NCBI RefSeq assembly: GCF_003430825.1 | Contig: NZ_CP024047.1 | Coordinates: forward strand, 2,294,001-2,358,000 | Length of the DNA stretch: 64,000 bases | Reading direction: 5' to 3' | Source of the DNA: Natrarchaeobaculum sulfurireducens | GTDB lineage: Archaea > Halobacteriota > Halobacteria > Halobacteriales > Natrialbaceae | Shown here: piece by piece, positions 1 to 64,000 of the stretch | How positions within the stretch are numbered: the first letter of the stretch is position 1 | How the letters are laid out: each line of letters opens with the position of its first letter | The notes under the pieces: generated by a model | Databases searched by the model: none | Seen by the model: only the letters and a program-made list of their open reading frames with translations | What the model was told of the DNA's origin: nothing | Translations under genes and position numbers: made by a program

Positions 1-2
1 CG

Positions 3-1274
3 CTGATCTTCCTCTTTATGGGTGGGTTTTTCCTCGCGATGGCGATGCAGCGGTGGGGGCTCCACCGCCGGATCGCCCTCCGGACGATCGCATTCGTGGG
101 CAGTTCACCCTCCCGGCTTATCCTCGGGTTCATGATCGCGACGGCGTTTCTCTCGATGTGGGTCTCGAACAGCGCGACCGTGATGATGATGGTCCCGATC
201 GCACTGGCGGTGATCTACCAGACCGCAGACCTGATCGACGAGACCGACCTCGAGATCGCCACCGGCGAGGGCGAGTTCTCCTTCGGCATCGCGCTGATGC
301 TGTGTATCGCCTACGGTGCCTCGGTCGGTGGTGTCGGCACGCTCATCGGCACGCCGCCGAACATCCTCTTTGCGGGCCAGGCTGGCGAGCTGTTCGGCGA
401 GACGATCGGCTTTGCCGAGTGGATGCGCTACGGCGTGCCCATCTCGATCGTCGGGATCGTGAGCGTCTACCTCTACGTTACTCGTGTGGCGATGCGCCCG
501 CAGTTTTCCGAGCTGCCGGTCGGCGCGGAGACGATCGAGCGCCAACTCAGCGACCTCGGTGCGATGTCGAGCCAGGAGCGGCTGGTGCTCGTCGTCTTCG
601 TTGGAATGGCCGCGAGCTGGATCGGCGCGAGCCTGATCGATCAGGCTGGGCTGGTCGCGGTGCCCGACGACGTCGACTCGATCGTCGCGATCGCGGGCGC
701 GCTCGTGCTCTTTACGTTACCGACGAGGACCGAAGACGGCGAGCACACGTTCGTCCTCGACTGGGCGAACGCGGTCGACATCCCCTGGGGCGTGATCCTC
801 CTGTTCGGTGGCGGGCTCGCGATCGCCGCCGGCTTCGGCGAGACCGGCCTCGCGGTCTGGATCGGTGAGAGCCTTCGCGCGCTCGAGGGGATTTCGATGG
901 TCCTCATTTTGCTTTCGGTCGTCGCGATGACGATCTTTCTCACCGAGATCACCTCGAACACGGCGACGACCGCGATGTTGATGCCGATACTGGCCGGTGT
1001 CGCGGTCGGCATCGGCATCCACCCCTACGGACTGATGATCGCCGCGGCGACGGCGGCCTCGTTCGCGTTCATGCTCCCGGTCGCGACGCCACCGAACGCG
1101 ATCGTCTTCGGCAGCGGCTACATCACCCTCCCGCAGATGGCCCGCGTCGGTATCGGCCTCAACGTCCTCGGCATCATCCTGATAACGATCGTGGCAGTGC
1201 TGTGGCTCCCGCTCGCATGGGGAATCGACATGACAACGTTGCCAACGGCGTTCCTCGAGGAGTGGGGATCGTGA
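3..1274 (+). CDS. DASS/SLC13-family anion (dicarboxylate) transporter, 5' truncated by window edge
   Basis: The reading frame is open from base 3, ahead of the first ATG at 18, so the gene begins outside the window; about 424 C-terminal residues are visible. It is a multi-spanning membrane protein with two Ser-Asn-Ser/Thr signatures, at bases 165-173 (SNSAT) and 954-962 (SNTATT). In the DASS family these two loops form the sodium and carboxylate binding sites, and their symmetric placement supports the two-repeat fold. A GTPPN motif follows the first repeat (about base 349) and a matching TPPNA follows the second (about base 1090). Substrate (succinate, citrate, sulfate or other anion) cannot be read from sequence. 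No partner gene is visible. Confidence 0.85.
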   Translation: MIFLFMGGFFLAMAMQRWGLHRRIALRTIAFVGSSPSRLILGFMIATAFLSMWVSNSATVMMMVPIALAVIYQTADLIDETDLEIATGEGEFSFGIALMLCIAYGASVGGVGTLIGTPPNILFAGQAGELFGETIGFAEWMRYGVPISIVGIVSVYLYVTRVAMRPQFSELPVGAETIERQLSDLGAMSSQERLVLVVFVGMAASWIGASLIDQAGLVAVPDDVDSIVAIAGALVLFTLPTRTEDGEHTFVLDWANAVDIPWGVILLFGGGLAIAAGFGETGLAVWIGESLRALEGISMVLILLSVVAMTIFLTEITSNTATTAMLMPILAGVAVGIGIHPYGLMIAAATAASFAFMLPVATPPNAIVFGSGYITLPQMARVGIGLNVLGIILITIVAVLWLPLAWGIDMTTLPTAFLEEWGS

Positions 1275-1450
1275 AATACCTCGGGAGCAAGCCCCGAGAC
1301 ACTCTCGCTGTCTCTCTGTAGCCCCGTCATCGACGCCAGTCTCGTTCACCTCGGTTGCATCACCGAGCGACGGCGACCACTACCAGCCCAACCAAGGCCG
1401 CGACGGCACCGAAACGGGCGATCGACTCGACGAGTCGTCCGCGACGAAGC

Positions 1451-3283
1451 CTACTCGAGAACGACGAGTACGTCGCCCATATCGACGCTTTGGTTTTCCT
1501 CGACGGCGATCTCGGAGACGGTGCCGCCGCGTGAGGCGACGATGTCGTTTTCCATCTTCATGGCCTCGAGAACGACGAGCACGTCACCCGCAGCGACCTC
1601 GTCGCCTTCCTCGACTTCGACTGAGAGGATCGTCCCCTGCATCTCGGCGTCGACGGTTTCGCCGTCACCCGCGAACTCCTCGCTGTCCGTGCTGTCGCCG
1701 CCAGCCGGCTGTGGTGGACTCGCCTGAGCGCCGCCGACATCGACGTCGCCCGCGGGAATTGCCGGTGCACCGTGTTCCTCGAGTTCGACCTCGAAGCGTT
1801 TGCCGTTGACCTCGACCGTGAACTCGCGCTCGACGCTCTCTTCGTCCTCACTCGAGCCGTCGCCGGTGTCGCCACCCCACTGCTGTTGGGCTTCTTCGAT
1901 CCGGCTCGTGTCCATCTCCTCGTCGAGATACTTCGTCGTATGCGTACTCGCGACGAACTCCTCGTCGGTGAGCATCAGCCGGTGGAACGGGATGATCGTC
2001 GGGATGCCACCGATTTCGTACTCCCGCAGGGCGCGCATGGAGCGATCGATACACTCCTCGCGGTCTTCACCCCAGACGATCAGCTTCGCGATCATCGAGT
2101 CGTAGTCGGTGACGAGTTCGTCGCCCTGTTTCAGGGCGTCATCGAGTCGAACGCCGAGCCCGCCCGGCGGGTCGTACGTCTCTAACGTTCCGCCGGTTGC
2201 GGGCGCGAAGTCCTCGGCGGCGTTCTCGGCGTTGATCCGGAACTCCATCGCGTGGCCGTCGATTTCGACGTCGTCCTGCTCGAAGTCGAGTTCTTCGCCC
2301 GCGGCCACCCGAAGCTGGCGCTTGACGATGTCGATGCCCGTAATCTCCTCGGTGACACAGTGTTCGACCTGAATCCGCGTGTTGACCTCGAGGAAGTAGA
2401 AGTTCGTCTCAGGGCCGAGCGGTCCGTCACGGTCGGGGTCTTCCTCGACGAGGAACTCGACGGTGCCCGCGTTCGTGTAGTCGGCGGCGGCGACGCCCCG
2501 ACGGGCGGCTTCGCCGATCTTCTCGCGCAGTTCGTCAGAAAGGGCCGCCGATGGGCCTTCCTCGATGACCTTCTGGTGTCGGCGCTGCAGCGAACAATCA
2601 CGCTCGCCGAGATGACGGACGTTCCCGTGGTGGTCGGCGACGATCTGGACCTCGATGTGACGTGGCTGTTCGAGATAGCGCTCGAGGTAGACCGAGTCGT
2701 TGTCGAAGTAGGCCTCCCCCTCGCGTTTGGCGCTCTCGAGTTGGTCTTCGACCTCGCTTTCGTCCCAGACGACTTTCATCCCGCGGCCACCACCACCGCC
2801 TTCGGCCTTGATAGCGATCGGGTAGCCGTGTTCTTCACCGAACGATTTCACCTCCTCGGGTTCGGTGACCGGTTCGGTCGTCCCCGGAACGATCGGCACG
2901 TCCGCCTCGGTCATGATCGTGCGGGCTTTGGTCTTCTCGCCGAGGCTCTCCATCGCCTCGCTCGAGGGACCGATCCAGGTGATCCCGTCGGCCGCCTCGA
3001 CCTTGCTCGCGAACTCGGCGTTCTCGGCGAGGAAGCCGTAGCCGGGGTGGATCGCGTCGGCGTCGGCCTTGCGAGCCGCCTCGATGACCGCCTCGTGGTC
3101 GAGGTAGGAGTCGGCCGCGCGGGCGGGGCCGACGTTGTACGCCTCGTCCGCATATCGGACGTGTCCCGAGTCTTTGTCCGCCTCCGAGTAGATGGCGACC
3201 GTTCCGACGTTGAGTTCCTCACACGCACGCATCACTCGAACGGCGATCTCTCCGCGGTTCGCCACCAGAACCTTCCTGAACAT
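1451..3283 (-). CDS. pccA: Acyl-CoA carboxylase, biotin carboxylase/biotin carrier subunit (acetyl/propionyl-CoA carboxylase alpha)
   Basis: 610 residues. It carboxylates its own biotin using ATP and bicarbonate and passes the carboxyl group to the carboxyltransferase encoded upstream. The N-terminal biotin carboxylase domain starts [13 protein letters not shown], has [10 protein letters not shown] (79-88) and the glycine-rich ATP loop GGGGGRGM (162-169). A linker rich in acidic residues follows, then a biotinyl domain with EAMKM and the biotin-accepting lysine at residue 576. BC and BCCP fused in one chain are usual for haloarchaeal carboxylases. It is the last gene of a minus-strand set: carboxyltransferase, small subunit, this gene, with 181 bases between the small subunit and this start. 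Whether acetyl-CoA or propionyl-CoA is the main substrate cannot be told here. Confidence 0.93.
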
Positions 3284-3464
3284 TCCTGGGAAAACGGTCG
3301 CGGGGGACCCACCTTACTTTTTCGCAACGGGTCGGGTGTCAGGGCAAAAATCGCCGTCGCTCACAGCTGGGTCGGTCCGCGGTCGATGGGCGAGCGCTGT
3401 ACAGTCGGTCTCCGACCGCCGTCCTATCGCCCAGACTCGAGGGAAACTGTCCGGACGAAACCGG

Positions 3465-3815
3465 TCAGAACCGACCCGTCCGTCCAGCAGCCGTCCACGG
3501 GTCGGTCGGTGCATTACGCGGCGTCCGGACGCGACGTTGCTGCTGGGTGCGGATGCGGCCGCCGAAGGCCCACCGTTTCCCGTCCCACGTCTCTTCATCC
3601 GCGGCCGCTGCCGCAGCGGCTGCCAGGGCGTGGTCGTGGAGGTGAGCCCCGATCGCAGCCGCGATGGCGGCCGCCTCTTCGTCGGTCGCGTCGTCGGGAA
3701 GCTGGAACTCGAGGTCGGCAGGGAGAACTCCCGCGGCCGGTCCGGCGGTGGCACTGGCGTCGTCCGCCCCGGTTTCCGAAGGGTCGGCTCCGTCGGCCTG
3801 GTTTGTCGATGCCAT
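3465..3815 (-). CDS. pccX: Small acyl-CoA carboxylase subunit (epsilon/PccX-like)
   Basis: 116 residues, translated 6 bases after the carboxyltransferase stop, so almost certainly in the same operon. The N-terminal half is acidic, then a helical alanine-rich stretch, and the C-terminal third carries W[10 protein letters not shown] and a final D-P-W-T-A-A-G-R. Widely spaced Trp/Arg motifs of this kind mark the epsilon subunits that stabilise actinobacterial acyl-CoA carboxylases, and Haloferax mediterranei has a third small propionyl-CoA carboxylase subunit, PccX, at the same place. I infer the role from position, size and the C-terminal motif. The stop is TGA at 3465-3467. Confidence 0.7.
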
Positions 3816-3821
3816 TGGCGC

Positions 3822-5372
3822 TTACAGCGGGATGTTGCCGTGTTTCTTGTCCGGATTGGACTCGCGTTTCGTCTCGAGCATCTCGAGGTCGTCGATCAGC
3901 CGCGGACGGGTCTCAGTCGGGAGGATGACGTCGTCGAGAAAGCCCTTGTCCGTTGCAGTGTACGGGTTGGCGAACTCTTCGCGGTACTCCTCGATGAGTT
4001 CGTCGCGCAGTTCGTCGGGGGTGTCGGACTCCGCGAGTTCCTTGCGGTAGAGGATGTTGACTGCACCCTGTGGACCCATGACGGCGATCTCCGCCGTGGG
4101 CCAGGCGTAGTTGACATCGGCACCGAGGTTCTTCGACGCCATGACACAGTACGCGCCACCGTAGGCTTTCCGGGTGATGACGGTGAGCAGTGGAACGGTC
4201 GCCTCCGAGTACGCGTACAGGAGTTTGGCACCGTGTCGGATGATACCACGGTGTTCCTGGTCGGTGCCGGGCATGTACCCGGGCACGTCGACGAAGGTGA
4301 CGATGGGGATGTTAAAGGAGTCACAGAAGCGCACGAAGCGTGACCCCTTCATCGAGGCGTCGACGGTGAGGGTACCCGCGTTGACCCGTGGCTGGTTCGC
4401 GACGATACCGACGGATCGCCCGTCGAGTCGGCCGAAGCCGACGACGATGTTCTGAGCGTAGTTCTCCGCGACCTCGAAGAACGAGCCCTCGTCGACGACG
4501 CTGTCGATGACGTTGACCATGTCGTAGGGCTTCTGTGCGCTCTCGGGGACGATCGACTCGAGCGCCTCGTCGCGGCGGTCGCGGTCGTCCCACGGCTCGA
4601 CTCGGGGTGGGTCCTCGACGTTGTTCTGTGGGAGATACGAGAGTAGCCGTTTGATGTCGTCGAGTGCCTGCTCTTCGTCCTCGCAGGCGAACTGGGCGAC
4701 GCCGGTCTTGTCGGCGTGGGTCATGGCCCCACCGAGTTCTTCGTGTGTGACCTCTTCACCGGTGACGGTCTTCGTGACGCCTGGTCCGGTGATGTACATG
4801 TGGCTCGTATCTTTCACCATGAAGATGAAGTCGGTGATCGACGGCGAGTAGACTGCACCACCGGCACACGGTCCCATAATCCCGGATATCTGGGGAACGA
4901 CGCCGCTTGCCTCCTGGTTGCGCCGGAAGATTTCGGTGAAGCCGGCGAGACTCTTGACACCTTCCTGAATTCGCGCGCCAGCGGAGTCGTTGAGGCCGAC
5001 GATCGGTGCGCCGACTTCCATCGCCATGTCCATAACCTTACATATCTTCTCAGCGAAGACCTCACCGAGCGAGCCGCCAAAGACCGTAAAATCGTGAGCG
5101 AAGACGAACACCGTCCGACCGTTGACCTCACCGTAGCCCGTAACGACGCCGTCACCCGGGACTTTCTTCTCTTCCATCCCGAACTGGCTCGTCTGGTGGG
5201 TCCGAAGCTGGTCGAACTCGGTGAAGGTGCCCTCATCGAGGAAGTAATCGATCCGCTCGCGAGCGGTCATCTTCCCCTTGTCGTGTTGTTTCTCGATTCG
5301 CTCTTCTCCACCGCCAAGCCGTGCCTCTTCACGGAGCTCCTCGAGTTCGTCGATTCGATCTTCCATCGTCAT
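3822..5372 (-). CDS. pccB: Acyl-CoA carboxylase carboxyltransferase subunit (propionyl/acetyl-CoA carboxylase beta)
   Basis: About 516 residues from the ATG at 5372 (MTMEDRI); an ATG at 5366 is an equally good start. A longer in-frame start at 5471 adds 33 unrelated residues and is rejected. The protein has the two crotonase-like halves of the biotin-dependent carboxyltransferases: the first includes GARIQEG and GPCAGGA, which form the acyl-CoA pocket, and the second includes VDVPGYMPGTDQE and KAYGGAYCVM. It moves the carboxyl group from biotin to acyl-CoA to give methylmalonyl-CoA or malonyl-CoA. First gene of the pccB-pccX-pccA set, divergent from the symporter at 5524. Confidence 0.93.
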   Translation of the reverse strand: MTMEDRIDELEELREEARLGGGEERIEKQHDKGKMTARERIDYFLDEGTFTEFDQLRTHQTSQFGMEEKKVPGDGVVTGYGEVNGRTVFVFAHDFTVFGGSLGEVFAEKICKVMDMAMEVGAPIVGLNDSAGARIQEGVKSLAGFTEIFRRNQEASGVVPQISGIMGPCAGGAVYSPSITDFIFMVKDTSHMYITGPGVTKTVTGEEVTHEELGGAMTHADKTGVAQFACEDEEQALDDIKRLLSYLPQNNVEDPPRVEPWDDRDRRDEALESIVPESAQKPYDMVNVIDSVVDEGSFFEVAENYAQNIVVGFGRLDGRSVGIVANQPRVNAGTLTVDASMKGSRFVRFCDSFNIPIVTFVDVPGYMPGTDQEHRGIIRHGAKLLYAYSEATVPLLTVITRKAYGGAYCVMASKNLGADVNYAWPTAEIAVMGPQGAVNILYRKELAESDTPDELRDELIEEYREEFANPYTATDKGFLDDVILPTETRPRLIDDLEMLETKRESNPDKKHGNIPL

Positions 5373-5493
5373 GCGACGTACACCCCTGTCCGATTCATAC
5401 GGCGAGTTGCGAGGACCAACACGAAAAGGATTCCGTAACACTGTCACGATTAATATCCATTCTCGTGGCAAAAAGAGGATCTATCGCGAAAAG

Positions 5494-5500
5494 TTATATA
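5494..5500 (+). promoter_or_regulatory. TATA box of the sodium symporter gene
   Basis: TTATATA preceded by a purine-rich GAAAAG, which fits a BRE/TATA core. Its centre is 27 bases upstream of the ATG at 5524, so the transcript would begin at or next to the start codon (leaderless). This favours 5524 over the upstream in-frame start. Confidence 0.75.
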
Positions 5501-5523
5501 CCCGTGCTTTTAGAGACCAATGC

Positions 5524-6894
5524 ATGGTACAACGTGAGACGTGGGCAACACGGACTGGCTTCATTCTCGCCGCCGTGGGAAGTGCAGTGGGGCTTGGAAA
5601 CATCTGGCGGTTCCCGTTTGTAACGGGTGAAGGTGGAGGGGCGGCGTTCCTCTTCGTATATCTGTTGTTCGTCGCGTTGATCGGGTTTCCGGCCATTTTA
5701 GCCGAGTTCGTGATCGGCAGAAAGACCGATCGAAACCCTGTCGGTGCACTGGTCAAGTACGGTGGCAGCACCTGGAAGTACGTCGGAGGGATGTTCATCG
5801 TCACTGGCTTCGTCATCCTCTCGTTCTACAGCGTCGTCGCGGGCTGGTTCATCCGCTATTTCCTCGAGGGACTCCGTGGGAGCTACGCGAGCCGTGTCGA
5901 GGTCTACGGCGGGGACACCGCTGCGATGTTCGGTGAGCTGTCGACGGGCCTCGATGCGTTCGTCCTTCATACGCTGTTTATGATACTGACCGTCGGAATC
6001 GTCGCGCTCGGCATCCGACGCGGGATCGAACTCGCGGTCAAGGTGATGGTCCCGTCGTTGATCGTCCTGCTCGGCGGCCTCGCTATCTGGGCGTTCACCC
6101 TCCCAGGTGGGAGCGACGGGTACGCATATTATCTGTCACCGGAGTTTGACGTCATCGCCGCAAACTGGATGACGCTGCTTCCGGACGCGGCCGGACAGGC
6201 GTTTTTCACCCTCTCGCTCGGGATGGGCGTGATGATCACGTACGCATCGTACCTCGGTGAAGACCGGAACCTGGCAACCGACGGCATCACGATCATCGGC
6301 TTCGACACCGGGATCGCGTTCCTGACTGGGCTCGCAGTCTTCCCCATTTTCTTCGCTGCGGGGATCGAACCGGGCGAAGGCGGCGCAGGCGAGATTTTCG
6401 TCTCGATGACCGAAGCGTTCGCGACGATCTCGGGTGGCCACGTTCTCGGCATTCTGTTCTTCGGGACTGTCGTCATCGCGGCGCTGTCGAGTTCGATCTC
6501 GTTACTCGAGGTCGTCACGTCCTACGTGATCGACGAAAAGGGCGTCGAACGATGGAAAGCAGCCGCTGGGATGGGGGCGGTCATCTACTTACTCGGCGTG
6601 CCGGTCACCTACGATCTCGTGTTCCTCGACCTGCTCGATGGGTTCGCAGATGGCGTCTTGCTCGTCCTCGGTGCGTTCTTGATGATGATCCTCGTCGGCT
6701 GGATCGCACCACAGGCCGCCGTCGACGAACTCGAGAAAGGAATCGGTGATCTCGGGTCGATCGGACAGCTCTGGATCTGGGTGCTCCGCATTCCGATTCT
6801 CGTCGTGCTCGCTATCTCCCTGTATCTCGGCGTCGTCGGATACGTCGAGTTCCTCAGCACCGACTTCGCAGGGTGGCTCGGCGAGAACCTGTAG
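5524..6894 (+). CDS. Neurotransmitter:sodium symporter (NSS/SNF) family transporter
   Basis: 456 residues. The N-terminus carries the family signature GSAVGLGNIWRFPF followed by GEGGGAAF; in LeuT-type transporters this unwound part of helix 1 binds the amino-acid substrate and sodium. About 11 hydrophobic segments follow, as in many prokaryotic NSS proteins. It is predicted to import an amino acid or similar solute with sodium across the cytoplasmic membrane. The start is set by the TATA box 27 bases upstream; a longer frame from 5278 overlaps the carboxyltransferase gene and is not supported. The short intergenic region is shared with that divergent gene. Substrate not assignable. Confidence 0.9.
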   Translation: MVQRETWATRTGFILAAVGSAVGLGNIWRFPFVTGEGGGAAFLFVYLLFVALIGFPAILAEFVIGRKTDRNPVGALVKYGGSTWKYVGGMFIVTGFVILSFYSVVAGWFIRYFLEGLRGSYASRVEVYGGDTAAMFGELSTGLDAFVLHTLFMILTVGIVALGIRRGIELAVKVMVPSLIVLLGGLAIWAFTLPGGSDGYAYYLSPEFDVIAANWMTLLPDAAGQAFFTLSLGMGVMITYASYLGEDRNLATDGITIIGFDTGIAFLTGLAVFPIFFAAGIEPGEGGAGEIFVSMTEAFATISGGHVLGILFFGTVVIAALSSSISLLEVVTSYVIDEKGVERWKAAAGMGAVIYLLGVPVTYDLVFLDLLDGFADGVLLVLGAFLMMILVGWIAPQAAVDELEKGIGDLGSIGQLWIWVLRIPILVVLAISLYLGVVGYVEFLSTDFAGWLGENL

Positions 6895-6945
6895 GCCACG
6901 ACGAACGACTTTTTCGACGCGGTAAGGACGACAGCGCCACAACTA

Positions 6946-7140
6946 CTACTGGAGCGACCACGTTTCGACCTCGATTCGGGCGGTAGCTACCTCGTCGCGG
7001 TCGCCGAGGGGCCGAACCGAGACGCTGTCGTCGCGTTAAGACTGCGAATCGAACGTGGTCACGTCGACCGGTGTCGTCGCCGTTCGTTCAGACACCTCGT
7101 CTCGCTCTGTTGTGACTCGAGTCCGAACGCCTCGTATGTG
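6946..7140 (-). pseudogene. Possible decayed gene fragment with an in-frame TAA
   Basis: Between the symporter and the molybdopterin-domain gene no intact gene is present. On the minus strand one frame reads a protein-like acidic sequence (TPVDVTTFDSQS, then RDDSVSVRPLGDRDE and IEVETWSLQ) with TAA at 7036-7038 interrupting it and TAG at 6946-6948 ending it. Codon choice (GTC, GAC, GAG) resembles genuine genes. No start codon or ribosome-entry signal is evident, and the upstream limit is arbitrary. It could be the 3' end of a gene lost by nonsense mutation, or chance. Confidence 0.28.
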
Positions 7141-7189
7141 ACGCGTGTCGACTCCCTGTTCGGGTCGTCTGTCGGGCACCCGCGGCCGA

Positions 7190-7642
7190 TCACTCCTCGG
7201 GCCACAGCTCTTCGTACGAGTCGGGATCTGCACCCGGTGGTAACGTCGCCGTCTCGAGTCTGACGACGTCTTTGACGGCCTTCGGCCCGCCGATCTCTGG
7301 GCCGACGAACCGGGTGTCGAACCTCTCGAGCGTCGCGAGTGTCTCACCGTCACGAGCGAAGGCGAGCAGTCCCTCGAGCGCTCGAGTGATCGGCACGCAG
7401 ACGCGATAGCCAACGTCGGATTCGACGAGAAGATGTGTTGTCTCCGGGGGCACGCTCGCATGCTCGAGGAGGGCCACGATCGGGACGCCCGCCCAGACAG
7501 CTGCGTAGCGGTCGCCGGAGGCGCAGACGATCTCGAACGTCCGCTCTCGAGTCGGAAGCGACGCCAGCGTCGATGCCCCGAGCGTCGTCGAACCGTCGGT
7601 GACGAGTTCGATCGGCTGGGTGAGCGATGGGGGTGCGGTCAC
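7190..7642 (-). CDS. Sulfite-oxidase-type molybdopterin-binding domain protein
   Basis: 150 residues, GTG start at 7642. It is a stand-alone molybdopterin-dinucleotide/Moco-binding domain: the conserved cysteine, which would ligate molybdenum in sulfite-oxidase relatives, is residue 40 (EIVCASGDRYAAVWAGVP), followed by hydrophobic VALLEHA and the C-terminal GPEIGGPKAVKDVVRLE. It is shorter than YedY/sulfite oxidases, with no signal peptide and no dimerisation domain, so a cytoplasmic role is likely. It lies 84 bases after the phosphoesterase of the RPA operon, on the same strand, and could be co-transcribed; that link has no obvious functional sense. Confidence 0.7.
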   Translation of the reverse strand: MTAPPSLTQPIELVTDGSTTLGASTLASLPTRERTFEIVCASGDRYAAVWAGVPIVALLEHASVPPETTHLLVESDVGYRVCVPITRALEGLLAFARDGETLATLERFDTRFVGPEIGGPKAVKDVVRLETATLPPGADPDSYEELWPEE

Positions 7643-7726
7643 GGTCGAGATGACGTTGGTCGAGCGCCGGCTAAAGTGCGACGACGGTTACGAGCCTGCG
7701 GGAATGGGCCAACGGTCGTGGGCCGC

Positions 7727-8554
7727 TCAAACGGAGCGATACGACCCCAGCCGTGTTCCATCGAGCAAGTATGCCTCACCCTCGGTCAGCCCTGCAGGGA
7801 GAAACGGCGAGAGAAACGACTGCTCGGGGAGGTTCACCCAGGTGCCGCCAACGAGGTCGTTGAACGCCGGGACGACGACGAGCCGCGGCGGCGTCCCGTC
7901 CTCGAGCCACGGGAGCTCCGCGTACTCCGGTCGCGATCGGAAGGGAGCCGGATCGAGCCGCCCGCGGAGCCAGACCCGTTCGACGCGGCTGCCGCCGACT
8001 TCGTCCTCGAGACGGACACAGGGGTGTTCGTGGCCGAAACAGAGGACGTCGCCTTCGAGGGCCGACGGTGCAGGCCAGGTGTGACCGTGACAGACGCCAA
8101 CCCCATCGAGCGCACCACCCGACCCGGAGACGACCTCGACGGAGGGGAGGTCGGTCGAGGCGGCCCACTCGCCGTCGAGGAGCCAGGTCTCGATCCCGCC
8201 GTCGTGGTTGCCTTTGACCACGGTCACCGACAGCGACGTCGGAAGGGACTCGAACAGCACCTCGAGTTCGCCCCGTTCGGCCCCGCCTGGATCGCCGATC
8301 GAGTGCATGAGATCTCCGAGAACGACGAGCCGGGAAGCGTCGGTTCGCTCGAGCAAGTCGAGTAGTCGCTCGCGCCTGGCAGCCGCCTTGCTGGGGACGT
8401 CGACGCCGCGCTCGTCGCGCAGTCCGGCCTCGTAGCCCGCGTGGTAGTCGGCCACGAGCAACGCCCGGTCGCCCTCGATCGTCGCCGTCGCCGCGGGTTC
8501 ACCGGGAACTGGCTCGAGGCGGACGGGTTGGGTGCCGTTGCGAACGGAATCCAT
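7727..8554 (-). CDS. rpe: RPA-associated calcineurin-like metallophosphoesterase
   Basis: 275 residues. It carries the metallophosphoesterase motif series: ADYHAG (D36, H38), LGDLMHS, KGNHDGG, CHGH and FGHEH, which together bind two metal ions. The N-terminal layout matches the MJ0037/YpbG-like group. It starts 7 bases after the stop of the RPA-associated protein gene, so it is the third gene of a tight operon. In Haloferax volcanii a phosphoesterase gene of this type (rpe) accompanies an RPA operon. The substrate is unknown; a role in DNA-end or nucleotide processing during repair is inferred from its neighbours only. Confidence 0.85.
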   Translation of the reverse strand: MDSVRNGTQPVRLEPVPGEPAATATIEGDRALLVADYHAGYEAGLRDERGVDVPSKAAARRERLLDLLERTDASRLVVLGDLMHSIGDPGGAERGELEVLFESLPTSLSVTVVKGNHDGGIETWLLDGEWAASTDLPSVEVVSGSGGALDGVGVCHGHTWPAPSALEGDVLCFGHEHPCVRLEDEVGGSRVERVWLRGRLDPAPFRSRPEYAELPWLEDGTPPRLVVVPAFNDLVGGTWVNLPEQSFLSPFLPAGLTEGEAYLLDGTRLGSYRSV

Positions 8555-8561
8555 CGCCGGC

Positions 8562-10334
8562 TCAGATCGCTTTCAGGGTGTCGTCGCCCGGCTCGTAACA
8601 CTGGCCGCCCATCAACGCGTCCTGAATCGCGTCTTCGACGTCGGCCTCGGCCGCGCCGGTTTCCGCTGTAACTCGTTCGACGAGAGCCGTCCGGTCGGCG
8701 CCATCGCCGTCGTCGAGCACTCCCATCGTCTCGAGGACGTGGGCTTGCAGGTCGATCTCCCCGGTAGCGTCCGTCTCGGTGTCGGACTCGTCGCTCGCCG
8801 CGTCGGCATCGTCGGCCGACGCAGTGGGCTCGTCGCCCGACTCGGTGTCTTCGAGGTCGTCCTCCGAGTCTGCCTCGAGGGTCGACGTCGGCGCAGACTC
8901 GAGGTCGTCCCCGAGGGTCGACGCTGGCGGCTCGCCGATGTCGTCGCCAGCAGTCTCCGGTTCCGACTCGCCTTCGGGTGCTGGTTCGTCCGTCGACTCC
9001 GGCGTCTCGTCGGGGTCGGGGACGTCGATGTCAGCTTCGCCGGGCTCTTCGACCTCCGCTCCGGTCGTGAACTCAGCGCCGAACTCGGCCTCGAGTTGTT
9101 CGCGCTCTTCGTCGTCCATTTCGTACATCCCGCCGTCGCCGAAGTCGTCGGCGTCGACATCTGTGACGTCGTCTTCGGGTTCGTCGATGACGCTTTCGTC
9201 GGTTGAAACGTCCGCAACATCGTCGACTGCAACAGCGTCGTCGACCGTCGCGTCATCGTCCGAAGCGGCCGCTTCGTCCTCGTCTTCGGGTTCGAGCGTA
9301 ACCGGCTCGTCAGCCGTTCCCGACTCGTCAGCGAGCGACGTCTCCGAGGCGTCTTCGACCGACGTCGTCGACTCGGCCTCGAGCGTTCCCGTGGGAGCGT
9401 CCGCGAGCGGCTCGTCGGATTCGGCATCGGCGTCGAGGGCAGCGTCGGACGACGTCTCGGCCGTCGACGTGTCAGAGGGGGTCGCGGAACCGGCTCGTGA
9501 GTCGACGTCACCGCCAGGGGTCGCGGCGACGGATGCCGCTGACTGGGGTTCTGGGTCCTGGTCCGGCGTCGCGACACTCTCCAGGTCGACGCTCGTGAGA
9601 TCGGCAAGCGACGCGAACGAGGCCTCGTCTGCCGACAGTTGGTCGTCCGGCGCGATGTCGAGTCCACTCACCTGGTCGCGTTCGCCCGCGACGACGGCGA
9701 CGGCCTCGAGCGCACAGTCCCGAAGTGCGGCGAGATACGACGGCGTCGTCCCGTAGTGGTCCTGTGCGAGCGGGATGCCGGTCGCGAGCGCGCGCTCGAC
9801 GCCGGCATCCTCGAGGACGGCGGTCAGTGCCTCGCCACGTTCGTCGAGGGTGGCAGCCGCTGCGTAGATGCCGATGCGCTCTAGGGTCTGTTCGGCCGCG
9901 CTGACGACCCAGCGGTCCCGGGTGTCGGCGTCGACGGCCGAGATACTCTCGGGACGAACTGACGTGTACACGCGATCGGAGTCTTCGGGCTCGAACGTCC
10001 GTGCTTTGCCCGTCGCCGCGACGAATGCGGGCGGTGTGGTCTGTTCGAGGAAAGCGAGCGCATCCGGCTGATACTGACCGGCGTAGACGACGAACGCACC
10101 CGTCGGGTCGACGACGCGAGCACGAACCATCTCATCGTTTACGTCCGATATCTCGGTGAGCGTTCCGACCGCGAACAGACGGTTCATCCGGGCACCGGTC
10201 GGCGAGATGACGTAGTTCGGGGCACGCTCTTCGTCGCTTTCGGTGTAGGAGAGGGAGGCGTCGTCGTACTCCGCGGCGAACAGTCGGTAAGCGACCTCAC
10301 GGCCGGGAATCTCTTCATCGTCAGTCGCGCTCAT
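8562..10334 (-). CDS. rpap1: RPA-associated protein (RPAP, COG3390)
   Basis: 590 residues from the ATG at 10334, which overlaps the rpa1 stop codon (ATGA), indicating translational coupling. The first ~230 residues form an OB-fold-like region (ERAPNYVISPTGA, NRLFAVGTLTEI, VVDPTGAFVVYAGQY). Residues ~235-520 are a low-complexity linker of Asp, Glu, Ser and Thr. The last ~65 residues look like a winged helix (LQAHVLETMGVL through YEPGDDTLKAI), the position of the RPA32 C-terminal winged helix. In Haloferax, RPAPs co-purify with the cognate RPA and are needed for DNA repair. A longer frame back to 10730 lies wholly inside rpa1 and is rejected. The length of the linker is notable. Confidence 0.88.
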   Translation of the reverse strand: MSATDDEEIPGREVAYRLFAAEYDDASLSYTESDEERAPNYVISPTGARMNRLFAVGTLTEISDVNDEMVRARVVDPTGAFVVYAGQYQPDALAFLEQTTPPAFVAATGKARTFEPEDSDRVYTSVRPESISAVDADTRDRWVVSAAEQTLERIGIYAAAATLDERGEALTAVLEDAGVERALATGIPLAQDHYGTTPSYLAALRDCALEAVAVVAGERDQVSGLDIAPDDQLSADEASFASLADLTSVDLESVATPDQDPEPQSAASVAATPGGDVDSRAGSATPSDTSTAETSSDAALDADAESDEPLADAPTGTLEAESTTSVEDASETSLADESGTADEPVTLEPEDEDEAAASDDDATVDDAVAVDDVADVSTDESVIDEPEDDVTDVDADDFGDGGMYEMDDEEREQLEAEFGAEFTTGAEVEEPGEADIDVPDPDETPESTDEPAPEGESEPETAGDDIGEPPASTLGDDLESAPTSTLEADSEDDLEDTESGDEPTASADDADAASDESDTETDATGEIDLQAHVLETMGVLDDGDGADRTALVERVTAETGAAEADVEDAIQDALMGGQCYEPGDDTLKAI

Positions 10335-11650
10335 GCGTCCACCCCCTCGAGCCCAGCGAGGTCGTCGCCCTCGACGTCCTCGAGGAACGAGCGTGCCCGC
10401 ACTTCGGGGTCGTCGTCGCTCTCGGTGAACGATTCGGCGTCGAGATTCGCGCCGTACTCGTCGACCGAGAGATGGCCACGGACGCGGTACTCGCGGCCGA
10501 CGATACGGTCGCGGATCGTGTCGGCGACGACCTCCTGATCCATCGCTTCGCGAGCCTGCTCGAGGGCGTCCTCGAGGGTTCCGTCGTAGACCTCTTCGGT
10601 CAGCTCGTCGTCGAGGATGACGGTGACCGCACCGGTGCCATCGTCGAGGATCGCCTTCACACGGAGGTCGTCGATGCCGTCGACCGAGCCGTGAGTTCGA
10701 CACTGCCCTTTCTGGATGACGCGGTAGCACTCGGGACAGCGCTGGATGAGCCCGGAGCCGTCACGGACGGCGATGGCGTTGCCGACCACTTCGACGTCGT
10801 AGATACCGCCGGTATCGACGGCCTCGTGGATGCTCATCGTCGTCACGTCGGCCCCGACGTCGACCGCACGGTCGACCGCCGACACCGCCGAGAACTCGGA
10901 GACGTTCACCTCGGGAACGCCCCGGAACTCCTGGACGTAGGCGTTCTCGATGCGGACGGTAGCGCCCTCCTCGAGTTCGGGTGCCGGCTCCCAGTTCGTA
11001 AAGGGGAGTCGACCGCTCTCGTCGCCGAAGACGCCGCTCAGAATCTCCGTCTCGCCGTCGCGACCGTCGATCGTCCGGCGTTCACACTCGAGGACGGCCA
11101 CCTCGACGGTGACCGCGCGGTCGCCCGTCTGCAGGTCCGAAAGCGTCGCCTCGCCGCCGAGCTGGTCAGCGTACGCCTCGAGTAGTTCGGGCTCGCCGTC
11201 GTCGAGCGACAGCGACGTGCTCTCGCCGAGGTTGAGTTCGGGCTCGCCGTCCCACTCGCGAACCGAAGCGTTGCCCGCGGTGATCGCGTCTCCCGGCTCG
11301 AGGCCGAAGTCCTCCCAGGCGGTGTAATCGATGACGCCGGTCTCGTCGGCGAGTGTCCCTTCGACGATGACGTGATCGTCACCCTGGTAGCGGATCGATC
11401 GCTTGCCCGCGGTCAGGACGACGCCGCTTACCGTCACATTCCCGTCGTCGGGGGTGATCTCGGCGACGTCTCTGGCCGACGGAGCGCCGCCACCGCCGCT
11501 CGAGCCATCACCGTACTTCCGGCGGAGGCTGCCTTTGGCTTCGTCGATTGGAACGCTGTACTCTACTAGGTTCTGCAGGTCGGATTTGACCTCCTCTTTG
11601 TCGACACCGAGGTCGGAGGCGAGTTCCTCGGCATGATCGTCGAGTTCCAT
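10331..11650 (-). CDS. rpa1: Single-stranded DNA-binding protein, replication protein A (RPA1-like)
   Basis: 439 residues from the ATG at 11650; the longer frame to 11815 adds a non-homologous stretch and lies upstream of the TATA box. A short helical N-terminal region (MELDDHAEELASDLGV) is followed by three OB folds, each recognisable by its V-x-V-x-G strand pattern and W-x-D/E loop (DYTAWEDFG, PFTNWEPAP), then a zinc finger CPEC...C-x-x-H (about residues 303-318) and a last OB-like region. It binds and protects ssDNA in replication and repair. Size and order match haloarchaeal RPA1 rather than the shorter RPA3. First gene of rpa1-rpap1-rpe. Confidence 0.9.
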   Translation of the reverse strand: MELDDHAEELASDLGVDKEEVKSDLQNLVEYSVPIDEAKGSLRRKYGDGSSGGGGAPSARDVAEITPDDGNVTVSGVVLTAGKRSIRYQGDDHVIVEGTLADETGVIDYTAWEDFGLEPGDAITAGNASVREWDGEPELNLGESTSLSLDDGEPELLEAYADQLGGEATLSDLQTGDRAVTVEVAVLECERRTIDGRDGETEILSGVFGDESGRLPFTNWEPAPELEEGATVRIENAYVQEFRGVPEVNVSEFSAVSAVDRAVDVGADVTTMSIHEAVDTGGIYDVEVVGNAIAVRDGSGLIQRCPECYRVIQKGQCRTHGSVDGIDDLRVKAILDDGTGAVTVILDDELTEEVYDGTLEDALEQAREAMDQEVVADTIRDRIVGREYRVRGHLSVDEYGANLDAESFTESDDDPEVRARSFLEDVEGDDLAGLEGVDA

Positions 11651-11671
11651 CACTGGCTTTTCGAGCGGGGG

Positions 11672-11680
11672 CTTAAAAAG
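11672..11680 (-). promoter_or_regulatory. TATA box of the rpa1 operon
   Basis: On the minus strand this reads CTTTTTAAG. Its centre is 26 bases upstream of the ATG at 11650, placing transcription start on the start codon (leaderless) and fixing the rpa1 start. The remainder of the intergenic region is shared with the divergent small membrane protein gene at 11754. Confidence 0.7.
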
Positions 11681-11753
11681 CGTTCCCGGACCGTGGTGGA
11701 AGTGACTCGGCGAACGGCGATACGTACATCTGGTCGGCGACGAGACGACAGAC

Positions 11754-11963
11754 ATGGAACGACTCGGTGCGGCACTCGGTGGGCTCGCGTTCGTCGCGGC
11801 GATCTTCGGCGGCATCGTCGTACTCAGGGTCCTTACACGGGCGCTGTACGCAGTGATCTGGTTCGCCGAGACCGTTGCGACGTTCGCGTTTGCACTGTTG
11901 ATCGGCTACGTCGTCTACCGAATCCTGCTCGGAACGAGTGACGATCCGCGTCGGACGCGATAG
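11754..11963 (+). CDS. Small membrane protein, function unknown
   Basis: 69 residues with two closely spaced hydrophobic helices (roughly 5-28 and 33-58) and a short basic tail ending PRRTR, so it probably sits in the cytoplasmic membrane as a hairpin with the tail inside. No family recognised. It is divergent from rpa1 and ends 46 bases before the likely start of the riboflavin-pathway reductase, so the two may share a transcript. Codon use matches neighbouring genes, which supports it being real. Confidence 0.65.
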   Translation: MERLGAALGGLAFVAAIFGGIVVLRVLTRALYAVIWFAETVATFAFALLIGYVVYRILLGTSDDPRRTR

Positions 11964-12009
11964 GTCGACTGCAGAGTCTTCTTTAGGACGCCGGACGCAG
12001 ATGTCGATA

Positions 12010-12669
12010 ATGCACGTCGTCGTCAACGCCGCAATGAGCGCGGACGGAAAACTCTCCTCGCGCCGTCGCGAGCAGATCACCATCAGTGGCGAGGCTGACT
12101 TCGCCCGCGTCGATCGCCTCCGGGCTGCTAGCGACGCAGTCGTCGTCGGCGTCGGCACCGTCCTCGCCGACGATCCACACCTTACGGTCAAAGACGACTC
12201 GCTGACGGCGGCGCGCCGTGAGCGCGGTGAGTCAGCCCACCCTGCCCGCGTCGTGATCGACTCGAGGGGCCGGACCCCGTTGGACGCCGCTATCGTCGAC
12301 GACGCGGCGACGACCTACGTCTGTCTGAGCGAGCGCGCACCCGTCGACAAACGGATGGACCTCGCCGACCGCGCCGAACTCGTCACCGCTGGCGAGACGC
12401 GGGTCGACCTCCAACGTGCGTTCGCGGCCATACAACAGGCCGGACTCGAGCAGATCATGGTCGAAGGCGGCGGCGAACTCATCTTCTCGCTGTTCGAGGT
12501 CGGGCTGGTCGACGAACTACGCGTCTTCGTCGGCCCGACGGTGATCGGCGGCCGGGACGCCCCCACGCTGGCCGACGGCAACGGCTTCGTCTCGAACTTC
12601 CCGACGCTCTCGCTCGAGAGCGTCGAACGGCTCGGCGAGGGCGTGCTGTTGACCTGGAACGCCCAGTGA
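12010..12669 (+). CDS. 2,5-diamino-6-(ribosylamino)-4(3H)-pyrimidinone 5'-phosphate reductase (RibD C-terminal family)
   Basis: 219 residues from the ATG at 12010 (MHVVVNAAMSADGKLSSR); an ATG three codons earlier at 12001 is possible. The DHFR-like fold shows NAAMSADGKL at the N-terminus, VGVGTVLADDP in the middle and MVEGGGELIFSLFE with VGPTVIGG near the end, the diagnostic motifs of RibD-C/archaeal ArfC reductases. It reduces the ribosyl side chain with NADPH in archaeal riboflavin (and hence FAD/F420-related flavin) biosynthesis. It is a stand-alone reductase without the deaminase domain of bacterial RibD, as usual in archaea. Confidence 0.87.
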   Translation: MHVVVNAAMSADGKLSSRRREQITISGEADFARVDRLRAASDAVVVGVGTVLADDPHLTVKDDSLTAARRERGESAHPARVVIDSRGRTPLDAAIVDDAATTYVCLSERAPVDKRMDLADRAELVTAGETRVDLQRAFAAIQQAGLEQIMVEGGGELIFSLFEVGLVDELRVFVGPTVIGGRDAPTLADGNGFVSNFPTLSLESVERLGEGVLLTWNAQ

Positions 12670-12721
12670 CGACCGGATAAAAACCCGTCAAACATAACCG
12701 GCGGCGACACGTTCTACACGT

Positions 12722-13255
12722 ATGGAACGCGCTACGTTCGGCGGCGGTTGTTTCTGGTGTGTCGAAGCCGCACTCAAGGAACTCGAGGGCGTCGAATCGG
12801 TCACCTCCGGCTACGCAGGAGGCCACACGGACGAGCCGACCTACCGGGAGGTCTGTTCGGGCCAGACCGGCCACGCAGAGGTCGTCCAGGTCGAGTACGA
12901 TCCCGGCCAGATCGCCTACGAGGACCTCCTCGAGGTCTTTTTCACCATCCACGACCCAACGACGAAAGACCGCGAGGGCCCCGACGTCGGCTCGCAGTAT
13001 CGCTCGGCGATCTACGCCCACGACGACGACCAGCTCGAGACCGCCCAGGCGTTCGCCGACGCACTCGAGAAAGAGGGACTCTACGACGGCATCGTGACCG
13101 AGATCGAGCCGCTCGAGACGTTCTACGAGGCCGAGGAGTCCCACCAGGATTACTTCGAGAAGAATCCGACCGACGCCTACTGCCGGATGCACGCCGCACC
13201 GAAAGTCGAAAAGGTCAGAGCGAAGTTCGCCTCGAAGCCGTCCGTCGACGACTGA
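12722..13255 (+). CDS. msrA: Peptide-methionine (S)-S-oxide reductase MsrA
   Basis: 177 residues. The N-terminal GGCFWC contains the catalytic cysteine (residue 10) in the invariant GCFW motif; C13 and C172-side cysteines are not the usual distal resolving pair, though CRMHAAPK near the C-terminus (YCRMH) offers a candidate resolving cysteine. Also present are SGYAGG, HAEVVQVEYDP and FFTIHDPTTKDREGPDVGSQYRS, all diagnostic of MsrA. It reduces oxidised methionine in proteins and is cytoplasmic (no signal). It starts 52 bases after the reductase gene; AT-rich sequence in that gap (around 12674-12700) may hold its own promoter. Confidence 0.95.
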   Translation: MERATFGGGCFWCVEAALKELEGVESVTSGYAGGHTDEPTYREVCSGQTGHAEVVQVEYDPGQIAYEDLLEVFFTIHDPTTKDREGPDVGSQYRSAIYAHDDDQLETAQAFADALEKEGLYDGIVTEIEPLETFYEAEESHQDYFEKNPTDAYCRMHAAPKVEKVRAKFASKPSVDD

Positions 13256-13384
13256 CAATCGGTTCGCACGGCTCAACAATCTTTTCTGCGTCGTGTAGCT
13301 CGAGTCCGCCGTTTATCTCCCGGCCCGCTATCGCCGCCCGCCGAGGAGAAAACTTACAATCGGCGACTGACCAGCCGGCACTGA

Positions 13385-13600
13385 ATGACCGACGATATGA
13401 CCGTCGCAGAGGTCCTCGAGCGGGTGCGAGAACGGCGTCGCCAGAAGCGGTGTCCGGACTGCAGTAACGTCGTCTCCATCCGTGGATTTCGTGGGGAGTA
13501 CCGCTGGGAGTGTCGCGGCTGTGGGGCGATCGGCATCGGCTACCGGACTCGAGCCGGGGCGCTCGAGGCCGTCCAGCAGCGACGACGGAATCGACGCTGA
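13385..13600 (+). CDS. Micro zinc-ribbon protein
   Basis: 71 residues with two C-x-x-C knuckles (KRCPDCSNVV and ECRGCGAIG) in a highly basic context, a zinc-ribbon fold typical of the many tiny zinc proteins of haloarchaea. A helix (VAEVLERVRERRR) precedes the first knuckle. It could bind nucleic acid or a protein partner; function unknown. A second ATG four codons in (MTVAEV) is an alternative start. It is convergent with the flavoprotein gene ending at 13640. Confidence 0.75.
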   Translation: MTDDMTVAEVLERVRERRRQKRCPDCSNVVSIRGFRGEYRWECRGCGAIGIGYRTRAGALEAVQQRRRNRR

Positions 13601-13639
13601 GCATCGAGTTCGGCCGCCCATCGACGGTTTGGTGGGCGA

Positions 13640-15061
13640 TTACCGAAGGGTTCCCGAGAGGACTTTCGCCGCGACGAGTACCGGATCCCACGTCGTGTTG
13701 AACGGCGGTGCGTAGGCCAGGTCGTAGTCCTCGAGGTCGAAGACGGTGGCTTCCTCCTCGAGGGCCCCGACGATCGCGTGGCTCCGATGGACTGCGCCCT
13801 CGCCGTACTCGCTGACGAGGCTCCCACCGAGGACGCGGCCGGTCTGACGGTCGGCGGTTAGCGTAACGGTGACGGTGCCGCCCTCCGGGTAGTAGCCGGC
13901 GCGGGAGTTCGCGTCGATCGTCTTCGTTACCGGGTCGAATCCGGCGGCGGTCGCCTCCTCGTGGTCGAGTATCCCGGTTCGAGCCGCTTCGACGTCGAAC
14001 ACCTTGATCGCCGCCGTACCCGCGACGCTGCCGCCTTCCGTCGGGGTTCCGGCGACGGTTTGCCCGACGGCCCGACCGTGGCGGTTCGCCGTTAGCGCCA
14101 ACGGGACGTAGACTGGGTCACCCGTGACCGTGTGGGCTGCCTCCGCACAGTCGCCCGCGGCGTAGACGTCGGGGACGTTCGTCTCGCAGTACGCGTCTGT
14201 CGCAATCGCGCCCGTCTCCCCGAGATCGATCCCGGCGGCCTCGGCGAGCGCCGTCCGCGGCCGGACGCCGGTGCCGAGCAACACCATCTCGACGTCGATC
14301 CGGCCCTCGTCGGTGACGACTGCCTCGACGGCGTCGTCTCCTGTGAGTTCGAGTACGTCGGTTCCGAGGTGAACGAGCACGTCCTCCTCACGGAGGTGGT
14401 CGGCGACTGCCTCACTCGTCGCCTCACTGAACCCGTTCAACAGCCGGTCGCCACGCTGGAACACGTTCACCTCGAAGCCGTTCGCAGCGAGCGCCTCCGC
14501 CATCTCGAGGCCGACGTAACCGCCGCCGACGACGGCCACCGGGCCAACACAGTCCTCGAGATAGCGACACGCCGGGCCGCGGTCGGGCTGCTGAAACGAC
14601 TCCCGAGTGCGGGCTCTCGCGACGTACTCGCGCAGTTCCTTTCCGTCGCTCATCGAGCCGAGGGTGTAGACGCCCTCGCGGTCGGTGCCATCGATCGACG
14701 GGACCACCGCCTCGGCACCGGTCGCGAGTAGCAGGTGGTCGTAGGACTGGACAATCGGCTCACCGCCGTCGAGCGGTTCGGCGGTCACCGTTTGCCCGTC
14801 GGGATCGATCGCGACGACCTCGTGGCCCGTCCGCAGGTCGATGTCCCGTTCCTCTCGGAACTCCTCGGGCGTCACCGAGACGAGCGCCTCGAGCGATTGG
14901 ATCTCCCCTTTCACGTAGTAAGGGAGTCCGCAGGCACCGTAGGAGACCCACTCCCCTTTCTCGAAGACGACGACCTCGAGGTCCGGGTCGTCGCGTTTGG
15001 CCTTACTCGCCGCAGACATACCCGCCGCGTCACCGCCGACGACGACGAAGGGTTCCGTCAT
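13640..15061 (-). CDS. FAD-dependent pyridine nucleotide-disulfide oxidoreductase (CoA-disulfide reductase/NADH oxidase type)
   Basis: 473 residues from the ATG at 15061. It has the FAD-binding start VVVGGDAAGMSAA, a single redox-active cysteine C44 in YGACGLPYY, the NAD(P)H-binding GGGYVGLEMAEAL, the FAD motif VYAAGDCAE, and a C-terminal dimerisation domain with TGILDHEEA and SAYAPPFNT-like ending (YDLAYAPPFNTTWDP). One active-site cysteine rather than C-x-x-x-x-C places it with CoA-disulfide reductases, NADH oxidases and persulfide reductases. It probably keeps low-molecular-weight thiols reduced or handles peroxide. Divergent from the IMPDH-family gene, 106 bases between starts. Confidence 0.88.
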   Translation of the reverse strand: MTEPFVVVGGDAAGMSAASKAKRDDPDLEVVVFEKGEWVSYGACGLPYYVKGEIQSLEALVSVTPEEFREERDIDLRTGHEVVAIDPDGQTVTAEPLDGGEPIVQSYDHLLLATGAEAVVPSIDGTDREGVYTLGSMSDGKELREYVARARTRESFQQPDRGPACRYLEDCVGPVAVVGGGYVGLEMAEALAANGFEVNVFQRGDRLLNGFSEATSEAVADHLREEDVLVHLGTDVLELTGDDAVEAVVTDEGRIDVEMVLLGTGVRPRTALAEAAGIDLGETGAIATDAYCETNVPDVYAAGDCAEAAHTVTGDPVYVPLALTANRHGRAVGQTVAGTPTEGGSVAGTAAIKVFDVEAARTGILDHEEATAAGFDPVTKTIDANSRAGYYPEGGTVTVTLTADRQTGRVLGGSLVSEYGEGAVHRSHAIVGALEEEATVFDLEDYDLAYAPPFNTTWDPVLVAAKVLSGTLR

Positions 15062-15133
15062 GGGTGTACCAACTATCGGCTCCACTGTAACTGTGGAGGT
15101 CGACCGCCCCGAATGGGGGGCGCGATCAGATCA

Positions 15134-15139
15134 TTTATT
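15134..15139 (+). promoter_or_regulatory. TATA box of the IMPDH-family gene
   Basis: TTTATT within GATCATTTATTCC, centred about 31 bases upstream of the ATG at 15168. The expected transcription start near 15163 would leave a leader of about five bases, and the box excludes the longer frame starting at 14997. Confidence 0.6.
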
Positions 15140-15167
15140 CCGCTGGACGCTGATCTTCGGACGGCTC

Positions 15168-16253
15168 ATGAAGAATCTCAGGACGGGACTGAGCTACGGA
15201 GACGTACTGCTCGTTCCGCAGCGGTCGCCTGTCGACAGCCGACGGGACGTCGACCTTTCGACGACGCTGACGCCAGGAATCGACCTCGAGACGCCACTCG
15301 TTTCGGCGGCGATGGACACCGTGACGGAAGCCGACCTCGCAACCGCGCTGGGGAACGCCGGTGGCATCGGCGTGATCCACCGGTTTCTCACGGTCGACGA
15401 ACAGGCAAGCGAGGTAGCAAAGGTAGCCGACGCCGGCGTCCCGGTCGCCGCCGCCGTCGGGATCAACGAGAGCTACGTCGACCGTGCCGGGGCCGTCCTC
15501 GAGGCCGGAGCCGACGCCGTCGTCGTCGACGTCGCCCACGGCCACCTAGAGCGTACCCTCGAGGCCACCGAAACGCTTCGGTCGACGTATCCGGACGCCG
15601 ACCTCGTCGTTGGGAACGTCGCGACGCCAGCGGGCGTCGAGGACCTCGCCGAGGCCGGCGCAGACTGCGTAAAAGTCGGGGTTGGACCGGGTTCACACTG
15701 TACCACCCGGAAGGTCGCCGGCGCGGGCGTCCCGCAGCTGACCGCCATCGACGACTGCGCCGACGTCGCTCGAGACCTCGGCATCACGATCATCGCCGAC
15801 GGAGGCATCCGGACCTCCGGCGACGCCGTGAAGGCGCTGATGGCCGGCGCCGACGCGGTCATGCTCGGCAGTCTCTTCGCCGGCACCGAGGAGGCGCCGA
15901 GTGAGGTCGTCGAGATCGACGGCGTTCGGTACAAGCGCTCGCGCGGAATGGCGACGACCGCCGCCGCTGAGGACCGGTCGGACAAAGACGAAGCCGTCCG
16001 CGCGGACGAGGGCGTCGAGGGACTGACACCCTACAAGGGCCCCGCTGCCACCGTCGCAACGGAGTTCTGTGCAGGCATCAAATCCGGGCTCTCCTACTGC
16101 GGCGGGCTCACGATCTCCGATGCTCGAGCGAACGCCGAGTTCGTCCGCGTCGCTCCGAGCGCGAGAGAACGTGAGGGATCACACACGGACAACGAGTGGG
16201 AGACGATCAGCGTCGACAGCGTCGACTACGCTGCCGCGGGCGACGACGACTGA
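15168..16253 (+). CDS. guaB: IMP dehydrogenase/GMP reductase family protein lacking CBS domains
   Basis: 361 residues. TIM-barrel enzyme with [22 protein letters not shown], the catalytic loop [10 protein letters not shown] (cysteine 178), [10 protein letters not shown], and a C-terminal YKRSRGM plus [11 protein letters not shown]. Canonical IMP dehydrogenases are about 490 residues because two CBS domains are inserted near residue 90; here that insert is absent. The EGVEG-x-x-PYKG flap resembles IMPDH more than GMP reductase, while the length fits GMP reductase, so the direction of the reaction (IMP to XMP, or GMP to IMP) is not settled by sequence. Confidence 0.8.
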
Positions 16254-16328
16254 CGTTCTCCCGACATCTCAACAGCCCCGACACCCCTGACGGCCGCAAT
16301 CGCGTCCTCGAGACGGCACCGAATTCGA

Positions 16329-16682
16329 TCACGTCCCCGGAACGCCCGCGGCGTCGAAGGTCGTGACACCGGCGGTCGCGAGGACGTACAACACCACGAC
16401 AACGGCGAGCCACGCGACCAGCGTGATCCCGGCGGCGTCGATCCATCCGCCCGGATACCGACGCTTGATGAGTGCCAGGTACGCGAGCAGGACGATCGCC
16501 GGGCCGAGCAGTGGAATCCATCCGACGAAGAAGCCGACAACGCTCCAGACGATCGCACCGAAGAGGGCCGTCCAGACCGCATACGTGTAGTCACTTATGT
16601 CGGCGACGACCCTGGCACCGAAATGGATTCCGAGGGCACCGATCAGCAGGCTGACGACGAACACGACGAAGCTATCGATCAT
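16329..16682 (-). CDS. Integral membrane protein, function unknown
   Basis: 117 residues with four predicted membrane helices (about 3-25, 34-54, 56-70 and 84-105). The second helix pair contains AVWTALFGAIVWSVVGFFVGWIP, and KRRYPGG marks a cytoplasmic loop. The composition is typical of conserved haloarchaeal small membrane proteins. It is convergent with the IMPDH-family gene and no partner is suggested by the neighbours. I recognise no family with known function. Confidence 0.7.
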   Translation of the reverse strand: MIDSFVVFVVSLLIGALGIHFGARVVADISDYTYAVWTALFGAIVWSVVGFFVGWIPLLGPAIVLLAYLALIKRRYPGGWIDAAGITLVAWLAVVVVLYVLATAGVTTFDAAGVPGT

Positions 16683-16825
16683 ACCTACTCGTTACGAGTC
16701 GACGACCAAGTCAGTACCCACCGACTGAATCCGCCAACCGCGGTCGACCGTCGGGATCGCCACCCGACGCTCAGACGATCACGATCTCGAGTACAGGCTT
16801 CGGAACGCTGGTTCTCCGATCCGCG

Positions 16826-17191
16826 CTATAACTCCTGGCTCGTCTTTGCCCAGATACTCATCGCGCGACTCTTCGCGCGTTCGATCCGAACCCGAAACCG
16901 CCGCTCGTCGTTCAGATCGATCGTAATCCGTTCGACGTCGGCGATGTAGCGGGCTTTCCGATGGCTCCCCTGACGGACGCCGACGGTCTCGTTGACCAGC
17001 GAGGCGTCAGTCAACTGATCGAGCTTTCGATATGTCGTCGACAGGGGGAGCCCGGTCACCTCGGCGACCTCGTCGACGGTCTTCGGTTCCTCGAGCACCG
17101 CGACGATCTTCCGGCAGCCGTCGTCGTCCAGGGCGCCGACGACCGTCTCGATGTCCGGCCCTTCTCCTGCCGACGAGAACTCGAGGGACAT
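16826..17191 (-). CDS. Winged helix-turn-helix transcriptional regulator
   Basis: 121 residues. The central part is a winged helix: CRKIVAVLEEPKTVDEVAEVTGLPLSTTYRKLDQL, where TVDEVAEVTGLPLSTTYRKL forms the helix-turn-helix, followed by a wing (NETVGVRQG) and a C-terminal stretch (ERITIDLNDERRFRVRI). This is the ArsR-like HTH group common in haloarchaea. It probably acts as a DNA-binding switch without a large sensor domain. It is divergent from the cobalamin adenosyltransferase gene, which it could regulate; that is inference from position only. Confidence 0.75.
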   Translation of the reverse strand: MSLEFSSAGEGPDIETVVGALDDDGCRKIVAVLEEPKTVDEVAEVTGLPLSTTYRKLDQLTDASLVNETVGVRQGSHRKARYIADVERITIDLNDERRFRVRIERAKSRAMSIWAKTSQEL

Positions 17192-17335
17192 AGGCGTACG
17201 AATACGTTAGGGTCGAAGCCTCAAGACAGGTTTGGTCACTGTACTGATCTGTCGGGAACGGTCCGTCGCCGTTCGCCCGAGGGTGCTCCTTCGAGGACGA
17301 GTACCTACATGTACGACCGGACCGAGAGGTCGTCT

Positions 17336-18025
17336 ATGAGCGACGACACGCCGTCCGACTCGACCCTCGAGCGGACCCCAGGTCGCGGTCGTACCCCCGA
17401 AGCACAGCGCATCGAACCGTCGGCACCCGAAGAGTTCGGCCTCGTCCAGATCTGGTGGGGCGACGGCAAGGGGAAGACGACTGCGACGTTCGGAATGGGA
17501 CTGCGCGCGGCCGGCCACGGCTACCGCGTCCACGTCCTCCAGTTCATGAAAGGCGGTGCCTCGAGCGTCGAGGCCGTCCGTGGAGAGTACAACGCCATCG
17601 AGGCGCTGCCGGGGATGAGCTACGAGAACCTCGGCCACTACGGCTGGCACGGGATGGCCGACGGGAGCGACGAGGCCGACCACGAGGCCGAAGCCCAGGC
17701 CGGCCTCGAGCGCGCCCACGAACTGCTCGAGGCGGCGGCCGACGCCGATCTCGGCGCACCGATCGACCTCGACGCACCGCCCGAAGACGGAATGCACATG
17801 CTGATCGTAGACGAAGTGCTCTACGCCGCAGATCGCGACCTGATCAGTCAGGACGACGTCATCGGTCTTATCGACGCCAAACCCGACGATCTCGAGTTGA
17901 TCCTCTCCGGCAGTCACGCGGAGCCGACGTATCTCGAGGACCGAGCCGACCTGATCACGAACGTCCGCAAGGTGAAACACCCGATGGAGGACGGCCAGCG
18001 CGCACGACGCGGGACGGAGTACTGA
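17336..18025 (+). CDS. cobA: Cob(I)yrinic acid a,c-diamide adenosyltransferase (CobA/CobO type)
   Basis: 229 residues from the ATG at 17336; an in-frame ATG at 17309 would add nine residues. A disordered N-terminal ~35 residues is followed by the modified P-loop WGDGKGKTTA (42-49), GMGLRAAGHG, FMKGG, and IVDEV with SGSHAEP-x-YLEDRADLIT near the C-terminus, diagnostic of CobA/BtuR. It adenosylates cob(I)alamin or its precursors using ATP in the cytoplasm. Cobyric acid synthase lies at 21090, so two steps of cobalamin synthesis are close but separated by an ABC transporter. Longer upstream frame rejected because it overlaps the divergent regulator. Confidence 0.9.
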   Translation: MSDDTPSDSTLERTPGRGRTPEAQRIEPSAPEEFGLVQIWWGDGKGKTTATFGMGLRAAGHGYRVHVLQFMKGGASSVEAVRGEYNAIEALPGMSYENLGHYGWHGMADGSDEADHEAEAQAGLERAHELLEAAADADLGAPIDLDAPPEDGMHMLIVDEVLYAADRDLISQDDVIGLIDAKPDDLELILSGSHAEPTYLEDRADLITNVRKVKHPMEDGQRARRGTEY

Positions 18026-18099
18026 CCAGCGACCTGCCGTTCCCGTGAGCGGGCTGCCAGCATCGTTATTACCGATGGCTCGTAACGATTCGCCGACTG

Positions 18100-18849
18100 A
18101 TGGCCGCGATTCGAGTCGACGGGCTGTGTAAATCGTACGGAGCCGTTCGCGCGGTCGACGGGATGGACCTCACCGTCGACCGCGGAGAGCTGTTCGGGTT
18201 TCTTGGCCCCAACGGCGCCGGGAAAACGACCACGATCCGGGCGCTGACCGGACAGGTACGCCCCGACTCGGGAACGATTCGTGTCCTCGAGACCGATCCC
18301 ACCGTCGACCCGCTCGAGACGCGCCGACGGGTTGGCATCCTTCCCGAGCGGGGATCGCCGCCGAGTTTCCTCACGCCGAGTGAGTACCTCGCGTTCGTCG
18401 GCCGGATTCGCGACCTCGAGCCGGACGTCGTCGCCGACCGAACCGAACGCTGGGCCGACCGTCTCGGCTTTCGGAGTAAACTCGAGACGCTGCATACGGA
18501 CCTCTCGCGGGGCCAACAGCAGAAAGTGATGATCGCCCAGGCGTTCATCCACGAACCCGACGTCGTGTTGATCGACGAACCGCTCGCGAATCTCGATCCG
18601 CTCGTGCAAGAACAGGTCAAGCGGTTCCTCCTCGCGTACGCGGCCGACGACAACGCCATCTTCGTCTCGACGCACAACATCGACGTCGCCGAGGCGATCT
18701 GTAGCCGCGTCGGAATCGTCGCCGACGGCCGGCTCGTCGCCGAGCGCGTGCCAGAGGCGGACGACGAACCGCTGTTGGAAACGTTCCTCGAGTACGTCGG
18801 TGATGCCGACCCTCGAGATGTCCCCGCTCGAGACCGACTCGACCAATGA
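18100..18849 (+). CDS. ABC transporter ATP-binding protein
   Basis: 249 residues. Walker A GPNGAGKTTT (36-45), signature LSRGQ (135-139), Walker B VVLIDEP (155-161) with NLDP, and the switch histidine in STHNID. The C-terminal VGDADPRD tail is short. The family is the CcmA-like ATPases that power ABC-2 permeases, often exporters of drugs, lipids or polysaccharides. Its last four bases overlap the start of the permease gene (ATGA), so the two are co-translated. A TATA-like TTATTA lies near 18064-18069. Confidence 0.92.
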   Translation: MAAIRVDGLCKSYGAVRAVDGMDLTVDRGELFGFLGPNGAGKTTTIRALTGQVRPDSGTIRVLETDPTVDPLETRRRVGILPERGSPPSFLTPSEYLAFVGRIRDLEPDVVADRTERWADRLGFRSKLETLHTDLSRGQQQKVMIAQAFIHEPDVVLIDEPLANLDPLVQEQVKRFLLAYAADDNAIFVSTHNIDVAEAICSRVGIVADGRLVAERVPEADDEPLLETFLEYVGDADPRDVPARDRLDQ

Positions 18850-20294
18850 CCGACCCGTTCGATCGGCGACGTCGTGTCGTCCGAACCGTTCTGGTCGTGC
18901 TCGCCCTCGAAGAGTGGCGCCTCCACACGCGCCTGTTCGGCGGGTGGCGCTTCGCCGCGTTCCCCGTCCTGATCGCCGGGCTCGCCATCGGCGCGACCGT
19001 TGCCCTGCTCGAGACCGGCACCGCCGCCGGGACGGTCGTTCTCGGATTGCACGCCCTCGCAGCCGGTTTCGGCCTCTACAGCGGGACAGCAGGCTTTGCG
19101 GGCTCCGATATGCTCGAGAACGTCTTCGGGCGACTGAGCCTTCTCCTCTCGACTGTAGAGACGCTGCCGCTCTCGCGGCGCTGGCTCCTCGGGGCGTTTC
19201 TGCTGAAAGACGCTGCGTTCTACGCGGTCGTCTTCGTCCTGCCGATGGCGACCGCGGCGATTCCGCTTGGCGGCTTCACAGCGGGAACGGTTCCGGCCGT
19301 CGGCGCGCTGTGGGGCTCGCTTTCGCTCGTGTTCGTCGCCGGGATGGCACTCACCGTCGCCGGAATCGCGCTCCGGACGCAGAGCGTTCCGGGGTGGGCC
19401 ATCGTGAGTTCGATTGCCCTCGTCGCCGTTGCCGTCTGGATGGCCGGGGGCGGGAGTTCAGTCCGGTCGATGCTGGTCCCACTCGAGGCACCGCTGACGG
19501 TTGCCACAGGCCTGGTCGTCGCTACCGCCACGGTTGCCGTCGGCTCGCTCGTGCTCTACGACCCGACGTACGCCCGCCCTGACCGAACCGCGAGCGACCG
19601 CTTTGCGAACGTGGCTGACGCGCTGCCGCTCGAGCACGACGCGCTCGTCACGAAAACGTTGCTCGACCTCGCACGGTCGTCGGGCGGCGTCTGGAAGCCG
19701 TTCGTCTCCGCCGCCATTTTGCTCGCACTCGTCGCTGGGCTCGTCGGCGTCGTCCACGAGATCACCGGCATCGAACCCGCACCTGGGATCTTTTTCGGCG
19801 CCGTTCTCGGCCTCTCGGCGTTTACGACGTACAACTGGCTCACCCAGTTCGACTCGCTCGAGGACTACCTCGTCTACCCAGTCTCGGTCGAGCACGTCTT
19901 CCGGGCGAAACGAACCGCGTTCGTCGTCGTGGGCACGCCCGCCGTCTTCGTCCCCTATCTGGGTGCTGTCGTCTGGTTCGAGGCGACGGTCGTCGACGCC
20001 GCCGTCGGTGCACTCGTACTCGCCGGCTACGGACTCTACTACTACGGCCTGACCGTCTACGTCGCCGGTTTCGACCCCAACGAGTTCCTCTTCGATGCCG
20101 TCCGGTTCGGCGTGTTCACCCTCGGCGTGGCCGTCGCCGTCGTCCCGACGCTCGTCGCTGGCTTCGTCGTCGTCCCGCCGTCGACATCCCTCGCAGCCGT
20201 ACTGGCCGCTGCGAGTCTCGCGTTCGGTACCGTCGGCTACGTCCTCTCGAGTCGGGCCGGCCCACGCTGGGACGTGCGGTATCGGACGCAGTGA
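18846..20294 (+). CDS. ABC transporter permease, ABC-2-like
   Basis: 482 residues, start overlapping the ATPase stop. About 12 hydrophobic segments, starting near residue 38 (FAAFPVLIAGLAIGATVALLE-type helix) and running to the C-terminus, with a cytoplasmic loop around 240-270 (DRTASDRFANVADALPLEHD) that could contact the ATPase. Sequence is too divergent to name the substrate. With one ATPase and one permease, the complex would be a homodimer of each. The gene pair sits between two cobalamin genes; a cobalt or corrinoid role is not supported by any motif. Confidence 0.8.
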   Translation: MTDPFDRRRRVVRTVLVVLALEEWRLHTRLFGGWRFAAFPVLIAGLAIGATVALLETGTAAGTVVLGLHALAAGFGLYSGTAGFAGSDMLENVFGRLSLLLSTVETLPLSRRWLLGAFLLKDAAFYAVVFVLPMATAAIPLGGFTAGTVPAVGALWGSLSLVFVAGMALTVAGIALRTQSVPGWAIVSSIALVAVAVWMAGGGSSVRSMLVPLEAPLTVATGLVVATATVAVGSLVLYDPTYARPDRTASDRFANVADALPLEHDALVTKTLLDLARSSGGVWKPFVSAAILLALVAGLVGVVHEITGIEPAPGIFFGAVLGLSAFTTYNWLTQFDSLEDYLVYPVSVEHVFRAKRTAFVVVGTPAVFVPYLGAVVWFEATVVDAAVGALVLAGYGLYYYGLTVYVAGFDPNEFLFDAVRFGVFTLGVAVAVVPTLVAGFVVVPPSTSLAAVLAAASLAFGTVGYVLSSRAGPRWDVRYRTQ

Positions 20295-20336
20295 GCCGGA
20301 CGGGTCGATGAGCTGGGCAGGTCGCTCGAGTTCTGG

Positions 20337-20693
20337 CTACACGAACGGCTCACGCGCTGCGAGCAGGTAGATGCCGACGATCGTCGACACGAAGAGTGAG
20401 ACGAGAGAGCCACCGAGGAGTCCGCCGACGGCGTTGATTCCCAACAGCACGTACGCCCCGATCCACGCCCACAGCCTGGTTACTACGAGTCCCCACGCCA
20501 CCACGGCGTAGCTGCCGGCCCCGACACCAAGGAGCAACGCGGCGGCGAGTTCACCGCCGAACACCGCAACGAGCGCGCCGAGTATCTGTACCAGAGCGAT
20601 AAGCCAGCCGACGAAGGCGAGGAGAACCACGCCAGCCGGCGGTCCATCGTCGCTGCGTCGGTCGTCAGTTTGTCTGTCGGACGACTCGTCCAT
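20337..20693 (-). CDS. Small membrane protein, function unknown
   Basis: 118 residues from the ATG at 20693; the longer frame to 20801 adds a cysteine-rich stretch unlike the rest. An acidic/polar N-terminal 20 residues (DESSDRQTDDRRSDDGPP) precedes four predicted membrane helices (about 22-42, 44-60, 62-80 and 86-112). No known family recognised. It is convergent with the ABC permease gene. Confidence 0.65.
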   Translation of the reverse strand: MDESSDRQTDDRRSDDGPPAGVVLLAFVGWLIALVQILGALVAVFGGELAAALLLGVGAGSYAVVAWGLVVTRLWAWIGAYVLLGINAVGGLLGGSLVSLFVSTIVGIYLLAAREPFV

Positions 20694-20806
20694 CGAGCAC
20701 ACCCAGAATCGGTCCGGGCATAAACACTGGCGATCACGGCTCGACTCGAAAGCACCCATCAGTTGCAAGCCACACCGAAACCGTCCACTACGATGACACA
20801 TGGTCT

Positions 20807-21019
20807 ATGAAGGTCGTCTTCAAACCGGGCAACGCCTACGAAGAGATCGACTGTTTCGACTTCCGTGAGTACGACCACGGGATCGTCCTCCACGACGAGC
20901 AGGGGGACAACATCGGCTACGTCCCCTTCGAGATCCTGAGCCACATCGAACCCCACGAGGGTGAGCAAGTCCCGTTCGAGGGAGGCCAGCCGCCGGAACC
21001 GGCCTACGACGACGAGTGA
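20807..21019 (+). CDS. Small conserved haloarchaeal protein, function unknown
   Basis: 70 residues, acidic. The core KPGNAYEEIDCFDF, then YDHGIVLHDEQ and IGYVPFEILSHIEP, suggests a small all-beta domain. The protein encoded at 54243-54419 has the same order of motifs (alternating strand, G-x-x-L-x-D, then I-x-F/Y-VPY-x-x-L), so the two are probably paralogues. The C-terminus is a Pro/Glu-rich tail. It starts 70 bases before cobyric acid synthase, on the same strand, and may be co-transcribed with it. Confidence 0.72.
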   Translation: MKVVFKPGNAYEEIDCFDFREYDHGIVLHDEQGDNIGYVPFEILSHIEPHEGEQVPFEGGQPPEPAYDDE

Positions 21020-21089
21020 CGAACAGGGAGAGACGGCTTTCGAACCGATAGGACGATAGCACGGGCCAGACGAGTACCAGCTATCGCGA

Positions 21090-22703
21090 ATGACTCGGAC
21101 CCTTCTCGTCGCCGGAACCGCGAGTCACGTCGGTAAATCGACCATCGCCGCGGGGCTCTGTCGGCTGCTCGCAGACCGTGGCGTCTCAGTCGCCCCGTTT
21201 AAGGCCCAGAACATGAGCAACAACGCGCGCGTTGTTCTCCGGCCTGACGCCGACCTCGACGACACAGCACACGAGGCAGAGCCGGGCGGCGGTGACCGCT
21301 GGGGCGAGATCGGCGTCTCGCAGTTCGTCCAGGCTCGAGCGGCCCGCATGACGCCGACGACTGACTGTAACCCCGTATTGCTCAAGCCCCGTGGCGACGG
21401 CGAGAGCCAACTCGTCTTGGGTGGCCGTGCCGTCGATCATTTCACCGCGGGAACCTATTACGAGTCTCACTGGAAGCGAGCGCGTACGGCCGCCAAAGAT
21501 TCGTTCGACCGGCTCGCAGCCGACCACGACGTCGTCGTCGCCGAAGGCGCGGGGAGCATCGGTGAGATCAACCTCCACGATCGGGATCTGGCGAACGTCG
21601 AGACGGCTCAGTTTGCCGACGCCGACGTCCTCCTGCTCGTCGACATCGAGCGCGGCGGCGCGTTCGCGAGCCTCTACGGAACGATCGAACTCGTTCCCGA
21701 CGACCTGCGCGACCGGATCGTCGGCGCGCTCATCACCAAGTTCCGCGGCGATCCGTCACTGCTCGAGCCAGGCATCGAGGAGATCGAATCCCGGACGGGT
21801 GTTCCGATTCTCGGTGTAGTTCCGTACGCCGACCCCGGATTGCCCGAAGAGGACAGCGTCGGGCTCCCAGGGGCGGAAGAACGCGGCGTCCACGGCGGTG
21901 ACGACGGCGTCCCCGACGACCGTCGACTGCGGATTGGCGTTCCTCGTCTCCCCCGAATCTCGAACGCCACCGATCTCGAGGCGCTGGCGAGCGAACCCGG
22001 CGTCTCGGTGATCTATCTCCCGGTCGATCCCGACTCGCCAGTGGACGAACGCGCGCTCGCGGACGTCGACGCCGTCGTGCTTCCGGGGACGAAGAACACG
22101 GTCGACGACCTGTTGGCGCTCCGGGCGGCCGGCTTCGCCGACGCACTCTACGCGTTCGACGGCCCCGTGGTCGGCCTCTGTGGCGGCTACCAGCTCCTCG
22201 GCGAACGGATCACCAACGCCGCACTCGAGGGGACGGGCACCGACGACGTCGTCGAGGGACTCGGCCTGCTCCCGGTCGAAACGCGGTTCGAACCCGACAA
22301 GCGACTCGAGCAGACCACAGTGTCGATAGACGGGAGCGCGACGCCGATTCTCGAGGGGGCGACTGGGACTGCTTCAGGCTACGAGATCCACGCTGGCCGG
22401 ACCCGACCGCTGTCCGATGCCGACGTTCGTCAGCCGCTCGGCGACTCGAGCGCTGCCTGCGGCCGGGTGCTTGGAACCTACCTCCACGGTCTGTTCGACA
22501 ACGACTCCGTCCGCGGGGCGTTTCTCGACAGCGTCGCAGCGACAGCGGGCGTCGACCGACCGCGTCCGAGTGAGTTCTCCGGCACCGACAATGACTCTGC
22601 ATCGGGTTCGGCGTCTCTCGTCGGCGCAACGCCGTACGACCGCGCCGCAACGCTGGTCCGAGCGCACGTCGACCTCGAGAGTCTCGGCGAGCCGTTCGTC
22701 TGA
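21090..22703 (+). CDS. cbiP: Cobyric acid synthase (adenosylcobyric acid synthase)
   Basis: 537 residues. The N-terminal dethiobiotin-synthetase-like ATPase domain has [10 protein letters not shown] (9-18), [11 protein letters not shown] and [11 protein letters not shown]; the C-terminal triad glutamine amidotransferase has GLCGGYQ with nucleophile C364 and YLHGLFDN with the catalytic histidine. It amidates four side chains of adenosylcobyrinic acid a,c-diamide using ATP and glutamine. An acidic insertion between the domains (around 250-290) is a halophile-type addition. Together with cobA at 17336 this points to a cobalamin-making or salvaging organism. Confidence 0.94.
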
Positions 22704-22811
22704 GACGGGCTGTTAGAATTCGGTCCCGAAACTCGCTGTCCCGTCTGAACGATCGTCGATAAAACCGCACGACGAACGGGACGAAAGGGAGCCGGCAAGC
22801 GCCGACTCGAG

Positions 22812-23201
22812 TTAGCTGGGTTCTCCTCGGTAGGTCCCGAGCAACTCTTCGAGAATAATACACTCCTGATCGGTCGAATCGTAGTGGGTGTCGATGAACC
22901 GTTCTGCAGCCTCGTGGTTCCCGCGAAGACCGTGTTTGCGAACGGTGATGACGGCGTCGAGGAAGAAGGTGCCACCATCGGTACCCAGGGCCTTGGCGTG
23001 GTCTTCCTCGGTGATGTCGAGTTCGGTCTTGATCTCGTCGAAGTTGAACGTCTTGACGTCGTGATCTGGATCGATGAGGGTGAGTACGTACTCCGCAGAG
23101 AACCGATAGAACTCCGATTTGCTCTCGAACATACCGTCTTCGACGAGTGCGTCGATCTCTTCGACTACCTCGTCTGGGTACCTGACGGTATCTTTGGCCA
23201 T
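22812..23201 (-). CDS. Ribbon-helix-helix DNA-binding protein with C-terminal domain
   Basis: 129 residues. The first ~45 residues form a ribbon-helix-helix motif: strand KDTVRYPDEV, helix VVEEIDALVEDGMF, turn, helix KSEFYRFSAEYVL. The remaining ~80 residues (FNFDEIKTELDI, FFLDAVITVRKHGLRGNHEAAERFI, ECIILEEL) form a mainly helical domain that may sense a ligand or mediate oligomerisation. The architecture resembles long-form haloarchaeal RHH regulators such as CdrL, but no cell-division gene is adjacent, so I do not assign that name. A TATA-like element at 23223-23231 is placed for leaderless transcription. Confidence 0.75.
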   Translation of the reverse strand: MAKDTVRYPDEVVEEIDALVEDGMFESKSEFYRFSAEYVLTLIDPDHDVKTFNFDEIKTELDITEEDHAKALGTDGGTFFLDAVITVRKHGLRGNHEAAERFIDTHYDSTDQECIILEELLGTYRGEPS

Positions 23202-23204
23202 GTG

Positions 23205-23213
23205 CTATAATAG
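23205..23213. promoter_or_regulatory. Candidate operator at the RHH gene start
   Basis: CTATAATAG, a perfect 9-base palindrome, lies four bases upstream of the ATG of the ribbon-helix-helix gene. It is too close to the start to be its TATA box; a TTAT at about 23227 is at the right distance. Because RHH repressors bind short palindromes and often repress themselves, an autoregulatory site is plausible. Inference only. Confidence 0.3.
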
Positions 23214-23389
23214 ACCACTCCTCGATAATCACTGTTTCGGGAACCTCTCAGGCGATAGGAACGTACGATGTGTTGGATAGTACGCCCCCGACACCGTTCA
23301 ATCGACGATCGACCGACGGATGGGTTCGTCCGCAACCCGTCGCCAGATGAGCGTCCACACCCGTCCGTCGAAACGCAACTACCCACAAA

Positions 23390-23400
23390 TTTATTATTTA
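23390..23400 (+). promoter_or_regulatory. TATA box of the MTH865-like gene
   Basis: TTTATTATTTA centred about 28 bases upstream of the ATG at 23424, giving a leaderless transcript. It is one of the clearest core promoters in the window. Confidence 0.7.
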
Positions 23401-23423
23401 TCACGTAGAACGACCCAGACGCA

Positions 23424-23675
23424 ATGGCAGACGCAGACGAAATCCGTGACCAGATGATCGAGGCGTTCGAGGGTGCTGACTATCCAATTTCGAGTCCAAT
23501 GGACCTCGTGCCGGCACTTCCAGACGGCCCAGGGACCAAATTCGAGTCTGGTGAGTTCACCATGACTGCGATGGAACTGAACACGAAGACATCGGGTGGT
23601 GATTTCCCGTACGATGACGTCGAACCACTCGTCGACGACATCATCGGCGACCTCAAAGACCAGGGCGAATTGTAA
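23424..23675 (+). CDS. MTH865-like small helical protein
   Basis: 83 residues, acidic. The pattern ADEIRDQMIEAFEGADYPISSPMDL, with LPDGPGTKFESGEF and a final helix VEPLVDDIIGDLKDQG, matches the MTH865-like family (EF-hand-like fold, no known biochemical role) of euryarchaea. The length equals that of the family. It stands alone with a strong leaderless promoter, so it is likely well expressed. Function unknown. Confidence 0.75.
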   Translation: MADADEIRDQMIEAFEGADYPISSPMDLVPALPDGPGTKFESGEFTMTAMELNTKTSGGDFPYDDVEPLVDDIIGDLKDQGEL

Positions 23676-23915
23676 CGGACGACGCTGTTGTCGGCAGTGA
23701 CGATTCCCAGTCGCACACGCCGAATCGACGCCCCATCGGGAGTCTGGTATGGCCCCCGTTTTTGCTTCCTGACGTCCGTCTAAACGTTCCAGCCGTCTCA
23801 ACTATGACGTGCGTGAACAGGTTCGGATCATCGGGTTTTATTTCATTCCGTAATATCGTCAAAGACGAGCTTTCGTCCCACAGAAACGACATTCGGGCCG
23901 ACCCGCTCGACACGT

Positions 23916-25889
23916 ATGATTGGTGAAACGAGTGCGAACCTGATCGGTATCGTGACGGATACCGGACCGAGCCGCCTCCACGACCGACTCGAGTCGGAGA
24001 CATCGGCTACGGTCCGATCGATCCCGTGCTCGGAACTCGAGGCCATCCTCTCGGAACGGTCGCCGGACGCAGTCATCGTCGAACTCGACCGTGCTGAGGC
24101 GGTTTGTAAGTGCCTCGAGCGCGTGCGGGTGGCGACGGACGCGCCCGCGGTCGTCGCACCACCGACCGGTGGCGAACCGATCGCGGCGGCGGCGCTCCGG
24201 GGCGGGGCGACCGAGTACGCGCCACTGGACCGGGACGGGTCGATCGAACGAATCCGACAGGTAATCGAGTCGGATGAACAGACAGCGACCAGTGACGACG
24301 AGTGGTCTTACCACCGGCTGCTCACGACCGAACTCCCCGACGAGGCGTTCCTCCTCGACGAAACCGGAACCTACCGCGACGCAAAAGTGCGACCGGAGTC
24401 CGGAGATCTGTACACGGTCACCGCAGACGAACTGACGGGCAATCGGTTAGAAGACATCTTTCCTGACGACGTCGCTCGTCGACTCCAGGCCTGTCTGGAA
24501 CGGGCGATCGAGACGGACCGGGTACAGACGATCGAGTACGAGGCGATGACGACCGAGGGGATACGCCAGTTCGATGCCCGAGTGGTCCCCGCAGAGGAGC
24601 GAATCGAGGGCCGACGTGTCGTCATCTGGCTCGCACGGGACGTCACCGAACGGGCCAGACGAGAACAACGGCTCCGTTCCCGGCAGGCCGAACTCGAGAC
24701 GCTCAACCGTATCAACGCGGTTAGCCGACGGGTGATCGAGACGCTGGTAGAGGTACCCGGACAGAACCGCCTCGAGCAGGAAGTGTGTGAGCGACTCGTC
24801 GACTCGGAGCTGTACTGTGGCTCCTGGATCGCCGGACTCGGGCCGGACGACGAACTGCGCTATCGAACCGGTGCCGGCGACGCCGAGGCTTACCTCGAGT
24901 GCGTCCAAACCATCATTGGCGAACACGAGACGCCGGCCGCCGAGGCGGCTCGCTCCAGCGATGTCGAGACGGCGACGAACGTCCTCGAGACGGAAACGCT
25001 TCCGGAGCCGCTGCAGGAAGCTGCCCGCAAGGACAGCGTTGGGGCCGTTGTCGCCGTCCCCATCGCGCACGAAGCCGCGACGTACGGTATCCTCTCCGTT
25101 CTCTCGGATCGTGAGAACGCGTTCAGCGAAACGGAACGGTCGGCGTTCGAACTGCTGGGCGAGACGATGGGGTTTACGATCATGGCGATCAAGAACCGCC
25201 AGCTTCTGTTTTCTGACTCGATCGTCGAACTCGAGTTCCGGATCGACGGTGGCGACACGTTCTCGTTCGATCTCACCGAGAGCTACGACTGCACCTGCTC
25301 GTTCGAGTGGAACGGTACGACTGCCGGTGGGCGAACCTACCAGTACGTGACGATCGATGGGCTCGGCGGCGAGACGGTTCTCGAGGAGGCGACCGCACAC
25401 GACTCCGTCGAGGAGTGTCGGCTCATCCACGACGGTCCCGAGCAGTGTACGATCGAGATGTGCCTGTCCGAGTCCGGCGTTCGCATCCTCACCAATCACG
25501 GGGTCACGATCCGTGACGTCACCGTCGAGAACGGCATCGGTACCTGCCTCGTCGAAGTGCCACAGGACGCAAACGTTCGAGCGGTCGCAGACGCCCTCGA
25601 AAGCATCTACGAGAACACGGAACTCGTGGCTCGACGAACGGTCGACCGCCCGGTCCGGACGGCAGCCGAACGCCGGAACCGGATCCTCGACGGGCTCACG
25701 GATCGACAACTCACGACGCTGCGGCTCGCGTACTATGGTGGGTTCTTCGAGTGGCCTCGCGAGAGCACCGGCGAGGAGATCGCCGAGGCCATGGACGTCA
25801 CCCCGCCGACGATGCACCAGCACTTGCGGAAGGGGCTCGAGACGATTCTTCGCGAATTTTTCGATACCGACAGCAGTCGAGTCCAGTGA
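23916..25889 (+). CDS. Bat-like multi-domain sensor/transcriptional regulator (PAS, GAF, HTH_10)
   Basis: 657 residues, soluble. Residues ~1-115 resemble a degenerate receiver domain (LIGIVTDTGP, DAVIVELDRAE). A PAS domain spans ~130-245 and ends in the linker WLARDVTERARREQRL. A GAF domain covers ~262-425 (ELYCGSWIAGL, VVAVPIAHEAATYGILSV). A Bat/HTH-associated domain covers ~430-590, and the C-terminal HTH_10 has GFFEWPRESTGEEIAEAM with helix-turn-helix TPPTMHQHLRKG. Haloarchaeal proteins of this group, typified by the bacterio-opsin activator, respond to oxygen, light or redox. No histidine kinase domain is present, so it should bind DNA directly. Confidence 0.87.
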   Translation: MIGETSANLIGIVTDTGPSRLHDRLESETSATVRSIPCSELEAILSERSPDAVIVELDRAEAVCKCLERVRVATDAPAVVAPPTGGEPIAAAALRGGATEYAPLDRDGSIERIRQVIESDEQTATSDDEWSYHRLLTTELPDEAFLLDETGTYRDAKVRPESGDLYTVTADELTGNRLEDIFPDDVARRLQACLERAIETDRVQTIEYEAMTTEGIRQFDARVVPAEERIEGRRVVIWLARDVTERARREQRLRSRQAELETLNRINAVSRRVIETLVEVPGQNRLEQEVCERLVDSELYCGSWIAGLGPDDELRYRTGAGDAEAYLECVQTIIGEHETPAAEAARSSDVETATNVLETETLPEPLQEAARKDSVGAVVAVPIAHEAATYGILSVLSDRENAFSETERSAFELLGETMGFTIMAIKNRQLLFSDSIVELEFRIDGGDTFSFDLTESYDCTCSFEWNGTTAGGRTYQYVTIDGLGGETVLEEATAHDSVEECRLIHDGPEQCTIEMCLSESGVRILTNHGVTIRDVTVENGIGTCLVEVPQDANVRAVADALESIYENTELVARRTVDRPVRTAAERRNRILDGLTDRQLTTLRLAYYGGFFEWPRESTGEEIAEAMDVTPPTMHQHLRKGLETILREFFDTDSSRVQ

Positions 25890-25890
25890 G

Positions 25891-26259
25891 CTATCCGGGG
25901 CCCGTGGATCCGCCTCGAGTCGGTGATTCTCGGTCCGACCCCTCACTTTCCCATCCGGACGACGGTCGAAGTCGCGATTCGTCCGGTGCCATACCGCGTG
26001 AACGGACCACACGAGCGCACTCGCTTTCGATACGTATCTCGAACCCACGCGGGAGTGTCTCGGGGTCGACGCGTGTGAGCAGCAACAGATCAGTCTCGTC
26101 GACCGCCACGAGCAATCGGACCGGATCGTGCCCATCGTGCTGGCTGAGACACCTGCGCCAGCGTTCTGATTTCGTCTTTCGACGAACCTGCCAGTCAGTG
26201 TAGTATCGACCGTCGGACCCCGCAAAGAGGGCCTCGACGACGTCCGCTATGACAACCAT
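25891..26259 (-). CDS. Hypothetical protein
   Basis: About 122 residues from an ATG at 26259; a longer frame reaches 26346. The sequence (VVIADVVEALFAG, RYYTDWQVRRKT, LLLLTRVDPETL, FEIRIESECARVV) has regular alternation of strands and helices for the first ~85 residues, then a disordered Arg/Ser/Glu tail. Codon use (GTC, GAC, GAG, CTC) is like real genes of this genome. I recognise no family. It is convergent with the Bat-like gene, with one base between stops, and lies 193 bases from the 84-bp repeat at 26452. Confidence 0.45.
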   Translation of the reverse strand: MVVIADVVEALFAGSDGRYYTDWQVRRKTKSERWRRCLSQHDGHDPVRLLVAVDETDLLLLTRVDPETLPRGFEIRIESECARVVRSRGMAPDESRLRPSSGWESEGSDRESPTRGGSTGPG

Positions 26260-26451
26260 TCCATCACCTGTGATCGCTCGAATCCTGAGGGGGCTCGAGC
26301 GCCTGCTCCGTCCATTCCCATCGGATTCGACCGCCCGGTGGGCCATCGTCGCTCGGGTTAATATCGGCGACCTTTAAGAGATCGTGACTCTCTGCGGATC
26401 GTGACTGCTCGTCCGGAAAGGCTCGTCGAACGGACCGCAAATCGTATTCGA

Positions 26452-26535
26452 TATAGTAACAACAGCACCGAGTCACACACTGATCGCCGATCCGTCTGGC
26501 AATCAGGTACGCACTGACGTGCAGCGGCTACTATA
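26452..26535 (+). repeat. 84-bp palindromic intergenic element, copy A
   Basis: Begins TATAGTAAC and ends GGCTACTATA; the two ends pair (13 of the outer 17 positions), as do inner CTGATCGCC and GGCAATCAG, so the whole element can fold as one long hairpin around a GATCCGTCT apex. By hand count it matches the reverse complement of copy B at 72 of 84 positions and copy C at 68 of 84. It lies 84 bases after the stop of the PhiH1-like gene (minus strand). No open reading frame inside and no clear target duplication. Confidence 0.85.
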
Positions 26536-26540
26536 GGTCG

Positions 26541-26557
26541 TGATAGTAGCGCTACTC
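26541..26557. other. Short palindrome beside repeat copy A
   Basis: GATAGTAGCGCTACTC at about 26542-26557 contains the perfect palindrome GTAGCGCTAC. It sits six bases from the end of copy A and echoes its terminal TAGTAGC. It could be a fragment of a second element end, or part of the 3' end of the regulator transcript. Confidence 0.35.
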
Positions 26558-26618
26558 ACGGTGCCGAGAAAACGGATCGAGCAGGTGGTCCCAGTCGTCG
26601 TACCTGACGGTGGAATCG

Positions 26619-26972
26619 CTACTCGGTAGCTTCGTCGTCTTCGTCGCCGCGGGCGAAGCTCGTCTGTGCCTCGCCACTCTCCTCGGCGGCACCCGCGTTG
26701 GGGCCTTCGATGAGCGACTCGAAGTCGTCGACCTCGTCGTACTGGTCCTGATAGACAAGGGCGGCCTTTCCGAGCGAAGAAATTTCGTAGAGACCGGAGC
26801 GCTCGGCTGGCCCGATCTTTCGAACGAGGCCGTAATCCTCGAGGACGGGCAGTCTCGTGTTGATGTTTTTCCGGCTCTTGCCCGTGTGGGCCGCCAGGTT
26901 CGTTGCGACGTTTCGCCCCTTGTCCTCGAGGGCCTCGAGGATCAGGAAATCAGTAGGTTGGCGGAGCTTCAC
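26619..26972 (-). CDS. PhiH1-repressor-like winged helix regulator
   Basis: 117 residues, GTG start at 26972. The first ~80 residues are a winged helix: RQPTDFLILEALEDKGRNVATN, HTGKSRKNINTRLPVLEDYGLV, then the wing KIGPAERSGLYEISSLGKAAL. This is the PhiH1-repressor-like group, first known from a halophage but widespread in haloarchaeal chromosomes. The tail is acidic and disordered. No phage gene is near, so it is probably a host regulator. The divergent TATA (ATATAGG on the minus strand, about 26996-27003) predicts a leaderless GTG-started mRNA. Confidence 0.8.
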   Translation of the reverse strand: MKLRQPTDFLILEALEDKGRNVATNLAAHTGKSRKNINTRLPVLEDYGLVRKIGPAERSGLYEISSLGKAALVYQDQYDEVDDFESLIEGPNAGAAEESGEAQTSFARGDEDDEATE

Positions 26973-26995
26973 TATTGGTCACTCTCGTACCGGAC

Positions 26996-27003
26996 CTATA
27001 TTT
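26996..27003 (-). promoter_or_regulatory. TATA box of the PhiH1-like regulator gene
   Basis: On the minus strand AAATATAGG, centred 27-28 bases upstream of the GTG at 26972. This distance supports the GTG as the true, leaderless start. Confidence 0.6.
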
Positions 27004-27101
27004 CCAGTGGTAACTAAGACTTTCGGCCGATCCCGCCCTGTAGTTGGCGGTACCATCCAGTGGTGGTCTGACTCGGGCGTCGACGGAGACTCTCCGATGA
27101 G

Positions 27102-27917
27102 TCACTCGAGGTGGTCGACGCCATCCGAGCCAAGCCATCGCAGGAACGCCGTCACGTCCTCCGGGGACCGAACCTGCACGGACGCATCGGTCGAGCGGTC
27201 GGTTCCGACTCGAACGCCGATTCCTTCGGGTTCGACCGCACGAAACGCGGACTCGTCGGTGACGTCGTCGCCCACGTAAACGGGGATGGTGTCCCGTGGA
27301 AGGTCAGCGGCGATCAACTCGACGGCGTCACCCTTTCCCCACTGAATCGACGGCCCGATCTCGAGGATGCACTTGCCGGACGACAGCTCGAGGTCGTCGC
27401 CGGCGATCCACTCGACGATCTCGCGTGTGGTCCGACGGACGACCGGTCGACTCGCCGCGGGGACGGACCTGAGATGAACCGTCCCCGTGAGCCGTTTGTT
27501 CTCGATACGAACGTTCGGGACGGGCTCGAGGACCGTCTCGAGGACTGCACAGACGGTGTCGAGACGGTCGGCTCGTTTCCTGGCGATCGGGTGAACCGCC
27601 AGCGAGCCGTTTCGGGCGAGTTCGAGGCCGTGGTTACCGGCGTAGATGCTCGGCGTGTCGATCCGACCACGAACGTCGGCCAACGCACGGCCGCTGACGA
27701 TGGCTGTCGTCACTGCGGGGTCGGCGGCGAGTCCCTCGAGGGCCTGTTCCGCCTTCGTGAGTGGCGTCGCCTCGTCCGGGTTCTCGACGATCGGTGCGAG
27801 CGTCCCGTCGAAGTCGAGACACGCGAGCAGGTGTGAACCCCCCTCGAGCGTCGATTTGAGCGCTGGATGGTCGTCCTCGAGCGGACGGGGCAACGGATCG
27901 GTCTGGCTCGTGTTCAT
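27102..27917 (-). CDS. otsB: Trehalose-6-phosphate phosphatase
   Basis: 271 residues from the ATG at 27917, which overlaps the otsA stop (ATGA). HAD-superfamily motifs: CLDFDGTLAPI with nucleophile D35 and general acid D37, AIVSGR, GNHGLEL, KGDAVE and VGDDVTDESAF, all in the order of OtsB. It dephosphorylates trehalose-6-phosphate, the second step of trehalose synthesis, in the cytoplasm. Trehalose is an organic osmolyte used by several Natrialbales alongside potassium. The longer frame to 28025 lies in otsA and is rejected. Confidence 0.93.
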   Translation of the reverse strand: MNTSQTDPLPRPLEDDHPALKSTLEGGSHLLACLDFDGTLAPIVENPDEATPLTKAEQALEGLAADPAVTTAIVSGRALADVRGRIDTPSIYAGNHGLELARNGSLAVHPIARKRADRLDTVCAVLETVLEPVPNVRIENKRLTGTVHLRSVPAASRPVVRRTTREIVEWIAGDDLELSSGKCILEIGPSIQWGKGDAVELIAADLPRDTIPVYVGDDVTDESAFRAVEPEGIGVRVGTDRSTDASVQVRSPEDVTAFLRWLGSDGVDHLE

Positions 27918-29632
27918 ACCGGTGACGGTCGTTCGCGTGGATCGCTGTCGGAATCGTGGTCGGTCGAGGCCCCACGTTCGTCGGCGTGGACGCGTCGAAT
28001 CCAGTCGAACTGCGTCGCCATCCACTGCTCGAGGTCGGCGTCGAAGACGCGGCTTCGAAGGGTGTTGATCCGTCGCTGGCGTTCGTGTCGGGGCATCGAT
28101 ACGGCTCGCTCGAGCTGATCGGCGATCCCGTCGACGTCGCTCGGGTCGATCGTCAACGCGTGTGGCCCGAGCAGTTCGTGGACGCCCGTTCGATCGCTCA
28201 GGACCAAGACGCCCTCGCCGTCGACCTGTGAGGCGACGTACTCCTGGGCGACCAGGTTCATCCCGTCAAGCAGCGGGCTCACGACCATCACGTCCGCACG
28301 GCGATAGAGCCGACAGAGCCGGTCGCGATCGAGGTAGGCTTCAGTGTAAACGATCGGTTGCCAGTCGTCCGTCTCGAACCGGCTGTTGATGCGTTCGACT
28401 TCGCTTCGGACGAGTTCGCCGTACCGTTCGTAGGCGGGAATGTCGGTCCGCGACGGCGACGTCTTCTGGACGAAGGTGAACTCGCCACGCCAGCCCGGGT
28501 TCCGTTCGAAGAAGCGTTCGACGGCGGCCAGTCGCTCCGGGATTCCCTTCGAGTAATCGAGCCGGTCGACCCCGAGTCCGACGACGGTTTCGGGGCCGAC
28601 GCCCAGTTCGGAACGGACCGACTCCGCGGTCGGGTCCGCTGTCCGTGCGTCTCGATCGTAGGCCTCGGCATCGATTCCCATCGGCGTCGAGACGACGCGC
28701 GTCGTCGAACCCGCGTAGTCGACGGTCCGACTGACGTGATCGACCGCCGCGTCCGGGAGGTACCGATCGACACACTCGAGGAACTGTGCGACGTACCGAT
28801 CGACGTGGAAGGCGAGCAGGTCGTTTCCACACAGCCCCTCGAGCAGTCGATCGCCGGCTGGACACTGCCTGAACGTTTCCGGCGTCGGCCACGGGACGTG
28901 CCAGAACTGGGCCACGGTCACCGACGCTGGCGTCGACTCCTGGACTATCCGTGGAGCGAGCGCGAAGTGGTAGTCCTGGATCCAGACGATCGACTCGTCC
29001 GTTGCGTGCTCGACGACCGCGTCGGCGAACAGTTCGTTGACCGTTCGGTACCACTCGTAGTCGTTCGAACGGTGCTCGACGAGGGTCGGAAACTCGTGAC
29101 AGAGCGGCCAGAGGACGCGGTTGCTGAATCCGTAGTAGTAAGCGTCGACGGCCTCCTCGGAGAGGTCGATCCGGCGGAGGGTGTACGACTCGTCACCGGG
29201 TGGGACGGCGACGCAGTTGTCGTCATCGACCGCCTCGAAGTCGGCCTCGCCGTCACCCCAGGCGATCCAGGTTCCGTTCGCTTCCTGGACGACCGGGTCG
29301 AGACCGGCGGTCAGCCCACCGGTCGGTTCGTCGACCGTCAGAGACCGCTGTCGGCCCGCCATCACCCCATCCTCGTCGATCGCCGTCTCCTTGCCGTCGG
29401 TCGTCGATCCAGTGCCGTCAGTCATCGTCTTATCGTCACCTGCCCACGTCGTGTCCGCGCGGTCGCTTGCGTACTCGTGGCGGTACGGTTGCCGGTTCGA
29501 GACGACGATCAACGAGCCAGGACAGCTGGTGGCGCTGTCGGTCGAATCCTCGGTTGCTCGGCCGCACCCGTCGGCTCGTAACTGGTACGTACTCGAGTCT
29601 GTCGGCGACAGTCGCTCCTCGGGAGTTCGCAT
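27914..29632 (-). CDS. otsA: Trehalose-6-phosphate synthase (GT20)
   Basis: 572 residues. Family GT20 glycosyltransferase: IVVSNRQPY near residue 43, GGLTAGL, WIQDYHFALAP, FWHVPWP, then the nucleotide-sugar binding VDRLDYSKGIPERL and SPLLDGMNLVAQEYVA. It transfers glucose from UDP- or ADP-glucose to glucose-6-phosphate. An N-terminal extension of ~40 residues and an acidic, low-complexity insert (about 58-95) distinguish it from E. coli OtsA (474 residues). It forms a coupled pair with otsB, and no other gene belongs to the transcript. Confidence 0.94.
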   Translation of the reverse strand: MRTPEERLSPTDSSTYQLRADGCGRATEDSTDSATSCPGSLIVVSNRQPYRHEYASDRADTTWAGDDKTMTDGTGSTTDGKETAIDEDGVMAGRQRSLTVDEPTGGLTAGLDPVVQEANGTWIAWGDGEADFEAVDDDNCVAVPPGDESYTLRRIDLSEEAVDAYYYGFSNRVLWPLCHEFPTLVEHRSNDYEWYRTVNELFADAVVEHATDESIVWIQDYHFALAPRIVQESTPASVTVAQFWHVPWPTPETFRQCPAGDRLLEGLCGNDLLAFHVDRYVAQFLECVDRYLPDAAVDHVSRTVDYAGSTTRVVSTPMGIDAEAYDRDARTADPTAESVRSELGVGPETVVGLGVDRLDYSKGIPERLAAVERFFERNPGWRGEFTFVQKTSPSRTDIPAYERYGELVRSEVERINSRFETDDWQPIVYTEAYLDRDRLCRLYRRADVMVVSPLLDGMNLVAQEYVASQVDGEGVLVLSDRTGVHELLGPHALTIDPSDVDGIADQLERAVSMPRHERQRRINTLRSRVFDADLEQWMATQFDWIRRVHADERGASTDHDSDSDPRERPSPV

Positions 29633-29796
29633 TCGCTCCGAGTAACAGGCCGCCGACGGGTTGGTTCACGGCCTGCATCCGCATGGAGATCATATCTGCG
29701 CAGGCTATCTAGGCCGTCGTGAAGCGCTACTCTCTGGCGATAGCGCTTCCCTACCGACACCAGAGCCGAGGTATAAATCGACAGCGCCTGCGACGG

Positions 29797-29967
29797 TCAG
29801 TAGTAATAGAGCTCGAGTTCGTGGCCGCAGTTTCGACAGCTGGTTTCGGTGCCCTGGAGGCGGTTCGTGTCGTCGCTCGGTGAGGTGGCGTCGGAATCAA
29901 CGATACCGGGGCCTGGCGGGAGGAACGTGTCGACCGTGGCGTTACACGCCGGACAGCCGATGTTCAT
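29797..29967 (-). CDS. Small zinc-ribbon protein
   Basis: 56 residues from the ATG at 29967 (MNIGCPACNATV); an ATG eight codons upstream at 29991 is possible. Two C-x-x-C pairs, GCPACN at the start and SCRNCG near the end, are separated by a ~38-residue acidic, flexible loop (LPPGPGIVDSDATSPSDD). The protein ends LELYYY. It is another example of the tiny zinc proteins found throughout haloarchaea; function unknown. Confidence 0.65.
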   Translation of the reverse strand: MNIGCPACNATVDTFLPPGPGIVDSDATSPSDDTNRLQGTETSCRNCGHELELYYY

Positions 29968-30231
29968 GGCGGAGCGGTTCGATCTGGACATGTCGAAGGC
30001 GTATTCGACGTCCCCCGATAGTTATACCAGTCGTACCACATCGTTTCGATCGCTTTCCGACGGTTCGACGCCAGAACGCAGTCGTTTCTCGATTCCGACG
30101 GCGAGCCGACGATTCATTGAGGTCGCCTATACGGCCTCGAGCGGCCCCGTATCTCCAGTTCACGCTCTCTCCCGGGGTCGCCGGCAACGGCAGGGCCTGG
30201 AGGTATCCTCGTCACTCTCCAACGGCTGGAC

Positions 30232-30654
30232 ATGTATCAGAACCTCCTGCTCGGGACTGACAATAGCGACGGTGCGCGACGGGCCACCGACCACGCGATC
30301 GCACTCGCCGACCGACTCGGCGCGACCCTGCACATCGTCTCGGTCGCCGAAGAGGGGCCGTTCAGCGCCGAAAAACGCGATGAGATGCGCACAGATCTCG
30401 AGGGTGAAGCGGCCGATGCGATCGAAGAGGCAGCACGCGCCGCACGTGAGGCCGACCTCGAGGTTACCACGACGGTGCTCGAGGGGGTCGCCCAGGAGGA
30501 GATCGTCGCGTTCGCGACGGAGAACCCGGTCGACATGATCGTGATCGGGACGAGCGGCCGGAGCGGACTCGATCACCTCGTCCTCGGCAGCGTCGCCGAA
30601 GAGGTGGTTCGAAACGCCCCTATTCCGGTCGTCACGGTTCGAGTTGAAGCCTAA
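30232..30654 (+). CDS. Universal stress protein, UspA family
   Basis: 140 residues, a single Usp domain. N-terminal NLLLGTDNSDGARRATDHAI and C-terminal ATP-binding motif GTSGRSGLDHLVLGSVAEEVV, i.e. G-x2-G-x9-G(S), then NAPIPVVTVR. The presence of the full nucleotide loop marks it as an ATP-binding subtype. Role in stress survival is inferred from the family. It is alone on its transcript, between the zinc-ribbon gene and the large Bat-like regulator. Confidence 0.9.
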   Translation: MYQNLLLGTDNSDGARRATDHAIALADRLGATLHIVSVAEEGPFSAEKRDEMRTDLEGEAADAIEEAARAAREADLEVTTTVLEGVAQEEIVAFATENPVDMIVIGTSGRSGLDHLVLGSVAEEVVRNAPIPVVTVRVEA

Positions 30655-30952
30655 CGCGGCTGACAATCCATTCCTCGAACTCGGTCATCGGGCGGGCCGT
30701 CGTCGCGCCACTGACAGTCGGCATTCGATCGGCCGAGTTGGCTCGTAAGCCAGTGTTACTCGAGGATACGGTATCGATAATTTTCCCGACACTCGGTGTA
30801 CCGGATTCCGTGGCCGATTACCCGGATGGCTCAGGCGACCGACGCCGCGACGTGGGTCCGAAGCGTGGTTCCTCGCGACCAGCGCGGGGGTCCAGACAGC
30901 ACCCGCGAGCGGTTTCGAACGCACGGGATCGGCCGGAAACGGGGGTCGAGCG

Positions 30953-33900
30953 ATGAGCGACCGTGCTACGACGGCAGTCGGCGACGTCAGCCGCGTCCTC
31001 GTCGTCGGCGACAGCTCGCGGATCGACGGACCGATAGACGCCCTCGAGACCGCGTTCGAGCCAGGGGCGGTGTTCCACGTCCGAACCGTGGCAGCTGCGC
31101 TCGACTGGCTCGAGGACGTCGAGGCCGAGTGCGTCGTCTGTGAGTTCGATCCGACCGGTGACGCCCCGTCGGTCGACACACTCGCCGCCGCGCTCGAGGA
31201 CGTCCCGATCGTTGCCCTCACCGATCCCGGGGACGCCGACCGGGCGCTCGAAGCAGGGGCCGTCGACGTGGTCGACCCGAACGAGTCGGCTCGCGTCGTC
31301 GCGACCAGGGTACGAAACGCCGCTCGCCACGCGAGCGCCGCCGACGTCGAGAGCGCTCGATACCGCACGATCCTCGAGCACACCGACGCGGTCGTCTGCG
31401 TCCTCGAACCCGATGGGACGATCACGGATGCGAACGCTGCGGTCGACCGACGCATTGGGTACACTCCGGTCGAACTCGAGGGCACCGACCTCTCGAGGCT
31501 CGCCCATCCCGACGATCGGGCGGCAGTTCGCGAGACGATCGCCGACGTCTCGTCGGGGGCCGTTGGTTCGAACGACCGCCTCACACTCCGATTCGGGCGA
31601 GCCGACGGCACGTGGATCGTCGCCGACCTGGCGCTGCTCAACCGGCTCGAGGACCCGGTGATCGACGGTGTGGTGGCGACGATCACCGACGCGGTCGCCC
31701 GAAGCCCCACAGACGCGCCACCGGCCCCTGGAATCGACCGGCTCGACGAGCCGGCGTTCACCCTCGGTCCCGATTGGGAACTTCGCTACGCCAACGAGGC
31801 GGCGACGCGACTGTTCGATGGGAACCCGGAGCCGGGTGCGGTCGTCTGGGAGCAGCTTACAGATCCGGTTCGGTCTACGCTGTACGATCGGCTCCGTGAG
31901 GCCAGCGCGTCGGAGTCGGTCATCAGATTCGGCCTCTCAGACCCGGTCACCGACGACGACCTCGAACTCACTGCCTCACCAGATGAGACGGGACTCACCG
32001 TCCTGGCTCGTTCCGTCTCGTCGGATGAGACGGCCGCTCACGAGACGCTCGTCGGCGGCGACCGCGAGCGACTCGAGGTGCTCGAGTCCGCAGTCGACGC
32101 ACTCGACGACGGCGTGGTGGTCCTCGATGGGGAGACGGTTCGGCTCGCGAACGCGACGCTCTCGAGGTGGGCTGGTGGCGAACCGCTGGTCGGGCTGACA
32201 GTCGACACGTTGTTCGCCGACGACCTCGCCGAGACCGTTCGAGAGCGTTCCCGGTCGACGGTCGTCCGGTGGATGGAACCGGTCAGCGGCGACCTCGCGG
32301 TCGGAGCCGAACCGCGAGCCGTCGACGTCTTCGTCGTCCCGCTCCCGCAGGCGAAGCTGACGCTCTGTGTCGTCCGTGATCGCCGTCGCTCCGCTGCAGC
32401 CGCACTCTCGGCGGTCCGAGCGACGACCGCCGACCTTCGACGGGCCCCGTCGCGGCCAGCCGCCCGACGATCGGCCGTCGATGGCATCCGGGAATGTCTC
32501 GACGCCGAGTTCGTCGGCTGGTACACCGTCGATGAGGGCCTGCTCAGCCCCGCCGCCGTCGCAAGCGATGAGGCAATCGCCGACGGCGAGCCGAGATCCC
32601 TCGAGTACGACGACGCCGGACTGTCGGATCTGCTCGAGCGGGAGGCGATCAGCGCCGTCGATCGGCCGGCGCTCGTTCCCGTCCTCGAGCGCGCAGGCAT
32701 CCAGGCCGAACGCGTGGTCGCGGTTCCGGTGGGTGACGGAGCCATCGTGCTCACGGCCAGCAGCGAGCCGCTGCCCCCCAATCGGCTCGAGCTAACGTCG
32801 GTCGAGACGATCGCGACGGTGGCGACACTCAGGCTCGAGGAACTCGGGACGCGACGACGCGTGCGCGAGTGTCGGCGCCACCTCTCGCGCGCGGAGACGG
32901 ATGCGTCGACGGCAGCCCGACTACAAACGATCGAACGGGAACTACTGGCGGCTGAAACCCGCGACGCCGTCGAACAGCGACTCTGTGCGGGCATCAGGTC
33001 GCTCGAGGGAGAGGCGACCGACGCGATCGACCTCGTCTGGGTTGGGGGTATCGACGCGGGGATAGAGATGATCGATCCGCGCACGTGGGACGGCGACGAC
33101 GGAGCCATCCTCGAATCGGCGTCGATACCGGTCGACGACACGGGGGTCGATCCGACGGGACGGGCAGCGGCCAGTCGAGATATCGTCGTCGTCGAGGATC
33201 TCGAGGCATCCCTCCGTGACGCACCGACACTCGAGACACCCGAGTTCGACGATGGGGCGACACTCGAGGACGACGAGCGGACGGCGTGGACCCAGACCCT
33301 CCTGACGCGTGGCGTGCGATCGGTTCTGGCCGTTCCCATCGAATACGAGGGGTTCCAGTACGGCGTCCTCACCGCGTATGCGACCCGGTACGGGGCGTTC
33401 GACGACCGAACGCGTCGGGCCACCGAACAGCTGGCAACGGTCGCTGGCCACGCGCTCGGCTCGCTCCAGCGAAAACGGGCGCTGCTCGCCGACGCCTGGA
33501 GCGAACTCGAACTCGCCTTTCGGGACGAGACGGAACCGCTTTCTGCGGCCGTACGCAGGCTCGACCGCCGACTCGACGTCAGGTCCGTCGTTCCGCGATC
33601 CTCGGGTGGTTCGACAGTCTACTGTGCAGTTGCCGACGTGGGGACTGTCGACGTCGAAGCAACCCTCGAGGACGTCGACGGCGTCGGTGCCGTCCGACAG
33701 GTCGGCGAAGCGACCAACGGGACGCCCGTCGAACTCGTCCTCGCGGAGACAAGCGTTGCGGGAACCATCGCGGACCACGGCGGCCGGGTTCGTTCGGTCC
33801 GCCCGGTGGCCGACCACACCAAGCTCGTCGTCGACCTGCCGAGCAACGTCGGCGTCCGGCCGTTCGTCCGCGCGCTCGAGCGTGTCTATCCGGGGACAGA

Positions 33901-34159
33901 ACTGCTCGCTCGCCGCGAAGAAGAACGAACCGACCGGTCGACGCGGCCGTTCGACACGGAACTCCGCGAGCGACTCTCCGACCGACAGCTTCGAACCCTC
34001 GAGACGGCCTACTATAGCGGCTTCTTCGAGTGGCCACGCGAGAGCACCGGCGAAGACGTCGCCGAATCGCTCGGCGTCTCCCAGCCGACGTTCAGCCGGC
34101 ACTTCCGGACTGCACAGCGAAAGCTATTCGAACTGCTGTTCGACAACGGCCAGGAGTGA
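30953..34159 (+). CDS. Large Bat-like multi-sensor transcriptional regulator (receiver-like, PAS repeats, GAF, HTH_10)
   Basis: 1068 residues, with no predicted membrane segment. Domains in order: degenerate receiver-like ~15-115 (VLVVGDSSRIDG, CVVCEFDPTGD), PAS ~135-250 (ILEHTDAVVCVLEPDG), a second and third PAS-like domain ~268-470, a GAF-like region ~490-640, a second GAF ~650-835 (VRSVLAVPIEYEGFQYGVLTAY), a Bat-associated domain ~845-1000, and HTH_10 ~1006-1062 (GFFEWPRESTGEDVAESL, SQPTFSRHFRTA). It is almost twice the length of the relative at 23916 and shares its C-terminal half. It probably integrates several redox or small-molecule inputs directly into DNA binding. Confidence 0.85.
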   Translation: MSDRATTAVGDVSRVLVVGDSSRIDGPIDALETAFEPGAVFHVRTVAAALDWLEDVEAECVVCEFDPTGDAPSVDTLAAALEDVPIVALTDPGDADRALEAGAVDVVDPNESARVVATRVRNAARHASAADVESARYRTILEHTDAVVCVLEPDGTITDANAAVDRRIGYTPVELEGTDLSRLAHPDDRAAVRETIADVSSGAVGSNDRLTLRFGRADGTWIVADLALLNRLEDPVIDGVVATITDAVARSPTDAPPAPGIDRLDEPAFTLGPDWELRYANEAATRLFDGNPEPGAVVWEQLTDPVRSTLYDRLREASASESVIRFGLSDPVTDDDLELTASPDETGLTVLARSVSSDETAAHETLVGGDRERLEVLESAVDALDDGVVVLDGETVRLANATLSRWAGGEPLVGLTVDTLFADDLAETVRERSRSTVVRWMEPVSGDLAVGAEPRAVDVFVVPLPQAKLTLCVVRDRRRSAAAALSAVRATTADLRRAPSRPAARRSAVDGIRECLDAEFVGWYTVDEGLLSPAAVASDEAIADGEPRSLEYDDAGLSDLLEREAISAVDRPALVPVLERAGIQAERVVAVPVGDGAIVLTASSEPLPPNRLELTSVETIATVATLRLEELGTRRRVRECRRHLSRAETDASTAARLQTIERELLAAETRDAVEQRLCAGIRSLEGEATDAIDLVWVGGIDAGIEMIDPRTWDGDDGAILESASIPVDDTGVDPTGRAAASRDIVVVEDLEASLRDAPTLETPEFDDGATLEDDERTAWTQTLLTRGVRSVLAVPIEYEGFQYGVLTAYATRYGAFDDRTRRATEQLATVAGHALGSLQRKRALLADAWSELELAFRDETEPLSAAVRRLDRRLDVRSVVPRSSGGSTVYCAVADVGTVDVEATLEDVDGVGAVRQVGEATNGTPVELVLAETSVAGTIADHGGRVRSVRPVADHTKLVVDLPSNVGVRPFVRALERVYPGTELLARREEERTDRSTRPFDTELRERLSDRQLRTLETAYYSGFFEWPRESTGEDVAESLGVSQPTFSRHFRTAQRKLFELLFDNGQE

Positions 34160-34545
34160 CTCTCTCGGTCGCGAACGCACCGGCTGCCGGCGTACGCGGC
34201 GGTCAGGGAAAATTCGCGTCTTTCGATCGCGAGTAGTGTGCGTCTCCTCACCTACCGGCGGGATACCAATCCGTTCTCGAGGACACCGCTCACGTCCGAT
34301 CGAAGTGGAAGAAACACATCAAGAAGGGAGATTGTACTGAAACAGAGTATCGGTAATACGGTGTTTATTCCAGTAACAGACGTTCAGCAGGAAAGACGGA
34401 TGAATAGGTATTGACGACAACGATCCGAGCGGTTCCGTATATAGCTCCTACGACCATGTAGCCGCGGTCGAATCTGAGACGTAATGAGCGCGTACCCGGT
34501 AAGGAGTTCTTACAGTTGTCGTCCACCCGGACGGCGGAGTGACAC
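34160..34545. other. Intergenic region, no gene seen
   Basis: 386 bases between the large Bat-like gene and the HTH_10 gene. It is less G+C rich than its flanks, with scattered TATA-like stretches (for example around 34360-34370 and 34437-34443), but none lies at a convincing distance from a start codon. I find no reading frame, RNA gene or repeat that I would defend. Confidence 0.5.
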
Positions 34546-35247
34546 GTGAGCATCGACGTCGTCGACCTCGAGAGCGACCGGTCCGTTCTCAGGTCCCAGG
34601 CCGACGGTGGGGTCGTTGCACAGCTGCGACTCGACCATCCGGATCTCGTCCTCCGACCGACCCTGCGTCGTGTCTCCGACGTAAGCGTCGAACCGGAGTA
34701 CTGGACGACCCTCGAGACGGGCCGTACCCTCCTGTTCGTCACCGTTTTCGCCGACGTCTTCGACGGCTTCGAGACGGCACTCGAGACCGACCCGACCGTG
34801 GTCGACCCCGTTCTGGTCGACCGGTACCCTGACCGGCGGGTCTACCGCGTCGCCCTCGCCGACCGGGCGAAACGCTTCGCCGCTGGAACCGCCGAGGTCG
34901 GGGGGCGACTGCTCGAGATCACGAGTTCGCGCGACGGGTGGCTGGTCCAGCTCCAGTTCCCGAATCGGGACGCACTCGTCGCGTTCAACGAGCACTGTCG
35001 CGGTCGAGACGTCTCGATCGCGGTCGAACACCTCCGTGTCTCCGACGACGGCGACGACGGCGTCGTTGCACTTACAGAAAAACAACAGGAACTGCTCGCG
35101 GTTGCCCACGAAGAGGGGTATTTCGACGTCCCTCGTGGCATCTCTCAGGACGAACTCGCCGAGCGACTCGGCGTCTCGAAGTCGGCCGTCTCTCAGCGGC
35201 TCCGGCGAGCAATCGGCGAACTCTGCGACGCAACGCTCGCTCGATAG
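34546..35247 (+). CDS. HTH_10-domain transcriptional regulator (Bat C-terminal type)
   Basis: 233 residues, GTG start at 34546. Residues ~1-165 match the Bat-associated sensory domain (VVAQLRLDHPDLVL, DAFDGFETAL-like FDGFETALETDP, VYRVALADRAKRF). The C-terminal HTH_10 is LTEKQQELLAVAHEEGYFDVPR, QDELAERLGVSKSAVSQRLRRA. It lacks PAS and GAF domains and so corresponds to the output half of the two larger regulators at 23916 and 30953. It presumably acts as a stand-alone DNA-binding regulator. Convergent with the antiporter gene. Confidence 0.85.
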   Translation: MSIDVVDLESDRSVLRSQADGGVVAQLRLDHPDLVLRPTLRRVSDVSVEPEYWTTLETGRTLLFVTVFADVFDGFETALETDPTVVDPVLVDRYPDRRVYRVALADRAKRFAAGTAEVGGRLLEITSSRDGWLVQLQFPNRDALVAFNEHCRGRDVSIAVEHLRVSDDGDDGVVALTEKQQELLAVAHEEGYFDVPRGISQDELAERLGVSKSAVSQRLRRAIGELCDATLAR

Positions 35248-35283
35248 CGGTCGGAAAACGCAGGCGAAGTCACCACTCTGAGC

Positions 35284-37344
35284 TCACTTGAATCGGAGGT
35301 ACTGTCGGTCGTACTCCGGCTCGCCCTGTCGTGGGTGGATCGTAATGAACGACTCAGGCGGGAGTTCGACCAGTCGCGACGGTAGGTCCTCGAGTTCGGT
35401 GTGCCATCCGACGTCACCACGACGCGGCGAAACTGCGGCGACGAGATCGTCTTCTTCGGCGGCCTCCTCGAGCGTCGGCAGGAGTTGATTCCATCGATCG
35501 ACCGACTGGAACTCGGCCGTGACGTCCTCCTCGACGAGGTCGAAGAGTTGTTCGAACTGGTGGGCCGACCCTTCGACGACCAGGACGGTCAGTTCAGCGC
35601 CGATTCCTGTCGCGATCCGTTTGATGAGGTGGACGGCTTCATAAAACCCTTCGTGGTGGTCTGCACCGATCGGGACGACGACGAAGAGCCGACGCGTCGT
35701 GTTGATGGGGTGGCCAAGCCGTGAGATGAGCACGGGAAGGGTGGTCCGCTCGAGGACCTGATCGATGATGCTACCGAAGATCCGGTGACGGAAGCTCTCG
35801 GTCGCGTCCCACCCCACGATGATCTGGTCGGCCTGGACTTCGACCGAGCCCTGGACGATCCCGGAGGCAACGTTGTGGTTCACTCGGGCTTCGGTGTGGA
35901 TTGGAACCTCCGCGGCACTACCCGATGCGGCAAGCTCCTCGAGTTCGACCTGAACGTCCGCGACCTGCTGTTCGGTCGATCCGCCTTGATCTGGCTGGAC
36001 GACGGTCAACACGTTGACCGGCGCTTCGCTTTGGCCCCCTTTGATGACGAACGCGAGATCGAGAAGTCGCTGCTGGAGTTCGGCGTTGTGCGACAGCGGT
36101 AACAGGATGTTGGGATCTCTCGCCCCGCCATTGTCGTCCTCGACATTTCGCTCGAGTGCGAGTTGCGTGGCGTACCGTTCGGTCAGCCACGGGCTCACGA
36201 GTGCGGTGACGAGCAACATCAACACGACGGCGTTGAGCACTTCCGGCCCGAACAACCCGGCGTCGAAGCCGACGAGCGTAATCGCCAGCGCAGCCGCCGC
36301 CTGTCCAACCGAGAGCCCGAAGATGACCCCACGTTCGTTCGGGGTGTACCCCTGTACGTGCGAAACGGCCCAGGCAGCGCCACCTTTCGCTGCGACCATG
36401 ATCGTGATGATGACGGCGGCCGTCTGGAGGGTGGCTGGCCCGTCGAAGATGACCCCGAGATCGACGAGCATGCCGACGTGAAAGAGGAAAAACGGGATGA
36501 AAAAGGCGTTCCCGACGAACTCGATGCGGTTCATGAGCGTTCCCCCGGTGGGGATCAGCTGATTGAGGGCGATTCCGGCGACGAACGCACCCAGGATCGG
36601 CGCGAGATCGAGGAGTTCAGCCAGACTGGCCGCCGCGAAGATGGCGGCCATCACGAACAGGAACTCGAAGTAACTCTCCTCGCTGAAGTTCTGGAAGAAC
36701 CACCGCGAGGCCGGTGGCAGGACGAACCACGCGCTGCCGAAAAGGATGACCAGCGAGAGGCCGACCTGACCGAACAGCAGGATCGAGAGGTCGCCGTCGA
36801 CGGCACCCATGACGATCGCCAGCACGATCAGCGCAATTGTATCGGTGAACAGGATGCCACCGAAGACGGCGGTGACGGCCCGGTTCTTCGTCACCCCGAG
36901 CCGGTTGACGATCGGGTACGCGAGCAGGGTGTGCGAGGCGAACACCGCCGACAGCAACATCGCCGGCATAAGCTCGAGGCCGAGTACCGTGTGCGTCGCG
37001 AACGTCCCGACGGTAAACGGGAGGAAGAAACTCGCCAGGCCGAACAGTGCCGCGTTCTCCGGTGCTTCTTTAAATCCCTGGATGTCGAGTTCCAGCCCGA
37101 CGGTAAACAGTAAGTAGATCAGACCGACCTCACCGAGCAGTTCGATCGCATCGGAGTGTTCGACGACGCCGAGCGCACCCGGTCCAAGGAGGGCACCGAC
37201 GATCACGATACCGACGATTCCTGGTTGACCGAACCGCTTGGCTAGCAGCGGCGCGACCAGAAAGACGATCATCGCGATCGTGAAGACGAGCACCGGCTGC
37301 TCGAGTGCGAGCCCGAGGACGGCAGGAAGTGGTGTCGCGTTCAT
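35284..37344 (-). CDS. CPA2-family cation/proton antiporter with C-terminal universal-stress domains
   Basis: 686 residues. The N-terminal ~385 residues have about 12-13 membrane helices of the Kef/NhaS type (GQPGIVGIVIVGALLGP, GLIYLLFTVGLELD, ILGAFVAGIALNQL with the helix-5-like polar residues). The rest is cytoplasmic and contains two Usp-like folds (LAFVIKGG, VNVLTVVQPDQ; RRLFVVVPIGADHHEGFYEAV). It should exchange sodium or potassium for protons; the Usp-like tail is a likely nucleotide-sensing regulator. Fusion of an antiporter to Usp domains is common in haloarchaea and fits ionic homeostasis in high salt. Confidence 0.87.
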   Translation of the reverse strand: MNATPLPAVLGLALEQPVLVFTIAMIVFLVAPLLAKRFGQPGIVGIVIVGALLGPGALGVVEHSDAIELLGEVGLIYLLFTVGLELDIQGFKEAPENAALFGLASFFLPFTVGTFATHTVLGLELMPAMLLSAVFASHTLLAYPIVNRLGVTKNRAVTAVFGGILFTDTIALIVLAIVMGAVDGDLSILLFGQVGLSLVILFGSAWFVLPPASRWFFQNFSEESYFEFLFVMAAIFAAASLAELLDLAPILGAFVAGIALNQLIPTGGTLMNRIEFVGNAFFIPFFLFHVGMLVDLGVIFDGPATLQTAAVIITIMVAAKGGAAWAVSHVQGYTPNERGVIFGLSVGQAAAALAITLVGFDAGLFGPEVLNAVVLMLLVTALVSPWLTERYATQLALERNVEDDNGGARDPNILLPLSHNAELQQRLLDLAFVIKGGQSEAPVNVLTVVQPDQGGSTEQQVADVQVELEELAASGSAAEVPIHTEARVNHNVASGIVQGSVEVQADQIIVGWDATESFRHRIFGSIIDQVLERTTLPVLISRLGHPINTTRRLFVVVPIGADHHEGFYEAVHLIKRIATGIGAELTVLVVEGSAHQFEQLFDLVEEDVTAEFQSVDRWNQLLPTLEEAAEEDDLVAAVSPRRGDVGWHTELEDLPSRLVELPPESFITIHPRQGEPEYDRQYLRFK

Positions 37345-38122
37345 TGAGACGGGAGCTCATCGGGAGACGCAAACGGGACCAGCTGACCGTTCAGTACCGG
37401 CAAACGAGACGGCGGTCGTGACGGTTCGGTTCGGAACAGGGTTATCGTCGGGTGGAAATGGCCGGACGGGTAATAAAACGTCGGATTTCAGCCCCCGTTC
37501 GCCGCAAATGGAAACTTTGGACACGATTACGGATTTGAAACTGGATAACTGAACCATTTCAGGGAATCCACCCGACGAATAGGCGGTTCTATCGGTGACA
37601 GAGGCTGTCGGCCCGTCGCTCGTGTTCGCCCACAGTTGCCAGCACTAGCGAGGAGCGGTTCGACTGTCAACCGTTGTCTAACCCTACTGAGCGTTCAGCC
37701 ACGGATACGGCTCGAGCGGGTGTTCGTACACCCTGCGTTCCTGGCTGTTCGCTTGACATACTCCCGATTCCGTGGGCGTTCAGTCGGATCTTGGGCCGAA
37801 ATGGGCATCGTTCTGTACGATCGTTCCGTCTCGAGGCACGATGTGGTAGTCGGGGAACCGACCCTCGAAGGTTTGTTTCGACCCCCCAGCGAAAAATTAC
37901 CACGACGCTACCCGGTTCAGTAGCCCGTCTATAGTAATGATTCGGGCTGTCCGTCATCCACCTATGCCCATGTATCGGTTATCTCACTTGGTCGTCGCTG
38001 AACGACGTCCACGGACAGCGTCACCCCCGTCGACGAACGATACCGCCTCCACCGAACCGTCGAGTCTACTGTACGGACGGGTGACCGAGAGCCACCGACG
38101 CTCAACCGGTCGGTGATCACGA
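37345..38122. other. Long intergenic region upstream of glmS
   Basis: 778 bases with no gene I would defend. A TATA-like ATTAC on the minus strand near 37460-37470 may serve the antiporter, giving a leader of about 90 bases. The stretch TTGACATACTCCCG at about 37754-37767, followed by CGTGGG, resembles the flank of IS200/IS605-type elements of haloarchaea, but no transposase or TnpB trace is present. TCTATAGTAATGATT near 37926 echoes the end of the 84-bp repeat without the remainder. The glmS leader may extend into this region. Confidence 0.4.
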
Positions 38123-39937
38123 ATGTGTGGGATCATCGGTCACGTCGGAGAGGGTAACGCACTGGAAACGCTGCTGACCGGGCTCGAGAACCTCGAGTAC
38201 CGCGGGTACGACTCGGCGGGCGTCGCCGTCCAGAACGGCTCCGGAATCGCTGTCGAGAAGCGCTCCGGTGAAGTCGACGAACTGAAAGCTTCGATTCAAG
38301 ACGTCTCGCTCGAGGGACGTGTCGGCATCGGCCACACGCGATGGAGCACACACGGCCCGCCGACGGACGCAAACGCGCATCCGCATACGGACGAGACGAA
38401 AGACGTCGCCGTCGTCCACAACGGGATCATCGAGAACTACGCCGAACTCAGAACGTGGCTCAAAGCGAACGGCTGTGAGTTCACGAGCGATACCGACACC
38501 GAGGTCATCCCTCATCTCATCCAGTACTACCTCGATGAAGGGCTGGCCGGCGAGGCGGCGTTCCGAAAGGCGATCGAAGAGCTCGAGGGTAGCTACGCCG
38601 TCACGGCGATACTCTCTGACGAACACGTCCTCTATGCGGCCCGGAAGGGATCACCGCTGGTCGTCGGCATCGAGGACGACGAGTTCTTCCTCGCGAGCGA
38701 CGTTCCCGCGTTTCTCGAGTACACGGACAGCGTCATCTACCTCGAAGACGGCGATGTCGTCGTCGTCGACGAAGACGGAATCGAGTGTACGGACCTCGAG
38801 GGGAATCCAGTTTTACGCGAGCCCGAAACTGTCGACTGGGACCCCGAACAGGCGGGGAAAGGCGAGTACGATCACTTCATGCTCAAGGAGATCCACGAAC
38901 AGCCGACGTCGCTGGCTCAGGCGATCGAGGGTCGGATCGACCCCGAGTTCGGCGATCTCTCCCTCGAGGGGTTTCCTTACGGTGCGTTCGGCGACGTCGA
39001 CAGTGTTCAACTCATCGCGTGTGGGACATCATATCACGCGGCGCTGTACGGAACGTTCGCGCTCCGAAAGGCCGGCGTTCACGCTACCGCACTGTTGGCC
39101 AACGAGTACAGCGTCTCGGCCCCGCCGATCACCGAGGATACGCTCGTGATCGCGGTCACCCAGAGCGGGGAGACGGCGGATACGCTAAGCGCGCTTCGGC
39201 AAGCGAACGCCGGGGGCGCACGGACGGTGACCGTCACGAACGTCGTCGGCTCGACTGCCGCCAGAGAGGCCGACGACGCGCTGTTCATCCGCGCCGGTCC
39301 CGAAATCGGCGTCGCCGCGACCAAGACCTTCTCCTCGCAGGCCGTCATGCTCACCCTGTTGGCCCAGCGTATCAGCCAGGACCTCCGCGGACGCGGCTCC
39401 ACCGACCTCGCGTCGCTGCTGCCCGAACTGGCCCGGATGCCCGCCGCCATCGGGTCCGTCCTCGAACACTCTCGGGCGGAGGCGATTGCTGAGCGGTACG
39501 ACGGAAGCCAGTCGTACTTTTTCATCGGCCGTGGCCTCGGCTACCCGGTGGCACTCGAGGGAGCGTTGAAGTTCAAAGAGATCACGTACGAACACGCCGA
39601 GGGGTTCGCTTCGGGTGAACTCAAACACGGCCCGCTCGCGCTCGTCACTCCCGACACACCCGTCTTTGCCGTCTTCACCGGCGAGGAAGACGAGAAAACC
39701 CTGAAGAACGCCGAGGAGGCACAGACACGGGGTGCGCCCGTGATCGCCGTCTGTCCCGACGGCCACGCCGCGACGGAGGTCGCAGACGCTCACCTCGAGA
39801 TCCCCGAGACGGATCCGAGCCTCGCCGGACTGCTCTCGAACGTGCAGTTACAGCTGGTTTCTTATCACGCCGCTGACCTCCTGGATCGGCCGATCGATAA
39901 GCCACGAAACCTCGCGAAAAGCGTTACCGTGGAGTAA
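38123..39937 (+). CDS. glmS: Glutamine--fructose-6-phosphate aminotransferase (isomerizing)
   Basis: 604 residues. N-terminal class II glutamine amidotransferase with catalytic Cys2 (MCGIIGHVG) and IGHTRWSTHG; two SIS domains follow (IACGTSYHAAL, VTQSGETADTL; FFIGRGLGYPVALEGALKFKE in part), ending with the invariant KPRNLAKSVTVE. It makes glucosamine-6-phosphate from fructose-6-phosphate and glutamine, the first step to UDP-N-acetylglucosamine. The next enzymes of the route are encoded close by at 40434 and 42338, but on the opposite strand, so the pathway is clustered and not a single operon. Confidence 0.95.
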   Translation: MCGIIGHVGEGNALETLLTGLENLEYRGYDSAGVAVQNGSGIAVEKRSGEVDELKASIQDVSLEGRVGIGHTRWSTHGPPTDANAHPHTDETKDVAVVHNGIIENYAELRTWLKANGCEFTSDTDTEVIPHLIQYYLDEGLAGEAAFRKAIEELEGSYAVTAILSDEHVLYAARKGSPLVVGIEDDEFFLASDVPAFLEYTDSVIYLEDGDVVVVDEDGIECTDLEGNPVLREPETVDWDPEQAGKGEYDHFMLKEIHEQPTSLAQAIEGRIDPEFGDLSLEGFPYGAFGDVDSVQLIACGTSYHAALYGTFALRKAGVHATALLANEYSVSAPPITEDTLVIAVTQSGETADTLSALRQANAGGARTVTVTNVVGSTAAREADDALFIRAGPEIGVAATKTFSSQAVMLTLLAQRISQDLRGRGSTDLASLLPELARMPAAIGSVLEHSRAEAIAERYDGSQSYFFIGRGLGYPVALEGALKFKEITYEHAEGFASGELKHGPLALVTPDTPVFAVFTGEEDEKTLKNAEEAQTRGAPVIAVCPDGHAATEVADAHLEIPETDPSLAGLLSNVQLQLVSYHAADLLDRPIDKPRNLAKSVTVE

Positions 39938-40180
39938 CCGGCTGTTTCTCAGGGCCGGTCCACGGCGTACCATGCTGTGAAATACCAGCAGCGACTGGCT
40001 CGAGTGCGTGTCTCGGGACACACAGGACGTAAGGCCACCCCCGTAGCCCCACGTCCAGGGGTGTCCGTCTACTCGACCCACACTCGATAGCGTCGGAATC
40101 GGATCTGGAGGGAGTGCGGTGATCGACTGATGACGGTCTACCGATCGATACCCTCCGGTTAAACTAGCCGTCTCCCTGCT

Positions 40181-40188
40181 TATAAATA
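40181..40188 (+). promoter_or_regulatory. Orphan TATA box
   Basis: TATAAATA preceded by CCTGCT is one of the best TATA matches in the window. Transcription would begin near 40211 on the plus strand, where no gene starts; what follows is a hairpin and the 84-bp palindromic element. Confidence 0.5.
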
Positions 40189-40260
40189 CGACACTTGATA
40201 GCTACGGGCGACGAGCACAGCGAGATCCGATAGCGACAGGCTACAACGACAGCGGGACCC

Positions 40261-40279
40261 GCTCGCCCGTCTGGCGAGC
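40261..40279 (+). other. Perfect hairpin abutting repeat copy B
   Basis: GCTCGCC, a CGTCT loop and GGCGAGC form a 7-bp G+C-rich stem. The element copy B starts at the next base. The arrangement would give a transcript with two consecutive stem-loops. Confidence 0.6.
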
Positions 40280-40363
40280 TATAGTAACCACTGCACGACA
40301 GTGCGCACCTGATGGCCAGCCGGATCGGCGATCAGCGTGCAACTCGGTGCAGTGGCTACTATA
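40280..40363 (-). repeat. 84-bp palindromic intergenic element, copy B (inverted)
   Basis: Begins TATAGTAACC and ends GGCTACTATA. Its reverse complement aligns with copy A at 72 of 84 positions. This copy is the most symmetrical: left ATAGTAACCACTGCAC pairs with right GTGCAGTGGCTACTAT at 15 of 16 positions, and CTGATGGCC pairs with GGCGATCAG at eight of nine. It lies 71 bases after the stop of the GlmU-like gene. Confidence 0.85.
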
Positions 40364-40433
40364 TACCAGTCTGAGTGGCAGTCTCAGTCCACTCTTCGGG
40401 CGGTCGACGACCAGCCCTCGAGCACTCGGTCGA

Positions 40434-41618
40434 CTACCGGTCGCGGTCGACGACCTCGCCCGGTGTCGTCGTCGCGCCGGCGGTGAGTTTCAGTCCCGGA
40501 GTCAGACTCGAGTTGATCCCGGTTTTGACGCCGTCGCCGACGACGACACCGAACTTGCGCCGGTCGGTCGAGAGGCGATCGCCTTTCACCGCAAATCGGA
40601 CGTCCCCCCCGTCGTGACGGAGGTTCGCGACGGTCGTCCCCGCGCCGAAATTCACGTCGCGGCCGAGGACGCTGTCGCCGACGTACGAGAGGTGATTGAC
40701 CGTCGCCCCCCGTGAGAGGACGCTGTTTTTGATCTCGACTGCGTTGCCGACCGACGCGTCCTCGCCAAGCAGCGTCGCCCCTCGAACGTAGGCGTTCGGC
40801 CCGACGGTCGCCCCCGACCTGATCAACACCGGCCCCTCGACGACGGCTCCCGGCTTCACCGTCGCACCGGCCTCGACGACGACGGTCCCCCCGAGGTGGG
40901 CTGCGTCGCTGACCGTGCCGTCGATTCGACGCTCGAGGTCGCCCAGCTTCCACTCGTTGGCCTCGAGCAGCTCCCAGGGTCGGCCGACGTCCATCCATCG
41001 GGCCGTCGTCACCGGCGTGACGGCGAACTCGTCGATGACGCGGGCGAGAACGTCGGTAATCTCGTGCTCGCCGCGTTCACTCTGTGCGACGTCGAGCCAG
41101 TCGCGGGCGACGCCGGGGAAGGTATACGCACCGGCGTTCGCGAGGTTCGTCGGGGGATCGGCAGGTTTCTCGACGATGTGATCGATCGTCCCGTCGGCGT
41201 CGGTGCGTAACACACCGTACTGTCGCGGATTCTGGACCTCGACCGCACAGACCGCCGGACAGGCGTCGAACAGTCGTTCGATCGCGGCCGGATCGTACAG
41301 GTTGTCGCCGTTCAGGACGGCGAACGGCCCCTCGAGGTGCTCGCGGGCGACGCTGACGGCGTGGGCTGTCCCCGCCTGTTCGTGCTGGACGGCGTAGTCG
41401 ACGGGTCGACCGCGATACTCCGTCCCGAAGTACTCTTTGACCGTGTCCGCTTCGTAGCCGACGACGAGGACGACTTCGTCGGCACCGGCGTCGATGGCTG
41501 CGTCGACTGTATGGGCAACGAGCGGTCGGTCCGCCACCGGTAACATCGGTTTCGGCACAGACGCAGACAGCGGTCGGATCCGGGTTCCCTCTCCCGCCGC
41601 GAGAACGACTGCTTTCAT
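40434..41618 (-). CDS. glmU: GlmU-like bifunctional sugar-phosphate nucleotidyltransferase/acyltransferase
   Basis: 394 residues. The N-terminal ~230 residues form a nucleotidyltransferase with LAAGEGTRIRPLS and KPMLPV, then LNGDNLYD. The C-terminal ~145 residues are a left-handed beta helix of hexapeptide repeats (GATVKPGAVVEGPVLI, GATLLGEDASVGN, VKTGINSSLTPG). In archaea this architecture makes UDP-N-acetylglucosamine: acetylation of glucosamine-1-phosphate, then uridylyl transfer. The genomic position between glmS and the GlmM-like gene supports that role over the related glucose-1-phosphate thymidylyltransferases. Confidence 0.88.
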   Translation of the reverse strand: MKAVVLAAGEGTRIRPLSASVPKPMLPVADRPLVAHTVDAAIDAGADEVVLVVGYEADTVKEYFGTEYRGRPVDYAVQHEQAGTAHAVSVAREHLEGPFAVLNGDNLYDPAAIERLFDACPAVCAVEVQNPRQYGVLRTDADGTIDHIVEKPADPPTNLANAGAYTFPGVARDWLDVAQSERGEHEITDVLARVIDEFAVTPVTTARWMDVGRPWELLEANEWKLGDLERRIDGTVSDAAHLGGTVVVEAGATVKPGAVVEGPVLIRSGATVGPNAYVRGATLLGEDASVGNAVEIKNSVLSRGATVNHLSYVGDSVLGRDVNFGAGTTVANLRHDGGDVRFAVKGDRLSTDRRKFGVVVGDGVKTGINSSLTPGLKLTAGATTTPGEVVDRDR

Positions 41619-42050
41619 GAGGCGTGCTACGTCGATACCGCGGATAATTATACGTCAGCTACTGGCCGCCGTCACCCGGTTTCACATCCATTCTCCGGTG
41701 CAGGCGGCCGATTCCGCCGACGCGATCGGCCCGCGATCTGGCACTCGTCACGCAGTCGAGTCGCTCCCGGCCGATCCGCGGATCGGTCGGTTTCGCGAAC
41801 GCCCACGCAGTGATCGGCTCTACGATCGACTTCGGATCGGTCGGTGAGAGCCACCCACGGCCCGAGTGGAGAGGGTAAAACGACGTGTTTCCAGGTAGAA
41901 ATGTATAATTTCTCGGGTTCGAGTACGTCTCGCTCCCGATACCGGGACAGTCACGTCTGCAGGATTGTCACGGACGTAACGTGAAACTAATCGCTGAAAA
42001 CTGAGTTATGGAGTCTATATTAAATACCGTTCTGTCGGAATCGCCTGTTG
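41619..42050. other. Intergenic region, divergent promoters
   Basis: 432 bases between the divergent starts of the GlmU-like gene and the zinc-finger gene at 42051. The half nearer 42051 is AT-rich (for example AATGTATAATTTC near 41898-41910 and the TATA box at 42016-42026). No reading frame, RNA gene or repeat is evident in the rest. Confidence 0.5.
42016..42026 (+). promoter_or_regulatory. TATA box of the zinc-finger gene at 42051
   Basis: TATATTAAATA, centred 28-30 bases before the ATG at 42051, gives a leaderless transcript. It argues for ATG 42051 over the TTG one codon upstream. Confidence 0.7.
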
Positions 42051-42260
42051 ATGTCGACGGAACTGACCGACGCGAAGTGGACGCCGATGACGTCCCGTGA
42101 GCATACGAGTGCCCCCCGGTGTGTCAACTGTGGTACCCAGGTAACAAGACAATTCGCTCGCGTGTTCGGCGACAACCGCGATGTCGTCCACGCCTGTCCA
42201 GACTGTGCGACGTATCGCGAGATGAAGACCTCCGACTTTATTCCCAAAGACGCCCGATAG
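42051..42260 (+). CDS. Small zinc-finger protein (DUF7563-like)
   Basis: 69 residues. After a polar N-terminal 25 residues comes RCVNCGTQVTRQFARVFGD and then HACPDCATYREM: two C-x-x-C knuckles separated by about 22 residues. The C-terminal IPKDAR is typical of the haloarchaeal DUF7563 group, as far as I can judge by eye. It is likely expressed from a strong leaderless promoter. Function unknown; it is convergent with the GlmM-like gene. Confidence 0.75.
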   Translation: MSTELTDAKWTPMTSREHTSAPRCVNCGTQVTRQFARVFGDNRDVVHACPDCATYREMKTSDFIPKDAR

Positions 42261-42337
42261 CCCCGCTGGCCTCGAGCCCACGAGTGAACCGCCCGTATTC
42301 GACGACGGTGGAAGACGGGACGGACGCCACCTCGCTT

Positions 42338-43675
42338 CTATTCGATCTCCCGTGTTTGAGCAGCCGAGGCGTCTACGACGAGTCCCGTGGCCGTCTCGAA
42401 GAGCCGTTTTGCGTCCGACTCCGCTCGAGCCTCCGCGGTGACCCGGATGACGGGTTCGGTCCCGCTGGCCCGGATCAAGAACCAGCCGGTGTCGGTCTCG
42501 ACGCGAACGCCGTCAAGCGTTTCGACGTCGTCGAATCGGCGATCGACCTGTCGGGTCACCGCCGCCATGGTGGCGCGTTTGTCCGTGACCTCGATCGAGT
42601 CGCGTCGGATCGGGTACCGGTCGATCGCGTCGACGAGTTCGGAGAGCGGGCCCTGACTCGCGACCAGTTCGACGAGTTTGCAGGCTGCAAGCGGGCCGTC
42701 CGGGCACCGTGTTTCCTCTGGCCAGATCCACGCACCGCTTGGCTCGCCGCCGAAGACGACGTCCGCTTCGGTGGTCCGTTCGGCAACGTAGACGTCACCG
42801 ACTCTCGTCCGAGTCACGCTAGCACCGACGGCCGCGAGCGCGTCGTCGACGGCGAGACTTGTGTCGACCGGAGCGGCGATGCGATCGCCCGCCCCCGCAG
42901 CTCTGCTGGCGAAGATCGCCAACAGCGCGTCTTTCGGCACGAACGTTCCGGTCTCGTCGACCGCCATCATTCGATCGGCGTCGCCGTCGTGAGCGATGCC
43001 GAGGTCGGCGTCGGTCTCGCCGACGAACGTCGACAGCGCCTCGAGCGACTCTCTCGTGGGTTCGCTCGGACGACCGGGGAACGCACCGTCGGGCTGGCCG
43101 TTCAGCGTTCGGACGTGACAGCCGAGGTCGGCGAGCACCGTCGGTGTCACCCCACCCGCGCCGTTGCCCAGGTCGACGACGACGCTCGGCGCTTCCTCGA
43201 GGTCGACGGCCTCACGTAGTTGGGCGGCGTGTTGGGTGCGGGCCGACTCGCGACGGCGTCGCCGTCCCAGTTCGTCCCATCGGGACGGGTCGTAGTCCTC
43301 TTCACGGATGCGGCGTTCGATTGCGTCGCGACGGTCGGGACCGAACGCCTTCCCGGACGGTGTCCAGAGCTTGATCCCGTTGTCCGTCGCCGGGTTGTGC
43401 GAGGCCGTGATCACGATTCCTGCGTCGGCGTCGTAGCGACCGACCGCCCTCGCGACCGTCGGCGTCGCCTCGAGGCCGACGTCGATCACGTCCGTCCCAC
43501 ACTCACGCAGGCCCGCGGCGACTGCGTCGGCGAGCATCAGCCCGCTCTCTCTGACGTCCCGGCCGAGGACGACCGTGTCGTAGCCTGCAGAGCCGACCGC
43601 CCGACCGACCGACAGCGCCAGCTCCGTCGTTACCGTCTCCCCGACGGGACCGCGAATGCCGCTGGTTCCAAACAT
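42338..43675 (-). CDS. glmM: Phosphoglucosamine mutase/phosphohexomutase (GlmM-like)
   Basis: 445 residues. Alpha-D-phosphohexomutase with FGTSGIRG at the N-terminus, active-site serine S92 in TASHNPATDNG, the metal loop AHDGDADRM (about 225-233), the sugar-binding GGEPSGAWIW and the phosphate-binding RASGTEPVIRV. It converts glucosamine-6-phosphate to glucosamine-1-phosphate, linking glmS to the GlmU-like enzyme; related archaeal proteins also accept mannose or glucose phosphates, so specificity is inferred from the cluster. Confidence 0.87.
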   Translation of the reverse strand: MFGTSGIRGPVGETVTTELALSVGRAVGSAGYDTVVLGRDVRESGLMLADAVAAGLRECGTDVIDVGLEATPTVARAVGRYDADAGIVITASHNPATDNGIKLWTPSGKAFGPDRRDAIERRIREEDYDPSRWDELGRRRRRESARTQHAAQLREAVDLEEAPSVVVDLGNGAGGVTPTVLADLGCHVRTLNGQPDGAFPGRPSEPTRESLEALSTFVGETDADLGIAHDGDADRMMAVDETGTFVPKDALLAIFASRAAGAGDRIAAPVDTSLAVDDALAAVGASVTRTRVGDVYVAERTTEADVVFGGEPSGAWIWPEETRCPDGPLAACKLVELVASQGPLSELVDAIDRYPIRRDSIEVTDKRATMAAVTRQVDRRFDDVETLDGVRVETDTGWFLIRASGTEPVIRVTAEARAESDAKRLFETATGLVVDASAAQTREIE

Positions 43676-43884
43676 ACGCCTCGATGATGGTCCAGGGGTC
43701 CTTACTATGTGGGTATTAACCCCGTTTTCCGGATCGCCGTCGAGTAGTCGAATCAGTATCGAACTGTTCAGTGTGCGTGCCTACTGTCGACGGTCGAACG
43801 CGTCGGAGCGGGAGCGAACCGGCCGCCACGCGGCGATATCCTGGATCGGTAGTTCGCCCCTATATTTCTGAACCATCTCGGTCG

Positions 43885-43891
43885 TATATAT
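43885..43891 (+). promoter_or_regulatory. TATA box of the MarR-like gene
   Basis: TATATAT upstream of the HTH gene at 43929, predicting transcription start near 43915 and a leader of about 14 bases. It excludes the in-frame start at 43890. Confidence 0.55.
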
Positions 43892-43928
43892 GGGTCGTCT
43901 CCGAATCGGTGCGGTACACGCAGCCCAC

Positions 43929-44183
43929 ATGAGCGCAACCGAACACGATTCCGACGTCGAGGGTGAGCAGACGACGATCACCGACCTCTCTCCCAGTGCG
44001 AAACTCGTCTACAAAGTCCTCGAATACGAAGGCGAGCTGACCCAAGAAGAGATCGCAACCGAGTCACGACTCTGTGCGCGAACCGTCCGGTACGCGCTCG
44101 GCAAACTCGAGGACAGCGACCTGATCGCCAGCCGCGTCTGTCTCGACGATGCCCGACAATCGAACTACTGGATCCGCGACTAG
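43929..44183 (+). CDS. Small MarR/winged-helix regulator
   Basis: 84 residues from the ATG at 43929. A single winged helix: TDLSPSAKLVYKVLEYEGEL, then TQEEIATESRLCARTVRYALGKLEDSDLI, and a short wing (SRVCLDDARQSNYW). There is no ligand domain. Very small one-domain regulators of this type are frequent in haloarchaea and may act as architectural or competence-like switches. It is convergent with the FemAB-like gene and overlaps its end by four bases. Confidence 0.78.
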   Translation: MSATEHDSDVEGEQTTITDLSPSAKLVYKVLEYEGELTQEEIATESRLCARTVRYALGKLEDSDLIASRVCLDDARQSNYWIRD

Positions 44184-45190
44184 CGCAGCTTTCGGTACTG
44201 ATCGACCACGAGGTCGAGCCCGAGCGAGCCGTCGGTGATCTCGTAATGGGTCTCGAGCCGCGGATTGAACTTCGCCTTGTACCGATTGATACTCGGGACG
44301 CCGGCACCGACCATGTCGTAGCGAGCGATCTCGTTCCGGAGACCATCGCGCATGACGTACCAGTCGAGCAGGTCGTTGACCGGTAACTCGAGATCCGTAT
44401 CGGGCTTGACGCCGCCTTGCCACCGGTACCGGGTCCGGGCCGATTCGACGACGAGGATGCCGCCGACGAACTCGCCGTCGATGCGACAGACGTAGGGCCT
44501 GAGCGATCCGTCGGGGAGCCGATGGTAGGCCTTCTGGGCGAATTCGGTACTCAGGTGGAACGAGCGGTCCTGATTCTCGTATCGTCTGTCGACCTGTTCG
44601 ACGATGCGTTCGACGTCGGTGATGTCACCTTCCTCGACGACGTAGGCGTCTTCGTCCGCGTTCCGGATGTTGTTCCGGGCGTCCCCGCTAAAGCGGTTCA
44701 ACAGCTCTTCTTCGTCTCCCTCGAGGTCGACGACGTACGTATAGCCCGGTTTCACCTCGTAATCGTTCCAGACGAACGGGCGGACGTCGTCGAACTCTGC
44801 GGCGATGAACTTCGAGTAGATCGGCGAGAGTTCCTCGTCGACCCACTCGAGACAGCCCTCGAGAAAGCGTTTGATCCGGCGGTCGGCCTTGCGCTGTTTC
44901 AGTTTCTCGACGTTCAACACGGCTGGACCGAGATAGGGCGACCACGAGCGGGGAGCCGGTGAGAACGCGCCGGTGAACGGTCCCCTCGTGTACTCGAAGA
45001 TCGGAAAGATCCCGACGGCCTCCTGGCCTTTGAACCCAACCAGCAGGTGCGGTCTCGTGCCAGTGTCGGCGGCTTGAAGACGGAGGGCTTCAGCCCGAAA
45101 GAACGGGTTGGTCCCGCCGGAACGTTCGACGTAGCGGTTCCACTCGTCGGCTTCGGTTCGTGGGTTGAGAACCCTGAGTTCGACGGTCAT
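44180..45190 (-). CDS. FemAB/GNAT-like aminoacyl or acyltransferase
   Basis: 336 residues. The double-GNAT fold of FemAB-like proteins is suggested by WNRYVERSGGTNPFFRAEAL at the N-terminus (the FxxxxW/F substrate lobe), LLVGFKGQEAVGIFPIFEY, the basic ARNNIRNADEDAY that resembles the conserved R-x-x-I-R-x-A/a-x-k segment, and YRWQGGVKPD. Members attach amino acids or acyl groups to glycans or lipids. The start overlaps the stop of the upstream hydrolase gene (ATGA), so the two proteins are made together and probably act on the same molecule. Substrate unknown. Confidence 0.78.
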   Translation of the reverse strand: MTVELRVLNPRTEADEWNRYVERSGGTNPFFRAEALRLQAADTGTRPHLLVGFKGQEAVGIFPIFEYTRGPFTGAFSPAPRSWSPYLGPAVLNVEKLKQRKADRRIKRFLEGCLEWVDEELSPIYSKFIAAEFDDVRPFVWNDYEVKPGYTYVVDLEGDEEELLNRFSGDARNNIRNADEDAYVVEEGDITDVERIVEQVDRRYENQDRSFHLSTEFAQKAYHRLPDGSLRPYVCRIDGEFVGGILVVESARTRYRWQGGVKPDTDLELPVNDLLDWYVMRDGLRNEIARYDMVGAGVPSINRYKAKFNPRLETHYEITDGSLGLDLVVDQYRKLR

Positions 45191-46818
45191 AGATATCCCA
45201 GGTCGGAGAGACGATCTTCGACCGCGCTGTGTTCCGTCGCTGCGATGGCGTTCGACTCGTAGGCTGGATACTCCGCTTTTGCGGTCTCTTCGACGATCGG
45301 GAGCGGCTGGCCGTCCATCTCCGCGTCGATCGGGACGCCAAACAGCGAACAGATCGTCGGCGCGACGTCGAAGATCGTCGGGCTCGCTCCCGCGAGCGAG
45401 ACGTCCTCGTCGAACGCCGGACCTGAAGCCGCGACGACGCCGGTTCGCTTGTGGTTCCAGGACTCCATCGGCTCGCCGAACGTTCCCTGGCCGATATCCG
45501 CGGTAATCGCGGTGTCGAAGTCGGCCGGCACCGTCACGATGTCGGGTGCGTCCTCGAGGTATGGCCCCTCGAAGTACGTCTCTCGGGGTTCGACAGCGTC
45601 GAAGATCGGCTCGCCGTCGGGTGTTCGAAGGCCGGAGAGGTCCTCGATCACCGACTCTCGGAGGGCCTCGTACGCCGATTCGGGGACGACGCCGTTTGGC
45701 TCCCGACTCTCGAGGTTGATTCGCAGACCCAGTTCGCTCTTCGACCGCATGTAGACCCGCGACTGTGGGAAGTCGACCTGCTCGCTGGCGGCCCGGATCA
45801 TCCCGTTCGGCACCCGTCTGCCGATCGGCTCTTTCAGGCCGACGCGATCGAGCGCGCCAGCGACACGCTGGGTCGTGAGCCCGACTTTCGCCGCGGCGTT
45901 CATGGCGTGTTCGATCGGGCCCGTCTCGTGTCCACCGGCGTCCTCGCCCTCGAGTAAGTCGTTCTCCCAGGACGCCGTCCAGTTAGGCATCCCTTCGCCA
46001 CCGCTGCGGGCGGCGACGTCGCCGCGTTCCCGGAGGTACTCGTTGATCCGGAACTCGGGGCCAGAGACCGTCCCGATCCCGTGGTCGCTGACGACCAGGA
46101 CGTTCTCGGGCTCGAGTTCCTCGATGGTTTCCTCGACCTGCTGGTCGACTGCACGGTAGACGGCTTCGATCGCCTCCTTGTCTCCCGGCCGTTCGTGGAA
46201 CACGCTGTCGGTCTGTTGGAACTGTAGAAAGCCGAAATCCGGCTCGATCCGCCTGGAGAGGTATCGAAACGCCTTACCACGGTATTCGATGGTTCGTTCG
46301 TATCCCTCGATCGACCGATCCGGTTCCGGACCGCTCTGGGGATAGACCCGATAGCCGCCACAGGCGAGTTTCACATCCTCGAGGATCCCCGTCGGGTGAC
46401 AGTCGGGGTCTTCGGGAGCGGTCATCCCCGGAATCAACGCCCCGTCGAACTCGCTGGGTGGGTGCGTGACGGGGACGTTGACGACGACGCTCGAGTAGCC
46501 GTGTTCGGAGAGCAGTTCCCAGACCGAACGCGCCCTGACGTGGGTGGCGTTCACCACGTCCCAGTCGTAGCCCTCGAACGAGAGAAAGTCATAGACGCCG
46601 TGTTTTCCCGGATTCTTCCCGGTGAACAGCGACGGCCAGGCACTCGCCGTCCAGGGCGGAATCTGGGACTGGAGTGGCCCGCTCGCGCCTGTGTCGAACA
46701 GTTCGCGTAGCGTCGGAATCGTCCCCGACTCGAACAGTGGCTCGAGTACGGGCCGACACCCGGCATCGAGCCCGACGACGAGCAACCGCATGCCGTCTTC
46801 GTCGGACGAATCTACCAT
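45187..46818 (-). CDS. Alkaline-phosphatase-superfamily hydrolase (type I phosphodiesterase/nucleotide pyrophosphatase)
   Basis: 543 residues, cytoplasmic by prediction. VVGLDAGCRPVLEP holds metal ligand D18; PPWTASAWPSLFTGKNPGKHG holds the likely nucleophile T57; LVVSDHGIG supplies D245 and H246. The intervening FQQTDSVFH matches the superfamily D-x-x-x-H ligand pair. Such enzymes hydrolyse phosphodiesters, pyrophosphates or transfer phosphoalkyl groups; in many surface-glycan clusters they act on nucleotide-linked or lipid-linked sugars. Overlaps the FemAB-like gene by four bases. An ATG at codon 10 is an alternative start. Confidence 0.85.
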   Translation of the reverse strand: MVDSSDEDGMRLLVVGLDAGCRPVLEPLFESGTIPTLRELFDTGASGPLQSQIPPWTASAWPSLFTGKNPGKHGVYDFLSFEGYDWDVVNATHVRARSVWELLSEHGYSSVVVNVPVTHPPSEFDGALIPGMTAPEDPDCHPTGILEDVKLACGGYRVYPQSGPEPDRSIEGYERTIEYRGKAFRYLSRRIEPDFGFLQFQQTDSVFHERPGDKEAIEAVYRAVDQQVEETIEELEPENVLVVSDHGIGTVSGPEFRINEYLRERGDVAARSGGEGMPNWTASWENDLLEGEDAGGHETGPIEHAMNAAAKVGLTTQRVAGALDRVGLKEPIGRRVPNGMIRAASEQVDFPQSRVYMRSKSELGLRINLESREPNGVVPESAYEALRESVIEDLSGLRTPDGEPIFDAVEPRETYFEGPYLEDAPDIVTVPADFDTAITADIGQGTFGEPMESWNHKRTGVVAASGPAFDEDVSLAGASPTIFDVAPTICSLFGVPIDAEMDGQPLPIVEETAKAEYPAYESNAIAATEHSAVEDRLSDLGYL

Positions 46819-47043
46819 GGACTACGCTTCTCCCCGTCAGGCTTTGTTATGCAAACGCTTTGTCACTGTAAGCCGACTCTTCGTCGACCTGTGTCGGGCC
46901 GGGCAGTCCGCCGTCGTCGACTGTAGGGCCAGCCTGCCGTGACGGGTGCGATCGTACCCATCGCATCACTAAGAGGATGATTCACCGAATAGGAAGTGCA
47001 ATGTGTGGGTTGCTCCCAGTGTCTGGGGCTGGGTGGGTGCTGG

Positions 47044-48162
47044 ATGATTAAGGAAACGCCATCGCTATTCGTGCCGTCACCGTCGACGAACCAGGGACAC
47101 AGCGTCGACTCGTTCTTGAATCGACACGCTCAGGAGTTCGTCTTCTATGGGTCCGGAAAAGCGGCGTTGTATGATGGACTCGCCGGACTCATCGAACCAG
47201 GTGAGACCGTTCTCGTCCCGGCGTACCTCCCTGACGCCGTCGTCGAACCGCTGTACGACCTCGAACTCGAGACGGAGTATTACGCCCTCGAGCCGTCACT
47301 TGCACCTGATTTCGTCGATCTGGAACGACGGCTCGACGACGACGTGATCGCCGTTATGTCGGTGAACTACTTCGGGTTCCCGCACCCGGGACTGGACGAG
47401 TTACGATCGATCGTCGCTGACTACGGGTGTTATCACGTCGACGATAACGCACACGCACCGCTCAGCGTAGACGGCGAAACGGTACTCGGCACGCGCGGGC
47501 ATCTCGGGGTTACGAGCCTGTGGAAGCTGTTCCCCGTTCCGGACGGGGCGATACTCTATCTGAACGACGAACAGGCCGCCGAAGCGTACGATCCCTCCTC
47601 GTCGGCTGGCGTTCGGGATGGATTCGACGGTTCCGACTGTCGATACCTCCTGAAGTCGGCGTTCCGTGACGTATTCGATCGAAACGGAACGATTCGTCGG
47701 TCGATCGACGCCATACTGGCCAGCCGCAACGACGGACGCTCCGTTGGCGGCCCTCGAGAACGGTACGAAAAAGGGAAACGACCCATGTCGAAACTCTCGG
47801 CGTACGTCGTCGAGGAGTCAGACCCACGGGCCATCAGGCAGGCCCGCCGACAGAACTACCTGGCCTGGCGGCGAGCCCTCGAGTCCCGAGACGACGTCGA
47901 GTTCGTCTTCGAGTCGCTTCCCGAGGGGATCTGTCCACAAGTGGCACCGGTCAGAGCGGCCGGTCACGAGCAGTTCCGTGCGGAACTCGACCGCTGTGGC
48001 GTTGGCGGTGCGAAGAGATGGCCACGCCTCTCACCGCGGGTTCGAGAGAAGCCGACCTACGAGACCGCGACGAGACTCGCTCGAGAGATCGTCACGCTTC
48101 CGGTCCACCAGCACATCGCTCCGTCGACGATCCTCGACGTGGGGAGACAGCTTCGGCAGTGA
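47044..48162 (+). CDS. DegT/DnrJ/EryC1-fold PLP-dependent aminotransferase-like protein
   Basis: 372 residues from the ATG at 47044; the extended frame from 46996 would add a cysteine-rich leader of 16 residues. Fold type I PLP features: YGSGKAALYDGL near the N-terminus, VPAYLPDAVVEP, HVDDNAHAP (D134) and the candidate Schiff-base lysine K161 in SLWKLFPVPDGA. The usual DegT sequence around the lysine is S-x-x-x-T/S-K; here SLWK departs from it. It may aminate a nucleotide sugar or act in glycan assembly. Divergent from the FemAB/hydrolase pair with 225 bases between starts. Confidence 0.72.
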   Translation: MIKETPSLFVPSPSTNQGHSVDSFLNRHAQEFVFYGSGKAALYDGLAGLIEPGETVLVPAYLPDAVVEPLYDLELETEYYALEPSLAPDFVDLERRLDDDVIAVMSVNYFGFPHPGLDELRSIVADYGCYHVDDNAHAPLSVDGETVLGTRGHLGVTSLWKLFPVPDGAILYLNDEQAAEAYDPSSSAGVRDGFDGSDCRYLLKSAFRDVFDRNGTIRRSIDAILASRNDGRSVGGPRERYEKGKRPMSKLSAYVVEESDPRAIRQARRQNYLAWRRALESRDDVEFVFESLPEGICPQVAPVRAAGHEQFRAELDRCGVGGAKRWPRLSPRVREKPTYETATRLAREIVTLPVHQHIAPSTILDVGRQLRQ

Positions 48163-48201
48163 TCGCGCCCATGCGCGTGGTGAGCTCATAGCGGTGATCC
48201 G

Positions 48202-49941
48202 TCAGCCGTCCGCCCCCACGAGCGTCAGCTTCGCTCGGACGTCCGCCGCGAGGGCGTATCGGCGGCCCGCTTCCCTGTCGAGGACGGACTCCGTCCGCAG
48301 CTCCGAGAGCAACCCCTGGACTGCGACCGGTGAGCGGTCGACGCGCGGGGCGATCGTCGCGGTTTCGAGTGGGCCGTCCCGAGCGAGTTCCGCGACGACG
48401 CGGGCGGCCGTCTCGAGCGAACACTGCGAGCGGTCGCTCGCCGCCTCGACCCGGTCTGTGATCCCGATCGTCTCGAGAAGGTCGACGAACTCGCGGCGTT
48501 CGTTCGCGACGACGATCTCTGCCAGCCCCGTCTCCTCTTCGGAGGCGTAGCCGAACTCGACCGCATCACCGTCCGCGTGGACGATCGGCTCTGGGTGGTC
48601 GCTCGCCGTGTCGGCGTCCTCCAGTTCGGCTTCGTCAGCCAGCCCAGCCGACTCGCCGTCGAGGTCGCGCTCGAGTTCGCTCACGCGCCGACGCAGTCGC
48701 TCGTTTTCCATCCGGAGCCGATCGATCGTCTCGGTTCGCGATTCGAGAAGCGCCTCGAACCGCTCGGCGTCCGCTTCGGCCGCCTCGAGTGCTGCCTCGC
48801 GTTCCTCGAGGTCGTCCTCTAAGACCTCACACTCTCGTTCGAGTTCGACGATTTCCTGGTGGAGCCGCCGCAGTTCCTCGCCGTCGGCTTCGGGCAGTTG
48901 GGTCTGGATCGTCTCGGGGTTCGACAGCGCGTCGGCCATCTGTTTGGCCGCACTCGAGATGTCGCGGGCGTTCTCGAGTTCGCTCTCTAAGGTCTCGATC
49001 CGTGTGTCTTTCTTCTCGAGTTCGTTCTCGAGTTCGACGATCCGATTTTCCTCGCGGTCCTTTCGTTCGGAAATCTGCTGGAGGTCGCCCACGAGCGCGT
49101 CGGAGACGGACTTCAGCTCGGGGCGTTCGAAGTCGTCGAGTCCGGGCGTCGCACCGGCGTCGAAGGTTCGTTTGCGCCGGAACTGGATCTTTCTGACGTC
49201 GACGTCGTTCCAGTCGGTCTGGACGAACGCCTGGCCGTCGTTCAACTCGGAGACGAGTTCGGAGTATTCGGTGTCGATGATCCGGCCGACCACCTTGGTG
49301 TCGTTATCCCAGGTCAGCCGGTGCCAGACGAGCCAGTTCGCCTGCGTGATGAAGTCCTTCTTGACGTCGGCCGGTCGCTGGCTGATCCCCAGAATGCCGA
49401 GGCCGTGTTTGCGCCCGCGTTTCCCGATCTTGATCAGCAGTTTGCCCGTCTCTCCCATGCCGCCACCTTCGGGAATGTACTCGTGGACCTCCTCGACGAC
49501 GAGCAAAAAGGGCTTTTTGAGCTTCTTTTCCTTGACGAACAGCTGTCTGGCGGTCTCCCGGAGCAGTTCGTCGGCGACCGCCTCGTCTAAGTACCCCGAG
49601 ACGTCGAGGATGATCGGGACGTTCTCCTCGAGTGCCAGCGTCGCCATCTGTTCTGCGTGTTCCGGCCCGATCTGAATGTCACACTCCTCGTCGGCCCCCG
49701 CATGAAGCATCTCGTACTCCTCTTTGAGGCCGTAGTACTCGCCGTCGGTGTCGACGATCAACAGTGGAAAGCCCGCCTCGAGTAACTCCTCGGCGATCAC
49801 GGACGCAGTGTTCGACTTCCCGCTACCGGATTTTCCGGTGACGAACCCCCGTCCAGTCAGGAGTTCGACGACGGGCAGGTGCAGGTCAGACCCGTCATCC
49901 GTCTCGCCAACGAGGATCTCACGCTGTTGGTGCTCGCTCAC
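48202..49941 (-). CDS. HerA/FtsK-superfamily ATPase with coiled coil and winged-helix C-terminus
   Basis: 579 residues, GTG start at 49941. The HerA-like ATPase core has Walker A VTGKSGSGKSNTA (36-45), VSGYLDEAVAD, Walker B LLVVEEVHEYIP (146-157), and GISQRPADVKKDF (sensor region). A long coiled coil covers about 295-445 (ERKDREENRIVELENELEKK onward), and the last ~110 residues look like a winged helix (VAELARDGPLETATIAPRV, LSELRTESVL). HerA proteins are hexameric DNA translocases that partner NurA in end resection; here no nurA is adjacent, so the partner and role are open. Confidence 0.82.
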   Translation of the reverse strand: MSEHQQREILVGETDDGSDLHLPVVELLTGRGFVTGKSGSGKSNTASVIAEELLEAGFPLLIVDTDGEYYGLKEEYEMLHAGADEECDIQIGPEHAEQMATLALEENVPIILDVSGYLDEAVADELLRETARQLFVKEKKLKKPFLLVVEEVHEYIPEGGGMGETGKLLIKIGKRGRKHGLGILGISQRPADVKKDFITQANWLVWHRLTWDNDTKVVGRIIDTEYSELVSELNDGQAFVQTDWNDVDVRKIQFRRKRTFDAGATPGLDDFERPELKSVSDALVGDLQQISERKDREENRIVELENELEKKDTRIETLESELENARDISSAAKQMADALSNPETIQTQLPEADGEELRRLHQEIVELERECEVLEDDLEEREAALEAAEADAERFEALLESRTETIDRLRMENERLRRRVSELERDLDGESAGLADEAELEDADTASDHPEPIVHADGDAVEFGYASEEETGLAEIVVANERREFVDLLETIGITDRVEAASDRSQCSLETAARVVAELARDGPLETATIAPRVDRSPVAVQGLLSELRTESVLDREAGRRYALAADVRAKLTLVGADG

Positions 49942-50032
49942 CGCATCCCCACCCCGCCTGCGAACGGCTCGTTCATGCTATCAGTACAGTTCCAAGACAG
50001 ACACCTTGAATATTGGCCTCGGCCGACGGCTC

Positions 50033-50134
50033 TCAGCCCTCGAGGTCGAACGCGACGGCGACCGACTCACCGCCGATCAGCCCCCAGTAGACGAACCAGT
50101 TCCGCCCAGAGAGGGAGAGTGGCGGTTCACGTCA
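50033..50134 (-). pseudogene. Possible C-terminal gene remnant
   Basis: Between the HerA-like and XPB-like genes, the minus strand carries 33 codons between two stops that end in a protein-like sequence (NWFVYWGLIGGESVAVAFDLEG is the tail, 22 codons; key residues W, Y, W, G-G-E-S). There is no start codon. Upstream of it another frame reads a polar sequence up to a CTC-rich run, which could mark a frameshift. Very weak; may be chance. Confidence 0.15.
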
Positions 50135-50184
50135 CGACGAGCGTCACGCGAGGACACGTGGTTTCTGGGACGCCACCGCGTCGG

Positions 50185-52086
50185 TCACTCCTCGCCGTCG
50201 TGGCCGACCGTTTGTTCCCGCACGGTCAGCCCCTTGCGACCGAGGTGCTGGAGCTGCCTGCGGGCGAAATCCTCTTCGCGGGTGCCCCGCGTCGCGAGCA
50301 CGTAGACCAGCGCCCCACCAGCGGGCCGCATGGTCCGTCCCGCCCGCTGGGTTCCCTGCCGGCGCGAGCCGCCGAGTCCCGAGGCGACGATCGCCAGATC
50401 GGCCGTCGGCAGGTCGATTCCCTCGTCACCCACGCGCGAGATAATCAGCAGGTCGCGTTCGTCCCGGCGGAACTCCTCGAGCAGTCGGCGTCGTTCGTGA
50501 TGCGGTGTCTCCCCGGAGAGAAACGGCACCTCAAGGGCGGCCGACAGCTCTCGGCCCTGCTCGAGGAAGTCGACGAAGACGAGCGCCTTTGCGTCAGGAT
50601 GGGCCGACAGCAGATATCGGACGTCGTCGATCTTCCCGCGGTTTTCGGCGGCGATCCGGTATCGCTCGCGGCCCTCCGCCGAGACGTAGGCGTTGCGTTG
50701 TTCGTCGTCGCCCCACGGAACGTACCGGATCTCGAGTTCGGGTTCGGCGACGAAGCCCGCATCGAACAGCGCCTGCCAGTCGGTGCCGATCGGCGGGCCG
50801 ACGAGGGTGAAGATTTCGGTCTGGCGGTCGTCCTCTCTGATCGGGCTCGCCGAGAGGCCGAGCCGGTGGCGGGACTGGAGGTGGGTACTCCGTCGGTAGA
50901 CGTCGCTGGGGACGTGCTGGCACTCGTCGAAAACGACGAGTCCCCACTCGCGGTCGTCGAACAGCGAGCGGTGACGATCCATCCCTGCAATCTGGTAGGT
51001 CGCGATCGTCACCGGCCGGACCTCCTTGCGGCCGCCGTGGTACTGGCCGACCTGGTGAGCTTCGAGCGAGGTGTACTCGACGACGGCGTCGGCCCACTGA
51101 CGTGCGAGATCACGACTCGGGACGAGCACCAGGGTGTCGCCGCCGACGTGGACCATCGCCCCCATCGCGGCGACGGTCTTGCCGCTTCCCGGTGGCCCGA
51201 CGAAGACGCCTTCACCGGCCTCGGCGAAGCGGTCGACCCACGTTCGCTGGTAGTCCCGGAGCCGAACCTGCAGGTCGATCTCGAGGTCCTCGCCGGACTC
51301 GAGGTTTCGCTGGTCCTGTACTGGATAGCCCGCCTCGTAGAGAATACGTTTGATGGCCGCCTCAGCACCCTCTCGAACCCAGTCTTCGGTCTCGGAGATG
51401 GGCGCGTGAACGTGTTCTTCGTCGAGTTTCTGGCGGGCGACGTTGCCCATCACCTCCGGACGCTTCGCCTCGAGAACGGTGTAGCCATCCTCGTGAGTGA
51501 CGAGTCGGAACTGGTGGGCGCGGTCCCACTGGCTTTCGACCCACGTCTCGAGGGAGTCAGAGCGCTGCCCGAGCGCCTGACGCATCGTTCGCTCGAGTCC
51601 CTCAAAGGAGTCGTGAGGTGCCTGCCAGACGTCCTCCGGCCGGACGACGTATCGGTAGCCGCCCTCGCCGTTGCCGTCGGCCAGATGGGCGAACTGGGCG
51701 AGTTGTGCGCGCGTGAACTGCTCCGGTTGATCGACGACGATCTCGCGCCGTTTCGGGAAGACGAGCACCCGCTCGCGGTCGGTCAAGTCCTCGAGCTCGG
51801 TCGGATACCAGACGACCGGGTCTGTCGACACCGACAGTCGCTCGAGATCGCCACGCTCGGCGAGGACCTCGAGCCGCTCGGTCGCTTCCTCGTGGGGGAT
51901 CTCGAGTGCACGGGCGACGGCTGCCGCGGTGAGTACAGGACGACCGTCGTGTTGGCTCGCCTCGTGGAACTCGGCGATAGAGAACGTATCTGCCGACGAC
52001 ACTGCGTCCTGATCGGTTGTCTGCTCGTTGCCGTCCGTGTCGGTCGTCCGACCCGTCGTTGGGTTCGACCCTGATTCGTCGGTCAC
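50185..52086 (-). CDS. XPB/Ssl2-like superfamily 2 DNA helicase
   Basis: 633 residues, GTG start at 52086. Residues ~1-100 are acidic and then carry a winged-helix-like segment (VLTAAAVARALEIPHEEATERLEVLAERGDL). The SF2 core has LRDYQRTWV, Walker A GPPGSGKT (297-304), motif II FDECQHVP (386-393), SASPI, and motif VI QRAGRTMRP. The gap LVFVDFLEQGRELSAAL opens the second RecA domain. DECQ replaces the usual DEVH/DECH of XPB. Archaeal XPB unwinds or remodels DNA in repair, usually with Bax1/NucS-type nuclease, which is not adjacent. C-terminal EQTVGHDGEE tail is acidic. Confidence 0.85.
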   Translation of the reverse strand: MTDESGSNPTTGRTTDTDGNEQTTDQDAVSSADTFSIAEFHEASQHDGRPVLTAAAVARALEIPHEEATERLEVLAERGDLERLSVSTDPVVWYPTELEDLTDRERVLVFPKRREIVVDQPEQFTRAQLAQFAHLADGNGEGGYRYVVRPEDVWQAPHDSFEGLERTMRQALGQRSDSLETWVESQWDRAHQFRLVTHEDGYTVLEAKRPEVMGNVARQKLDEEHVHAPISETEDWVREGAEAAIKRILYEAGYPVQDQRNLESGEDLEIDLQVRLRDYQRTWVDRFAEAGEGVFVGPPGSGKTVAAMGAMVHVGGDTLVLVPSRDLARQWADAVVEYTSLEAHQVGQYHGGRKEVRPVTIATYQIAGMDRHRSLFDDREWGLVVFDECQHVPSDVYRRSTHLQSRHRLGLSASPIREDDRQTEIFTLVGPPIGTDWQALFDAGFVAEPELEIRYVPWGDDEQRNAYVSAEGRERYRIAAENRGKIDDVRYLLSAHPDAKALVFVDFLEQGRELSAALEVPFLSGETPHHERRRLLEEFRRDERDLLIISRVGDEGIDLPTADLAIVASGLGGSRRQGTQRAGRTMRPAGGALVYVLATRGTREEDFARRQLQHLGRKGLTVREQTVGHDGEE

Positions 52087-52343
52087 TGCGCGCCCGTAGC
52101 GGTGGTGCGTGTAAACCGATTTCGCTCGTCAGCCGTCGTCCCGCTGCAACTGCTGAATCGTTGACGTCGGGCAACTTGCGTTCACGGTGGTACTCGAACG
52201 GCCACAACAGTTATGTGCATCTGATAGGTGAAGCCCACTTCCGCCAGGACCCGCTGTAGATCGCGTTTTCAAGCCCTCTACTGCACACCTATGCTGATTT
52301 CTGTTCAACATCGGCTCTCACGGTTCTGGCATTTCACCGCGGA

Positions 52344-52349
52344 TTTAAG
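52344..52349 (+). promoter_or_regulatory. TATA box of the transducer gene
   Basis: TTTAAG centred 28 bases upstream of the ATG at 52375, giving a leaderless transcript. It favours 52375 over the ATG at 52363 and over the long frame starting at 52228. Confidence 0.6.
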
Positions 52350-52374
52350 TACACCCGTCAACATGTATCGGGGT

Positions 52375-54105
52375 ATGTCGACCCTTTCTAGTGACCGACT
52401 CGAGTCGGCTGGCGAGCCCTCCGATGGGTTGCGAGAGTGGTATGAGTCAGTCCTCTGGGGAATGATGGACACGCTCGGGATCACGAAGAGTGTAGAGCGC
52501 AAGATGGCTGCGGCGGTTCTGTTGCAGTTTCTCGCGACACTTGCTGTCTTTGCACTTCCGCTCGTCTTTCTCGGCCCGTCAGAGGCGTTCGCCGTCTTCC
52601 CGACGGCACAAATCCTCCTCACGGGCGTCGTGTTCATACTCGCGGTGATCGCGTTCGTCAACACGACGCTGATCGCCAGACGAGACATCATCGAGCCACT
52701 GGAAGAGCTCCGGGTGATCGCCGATTCGATCGCGAACGGCCAGCTCGACACCCCACCGTCTGGCACCGATCAGATCGACGAGACCGGCGACCTCCAGCGA
52801 TCGTTCGTCACGATGTACGAGTACCTGACGACGGTCGGCGATCAGGCGGATGCCCTGGCAAAAGAGGAGTTCGAGGCCGCCGTCCTGGACGAACACGTCC
52901 CGGGTGAGTTCGGCGAGTCACTCACCCAGATGCAGGCGAGCCTCGAGAACAGGATTACCGAACTCGAGGAGAGTCGCGAACGCATCGAGCGCCAGCGAAA
53001 GGAAGTCGAACGACGAAACGAAGCGCTCGAGGCCGACGCGGATCGCTGTCGAGCGGTACTCGCAAAATGTGCCGAGGGCGATTTCACGACCAGAGTGTCT
53101 ATCGAGAGCGATCACGAGGCGATGCGCGAGATCGGAGACGGGTTGAACGCGATGCTCGACGACGTCGAAGCCGCCCTCCAGACGGTCCAGTCGCTCGCCG
53201 ACGAGGTCGACGAGGTCGGCGAAGAGGTCTCGACGAGCGTCGCCGAGATGGAGAAAGCGAGTGCAGAGGTAAGCCAGTCCGCAGAGGGAATCTCCATCGC
53301 GACGGACCAACAAAACGACCGGTTCGAGGAGGTCCTCGGCGAAATGAGTGATCTCTCGGCGACGATCGAGGAGATCGCCTCGACGGCCGATGGCGTTGCA
53401 GACCTCTCCGACCATGCGGCCGGCCGCGCCCGTTCGGGGGGTGAAACCGCAAGCGACGCGATCGAAGAACTCGAGCGAATCGAACGTCGCTCGACGACGA
53501 TCGTCGATCGGATCGAAGAACTCGACGAGGAACTGGCCGAGGTCAGTGAGGTCGTCGAAGTGATCGACGAAATCGCAGAGGAGACAAACTTGCTTGCAGT
53601 GAACGCCTCGATCGAAGCCGCTCGAGCGGGTTCCCAGGGGAGCCGGTTTGCCGTCGTTGCCAACGAGATCAAGTCGCTGTCCGAAGAGACCGGTGAGGCG
53701 ACCCAGGAAGTCGACGAGATGGTCAGCGACGTCCAGTCGTCCGCCCAGGAAGCCGTCGACGAGATCGGGCAGATGCAACGGGACGTCGTCGACGGCGCGG
53801 AAACGATCGAGGAAAGCCTCGGCGTCTTAGAGGAGATCGCCGATCACGTCCAGGAGGCCAACGACGGCGTCCAGTCGATCAACGACGCGACCGACGAACA
53901 GGCCCGGACGAGCCAGCAGGTCGTGACGATGGTCGACGAGGCGACCGAGCAGAGCGAACAGACCCTCAGGGATACCAGCAGCGTCGCCGCAGCCGCCGAA
54001 GAACAGACCGCCACGATCTCCGAGATCTCGAACGCAGCACGTTCGCTCTCGAGTACGGCAACCGAGCTAAACGGACAGCTAGATCAGTTCACCGTCGCGA
54101 ACTAA
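52375..54105 (+). CDS. Methyl-accepting chemotaxis-type transducer without an extracellular domain
   Basis: 576 residues. Two membrane helices (about 44-66 and 78-99) are joined by a loop of only about ten residues, so there is no external ligand-binding domain. A HAMP domain follows (~100-152), then a long coiled coil and the signalling hairpin with the conserved tip around residues 390-440 (ETNLLAVNASIEAARAG, FAVVANEIKSLSEET). It should control a CheA kinase and swimming behaviour, sensing either membrane state or cytoplasmic/partner signals. Acidic methylation helices (EELERIERRS, EATEQSEQTLRD) flank the tip. Confidence 0.88.
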   Translation: MSTLSSDRLESAGEPSDGLREWYESVLWGMMDTLGITKSVERKMAAAVLLQFLATLAVFALPLVFLGPSEAFAVFPTAQILLTGVVFILAVIAFVNTTLIARRDIIEPLEELRVIADSIANGQLDTPPSGTDQIDETGDLQRSFVTMYEYLTTVGDQADALAKEEFEAAVLDEHVPGEFGESLTQMQASLENRITELEESRERIERQRKEVERRNEALEADADRCRAVLAKCAEGDFTTRVSIESDHEAMREIGDGLNAMLDDVEAALQTVQSLADEVDEVGEEVSTSVAEMEKASAEVSQSAEGISIATDQQNDRFEEVLGEMSDLSATIEEIASTADGVADLSDHAAGRARSGGETASDAIEELERIERRSTTIVDRIEELDEELAEVSEVVEVIDEIAEETNLLAVNASIEAARAGSQGSRFAVVANEIKSLSEETGEATQEVDEMVSDVQSSAQEAVDEIGQMQRDVVDGAETIEESLGVLEEIADHVQEANDGVQSINDATDEQARTSQQVVTMVDEATEQSEQTLRDTSSVAAAAEEQTATISEISNAARSLSSTATELNGQLDQFTVAN

Positions 54106-54128
54106 CGATAGAACTCAGCGACGACCCG

Positions 54129-54160
54129 TTTTTCATCTGAGTCGGTTCCGACCCATTTTT
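54129..54160 (+). terminator. T-run terminator after the transducer gene
   Basis: Two oligo-T tracts, TTTTT at 54129-54133 and at 54156-54160, each preceded by GACCC, lie 24-55 bases after the stop codon. Archaeal transcription commonly ends in such U-rich tracts without a hairpin. Confidence 0.45.
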
Positions 54161-54242
54161 CGTCCGACCCGGTTTCCCCTGGAGTCCGAGAGCTCGATTC
54201 GGAGTCAAACCTATTTGCGTTCCGAGACCGTAGTCAGTAGCT

Positions 54243-54419
54243 ATGTTCCGAGCGATCCTTCCGGAAGGCCAGATCCGCGCTGATCGGTACGAGCACGCCG
54301 AAAAAGGACTCGAACTGTACGACGACGACGACCAGTTCATCGCGTTCGTGCCGTATGCGAACCTGCATGCACTGGTCAGCGAGGACGCTTACGGCGAAGA
54401 CGAGCGGTCGATCATGTAG
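54243..54419 (+). CDS. Small conserved haloarchaeal protein, 58 residues
   Basis: Short open frame from ATG 54243 to TAG 54417-54419. Sequence motifs: MFRAILPEGQIRADRYEH, then GLELYDDDDQFIAFVPYANLHALV and an acidic tail (EDAYGEDERSIM). The same motif order occurs in the 70-residue protein at 20807-21019, so the two are probably distant paralogues of one small beta-rich family. The gene is convergent with the TFB gene and their ends overlap by eight bases. It is below the size many gene finders report. Confidence 0.65.
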   Translation: MFRAILPEGQIRADRYEHAEKGLELYDDDDQFIAFVPYANLHALVSEDAYGEDERSIM

Positions 54420-55365
54420 CGGGCGTCCGGTCGATCGCCTCGAGCTGTTCTCGATAGCGGTTTCTGACAGTGACGACGGTCGTCTGGGCAGTTTCGGCGA
54501 CGGCCCGTTGTGGAATCGTCTCCTCACAGAGCAAGCCGGCGGCATAGATTGCAGCAGCAGCAAATCCGGTCGGGGACTTCCCTGAGTGAAGTCCCTGTTC
54601 TGTCGTCCGGTCGATGATCTCGATGGCGGTCGTCTCGACGTCCTTGTCGACGTCGAGTTCCGAGCAGAACCGCGGGACGAACTGGCGGGGGTTCGTCGGC
54701 TCGAGGTTGATGTCGAGTTCGTCCGCGATGTAGCGATAGGTACGGCCGATCTCGCGCTGGTCGACGCGAGAAACGGAGGTTACCTCCTCGAGACTGCGTG
54801 GGATGTCCTCTTTTCGGCAGGCTGTATAGAGGGCGCTCGTCGCGACGCCTTCGATCGAGCGACCGCGGATGAGATCCTGCTCCAGGGCGCGTCGGTAGAT
54901 GACGCTCGCAGTCTCTTTGACCGGTTTTGGAACGCCGAGGGCGCTGACCATCCGGTCGATCTCGGAGAGTGCGTACTTGAGATTTCGTTCGCCAGCGTTT
55001 TTGGTTCGGATTCGCTCCTGCCAGACGCGAAGACGGTGAAGCTGGCCGTGTTTGTCCGCCGACATCGAATGGCCGTTTGCATCCCGGTTTCGCCAGTCGA
55101 TCGTCGTCGTCAGTCCCCTGTCGTGCATCGATTGCGTGAGTGGTGCGCCCACGCGCGAGAGTTGGTCGTGCTCCTGGGCGTTGAACGCTCGCCATTCCGG
55201 ACCGTAGTCGATGGGATCTTCGGTGAGAACCAGCCCACACTCATCACAGACGCGCTCGCCGCGATCCGGGTCGTGTACGATCGTATCAGTTTCACAGTCG
55301 GGACACAGCTCGACGTCCCGCTCCCGGGACTCTGTCGTCGCGTGATCGATGATTGACTGTGTCAT
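54412..55365 (-). CDS. tfb: Transcription initiation factor IIB (TFB)
   Basis: 317 residues from the ATG at 55365. N-terminal zinc ribbon with C21-P-D-C24 and C40-D-E-C43, the B-finger/linker region (YGPEWRAFNAQEHDQLSRVGAPLT), and two cyclin folds (ALSEIDRMVSALGVPKPVKETAS; VSRVDQREIGRTYRYIADEL; FAAAAIYAAGLLCEETIPQR). The C-terminal helix-turn-helix (AVAETAQTTVVTVRNRYREQLEAI) reads the BRE next to TATA. Haloarchaea carry several TFBs that select different promoters; which one this is cannot be told from one copy. Confidence 0.94.
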   Translation of the reverse strand: MTQSIIDHATTESRERDVELCPDCETDTIVHDPDRGERVCDECGLVLTEDPIDYGPEWRAFNAQEHDQLSRVGAPLTQSMHDRGLTTTIDWRNRDANGHSMSADKHGQLHRLRVWQERIRTKNAGERNLKYALSEIDRMVSALGVPKPVKETASVIYRRALEQDLIRGRSIEGVATSALYTACRKEDIPRSLEEVTSVSRVDQREIGRTYRYIADELDINLEPTNPRQFVPRFCSELDVDKDVETTAIEIIDRTTEQGLHSGKSPTGFAAAAIYAAGLLCEETIPQRAVAETAQTTVVTVRNRYREQLEAIDRTPAT

Positions 55366-56114
55366 CAGTAGTCGGAGGGAACCGTGCAGGCACTGTAAGG
55401 GGCTCACATGGTTTCCGTGGGAAACACTGACTTACCGCCGGCAAGCGGTTCGAAAGAGAAACTGCGAAGGTCGGCCGGCTACAGAGATCACGCTGCTCGA
55501 GGCGGCCGAGGATCGTTACGGAGACCGTGTCACATCGGTCTTACCGAGTCGAAGCAATCGATCACATCAGTTCGACGTACTGTGCTTAACGTGAACGCCC
55601 CACATGAATTGCCCCCATCGTTCCGTCCATCTCCCGATGGAAATCGATACTTCATCACGTAAACGGACGTTTCGTTGCCAAACCGTCGCTCGTTTTTATG
55701 TCGATAGAGTCGAACGTTCCGTACCACTGCCGTGTTGCCGACGTACACTCCGGACGCTGGTGGAGCATCGGTGCCCGAGCTCGTCCCTCGCGTACGCCAA
55801 GAATACAGCCCCGAAACCGGGCGGTACGAGTTGGATCGGCTGTCCCGACTCGAGCGTCGGTACAGACACCGACGAGCGCAGCGGGGAGCTTGCGGGGGAA
55901 GCCGTGGCGTATCGACTTTGCAGCCGGTGCAAAACGTGGCCGCGTTTAAGAGAGTCTCTGTTGGTGTACAACTTGGTGTGTCAATAGTGACTGCGAATCG
56001 CCGTTCGAACGATCTGCGGGCTGGGTCGACCGCTCGTGCTGGTGGTGGCTCCGACGGCCGACAGACGGACGAACCAGTACGGGCCGACCAACCGCTGTCC
56101 GGAGGACCGTACTA
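55366..56114. other. Long intergenic region with a possible leaderless short ORF
   Basis: About 749 bases between divergent tfb and the DUF7344-type gene. Most shows no gene. A TATA-like TTTAAG at 55945-55950 lies about 40 bases before a GTG at 55987 that opens a 42-codon frame; its TAA (56113-56115) overlaps the next ATG. The rest is uneven in G+C with no repeats I recognise. Confidence 0.45.
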
Positions 56115-56115
56115 A
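55987..56115 (+). CDS. Possible upstream short ORF, 42 residues
   Basis: GTG start, TAA stop at 56113-56115, overlapping the next gene's ATG as TAATG, an arrangement typical of translational coupling. The product (TANRRSNDLRAGSTARAGGG and polar residues up to LSGGPY) has low complexity and no known family. If used, it would give the downstream regulator a coupled start. It could equally be an untranslated leader. Low confidence. Confidence 0.25.
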   Translation: MTANRRSNDLRAGSTARAGGGSDGRQTDEPVRADQPLSGGPY

Positions 56116-56714
56116 TGTCGTCGATCGATACCTCACTTCCCGACGAAATCGCCTCGTCAGTCTCCGACTCCGAAGCTGACGATGGACTCTCGAAAGACGT
56201 AATTTTCGAACTCCTGAAGAACCGCCGCCGCCGCGAAGTCCTCGCGTACTTGCTCGAGGCCGAAGAGACGGTCACGCTCGGTGAACTCGCCGAACAGATC
56301 GCGGCGTGGGAAAACGATACGGACGTCAACGCGCTGAGTTCCGACCAACGAAAGCGCGTCTACGTCGCGTTGTACCAGACCCATCTCCCCAAGATGGACG
56401 ATGCAGGAATCGTCGAATACGACCAGGATCGGGGGCTGATCTCGCTTGCGGACAACGCCGACCTGTTGATGATGTACCTCGATACGGACAATCACAAACA
56501 GGATCGCTGGGATCGGTGGTACGCCGGACTCAGCGTGGTCGGTGCCGCGTTCGTCGGCGCTGCAGTCCTCGAGGTGCCGCCGCTTACGGTTGCCCCCACG
56601 CTCGGAGTTACCAGCGCGGTCGTTTTCGCGTTCCTCTTGCTCTCGATCGTACACGTCGTTACGAACCGTCGACGAGAACAATCCGTCGACGGAAAACTGT
56701 CCCGGATCGATTGA
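56115..56714 (+). CDS. DUF7344-type winged-helix protein with C-terminal membrane helices
   Basis: 199 residues. Residues ~25-115 are a winged helix (KDVIFELLKNRRRREVLAYLLEAEETVTLGELAEQIAAWEN, LYQTHLPKMDDAGIVEYD), a group abundant and mostly uncharacterised in haloarchaea. Residues ~135-183 form two membrane helices (LSVVGAAFVGAAVLEV and VTSAVVFAFLLLSIVHVV), and the tail is basic. A DNA-binding domain anchored in the membrane suggests a one-component signal regulator. Divergent from tfb. Confidence 0.8.
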   Translation: MSSIDTSLPDEIASSVSDSEADDGLSKDVIFELLKNRRRREVLAYLLEAEETVTLGELAEQIAAWENDTDVNALSSDQRKRVYVALYQTHLPKMDDAGIVEYDQDRGLISLADNADLLMMYLDTDNHKQDRWDRWYAGLSVVGAAFVGAAVLEVPPLTVAPTLGVTSAVVFAFLLLSIVHVVTNRRREQSVDGKLSRID

Positions 56715-57260
56715 CCGGACAACGACATTCTCTGCTCGATCGTCACGATACACGAACACCGCTGGGTGAGCCTTCTCGACAATCACGACGAGTTTACCGT
56801 CGATCGTGTCCCTCCTGGTACCGTGATCTCCTACCCGCCACCGCTCGAGGAGCACTCATATCACTCGAGCGGACTCGAAGAACCCGCGGGTGATCGAACC
56901 GTTTCAGGTCTCTCTCGACCGATGGACGGATGAGGCCGTCGCCGAAGGCTCGTCACTCCCGTCCTCTTTTCGGATCTTCCAGTCAGAATTTTTCGTCTAC
57001 CGGTTCGAAAATACCTCGACGTAACCGAGTCGGGAAGGACTTTTATTCACACCAGCCGTACGCTCGAGTGGCTCCCGACAACCGTCACCCAGTACCGGAG
57101 CAGTTCGCGTGCCAGCTTACTGTTCCCGAACGGGGGCCACTTTCGAGTGCTGGCCGCCTCTATCGCGTGTCACTTCGTTCTCGAATCGGCTCGAGCCATA
57201 GCGCAGCAATCCCTCCTCGTCGACACACCTCCCTCAAGTCGGTTCGATCGAATTGCTGCC
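56715..57260. other. Intergenic region, no gene seen
   Basis: 546 bases. A TATA-like TTTTATT at 57041-57047 faces the plus strand, but no start codon lies about 27 bases beyond. No repeat, hairpin or RNA gene was recognised. The 3' end of the Tat-protein gene begins at 57261. Confidence 0.45.
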
Positions 57261-59048
57261 CTACTGATCGCGGGCGTTGTACTGGACGTCGACGTTGGCG
57301 TCACCGACGATAGTGAAGTCCTCGATGTCACCGTCGAACCAGTAGGCGTCGAGCCCGTTTTCGAGGGCGCCACGAACCTGCCGGTCCTCGATGACGTCAC
57401 CCTCGTCGATCGTCGCGTCGCGGTACTCGGATTTGACGACCGTGCCACTGACCGCAAACGAGTACGCGCTCGGTCCGTCTGCATCCGACCCGTCGATGAC
57501 GAGCGCGTGTGGGAGCAGTTCGTACTCGCCGTAGTCGCTCGGGTCGATCTCTTCGTCGTCGACGAACACCGCCGCTTCACCCTCGGCGAACGTCACGTCG
57601 GTGACAGCGCCAGAAAACCGAAACACCTGGCTCGAGTCAGTCACCGAACTCTGAACGGTCGACCCCGAGATGGTCGTCGCCTCGTCTTCCGGATCCTCCT
57701 CGGAGTCGAGTTCGATCGTCCCGTCGACGGTGATCTCGAAGTTCGTCGGCGCGCCCCGCCCCTCGACCTCGAGGATGTGGGGGAGGTCTTCGCCGTACTC
57801 GCCGGGATCGATCTCTTCGCCGTCGAGAGAGACCGTCGCCGGACCGTCGACTGTGAGCTGTTCGAGGTCACCGCTGAAGCGAAACGCGTCTTTCCAGTCG
57901 GCGACGACACCGTGGGCGATCCCGCCGTCGATCCGGGTCTCGTCGTCGATCGTCGCCCCGTTGTGTGTCGACGGCTCGAGTTCGCCAGAGACTTCGAACT
58001 CGTATCGGGTGACGTCCGCGTCGTCGCCGTCGAACAGGAGGAGGTGCTCGAGATCGCTGTCGTCTTCGTCGTCTTCGGGCGTTTCGTCGCCGTCCGATCC
58101 GGAATCCGAGCCGCCGGATGCCGCCTCCTCGGGGGACGTTGGAACACCCTCGGGGATCGACAAATCGGCCGAGCTCGAGACGCTCGAGCGCTGGAGGCCG
58201 TTGCCCTGGACGTTGCCGTCGATGGCTCCACCGGACATCTGCGCGGAGCCACTGCCTCGCATCACTGCTGCGTAGGGGTACGAGCCAGCCGCGAAGTGAG
58301 AGTCTTCGATGCTGACGGTGCCGCCGGGCCAGACCCACAGCGGTCGACCGGAGTCTTCGACGTATCCACCCCAGCCGGGACCGTAGTCGGTGTTGTCGTT
58401 GTACGCGACGCAGTGTTCGATCCTGTCGTTGCCACCAGCGACGCGGAACGTCGAGACGCCGTTGTTCTTCCCATAACAGTTCTCGAAGCGAGCTGAGCCG
58501 CCGTCGGCCGTGTTCGAACAGTAGAACCCGTTGTTCGGCCAACCCTGAACGTTGCAGTAGCGGAATGTGACGTCACAGTTTGCGTTCCGATGCATGAAGA
58601 CCGCTCCGGGGCCGTGGACGAAGCTCTCGCCTTCTTTGGTCGACCCGTCACCGAGGTAGACGTTCTCGATCAGGACGTCACCGCTCGGAGCGGTGATCGA
58701 GATCATGAACGCGTCGCCGCGGTGGAGCCCTTTGAAACCGATATTTCTGATCGTCGAATTTCCACCCTCGACGAGCAAGAGAACACTGTTACCGTTCGTG
58801 AGGTCGAACAGCTTGTTTTCGTAGGTCTCGCCCTGTTCAATTCGGATCGTCTGGCCGCTGGCGGTGATCTCTTCGTAGTCGTTCGTCGCCGTCGTGGCCC
58901 CTGCCAGAGCCGCACCGGCTGTCGTCACGCCAGCGAGCTTGACGACCGTCCGTCGATCGAGTAACATCTTATTACCGCCGTCAACGGGCGCTGTGCCGTC
59001 TGTATCGGCGGACCGCTGTTCGTCCAGTACCGAGGGTTCGCGTGCCAT
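57261..59048 (-). CDS. Tat-exported right-handed beta-helix protein with three C-terminal repeat domains
   Basis: 595 residues, ATG at 59048 supported by a TATA box 30 bases upstream. Tat signal near residues 28-55: twin arginine LLDRRTVVKLAG, hydrophobic stretch and ATTATNDYEE. Residues ~56-290 are a parallel beta-helix (ENKLFDLTNGN, TIRNIGFKG, IENVYLGDG, FRYCNVQGWPNNGFYCSN). A linker with PEGVPTSPEEAAS and an acidic D/E/S stretch leads to three tandem domains at 336-424, 425-514 and 515-595, each with F-x-F/W-x-G and (in the first two) IDP-x-x-YGE-LPH. A surface or secreted polysaccharide-binding or -cleaving role is inferred; no catalytic residues identified. Confidence 0.85.
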   Translation of the reverse strand: MAREPSVLDEQRSADTDGTAPVDGGNKMLLDRRTVVKLAGVTTAGAALAGATTATNDYEEITASGQTIRIEQGETYENKLFDLTNGNSVLLLVEGGNSTIRNIGFKGLHRGDAFMISITAPSGDVLIENVYLGDGSTKEGESFVHGPGAVFMHRNANCDVTFRYCNVQGWPNNGFYCSNTADGGSARFENCYGKNNGVSTFRVAGGNDRIEHCVAYNDNTDYGPGWGGYVEDSGRPLWVWPGGTVSIEDSHFAAGSYPYAAVMRGSGSAQMSGGAIDGNVQGNGLQRSSVSSSADLSIPEGVPTSPEEAASGGSDSGSDGDETPEDDEDDSDLEHLLLFDGDDADVTRYEFEVSGELEPSTHNGATIDDETRIDGGIAHGVVADWKDAFRFSGDLEQLTVDGPATVSLDGEEIDPGEYGEDLPHILEVEGRGAPTNFEITVDGTIELDSEEDPEDEATTISGSTVQSSVTDSSQVFRFSGAVTDVTFAEGEAAVFVDDEEIDPSDYGEYELLPHALVIDGSDADGPSAYSFAVSGTVVKSEYRDATIDEGDVIEDRQVRGALENGLDAYWFDGDIEDFTIVGDANVDVQYNARDQ

Positions 59049-59524
59049 GCAATCGAGTAATACAATACTACCAGTATAAACTTTCCCTTCTTTTATACTT
59101 AAAATTTACAGATCTTACTAATTGCCTGTACGTTATTTCAGTATAACATGCATTTTCATTCACGAATTATTGTATTTCAGGTCGAATGAGGCAGGTGGTG
59201 TGACATCCAGTTTTTCCATGCCCCCGTAGACTCATCGAAGCAGCAAACACCAGCACACCAACCGTGGACAGAGGTAATACGGTATTACCGGCTCATCGGC
59301 GCGGACGACTCGAGTGAGCGGATCAGGTTTCGTGAACGACCGGCAGAGACAGCCTCCAATGACGCACTTGTGGGCAACGAATGCAAGTCGCGCCAGTGGA
59401 GACGCCGCCGGTCTCGAGTGAACGCTGAAAAACGGGGTGGGAGTGTCGGTTGCGTCAGTGGGACCGAAAGAAAGGGTGTAAAGCGGAGGGGAACGGCGTC
59501 AGCGAGGGAACATGAGCTGGACCG
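59049..59524. other. AT-rich intergenic region between the two Tat beta-helix genes
   Basis: 476 bases. The part next to the large Tat gene (about 59050-59180) is strikingly AT-rich compared with the rest of the window, including TTTTATACTTAAAATTTAC and TTCAGGTC further on. The remainder holds no gene; a TATA-like element near 59280 has no reading frame to serve. The AT-rich block may be a binding region for regulators or chromatin proteins. Confidence 0.55.
59075..59083 (-). promoter_or_regulatory. TATA box of the large Tat beta-helix gene
   Basis: On the minus strand AAGTTTATACT, about 27-30 bases before the ATG at 59048. The same AAGTTTAT core precedes the paralogue at 60466, suggesting joint regulation. 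Confidence 0.65.
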
Positions 59525-60466
59525 TTAGTCGTCGCCCGTGGCGGCTTCCTCGGGGCTCGTGGGGACGCCATCGGGGATGTACGCTTCGGGGTCCGTTCCG
59601 ACGTCGTCCTCGAGTTCGACGTTCGAGCCGTCGTGTTCGACGATGCCAGCGGCCTCGTCGTAGTCGGTGTCGCGGACGACGATGGTGGTGGCCTGACCGT
59701 TCGCGCCGGCGTCGATCGCGGTGTGGTGGCCGTTCATCTCGATCTGGCAGTTCTCGACGTCGATCGTGCCGGGCGCCCAGCCCCAGATGCCGCGGCCTTC
59801 GTAGTCTTCTTCGTCGACGTAAACGCAGGAGTTGGTCACCTTGCTCCCTTCCGTCGCGAGACGGTAGTGAGAGACATAGCAGTTAGCGGCGAAACACTCG
59901 TCGATGTGGACCGTGCCACCGCCGGCGTTTCCGGGCGCGGAGGCGTAGATCGCGTTGTCCGCGAAACCCTGGATGTTGACGTGTTTGAACTCGAGGTGTC
60001 CAGCGTGGTCGGGGCTGACCCAGAAGGCCGTCTCGCCGTGGCCGTTTGGGGCTGCGTTGCCGCTGACGGAGCCGTCGCCGAGATAGACGTTCTCGACCGT
60101 GCTCTCGCCGCCAGTGTCGGCGATCCCGAACGTTCCGGAGCCAGCGCCGGATTCGTTCGCGCCTTCGAATCCGACGTTCCGGATCGTCCAGTCACTGCCC
60201 TGGGCAGTGATGGTGATGTCCTGGCCGGTCGTCATATCGATGAGCTTGTTCTCCCAGGTCTCGTCGGATTCGATCGTGATCGACTGGTTCTCGGCTTCGA
60301 TGACCTCGTAGTCGTCCGTGGCCGTCGCGCCACCGGCAGCGCCGACCGCCGTCGTGGCGGTGGCGACCGCCGCGAGCGAACGAACGTAGCTGCGGCGGGT
60401 TAATCCAGTGTTACGGCCTATAGTCGGAGTGGAATCCGTCTCGGACGTACGGGGGTTCTGCGCCAT
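59525..60466 (-). CDS. Tat-exported right-handed beta-helix protein (paralogue of the 57261 gene product)
   Basis: 313 residues from the ATG at 60466. Tat signal: TRRSYVRSLAAVATATTAVGAAGGATA. The beta-helix region (ITAQGSDWTIRNVGFEG, TVENVYLGDGSVSG, FKHVNIQGFADNAIYAS, ANCYVSHYRLA) follows the larger neighbour segment by segment, and the protein stops after the shared PDGVPTSPEEAATG, just where the other begins its acidic linker. It is thus the beta-helix part alone. Same strand, 476 bases apart. Likely cell-surface or secreted; substrate unknown. Confidence 0.85.
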   Translation of the reverse strand: MAQNPRTSETDSTPTIGRNTGLTRRSYVRSLAAVATATTAVGAAGGATATDDYEVIEAENQSITIESDETWENKLIDMTTGQDITITAQGSDWTIRNVGFEGANESGAGSGTFGIADTGGESTVENVYLGDGSVSGNAAPNGHGETAFWVSPDHAGHLEFKHVNIQGFADNAIYASAPGNAGGGTVHIDECFAANCYVSHYRLATEGSKVTNSCVYVDEEDYEGRGIWGWAPGTIDVENCQIEMNGHHTAIDAGANGQATTIVVRDTDYDEAAGIVEHDGSNVELEDDVGTDPEAYIPDGVPTSPEEAATGDD

Positions 60467-60493
60467 ACACTTGCGTAACCTGATGTTATACTC

Positions 60494-60503
60494 ATAAACT
60501 TTT
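60494..60503 (-). promoter_or_regulatory. TATA box of the small Tat beta-helix gene
   Basis: On the minus strand AAAAGTTTATGAG, centred about 31 bases before the ATG at 60466. The core AAGTTTAT is shared with the promoter of the paralogue at 59048. Confidence 0.6.
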
Positions 60504-61301
60504 CCTTGTAATAAAACATTAGATTCGATGATTGTGTTGGTCTCGATAATGAACTGCGTACGATTTCCGAAAGAAGCATCACGAACATACGAACGAACGT
60601 CACCGCCCACAAGTCGATATTTCCCGGAGAAAAGCCGTATTATTCGGCCTCGAGGGCTGCTCGAAACCGAACAGCGCACCGACCCGATGCTCTGCCGACC
60701 GACGAAACGGATCGGTCGACCGATCGGCGGGCTGCTAACCCTCAGTTACTCCATCCCTCGATCGGCCGAAGTGGTCCCTCAGTTTCGTGCGAAGGTGGGT
60801 GGACGCCTACCGAGAGGGGGCTTCACTCAACCGGCTGGTAACTCGGTGTAGGCTTTCCCCCTCGAGCAGCGGCCCCAGTGTTGGCCCCGCGTGCGGCGAT
60901 CCTTGTTGGCGACCCGACAGCCTCCTGATCGTCCCGACGGACCGTTGCAAGCGACCTGATAAATCCTCGCAGGTGACCGGGTCGTTTGTGGCTGGGCCGA
61001 TCACCCGTGACCGCCACGATGGAGACGTTCGACCGCCGCCGTCCCGCGGAGACTCGAGCGGAGGCGTCCCGTACTCGAGTACAGTCAACGATGAGTCACG
61101 AGTCGCGCATGCGTGCTGCACACGCGTGGCATTTGGAAGTGTCGACAGTCGAGCGAGGCGGTCGAACGCGATCGAAAGAGAGAGTCGGCGATACTCCTCG
61201 AGAGTACGCCTCCTGCCTGTGAGCCTCGTGGTGACTCACAGCGGGATGTGGTGGCCACGACCCGTTCACCGCTCCCTGTGGCGTCTCGAGCCCGGACTGG
61301 T

Positions 61302-61385
61302 GACGGGAACAACTGCAACGGTTTGCACACTGACCGCCGATCCGTCTGGCGGGCAGGTGCGCACTGACGTGCAGTGGCTACTATA
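61302..61385 (+). repeat. 84-bp palindromic intergenic element, copy C
   Basis: Ends GTGCAGTGGCTACTATA, like copies A and B; the left end has decayed (GACGGGAACAACTGC). Matches copy A at 68 of 84 positions by hand. In the inner stem, CTGACCGCC pairs with GGCGGGCAG; one pair (T:A in copy A, C:G here) has changed on both sides. It lies 17 bases after the stop of the GT-C-like gene. Confidence 0.8.
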
Positions 61386-61401
61386 GTTCTGTTTGACGGT
61401 A

Positions 61402-63192
61402 TTAGTCGTCGGCTCTGACGGCGTAGACGTCGACTTCGCCGTTCGAGATGACCTTGTCCGCAGCGGGGTCGCGCTCGACGCCCGCCAGTCCGGCCTCGCT
61501 GTAGTAGAGTTCCTGATAGACGTCGATCTCCCGATTCACGTCGTACGCCGTCACCACGAGGTAGTAGTCCATATCGAAGTAGGCACCGCTGTAGTTTCCG
61601 TCCTCGAACGCCTCGTGGTCGACTTCTCCACTCGCCGCAGTACCGCCGGTCAACGACTCCTCACCCTCGAGGCCGTTGATCGCGTGGTCGTACCGGAACG
61701 GGTCGTACCCGAGCGCGGTGATCGGCTGATCCTCGACGCCGTGGTGGAGGGTCGACTGGTAGCCGCTCATCTTCTCGTCAGTGACGTGCTGGCCCGGATC
61801 GTACATGACCGGCGAGATGAAAAGCGTCATCAGCCCGAGGACGAGAAGCACCCCGAGAGTCAGTGACGCGATGGTATTCGCACCCGGAACCGTCAGATAC
61901 CGTGCAAGGCCGCCGAAGAGGTGTGCAAGTGCGAGCCCGGCGAGAATGGTTACGAGGACGAAGATGAAGCCGACCTGGCGAAACGCCATCGTCGGCGTAC
62001 CAACGAAGTAGAGGGCAAACAGTACCGTCAGCGGCACTAGCGCGAGTCCGAAGTACGTCACGAACGACGCCGCCTCCCGGCTCATCGTCGTCCAGCCGAG
62101 CCAGGTCACCAGGATGAACAGGCCTACGACCACCGCGATTACGGCGGCATCGACGAACATGGTGACGAAGAGTTCGCCCAAGCTGCCGCCGATTTCGGTG
62201 AGCGAGGCCTCCCGTTCGTCTACTTCGGCAGCAGCACCGATGTCTTCGGCAAGGAGTCCCTCTACGAGCCCGACAACTGCGCTTCTGAACCGATCGTTCG
62301 TCGCCGCCCAGACGGTGAAGATCGTCCCGAGTACGACCGTCTGAACGTACGTCGTCGGATGCTCGAGGATCGGGTGGTCCTCGAGTCGGTACTGTGCGAG
62401 AAACTGGACGACACCGATCGCCCCGAAGAGAATAACGACGTTGACCATCTGCTGGGGATGGACCAACAGGAGGGCAAATCCGGTGAGATAGACGAGGAGG
62501 CTAAACGGCGAGATACCCAGCGGGAGCCGCTCGACCGTCGCCCGTCGACGGAGATATGCGACGAACGCGAAGATCACGACAGGAACCAGAAACAGGGCGT
62601 TCGAGTTGGTGTGGATACCCATGTGCGTCGCGATGTTGTTAATCGGCAGGACCATCCAGGAGACGATCGCCGCCAGTCCGACGGCCAGCGCGTTGCCGGA
62701 GATATTACGGACGACGAGCGGGACGAAAATCAGAAACGGCACGAAGAGGACGACCATCGTAAACAGGAGCGCCCGCTCGACCGGGACGCCCCCGAGGAAG
62801 TGAAAGACACCGCCGAACGAGTGAACAGCCGGATAAAACAGCTCGTGTGGCGCTAACTCGCCGTCGACGAGGTCGCGGGTCCAGCCGAGGTGCGTCATCG
62901 CATCGCCCATTCCCGAAAAGCGGTAGTTCCTGATGATCGGGAGACTCACAATCGAGGTGACGACCAGGCCGCCGAGCCCGATCGAAAGCGCTTGATCGCG
63001 GCCCCGACAGGTCAGCGCCGTCCCGACGGCAATCGCTAGCCCGAACGCGAAGCCGAGCCACACCACCGTCGGCGTCCCGGCGTAGACCGACGATTCGTAC
63101 GCGGACGCGGGATTCGCCCGCGCGAGGAACAACGCGAGTGCAACGGCGAGATAGCCGACAGCGAACGTCGCGTCGAGTGCCGGCCGTCTCAT
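61402..63192 (-). CDS. Multi-spanning membrane protein, GT-C-like glycosyltransferase candidate
   Basis: 596 residues with about 12-13 predicted membrane helices and a C-terminal soluble part of ~110 residues (from about 480: YDPGQHVTDEKMSGYQST, GVEDQPITALGYDP). The large first external loop has MGDAMTHLGWTRDLVDGEL, an Asp-His arrangement like the loop motif of GT-C glycosyltransferases (which use lipid-linked sugars at the outer face). This resemblance is by eye; no transferase activity is proven. The gene lies among glycan-related and surface-protein genes, which fits. Divergent from the PP-loop gene. Confidence 0.65.
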   Translation of the reverse strand: MRRPALDATFAVGYLAVALALFLARANPASAYESSVYAGTPTVVWLGFAFGLAIAVGTALTCRGRDQALSIGLGGLVVTSIVSLPIIRNYRFSGMGDAMTHLGWTRDLVDGELAPHELFYPAVHSFGGVFHFLGGVPVERALLFTMVVLFVPFLIFVPLVVRNISGNALAVGLAAIVSWMVLPINNIATHMGIHTNSNALFLVPVVIFAFVAYLRRRATVERLPLGISPFSLLVYLTGFALLLVHPQQMVNVVILFGAIGVVQFLAQYRLEDHPILEHPTTYVQTVVLGTIFTVWAATNDRFRSAVVGLVEGLLAEDIGAAAEVDEREASLTEIGGSLGELFVTMFVDAAVIAVVVGLFILVTWLGWTTMSREAASFVTYFGLALVPLTVLFALYFVGTPTMAFRQVGFIFVLVTILAGLALAHLFGGLARYLTVPGANTIASLTLGVLLVLGLMTLFISPVMYDPGQHVTDEKMSGYQSTLHHGVEDQPITALGYDPFRYDHAINGLEGEESLTGGTAASGEVDHEAFEDGNYSGAYFDMDYYLVVTAYDVNREIDVYQELYYSEAGLAGVERDPAADKVISNGEVDVYAVRADD

Positions 63193-63556
63193 CGTCTCTC
63201 GCCCCAGCAGCTAATCGATCTCGAGTCGATACGCATGTCTTGCGGGAGCGTCACCGATTTCCGGGTTTGTTATAGGCATCATATTCCCGACCGCCGCCCC
63301 GGCAGCGTCGATGCGTCGGCGCGACTGTCGGTGCCGTTGTCGGTCGGTGGCGCTCGAGTCGCCGGGGTGAGGCCTGGTACGCGGAGAAGAGAGTTCTCCG
63401 CGGGCACCACCGAATCGCAGATCACGGGTTCCGCGAAACCCGGCAGTACACTTCGTGTACGGTCTGATTTCACGATCGGTGGGCGATCAACGATTGTCAC
63501 TGTTTTTGAACTCGGGTGTCGAGGCTCGAGTCGACGGTACGTGCCGTCGTCCCATC
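63193..63556. other. Divergent intergenic region with three tandem hairpins
   Basis: 364 bases between the divergent starts of the GT-C-like gene and the PP-loop gene. It holds three consecutive perfect hairpins (63380-63402, 63425-63442 and 63446-63460) and a T-run GTTTTTG near 63499-63505. No gene is seen. The hairpins may belong to the 5' leader of the PP-loop mRNA or to a small RNA. Confidence 0.5.
63380..63402 (+). ncRNA. Candidate structured RNA, hairpin 1 of 3
   Basis: CGCGGAGAA, a GAGAG loop and TTCTCCGCG form a perfect 9-bp stem. With hairpins at 63425-63442 (CGGGTT/AACCCG) and 63446-63460 (GTACAC/GTGTAC) it suggests a structured leader or small RNA about 63375-63505. It resembles no RNA family I know (not tRNA, SRP RNA, RNase P). 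Confidence 0.35.
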
Positions 63557-64000
63557 ATGTCGTGGCTCGTCATCGACCGGATCGACGCCGACGGATCGAC
63601 GCTCGAGTGTACCCTTCGCCCCTCCGCCGACCTCGAGCGGTTTTTCACCGAAACGCCGTTTCGGGTCAGGTACGATCGTTCGATCGAGGCCGTTCCCGAC
63701 GCCGTCCTGGCGATTCCCGTCCTCGCGAACGTCTGTCCCGTCGCGTGGGCCAACGGTGCCGACGTCTACGTCGACGCGGTCGACGCCACCTTCGCCCAGG
63801 CACTCGAGGACGTCAAAACGTCGTTACTCGCCATGCACGACTTCCTCGAAGGGGGAACGCTGTACGCCAGAACGTGCGTCGACGTCGAGCCGCCGTCGAG
63901 CGGAAGCCGAGACAGGGACGCCAAGCGTGAGAGCGACAGTGCCCTGCTCTTCACCGGGGGTGTCGACTCGACGTGTTCGTACGTCCGCCACCGGGAGGAC
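63557..64000 (+). CDS. PP-loop ATPase-superfamily protein, 3' truncated by window edge
   Basis: ATG at 63557, open through base 64000 (148 residues visible). The first ~115 residues are an alpha/beta region (WLVIDRIDADGSTLECTL, VLAIPVLANVCPVAWANGADVYVDAVDATF). Residues 131-141 carry LFTGGVDSTCS, a match to the SGG-x-DS ATP-pyrophosphatase loop of tRNA and nucleobase-modifying enzymes and of QueC-like proteins. The function depends on the missing part. Sits beside the GT-C-like gene and, with it, borders the surface-protein region. Confidence 0.6.
   Translation, partial: MSWLVIDRIDADGSTLECTLRPSADLERFFTETPFRVRYDRSIEAVPDAVLAIPVLANVCPVAWANGADVYVDAVDATFAQALEDVKTSLLAMHDFLEGGTLYARTCVDVEPPSSGSRDRDAKRESDSALLFTGGVDSTCSYVRHRED

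Follow-up and report, generated by a model that had tools for sequence, protein, structure and literature searches.

A conserved FemAB-like transferase, phosphodiesterase and DegT-like gene set as a candidate surface-glycan modification module in haloarchaea

Within a 64,000-nucleotide stretch of the Natrarchaeobaculum sulfurireducens chromosome (NZ_CP024047.1, positions 2,294,001 to 2,358,000; hereafter the window), intact genes for a FemAB-like transferase, an AP-superfamily phosphodiesterase-like hydrolase (PDE) and a DegT-like PLP enzyme form a conserved neighbourhood. The PDE-FemAB pair is best explained as its core, with the DegT-like enzyme as an add-on, a part also played by an AsnB-like amide-forming enzyme in a second family (f14). 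With about even confidence, we favour a role for the trio as a surface-glycan modification module that combines amination with aminoacylation.

Results

The three ORFs described in the initial annotation (FemAB-like, hydrolase and DegT-like) are real genes with Pfam matches (Table 1), and the ATGA overlap claimed there for the FemAB-like and hydrolase genes was borne out, comprising the PDE stop and the FemAB start. The window FemAB matches PF13480 above its cut-off and PF02388 just below (3e-5), the PDE matches PF01663 at 116.6 bits (cut-off 23) and the DegT-like protein exceeds the gathering score of PF01041 (36.7 bits; cut-off 19.8). For the last of these, a GTG start at 46996 was rejected on alignment and pLDDT: the N termini of homologues coincide with the MI at residue 17 and pLDDT is below 50 over the initial 15 residues, so that the start probably lies at ATG 47044. 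In searches of the PDB, profiles outperformed plain phmmer for the trio proteins, the latter giving no match for FemAB and weak matches for the PDE and DegT.

Table 1. Positions of the trio, its promoter element and neighbouring genes in the window.
Feature	Position	Strand	Basis
FemAB-like transferase, predicted aminoacyl transferase, 336 aa	44180..45190	-	PF13480 6.4e-18
AP-superfamily phosphodiesterase-like hydrolase (PDE), 543 aa, cytosolic	45187..46818	-	PF01663 2.4e-33
DegT-like PLP enzyme	46996..48162; probable true start ATG 47044	+	PF01041 3.6e-9
Promoter element TTGCATAACAAAGC	46841..46854	-	core ATAACAAAG begins 32 nt before PDE ATG
Small winged-helix protein, 97 aa, convergent with FemAB	43890..44183	+	weak PF13412/PF01047, below cut-off
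GlmM (phosphoglucosamine mutase), neighbour	42338..43675	-	TIGR03990 500 bits, cut-off 439
GlmU-like bifunctional nucleotidylyltransferase/acetyltransferase, neighbour	40434..41618	-	TIGR03992 520 bits, cut-off 292
GlmS, neighbour	38123..39937	+	TIGR01135 723 bits, cut-off 418

The AF2 model of the window FemAB (pLDDT 90) has the double-GNAT FemX fold, superposing on FemA, FemX and Sba18 with VIA Z scores of 25-26 over 276-305 aligned residues (12-16% identity). The next structural matches are MprF, L-PGS and A-PGS (Z 17-18), and acetyl-CoA/CoA-dependent GNATs score 16 or less. These comparisons support a predicted fold of the aminoacyl-tRNA-dependent transferase type, clearly ahead of acetyl-CoA GNATs, in line with the enzyme type proposed earlier. 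R172, W257, K305, K307 and F308 are invariant (27/27). At E values up to 1 the window protein has no match in NCBIfam, TIGR03019 (XrtA/PEP-CTERM FemAB; 260-bit curated cut-off) included, and so falls outside that family; 23 of 27 FemAB relatives do match TIGR03019 at E up to 1, with scores (highest printed, 45.5 bits) far under the cut-off. TIGR03019 is the family matched by VimA (PMC7468200).

An acetyl- or acyl-CoA-dependent GNAT activity, in which the FemAB-like protein would N-acylate the DegT-made amine with a plain acyl group, agrees with the naming of PF13480 as a GNAT acetyltransferase and with the RefSeq name of the homologues (GNAT family N-acetyltransferase). We consider it unlikely, given that CoA-dependent structures rank clearly below aminoacyl-tRNA-dependent ones and that Wbp-type clusters already hold their own hexapeptide acetyltransferase.

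The PDE keeps all nucleophile and metal-ligand positions (D18, T57, D204, H208, D245, H246 and H456), as do 25 of 27 relatives, and T57 aligns with the stretch around the active-site Thr in PhnA. Its domain score and its full complement of nucleophile and metal residues place it among the PF01663 phosphodiesterases; no characterised member of its own family was found in the present comparisons. Among PDB structures, its relatives in the AP superfamily are either phosphodiesterases or phosphonate hydrolases, which would also suit a pathway of polar-lipid aminoacylation, where FemAB would aminoacylate an archaeal phospholipid (compare MprF and A-PGS, in the second rank of structural matches) and the PDE would cleave or remodel head groups. 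That pathway is nevertheless very unlikely: FemA, FemX and Sba18 score about 7 Z units higher than the lipid enzymes, none of the three trio proteins has a likely transmembrane segment, and in other lineages it is sugar genes, not lipid genes, that adjoin.

The DegT-like protein superposes on WecE, WbpE, Pcryo_0616 and perosamine synthase with VIA Z scores of 27-30 at 12-21% identity (VIA-align rmsd 2.6-3.3 Å, against a poor Foldseek rmsd of about 7-13 Å), supporting a nucleotide-sugar aminotransferase fold, in keeping with the aminotransferase-like enzyme proposed initially. Both the PLP Lys and the Asp of the DegT/DnrJ/EryC1/StrS family are present, K177 in 18 of 20 aligned rows and Asp in the D150 column of all 20. 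The SGT and GEGG stretches, which we take to be canonical for that family, are lacking, with GSGKxAL and PVPDGA (PxPNGA in most relatives) there, and Lys55 occupies what is presumably the position of the phosphate-binding Thr. Because a PxPNGA-like stretch replaces GEGG, transamination by this enzyme is not certain.

In other families, PDE-FemAB pairs adjoin Wbp-type genes; at one such locus (L043) most Wbp-type proteins score below equivalog cut-offs, with WecB and the NDP-sugar dehydrogenase above. In Haloferax mediterranei, pHME505 carries two GNAT genes and a deacetylase gene. The host genome itself holds WbpA/B/D/E-like and VimE-like genes and further FemAB and PDE genes 3-65 kb beyond the window, its Wbp genes (G000:C3:2369534-2374646) being 51-65% identical to Wbp-like genes of other haloarchaeal loci. 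No VimE-like deacetylase lies beside the window pair, where the PDE stands instead; the host VimE-like gene lies at a distance of 55 kb and closer to the other FemAB of the genome. Outside the order, a VimE-like sugar deacetylase lies within 3.5 kb of FemAB in 16 of 20 archaeal loci (L145-L164, one place per genome, from 20 of the 40 matching genomes).

Could the modified sugar serve protein anchoring? By analogy with the linking sugar used in type IX secretion by the sortase, the module would make an aminoacylated or amidated sugar as archaeosortase A (ArtA) acceptor for PGF-CTERM proteins. This is highly improbable: the known substrates of ArtA have a lipid anchor, in the host some 400 kb separate ArtA from the trio, ArtA is missing from the 19 kb of one locus with the full trio plus AsnB (L115), and proximity to ArtA is seen in one family only. 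In that family (f14), an AsnB-PDE-(FemAB)-DegT operon does lie about 10 kb or less from archaeosortase A at five loci (L109, L110, L111, L114 and L116; the L109 protein matches TIGR04125 at 9e-106), and bacterial exosortases are accompanied by relatives of TIGR03019 and TIGR03108 (PMC7468200).

Gene-neighbourhood comparison across haloarchaea, put forward as a check in the initial annotation, found the trio linkage conserved. A PDE lies within 3 kb of FemAB, always on the same strand, for at least 116 of the 150 listed haloarchaeal FemAB matches, a lower bound counted among the approximately 150 PDE and 150 FemAB places listed, with weaker PDEs outside; the gap is 200 b or less for 106 of the 150. 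The DegT-like gene is rarer (36/195 genomes) and adjoins FemAB in 35 of 38 DegT matches (not counting one short piece in genome G117, the second part of a split DegT), 26 of them divergent, in Natrialbaceae, and nine co-directional, in f14. As two orientations occur, this linkage has survived rearrangement; DegT is not obligatory, since 4 of 30 same-family genomes are without it. The trio is also present on pHTUR04 of Haloterrigena turkmenica, another member of Natrialbaceae. The same starred clades appear in the FemAB and PDE trees, from which we conclude that duplicated PDE-FemAB pairs moved together. One f14 locus (L119) appears to be the same contig as L008 (8159 bases in both) and was left out of the trees; the reading of L008 as a distant relative was given up. 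Gene calls in the neighbourhoods, made with a simple ORF script, contain errors in some starts and small genes.

The recurrence of pair and trio in many genomes argues for more than a chance neighbourhood: one-family synteny lacking functional connection, which conservation of the Natrialbaceae block XPB-HerA-DegT-PDE-FemAB-GlmM-GlmU-GlmS as a whole might suggest, is the least probable reading for the trio and hard to hold there, because in many families PDE-FemAB occurs between unrelated neighbours and DegT in f14 is linked in the other orientation, but is likely for the glm genes. The GlmS, GlmU-like and GlmM genes to which the trio had been related are real, but their proximity is family-level synteny confined to Natrialbaceae: GlmS is present in 21 of 23 loci of that family and any glm gene in two of 17 loci of L041-L057, and outside that family we do not count them in the module. 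A small winged-helix protein, also conserved in Natrialbaceae loci (a cluster of 18-19 members), is a possible regulator.

Every one of the 26 Natrialbaceae trio-type loci compared carries a promoter element before its PDE; over the whole set of 62 PDE genes, which includes L119, the element precedes 42. TTGCATAACAAAGC at this site is the only match within the window at two or fewer mismatches (0.19 expected), and ATAACAAAG occurs 72 times in the 1.106 Mb of 61 loci, where 1.4 matches are expected, L119 being left out of this count and of the assignment of motifs to genes. In the host genome, five of 13 ATAACAAAG matches fall within a 67-kb stretch that starts at the trio PDE and was chosen after the positions had been seen; the element is common to the PDE promoter and to host surface-polysaccharide genes further along the chromosome. 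The window glm promoters have no ATAACAAAG motif, the PDE having the only one there, so these genes were rejected as part of a regulon. A single GlmS, in L053, does carry it. In f14 the PDE lies inside an operon and the motif was not found there. In the open-access literature, the matches listed for the motif string concern other subjects.

Discussion

The placing of PDE-FemAB beside Wbp-type genes in other families, together with the promoter element shared with host polysaccharide genes, points to an association with surface glycans. The decoration of a UDP-GlcNAc-derived surface molecule suggested at the outset is supported in this glycan sense; nothing favours lipids except the lower-scoring MprF-like fold rows. 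How the steps of the module are ordered, and what serves as acceptor, amino acid donor and substrate of the PDE, we infer as follows. The DegT-like enzyme would aminate a nucleotide-activated (UDP-GlcNAc-derived) sugar at a keto group, and the FemAB-like enzyme would then acylate a sugar amine with an amino acid from aminoacyl-tRNA, much as proposed for VimA. The cytosolic PDE may cleave or transfer a phospho(di)ester in the same pathway, possibly that of a sugar nucleotide or phospho-sugar.

A wider proposal, which we hold to be quite unlikely, is that archaea make aminoacyl-tRNA-dependent aminoacylated surface sugars, the haloarchaeal version having a PDE in place of the VimE step, a divergent DegT supplying the amine and a dedicated ATAACAAAG regulon, and in some lineages providing an archaeosortase A attachment point. 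FemAB-type transferases for amino-acid-decorated sugars are already known from a bacterial protein-anchoring system; if the proposal were true, tRNA-dependent glycan aminoacylation would extend to a domain without peptidoglycan. Similar gene sets occur in many archaea, the haloarchaeal form being phosphodiesterase-linked. For the surface polysaccharides of haloarchaea, about which little is known, the trio offers a defined set of genes open to experiment, and the promoter element offers a means of cataloguing the regulon. In the open-access literature we found no paper on FemAB in haloarchaea or with archaeosortase, none joining FemAB, archaea and the alkaline phosphatase superfamily and, in the titles or passages available, no description of an archaeal VimA; by title, FemAB with archaea and polysaccharide deacetylase gave only pseudomonad work and COG3379 only unrelated work.

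Compared with known systems, the window FemAB resembles FemX/FemA and Sba18/Sbb17 in fold over nearly its whole length, and FemX in size, but shares only 12-16% identity with them; peptidoglycan is absent from archaea. The PDE is like the PF01663 enzymes PhnA and NPP in all seven nucleophile/metal-ligand positions, but is cytosolic and forms a separate family. The DegT-like enzyme shares fold, PLP Lys and Asp with WecE, WbpE and Pcryo_0616, and differs by Lys55 and the PxPNGA-like stretch from what we take to be the expected forms. A further parallel is with the bacterial Wbp/Vim pathway (WbpA/B/E/D, VimE, VimA and WbpS), which puts Ser or Gly on an amino-uronic sugar and in which VimA is proposed to add the amino acid to the linking sugar of Porphyromonas gingivalis (PMC7468200). 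Common to both are a FemAB-type transferase, a sugar aminotransferase and genes for a UDP-GlcNAc-derived uronic acid, to which f14 adds the AsnB-like enzyme, and most non-haloarchaeal archaeal loci examined the VimE-like deacetylase beside FemAB. In contrast, the partner of FemAB in the window is an AP-superfamily PDE instead of VimE, there is no T9SS, and the trio DegT represents a divergent family of its own in addition to the WbpE-like one.

Results

The trio consists of genes for a FemAB-like transferase (protein P0001), an AP-superfamily hydrolase (PDE) and a DegT-like PLP enzyme. The ATGA overlap of the first two and the divergence of the third, both described in the initial annotation, are borne out by the coordinates and strands, and the glmS, GlmU-like and GlmM-like genes that it placed close by lie within 6.1 kb of FemAB, all scoring above the NCBIfam cut-offs. 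The opposite flank carries a HerA-like ATPase and an XPB helicase. The window spans G000:C3:2294001-2358000 of the 3.79-Mb host genome, and those near relatives of the trio locus that carry names belong to the Natrialbaceae. In Haloterrigena turkmenica, a GlmS-GlmU-HTH-FemAB-PDE-DegT-HerA block is plasmid-borne (pHTUR04, L167); in other Natrialbaceae a close FemAB homologue lies on plasmids of 131–402 kb, versus a 3.5-Mb contig in the host.

Features of the trio and related host loci (window coordinates unless prefixed G000:C3, host genome)
Feature	Position	Strand	Remark
FemAB-like gene	44180-45190	-	present as earlier described
PDE gene	45187-46818	-	present as earlier described
ATAACAAAG element before PDE	46841-46854		
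DegT-like gene, divergent	46996-48162, probable start 47044	+	present as earlier described
WbpD/E/B/A- and GT2-like genes	G000:C3:2369534-2374646		51-65% identity to Wbp-like query genes
VimE-like gene	G000:C3:2394320		
Other FemAB	G000:C3:2401628		
Second PDE-FemAB pair	G000:C3:2418393		

The AlphaFold2 model of FemAB (pLDDT 90) has its best matches in FemA, FemX and Sba18/Sbb17, the last two being peptide synthases that depend on aminoacyl-tRNA (Z 24.8–26.2 throughout), and R172, W257, K305, K307 and F308 are invariant (27/27). CoA-dependent tandem GNATs give Z of 16 or less, Foldseek agrees in order with the first at rank 25, and plain acylation by the FemAB-like protein seems rather unlikely. 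MprF/PGS and 2hqy (function unassigned) give Z 17–18, no likely membrane segment was found in the three trio proteins, and lipid aminoacylation appears improbable. At E 1 or better, 23 of the 27 A1 relatives match TIGR03019, the lowest value being 1.5e-12; P0001 gives no match at that threshold, so the window gene is not assigned to this family.

All seven nucleophile and metal positions of PDE are conserved in 25 of 27 relatives, with T57 aligned to the phosphonoacetate hydrolase Thr that is Ala in entry 3t02. The nearest structures to DegT are WecE, perosamine synthase, WbpE and Pcryo_0616 (Z 27–30); K177 is conserved in 18/20 and D150 in 20/20. DegT departs from its family around the usual phosphate-binding and GEGG motifs. 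DegT relatives in bacteria likewise stand beside GNAT genes (L168:8168-10973 and L165:3745-10074): Deinococcus proteolyticus has a GNAT-DegT-GNAT row, and Aliiroseovarius has deacetylase-GNAT-GNAT together with the DegT relative.

Of 195 genomes from the order, 128 contain FemAB (E 1e-3 or better) and 188 contain PDE relatives, while members of the DegT family (E 1e-20 or better) occur in 36. A listed PDE lies within 3 kb of at least 116 of the 150 listed FemAB places, always on the same strand; at 106 listed places the distance is 200 bases or less, with the order PDE-FemAB in 99. DegT adjoins FemAB in 35 of its 38 places, either divergently (26, all in the window's family) or co-directionally as PDE-FemAB-DegT (nine, all in family f14); it directly follows PDE, with FemAB absent, in G073 (L116) and G096 (L118), and the third exception, G089:C322, lies outside the fetched loci. 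PDE-FemAB is kept without DegT in four of 30 same-family genomes. On these counts and arrangements, the core is formed by PDE-FemAB, with DegT as an addition that stayed linked through a rearrangement. FemAB and PDE trees (56 paired loci) have many starred groups in common and both separate the window pair from the host's second pair: PDE and FemAB move together. The conserved linkage that the initial annotation named as a check holds for PDE-FemAB and DegT, but for the glm genes only within Natrialbaceae: GlmS is nearby in 21/23 Natrialbaceae loci, whereas any glm gene is nearby in only 2/17 of L041–L057.

A promoter element, ATAACAAA, lies 21–38 nt ahead of the start in 42 of 62 PDE genes, and precedes PDE in 26/26 Natrialbaceae trio-type loci, some lacking DegT; its position would fit a TATA-like element of a leaderless transcript. 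Of the 20 PDE genes without it, 11 lie within f14 operons, a count in which one contig appears twice, and a further four have a one-base variant. As ATAACAAAG, it has 72 occurrences across 61 loci totalling 1.106 Mb, where composition alone predicts 1.4; PDE promoters account for 37. The 51 matches in 39 loci fall ahead of PDE (15), WbpD (10), FemAB (4) and DUF1616 (3); six are intragenic, four have no called downstream gene, and the remainder include single genes, one being GlmS in L053. The host genome holds 13 exact matches versus 5.6 expected (reversed control, 7). Five lie within a 67-kb stretch, 2340842-2407278 (P = 2e-6 for at least five of 13, the stretch being chosen after seeing the positions), where they stand ahead of three PDE genes, including that of the window, and of a Gfo/Idh/MocA gene and DUF1616; the remaining eight stand ahead of assorted genes or no clear gene. 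Near variants (ATAACAAAA) precede the host's WbpD-like and other FemAB genes. The window's glm promoters lack the element, so it is one that the module shares with the polysaccharide cluster and does not share with glm.

Across haloarchaea, ATAACAAAG is common to PDE, Wbp-like, FemAB and DUF1616 genes (e.g. L171, L172, L038), and several HTH genes lie near it. Upstream of DegT (window 46963-46973), most aligned Natrialbaceae loci conserve a ATCACTAAG-like element, which resembles the PDE element with two changes.

A Wbp-like set adjoins the PDE-FemAB pair in families f6, f7 and f17; that of L043 comprises WbpD-, WbpE-, WbpB- and WbpA-like genes, GT2, WecB, a VimE-like deacetylase and a second FemAB. 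The Haloferax mediterranei pHME505 row reads acyltransferase, DegT, Gfo/Idh/MocA, nucleotide-sugar dehydrogenase, wecB, deacetylase, hypothetical, GNAT, GNAT. Window genes at 56115-63192 (HTH, 56115-56714; right-handed beta-helix family, 57261-59048 and 59525-60679; large membrane protein, 61402-63192) cluster with surface-polysaccharide-locus genes of other genomes, so the start of the host polysaccharide region seems to fall within the window.

The f14 operon runs AsnB-like, PDE, FemAB, DegT. Its AsnB-like protein matches Asn_synthase; the L109 sequence has no Cys at the second position, where one is expected. In L109, L110, L111, L114 and L116, the AsnB-PDE-(FemAB)-DegT operon has archaeosortase A no more than about 10 kb away. 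That the sugar is an archaeosortase acceptor is a shade less probable than lipid aminoacylation. AsnB-PDE-DegT clusters without FemAB occur in f14 at L116:9042-13617 and L118:1-4072; their PDE lacks T57, D204, H208, D245, H246 and H456 and their DegT the PLP Lys, two degenerate enzymes retained adjacent.

Discussion

The initial proposal of surface-molecule decoration draws support from fold, active sites, trio linkage and the element common with the polysaccharide cluster, but not from the glm link, which is conserved only within Natrialbaceae and, in the window, comes without the element. Synteny without function is the least probable account of the trio's linkage. The best explanation, which we hold to be evenly balanced, is that DegT would aminate a UDP-GlcNAc-derived surface sugar, FemAB would aminoacylate it and PDE would carry out a phospho(di)ester step; we infer the acceptor, the amino acid and the PDE substrate. 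The trio brings a class of archaeal surface sugars about which little is known within reach of testing.

The FemAB profile matches 60 of 246 genomes of a phylum sample, and we examined 20 loci outside the order, one each from 20 of the 40 matching genomes there. In 16 of the 20, FemAB has a VimE-like deacetylase no further than 3.5 kb away, the exceptions being L150 (a 3.8-kb contig), L152, L160 and L161; many loci carry WbpA/B/D/E-, WecB- or GT2-like genes, and PDE occurs in L146, L148 and L162. FemAB genes are tandem, two or three, in L147, L149, L152 and further loci. All haloarchaeal FemABs fall into a single starred group of the tree (42 rows, 100/99), which divides into a 4-row branch including VimE-linked genes and a 38-row branch, nearly all PDE-linked, that contains the window FemAB.

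Methanococcus N-glycans are described as containing di-acetylated glucuronic acid (excerpts of PMC4031482). In Porphyromonas gingivalis, excerpts of PMC7468200 propose that VimE removes an acetyl group and that, on a UDP-GlcNAc-derived sugar, VimA transfers Ser or Gly to the amine, with WbpS forming the uronamide; the authors tie VimA to TIGR03019 and discuss bacteria, the word "archaea" being absent from these excerpts. The gene company of archaeal FemAB loci outside the order is that of this bacterial Wbp/Vim pathway.
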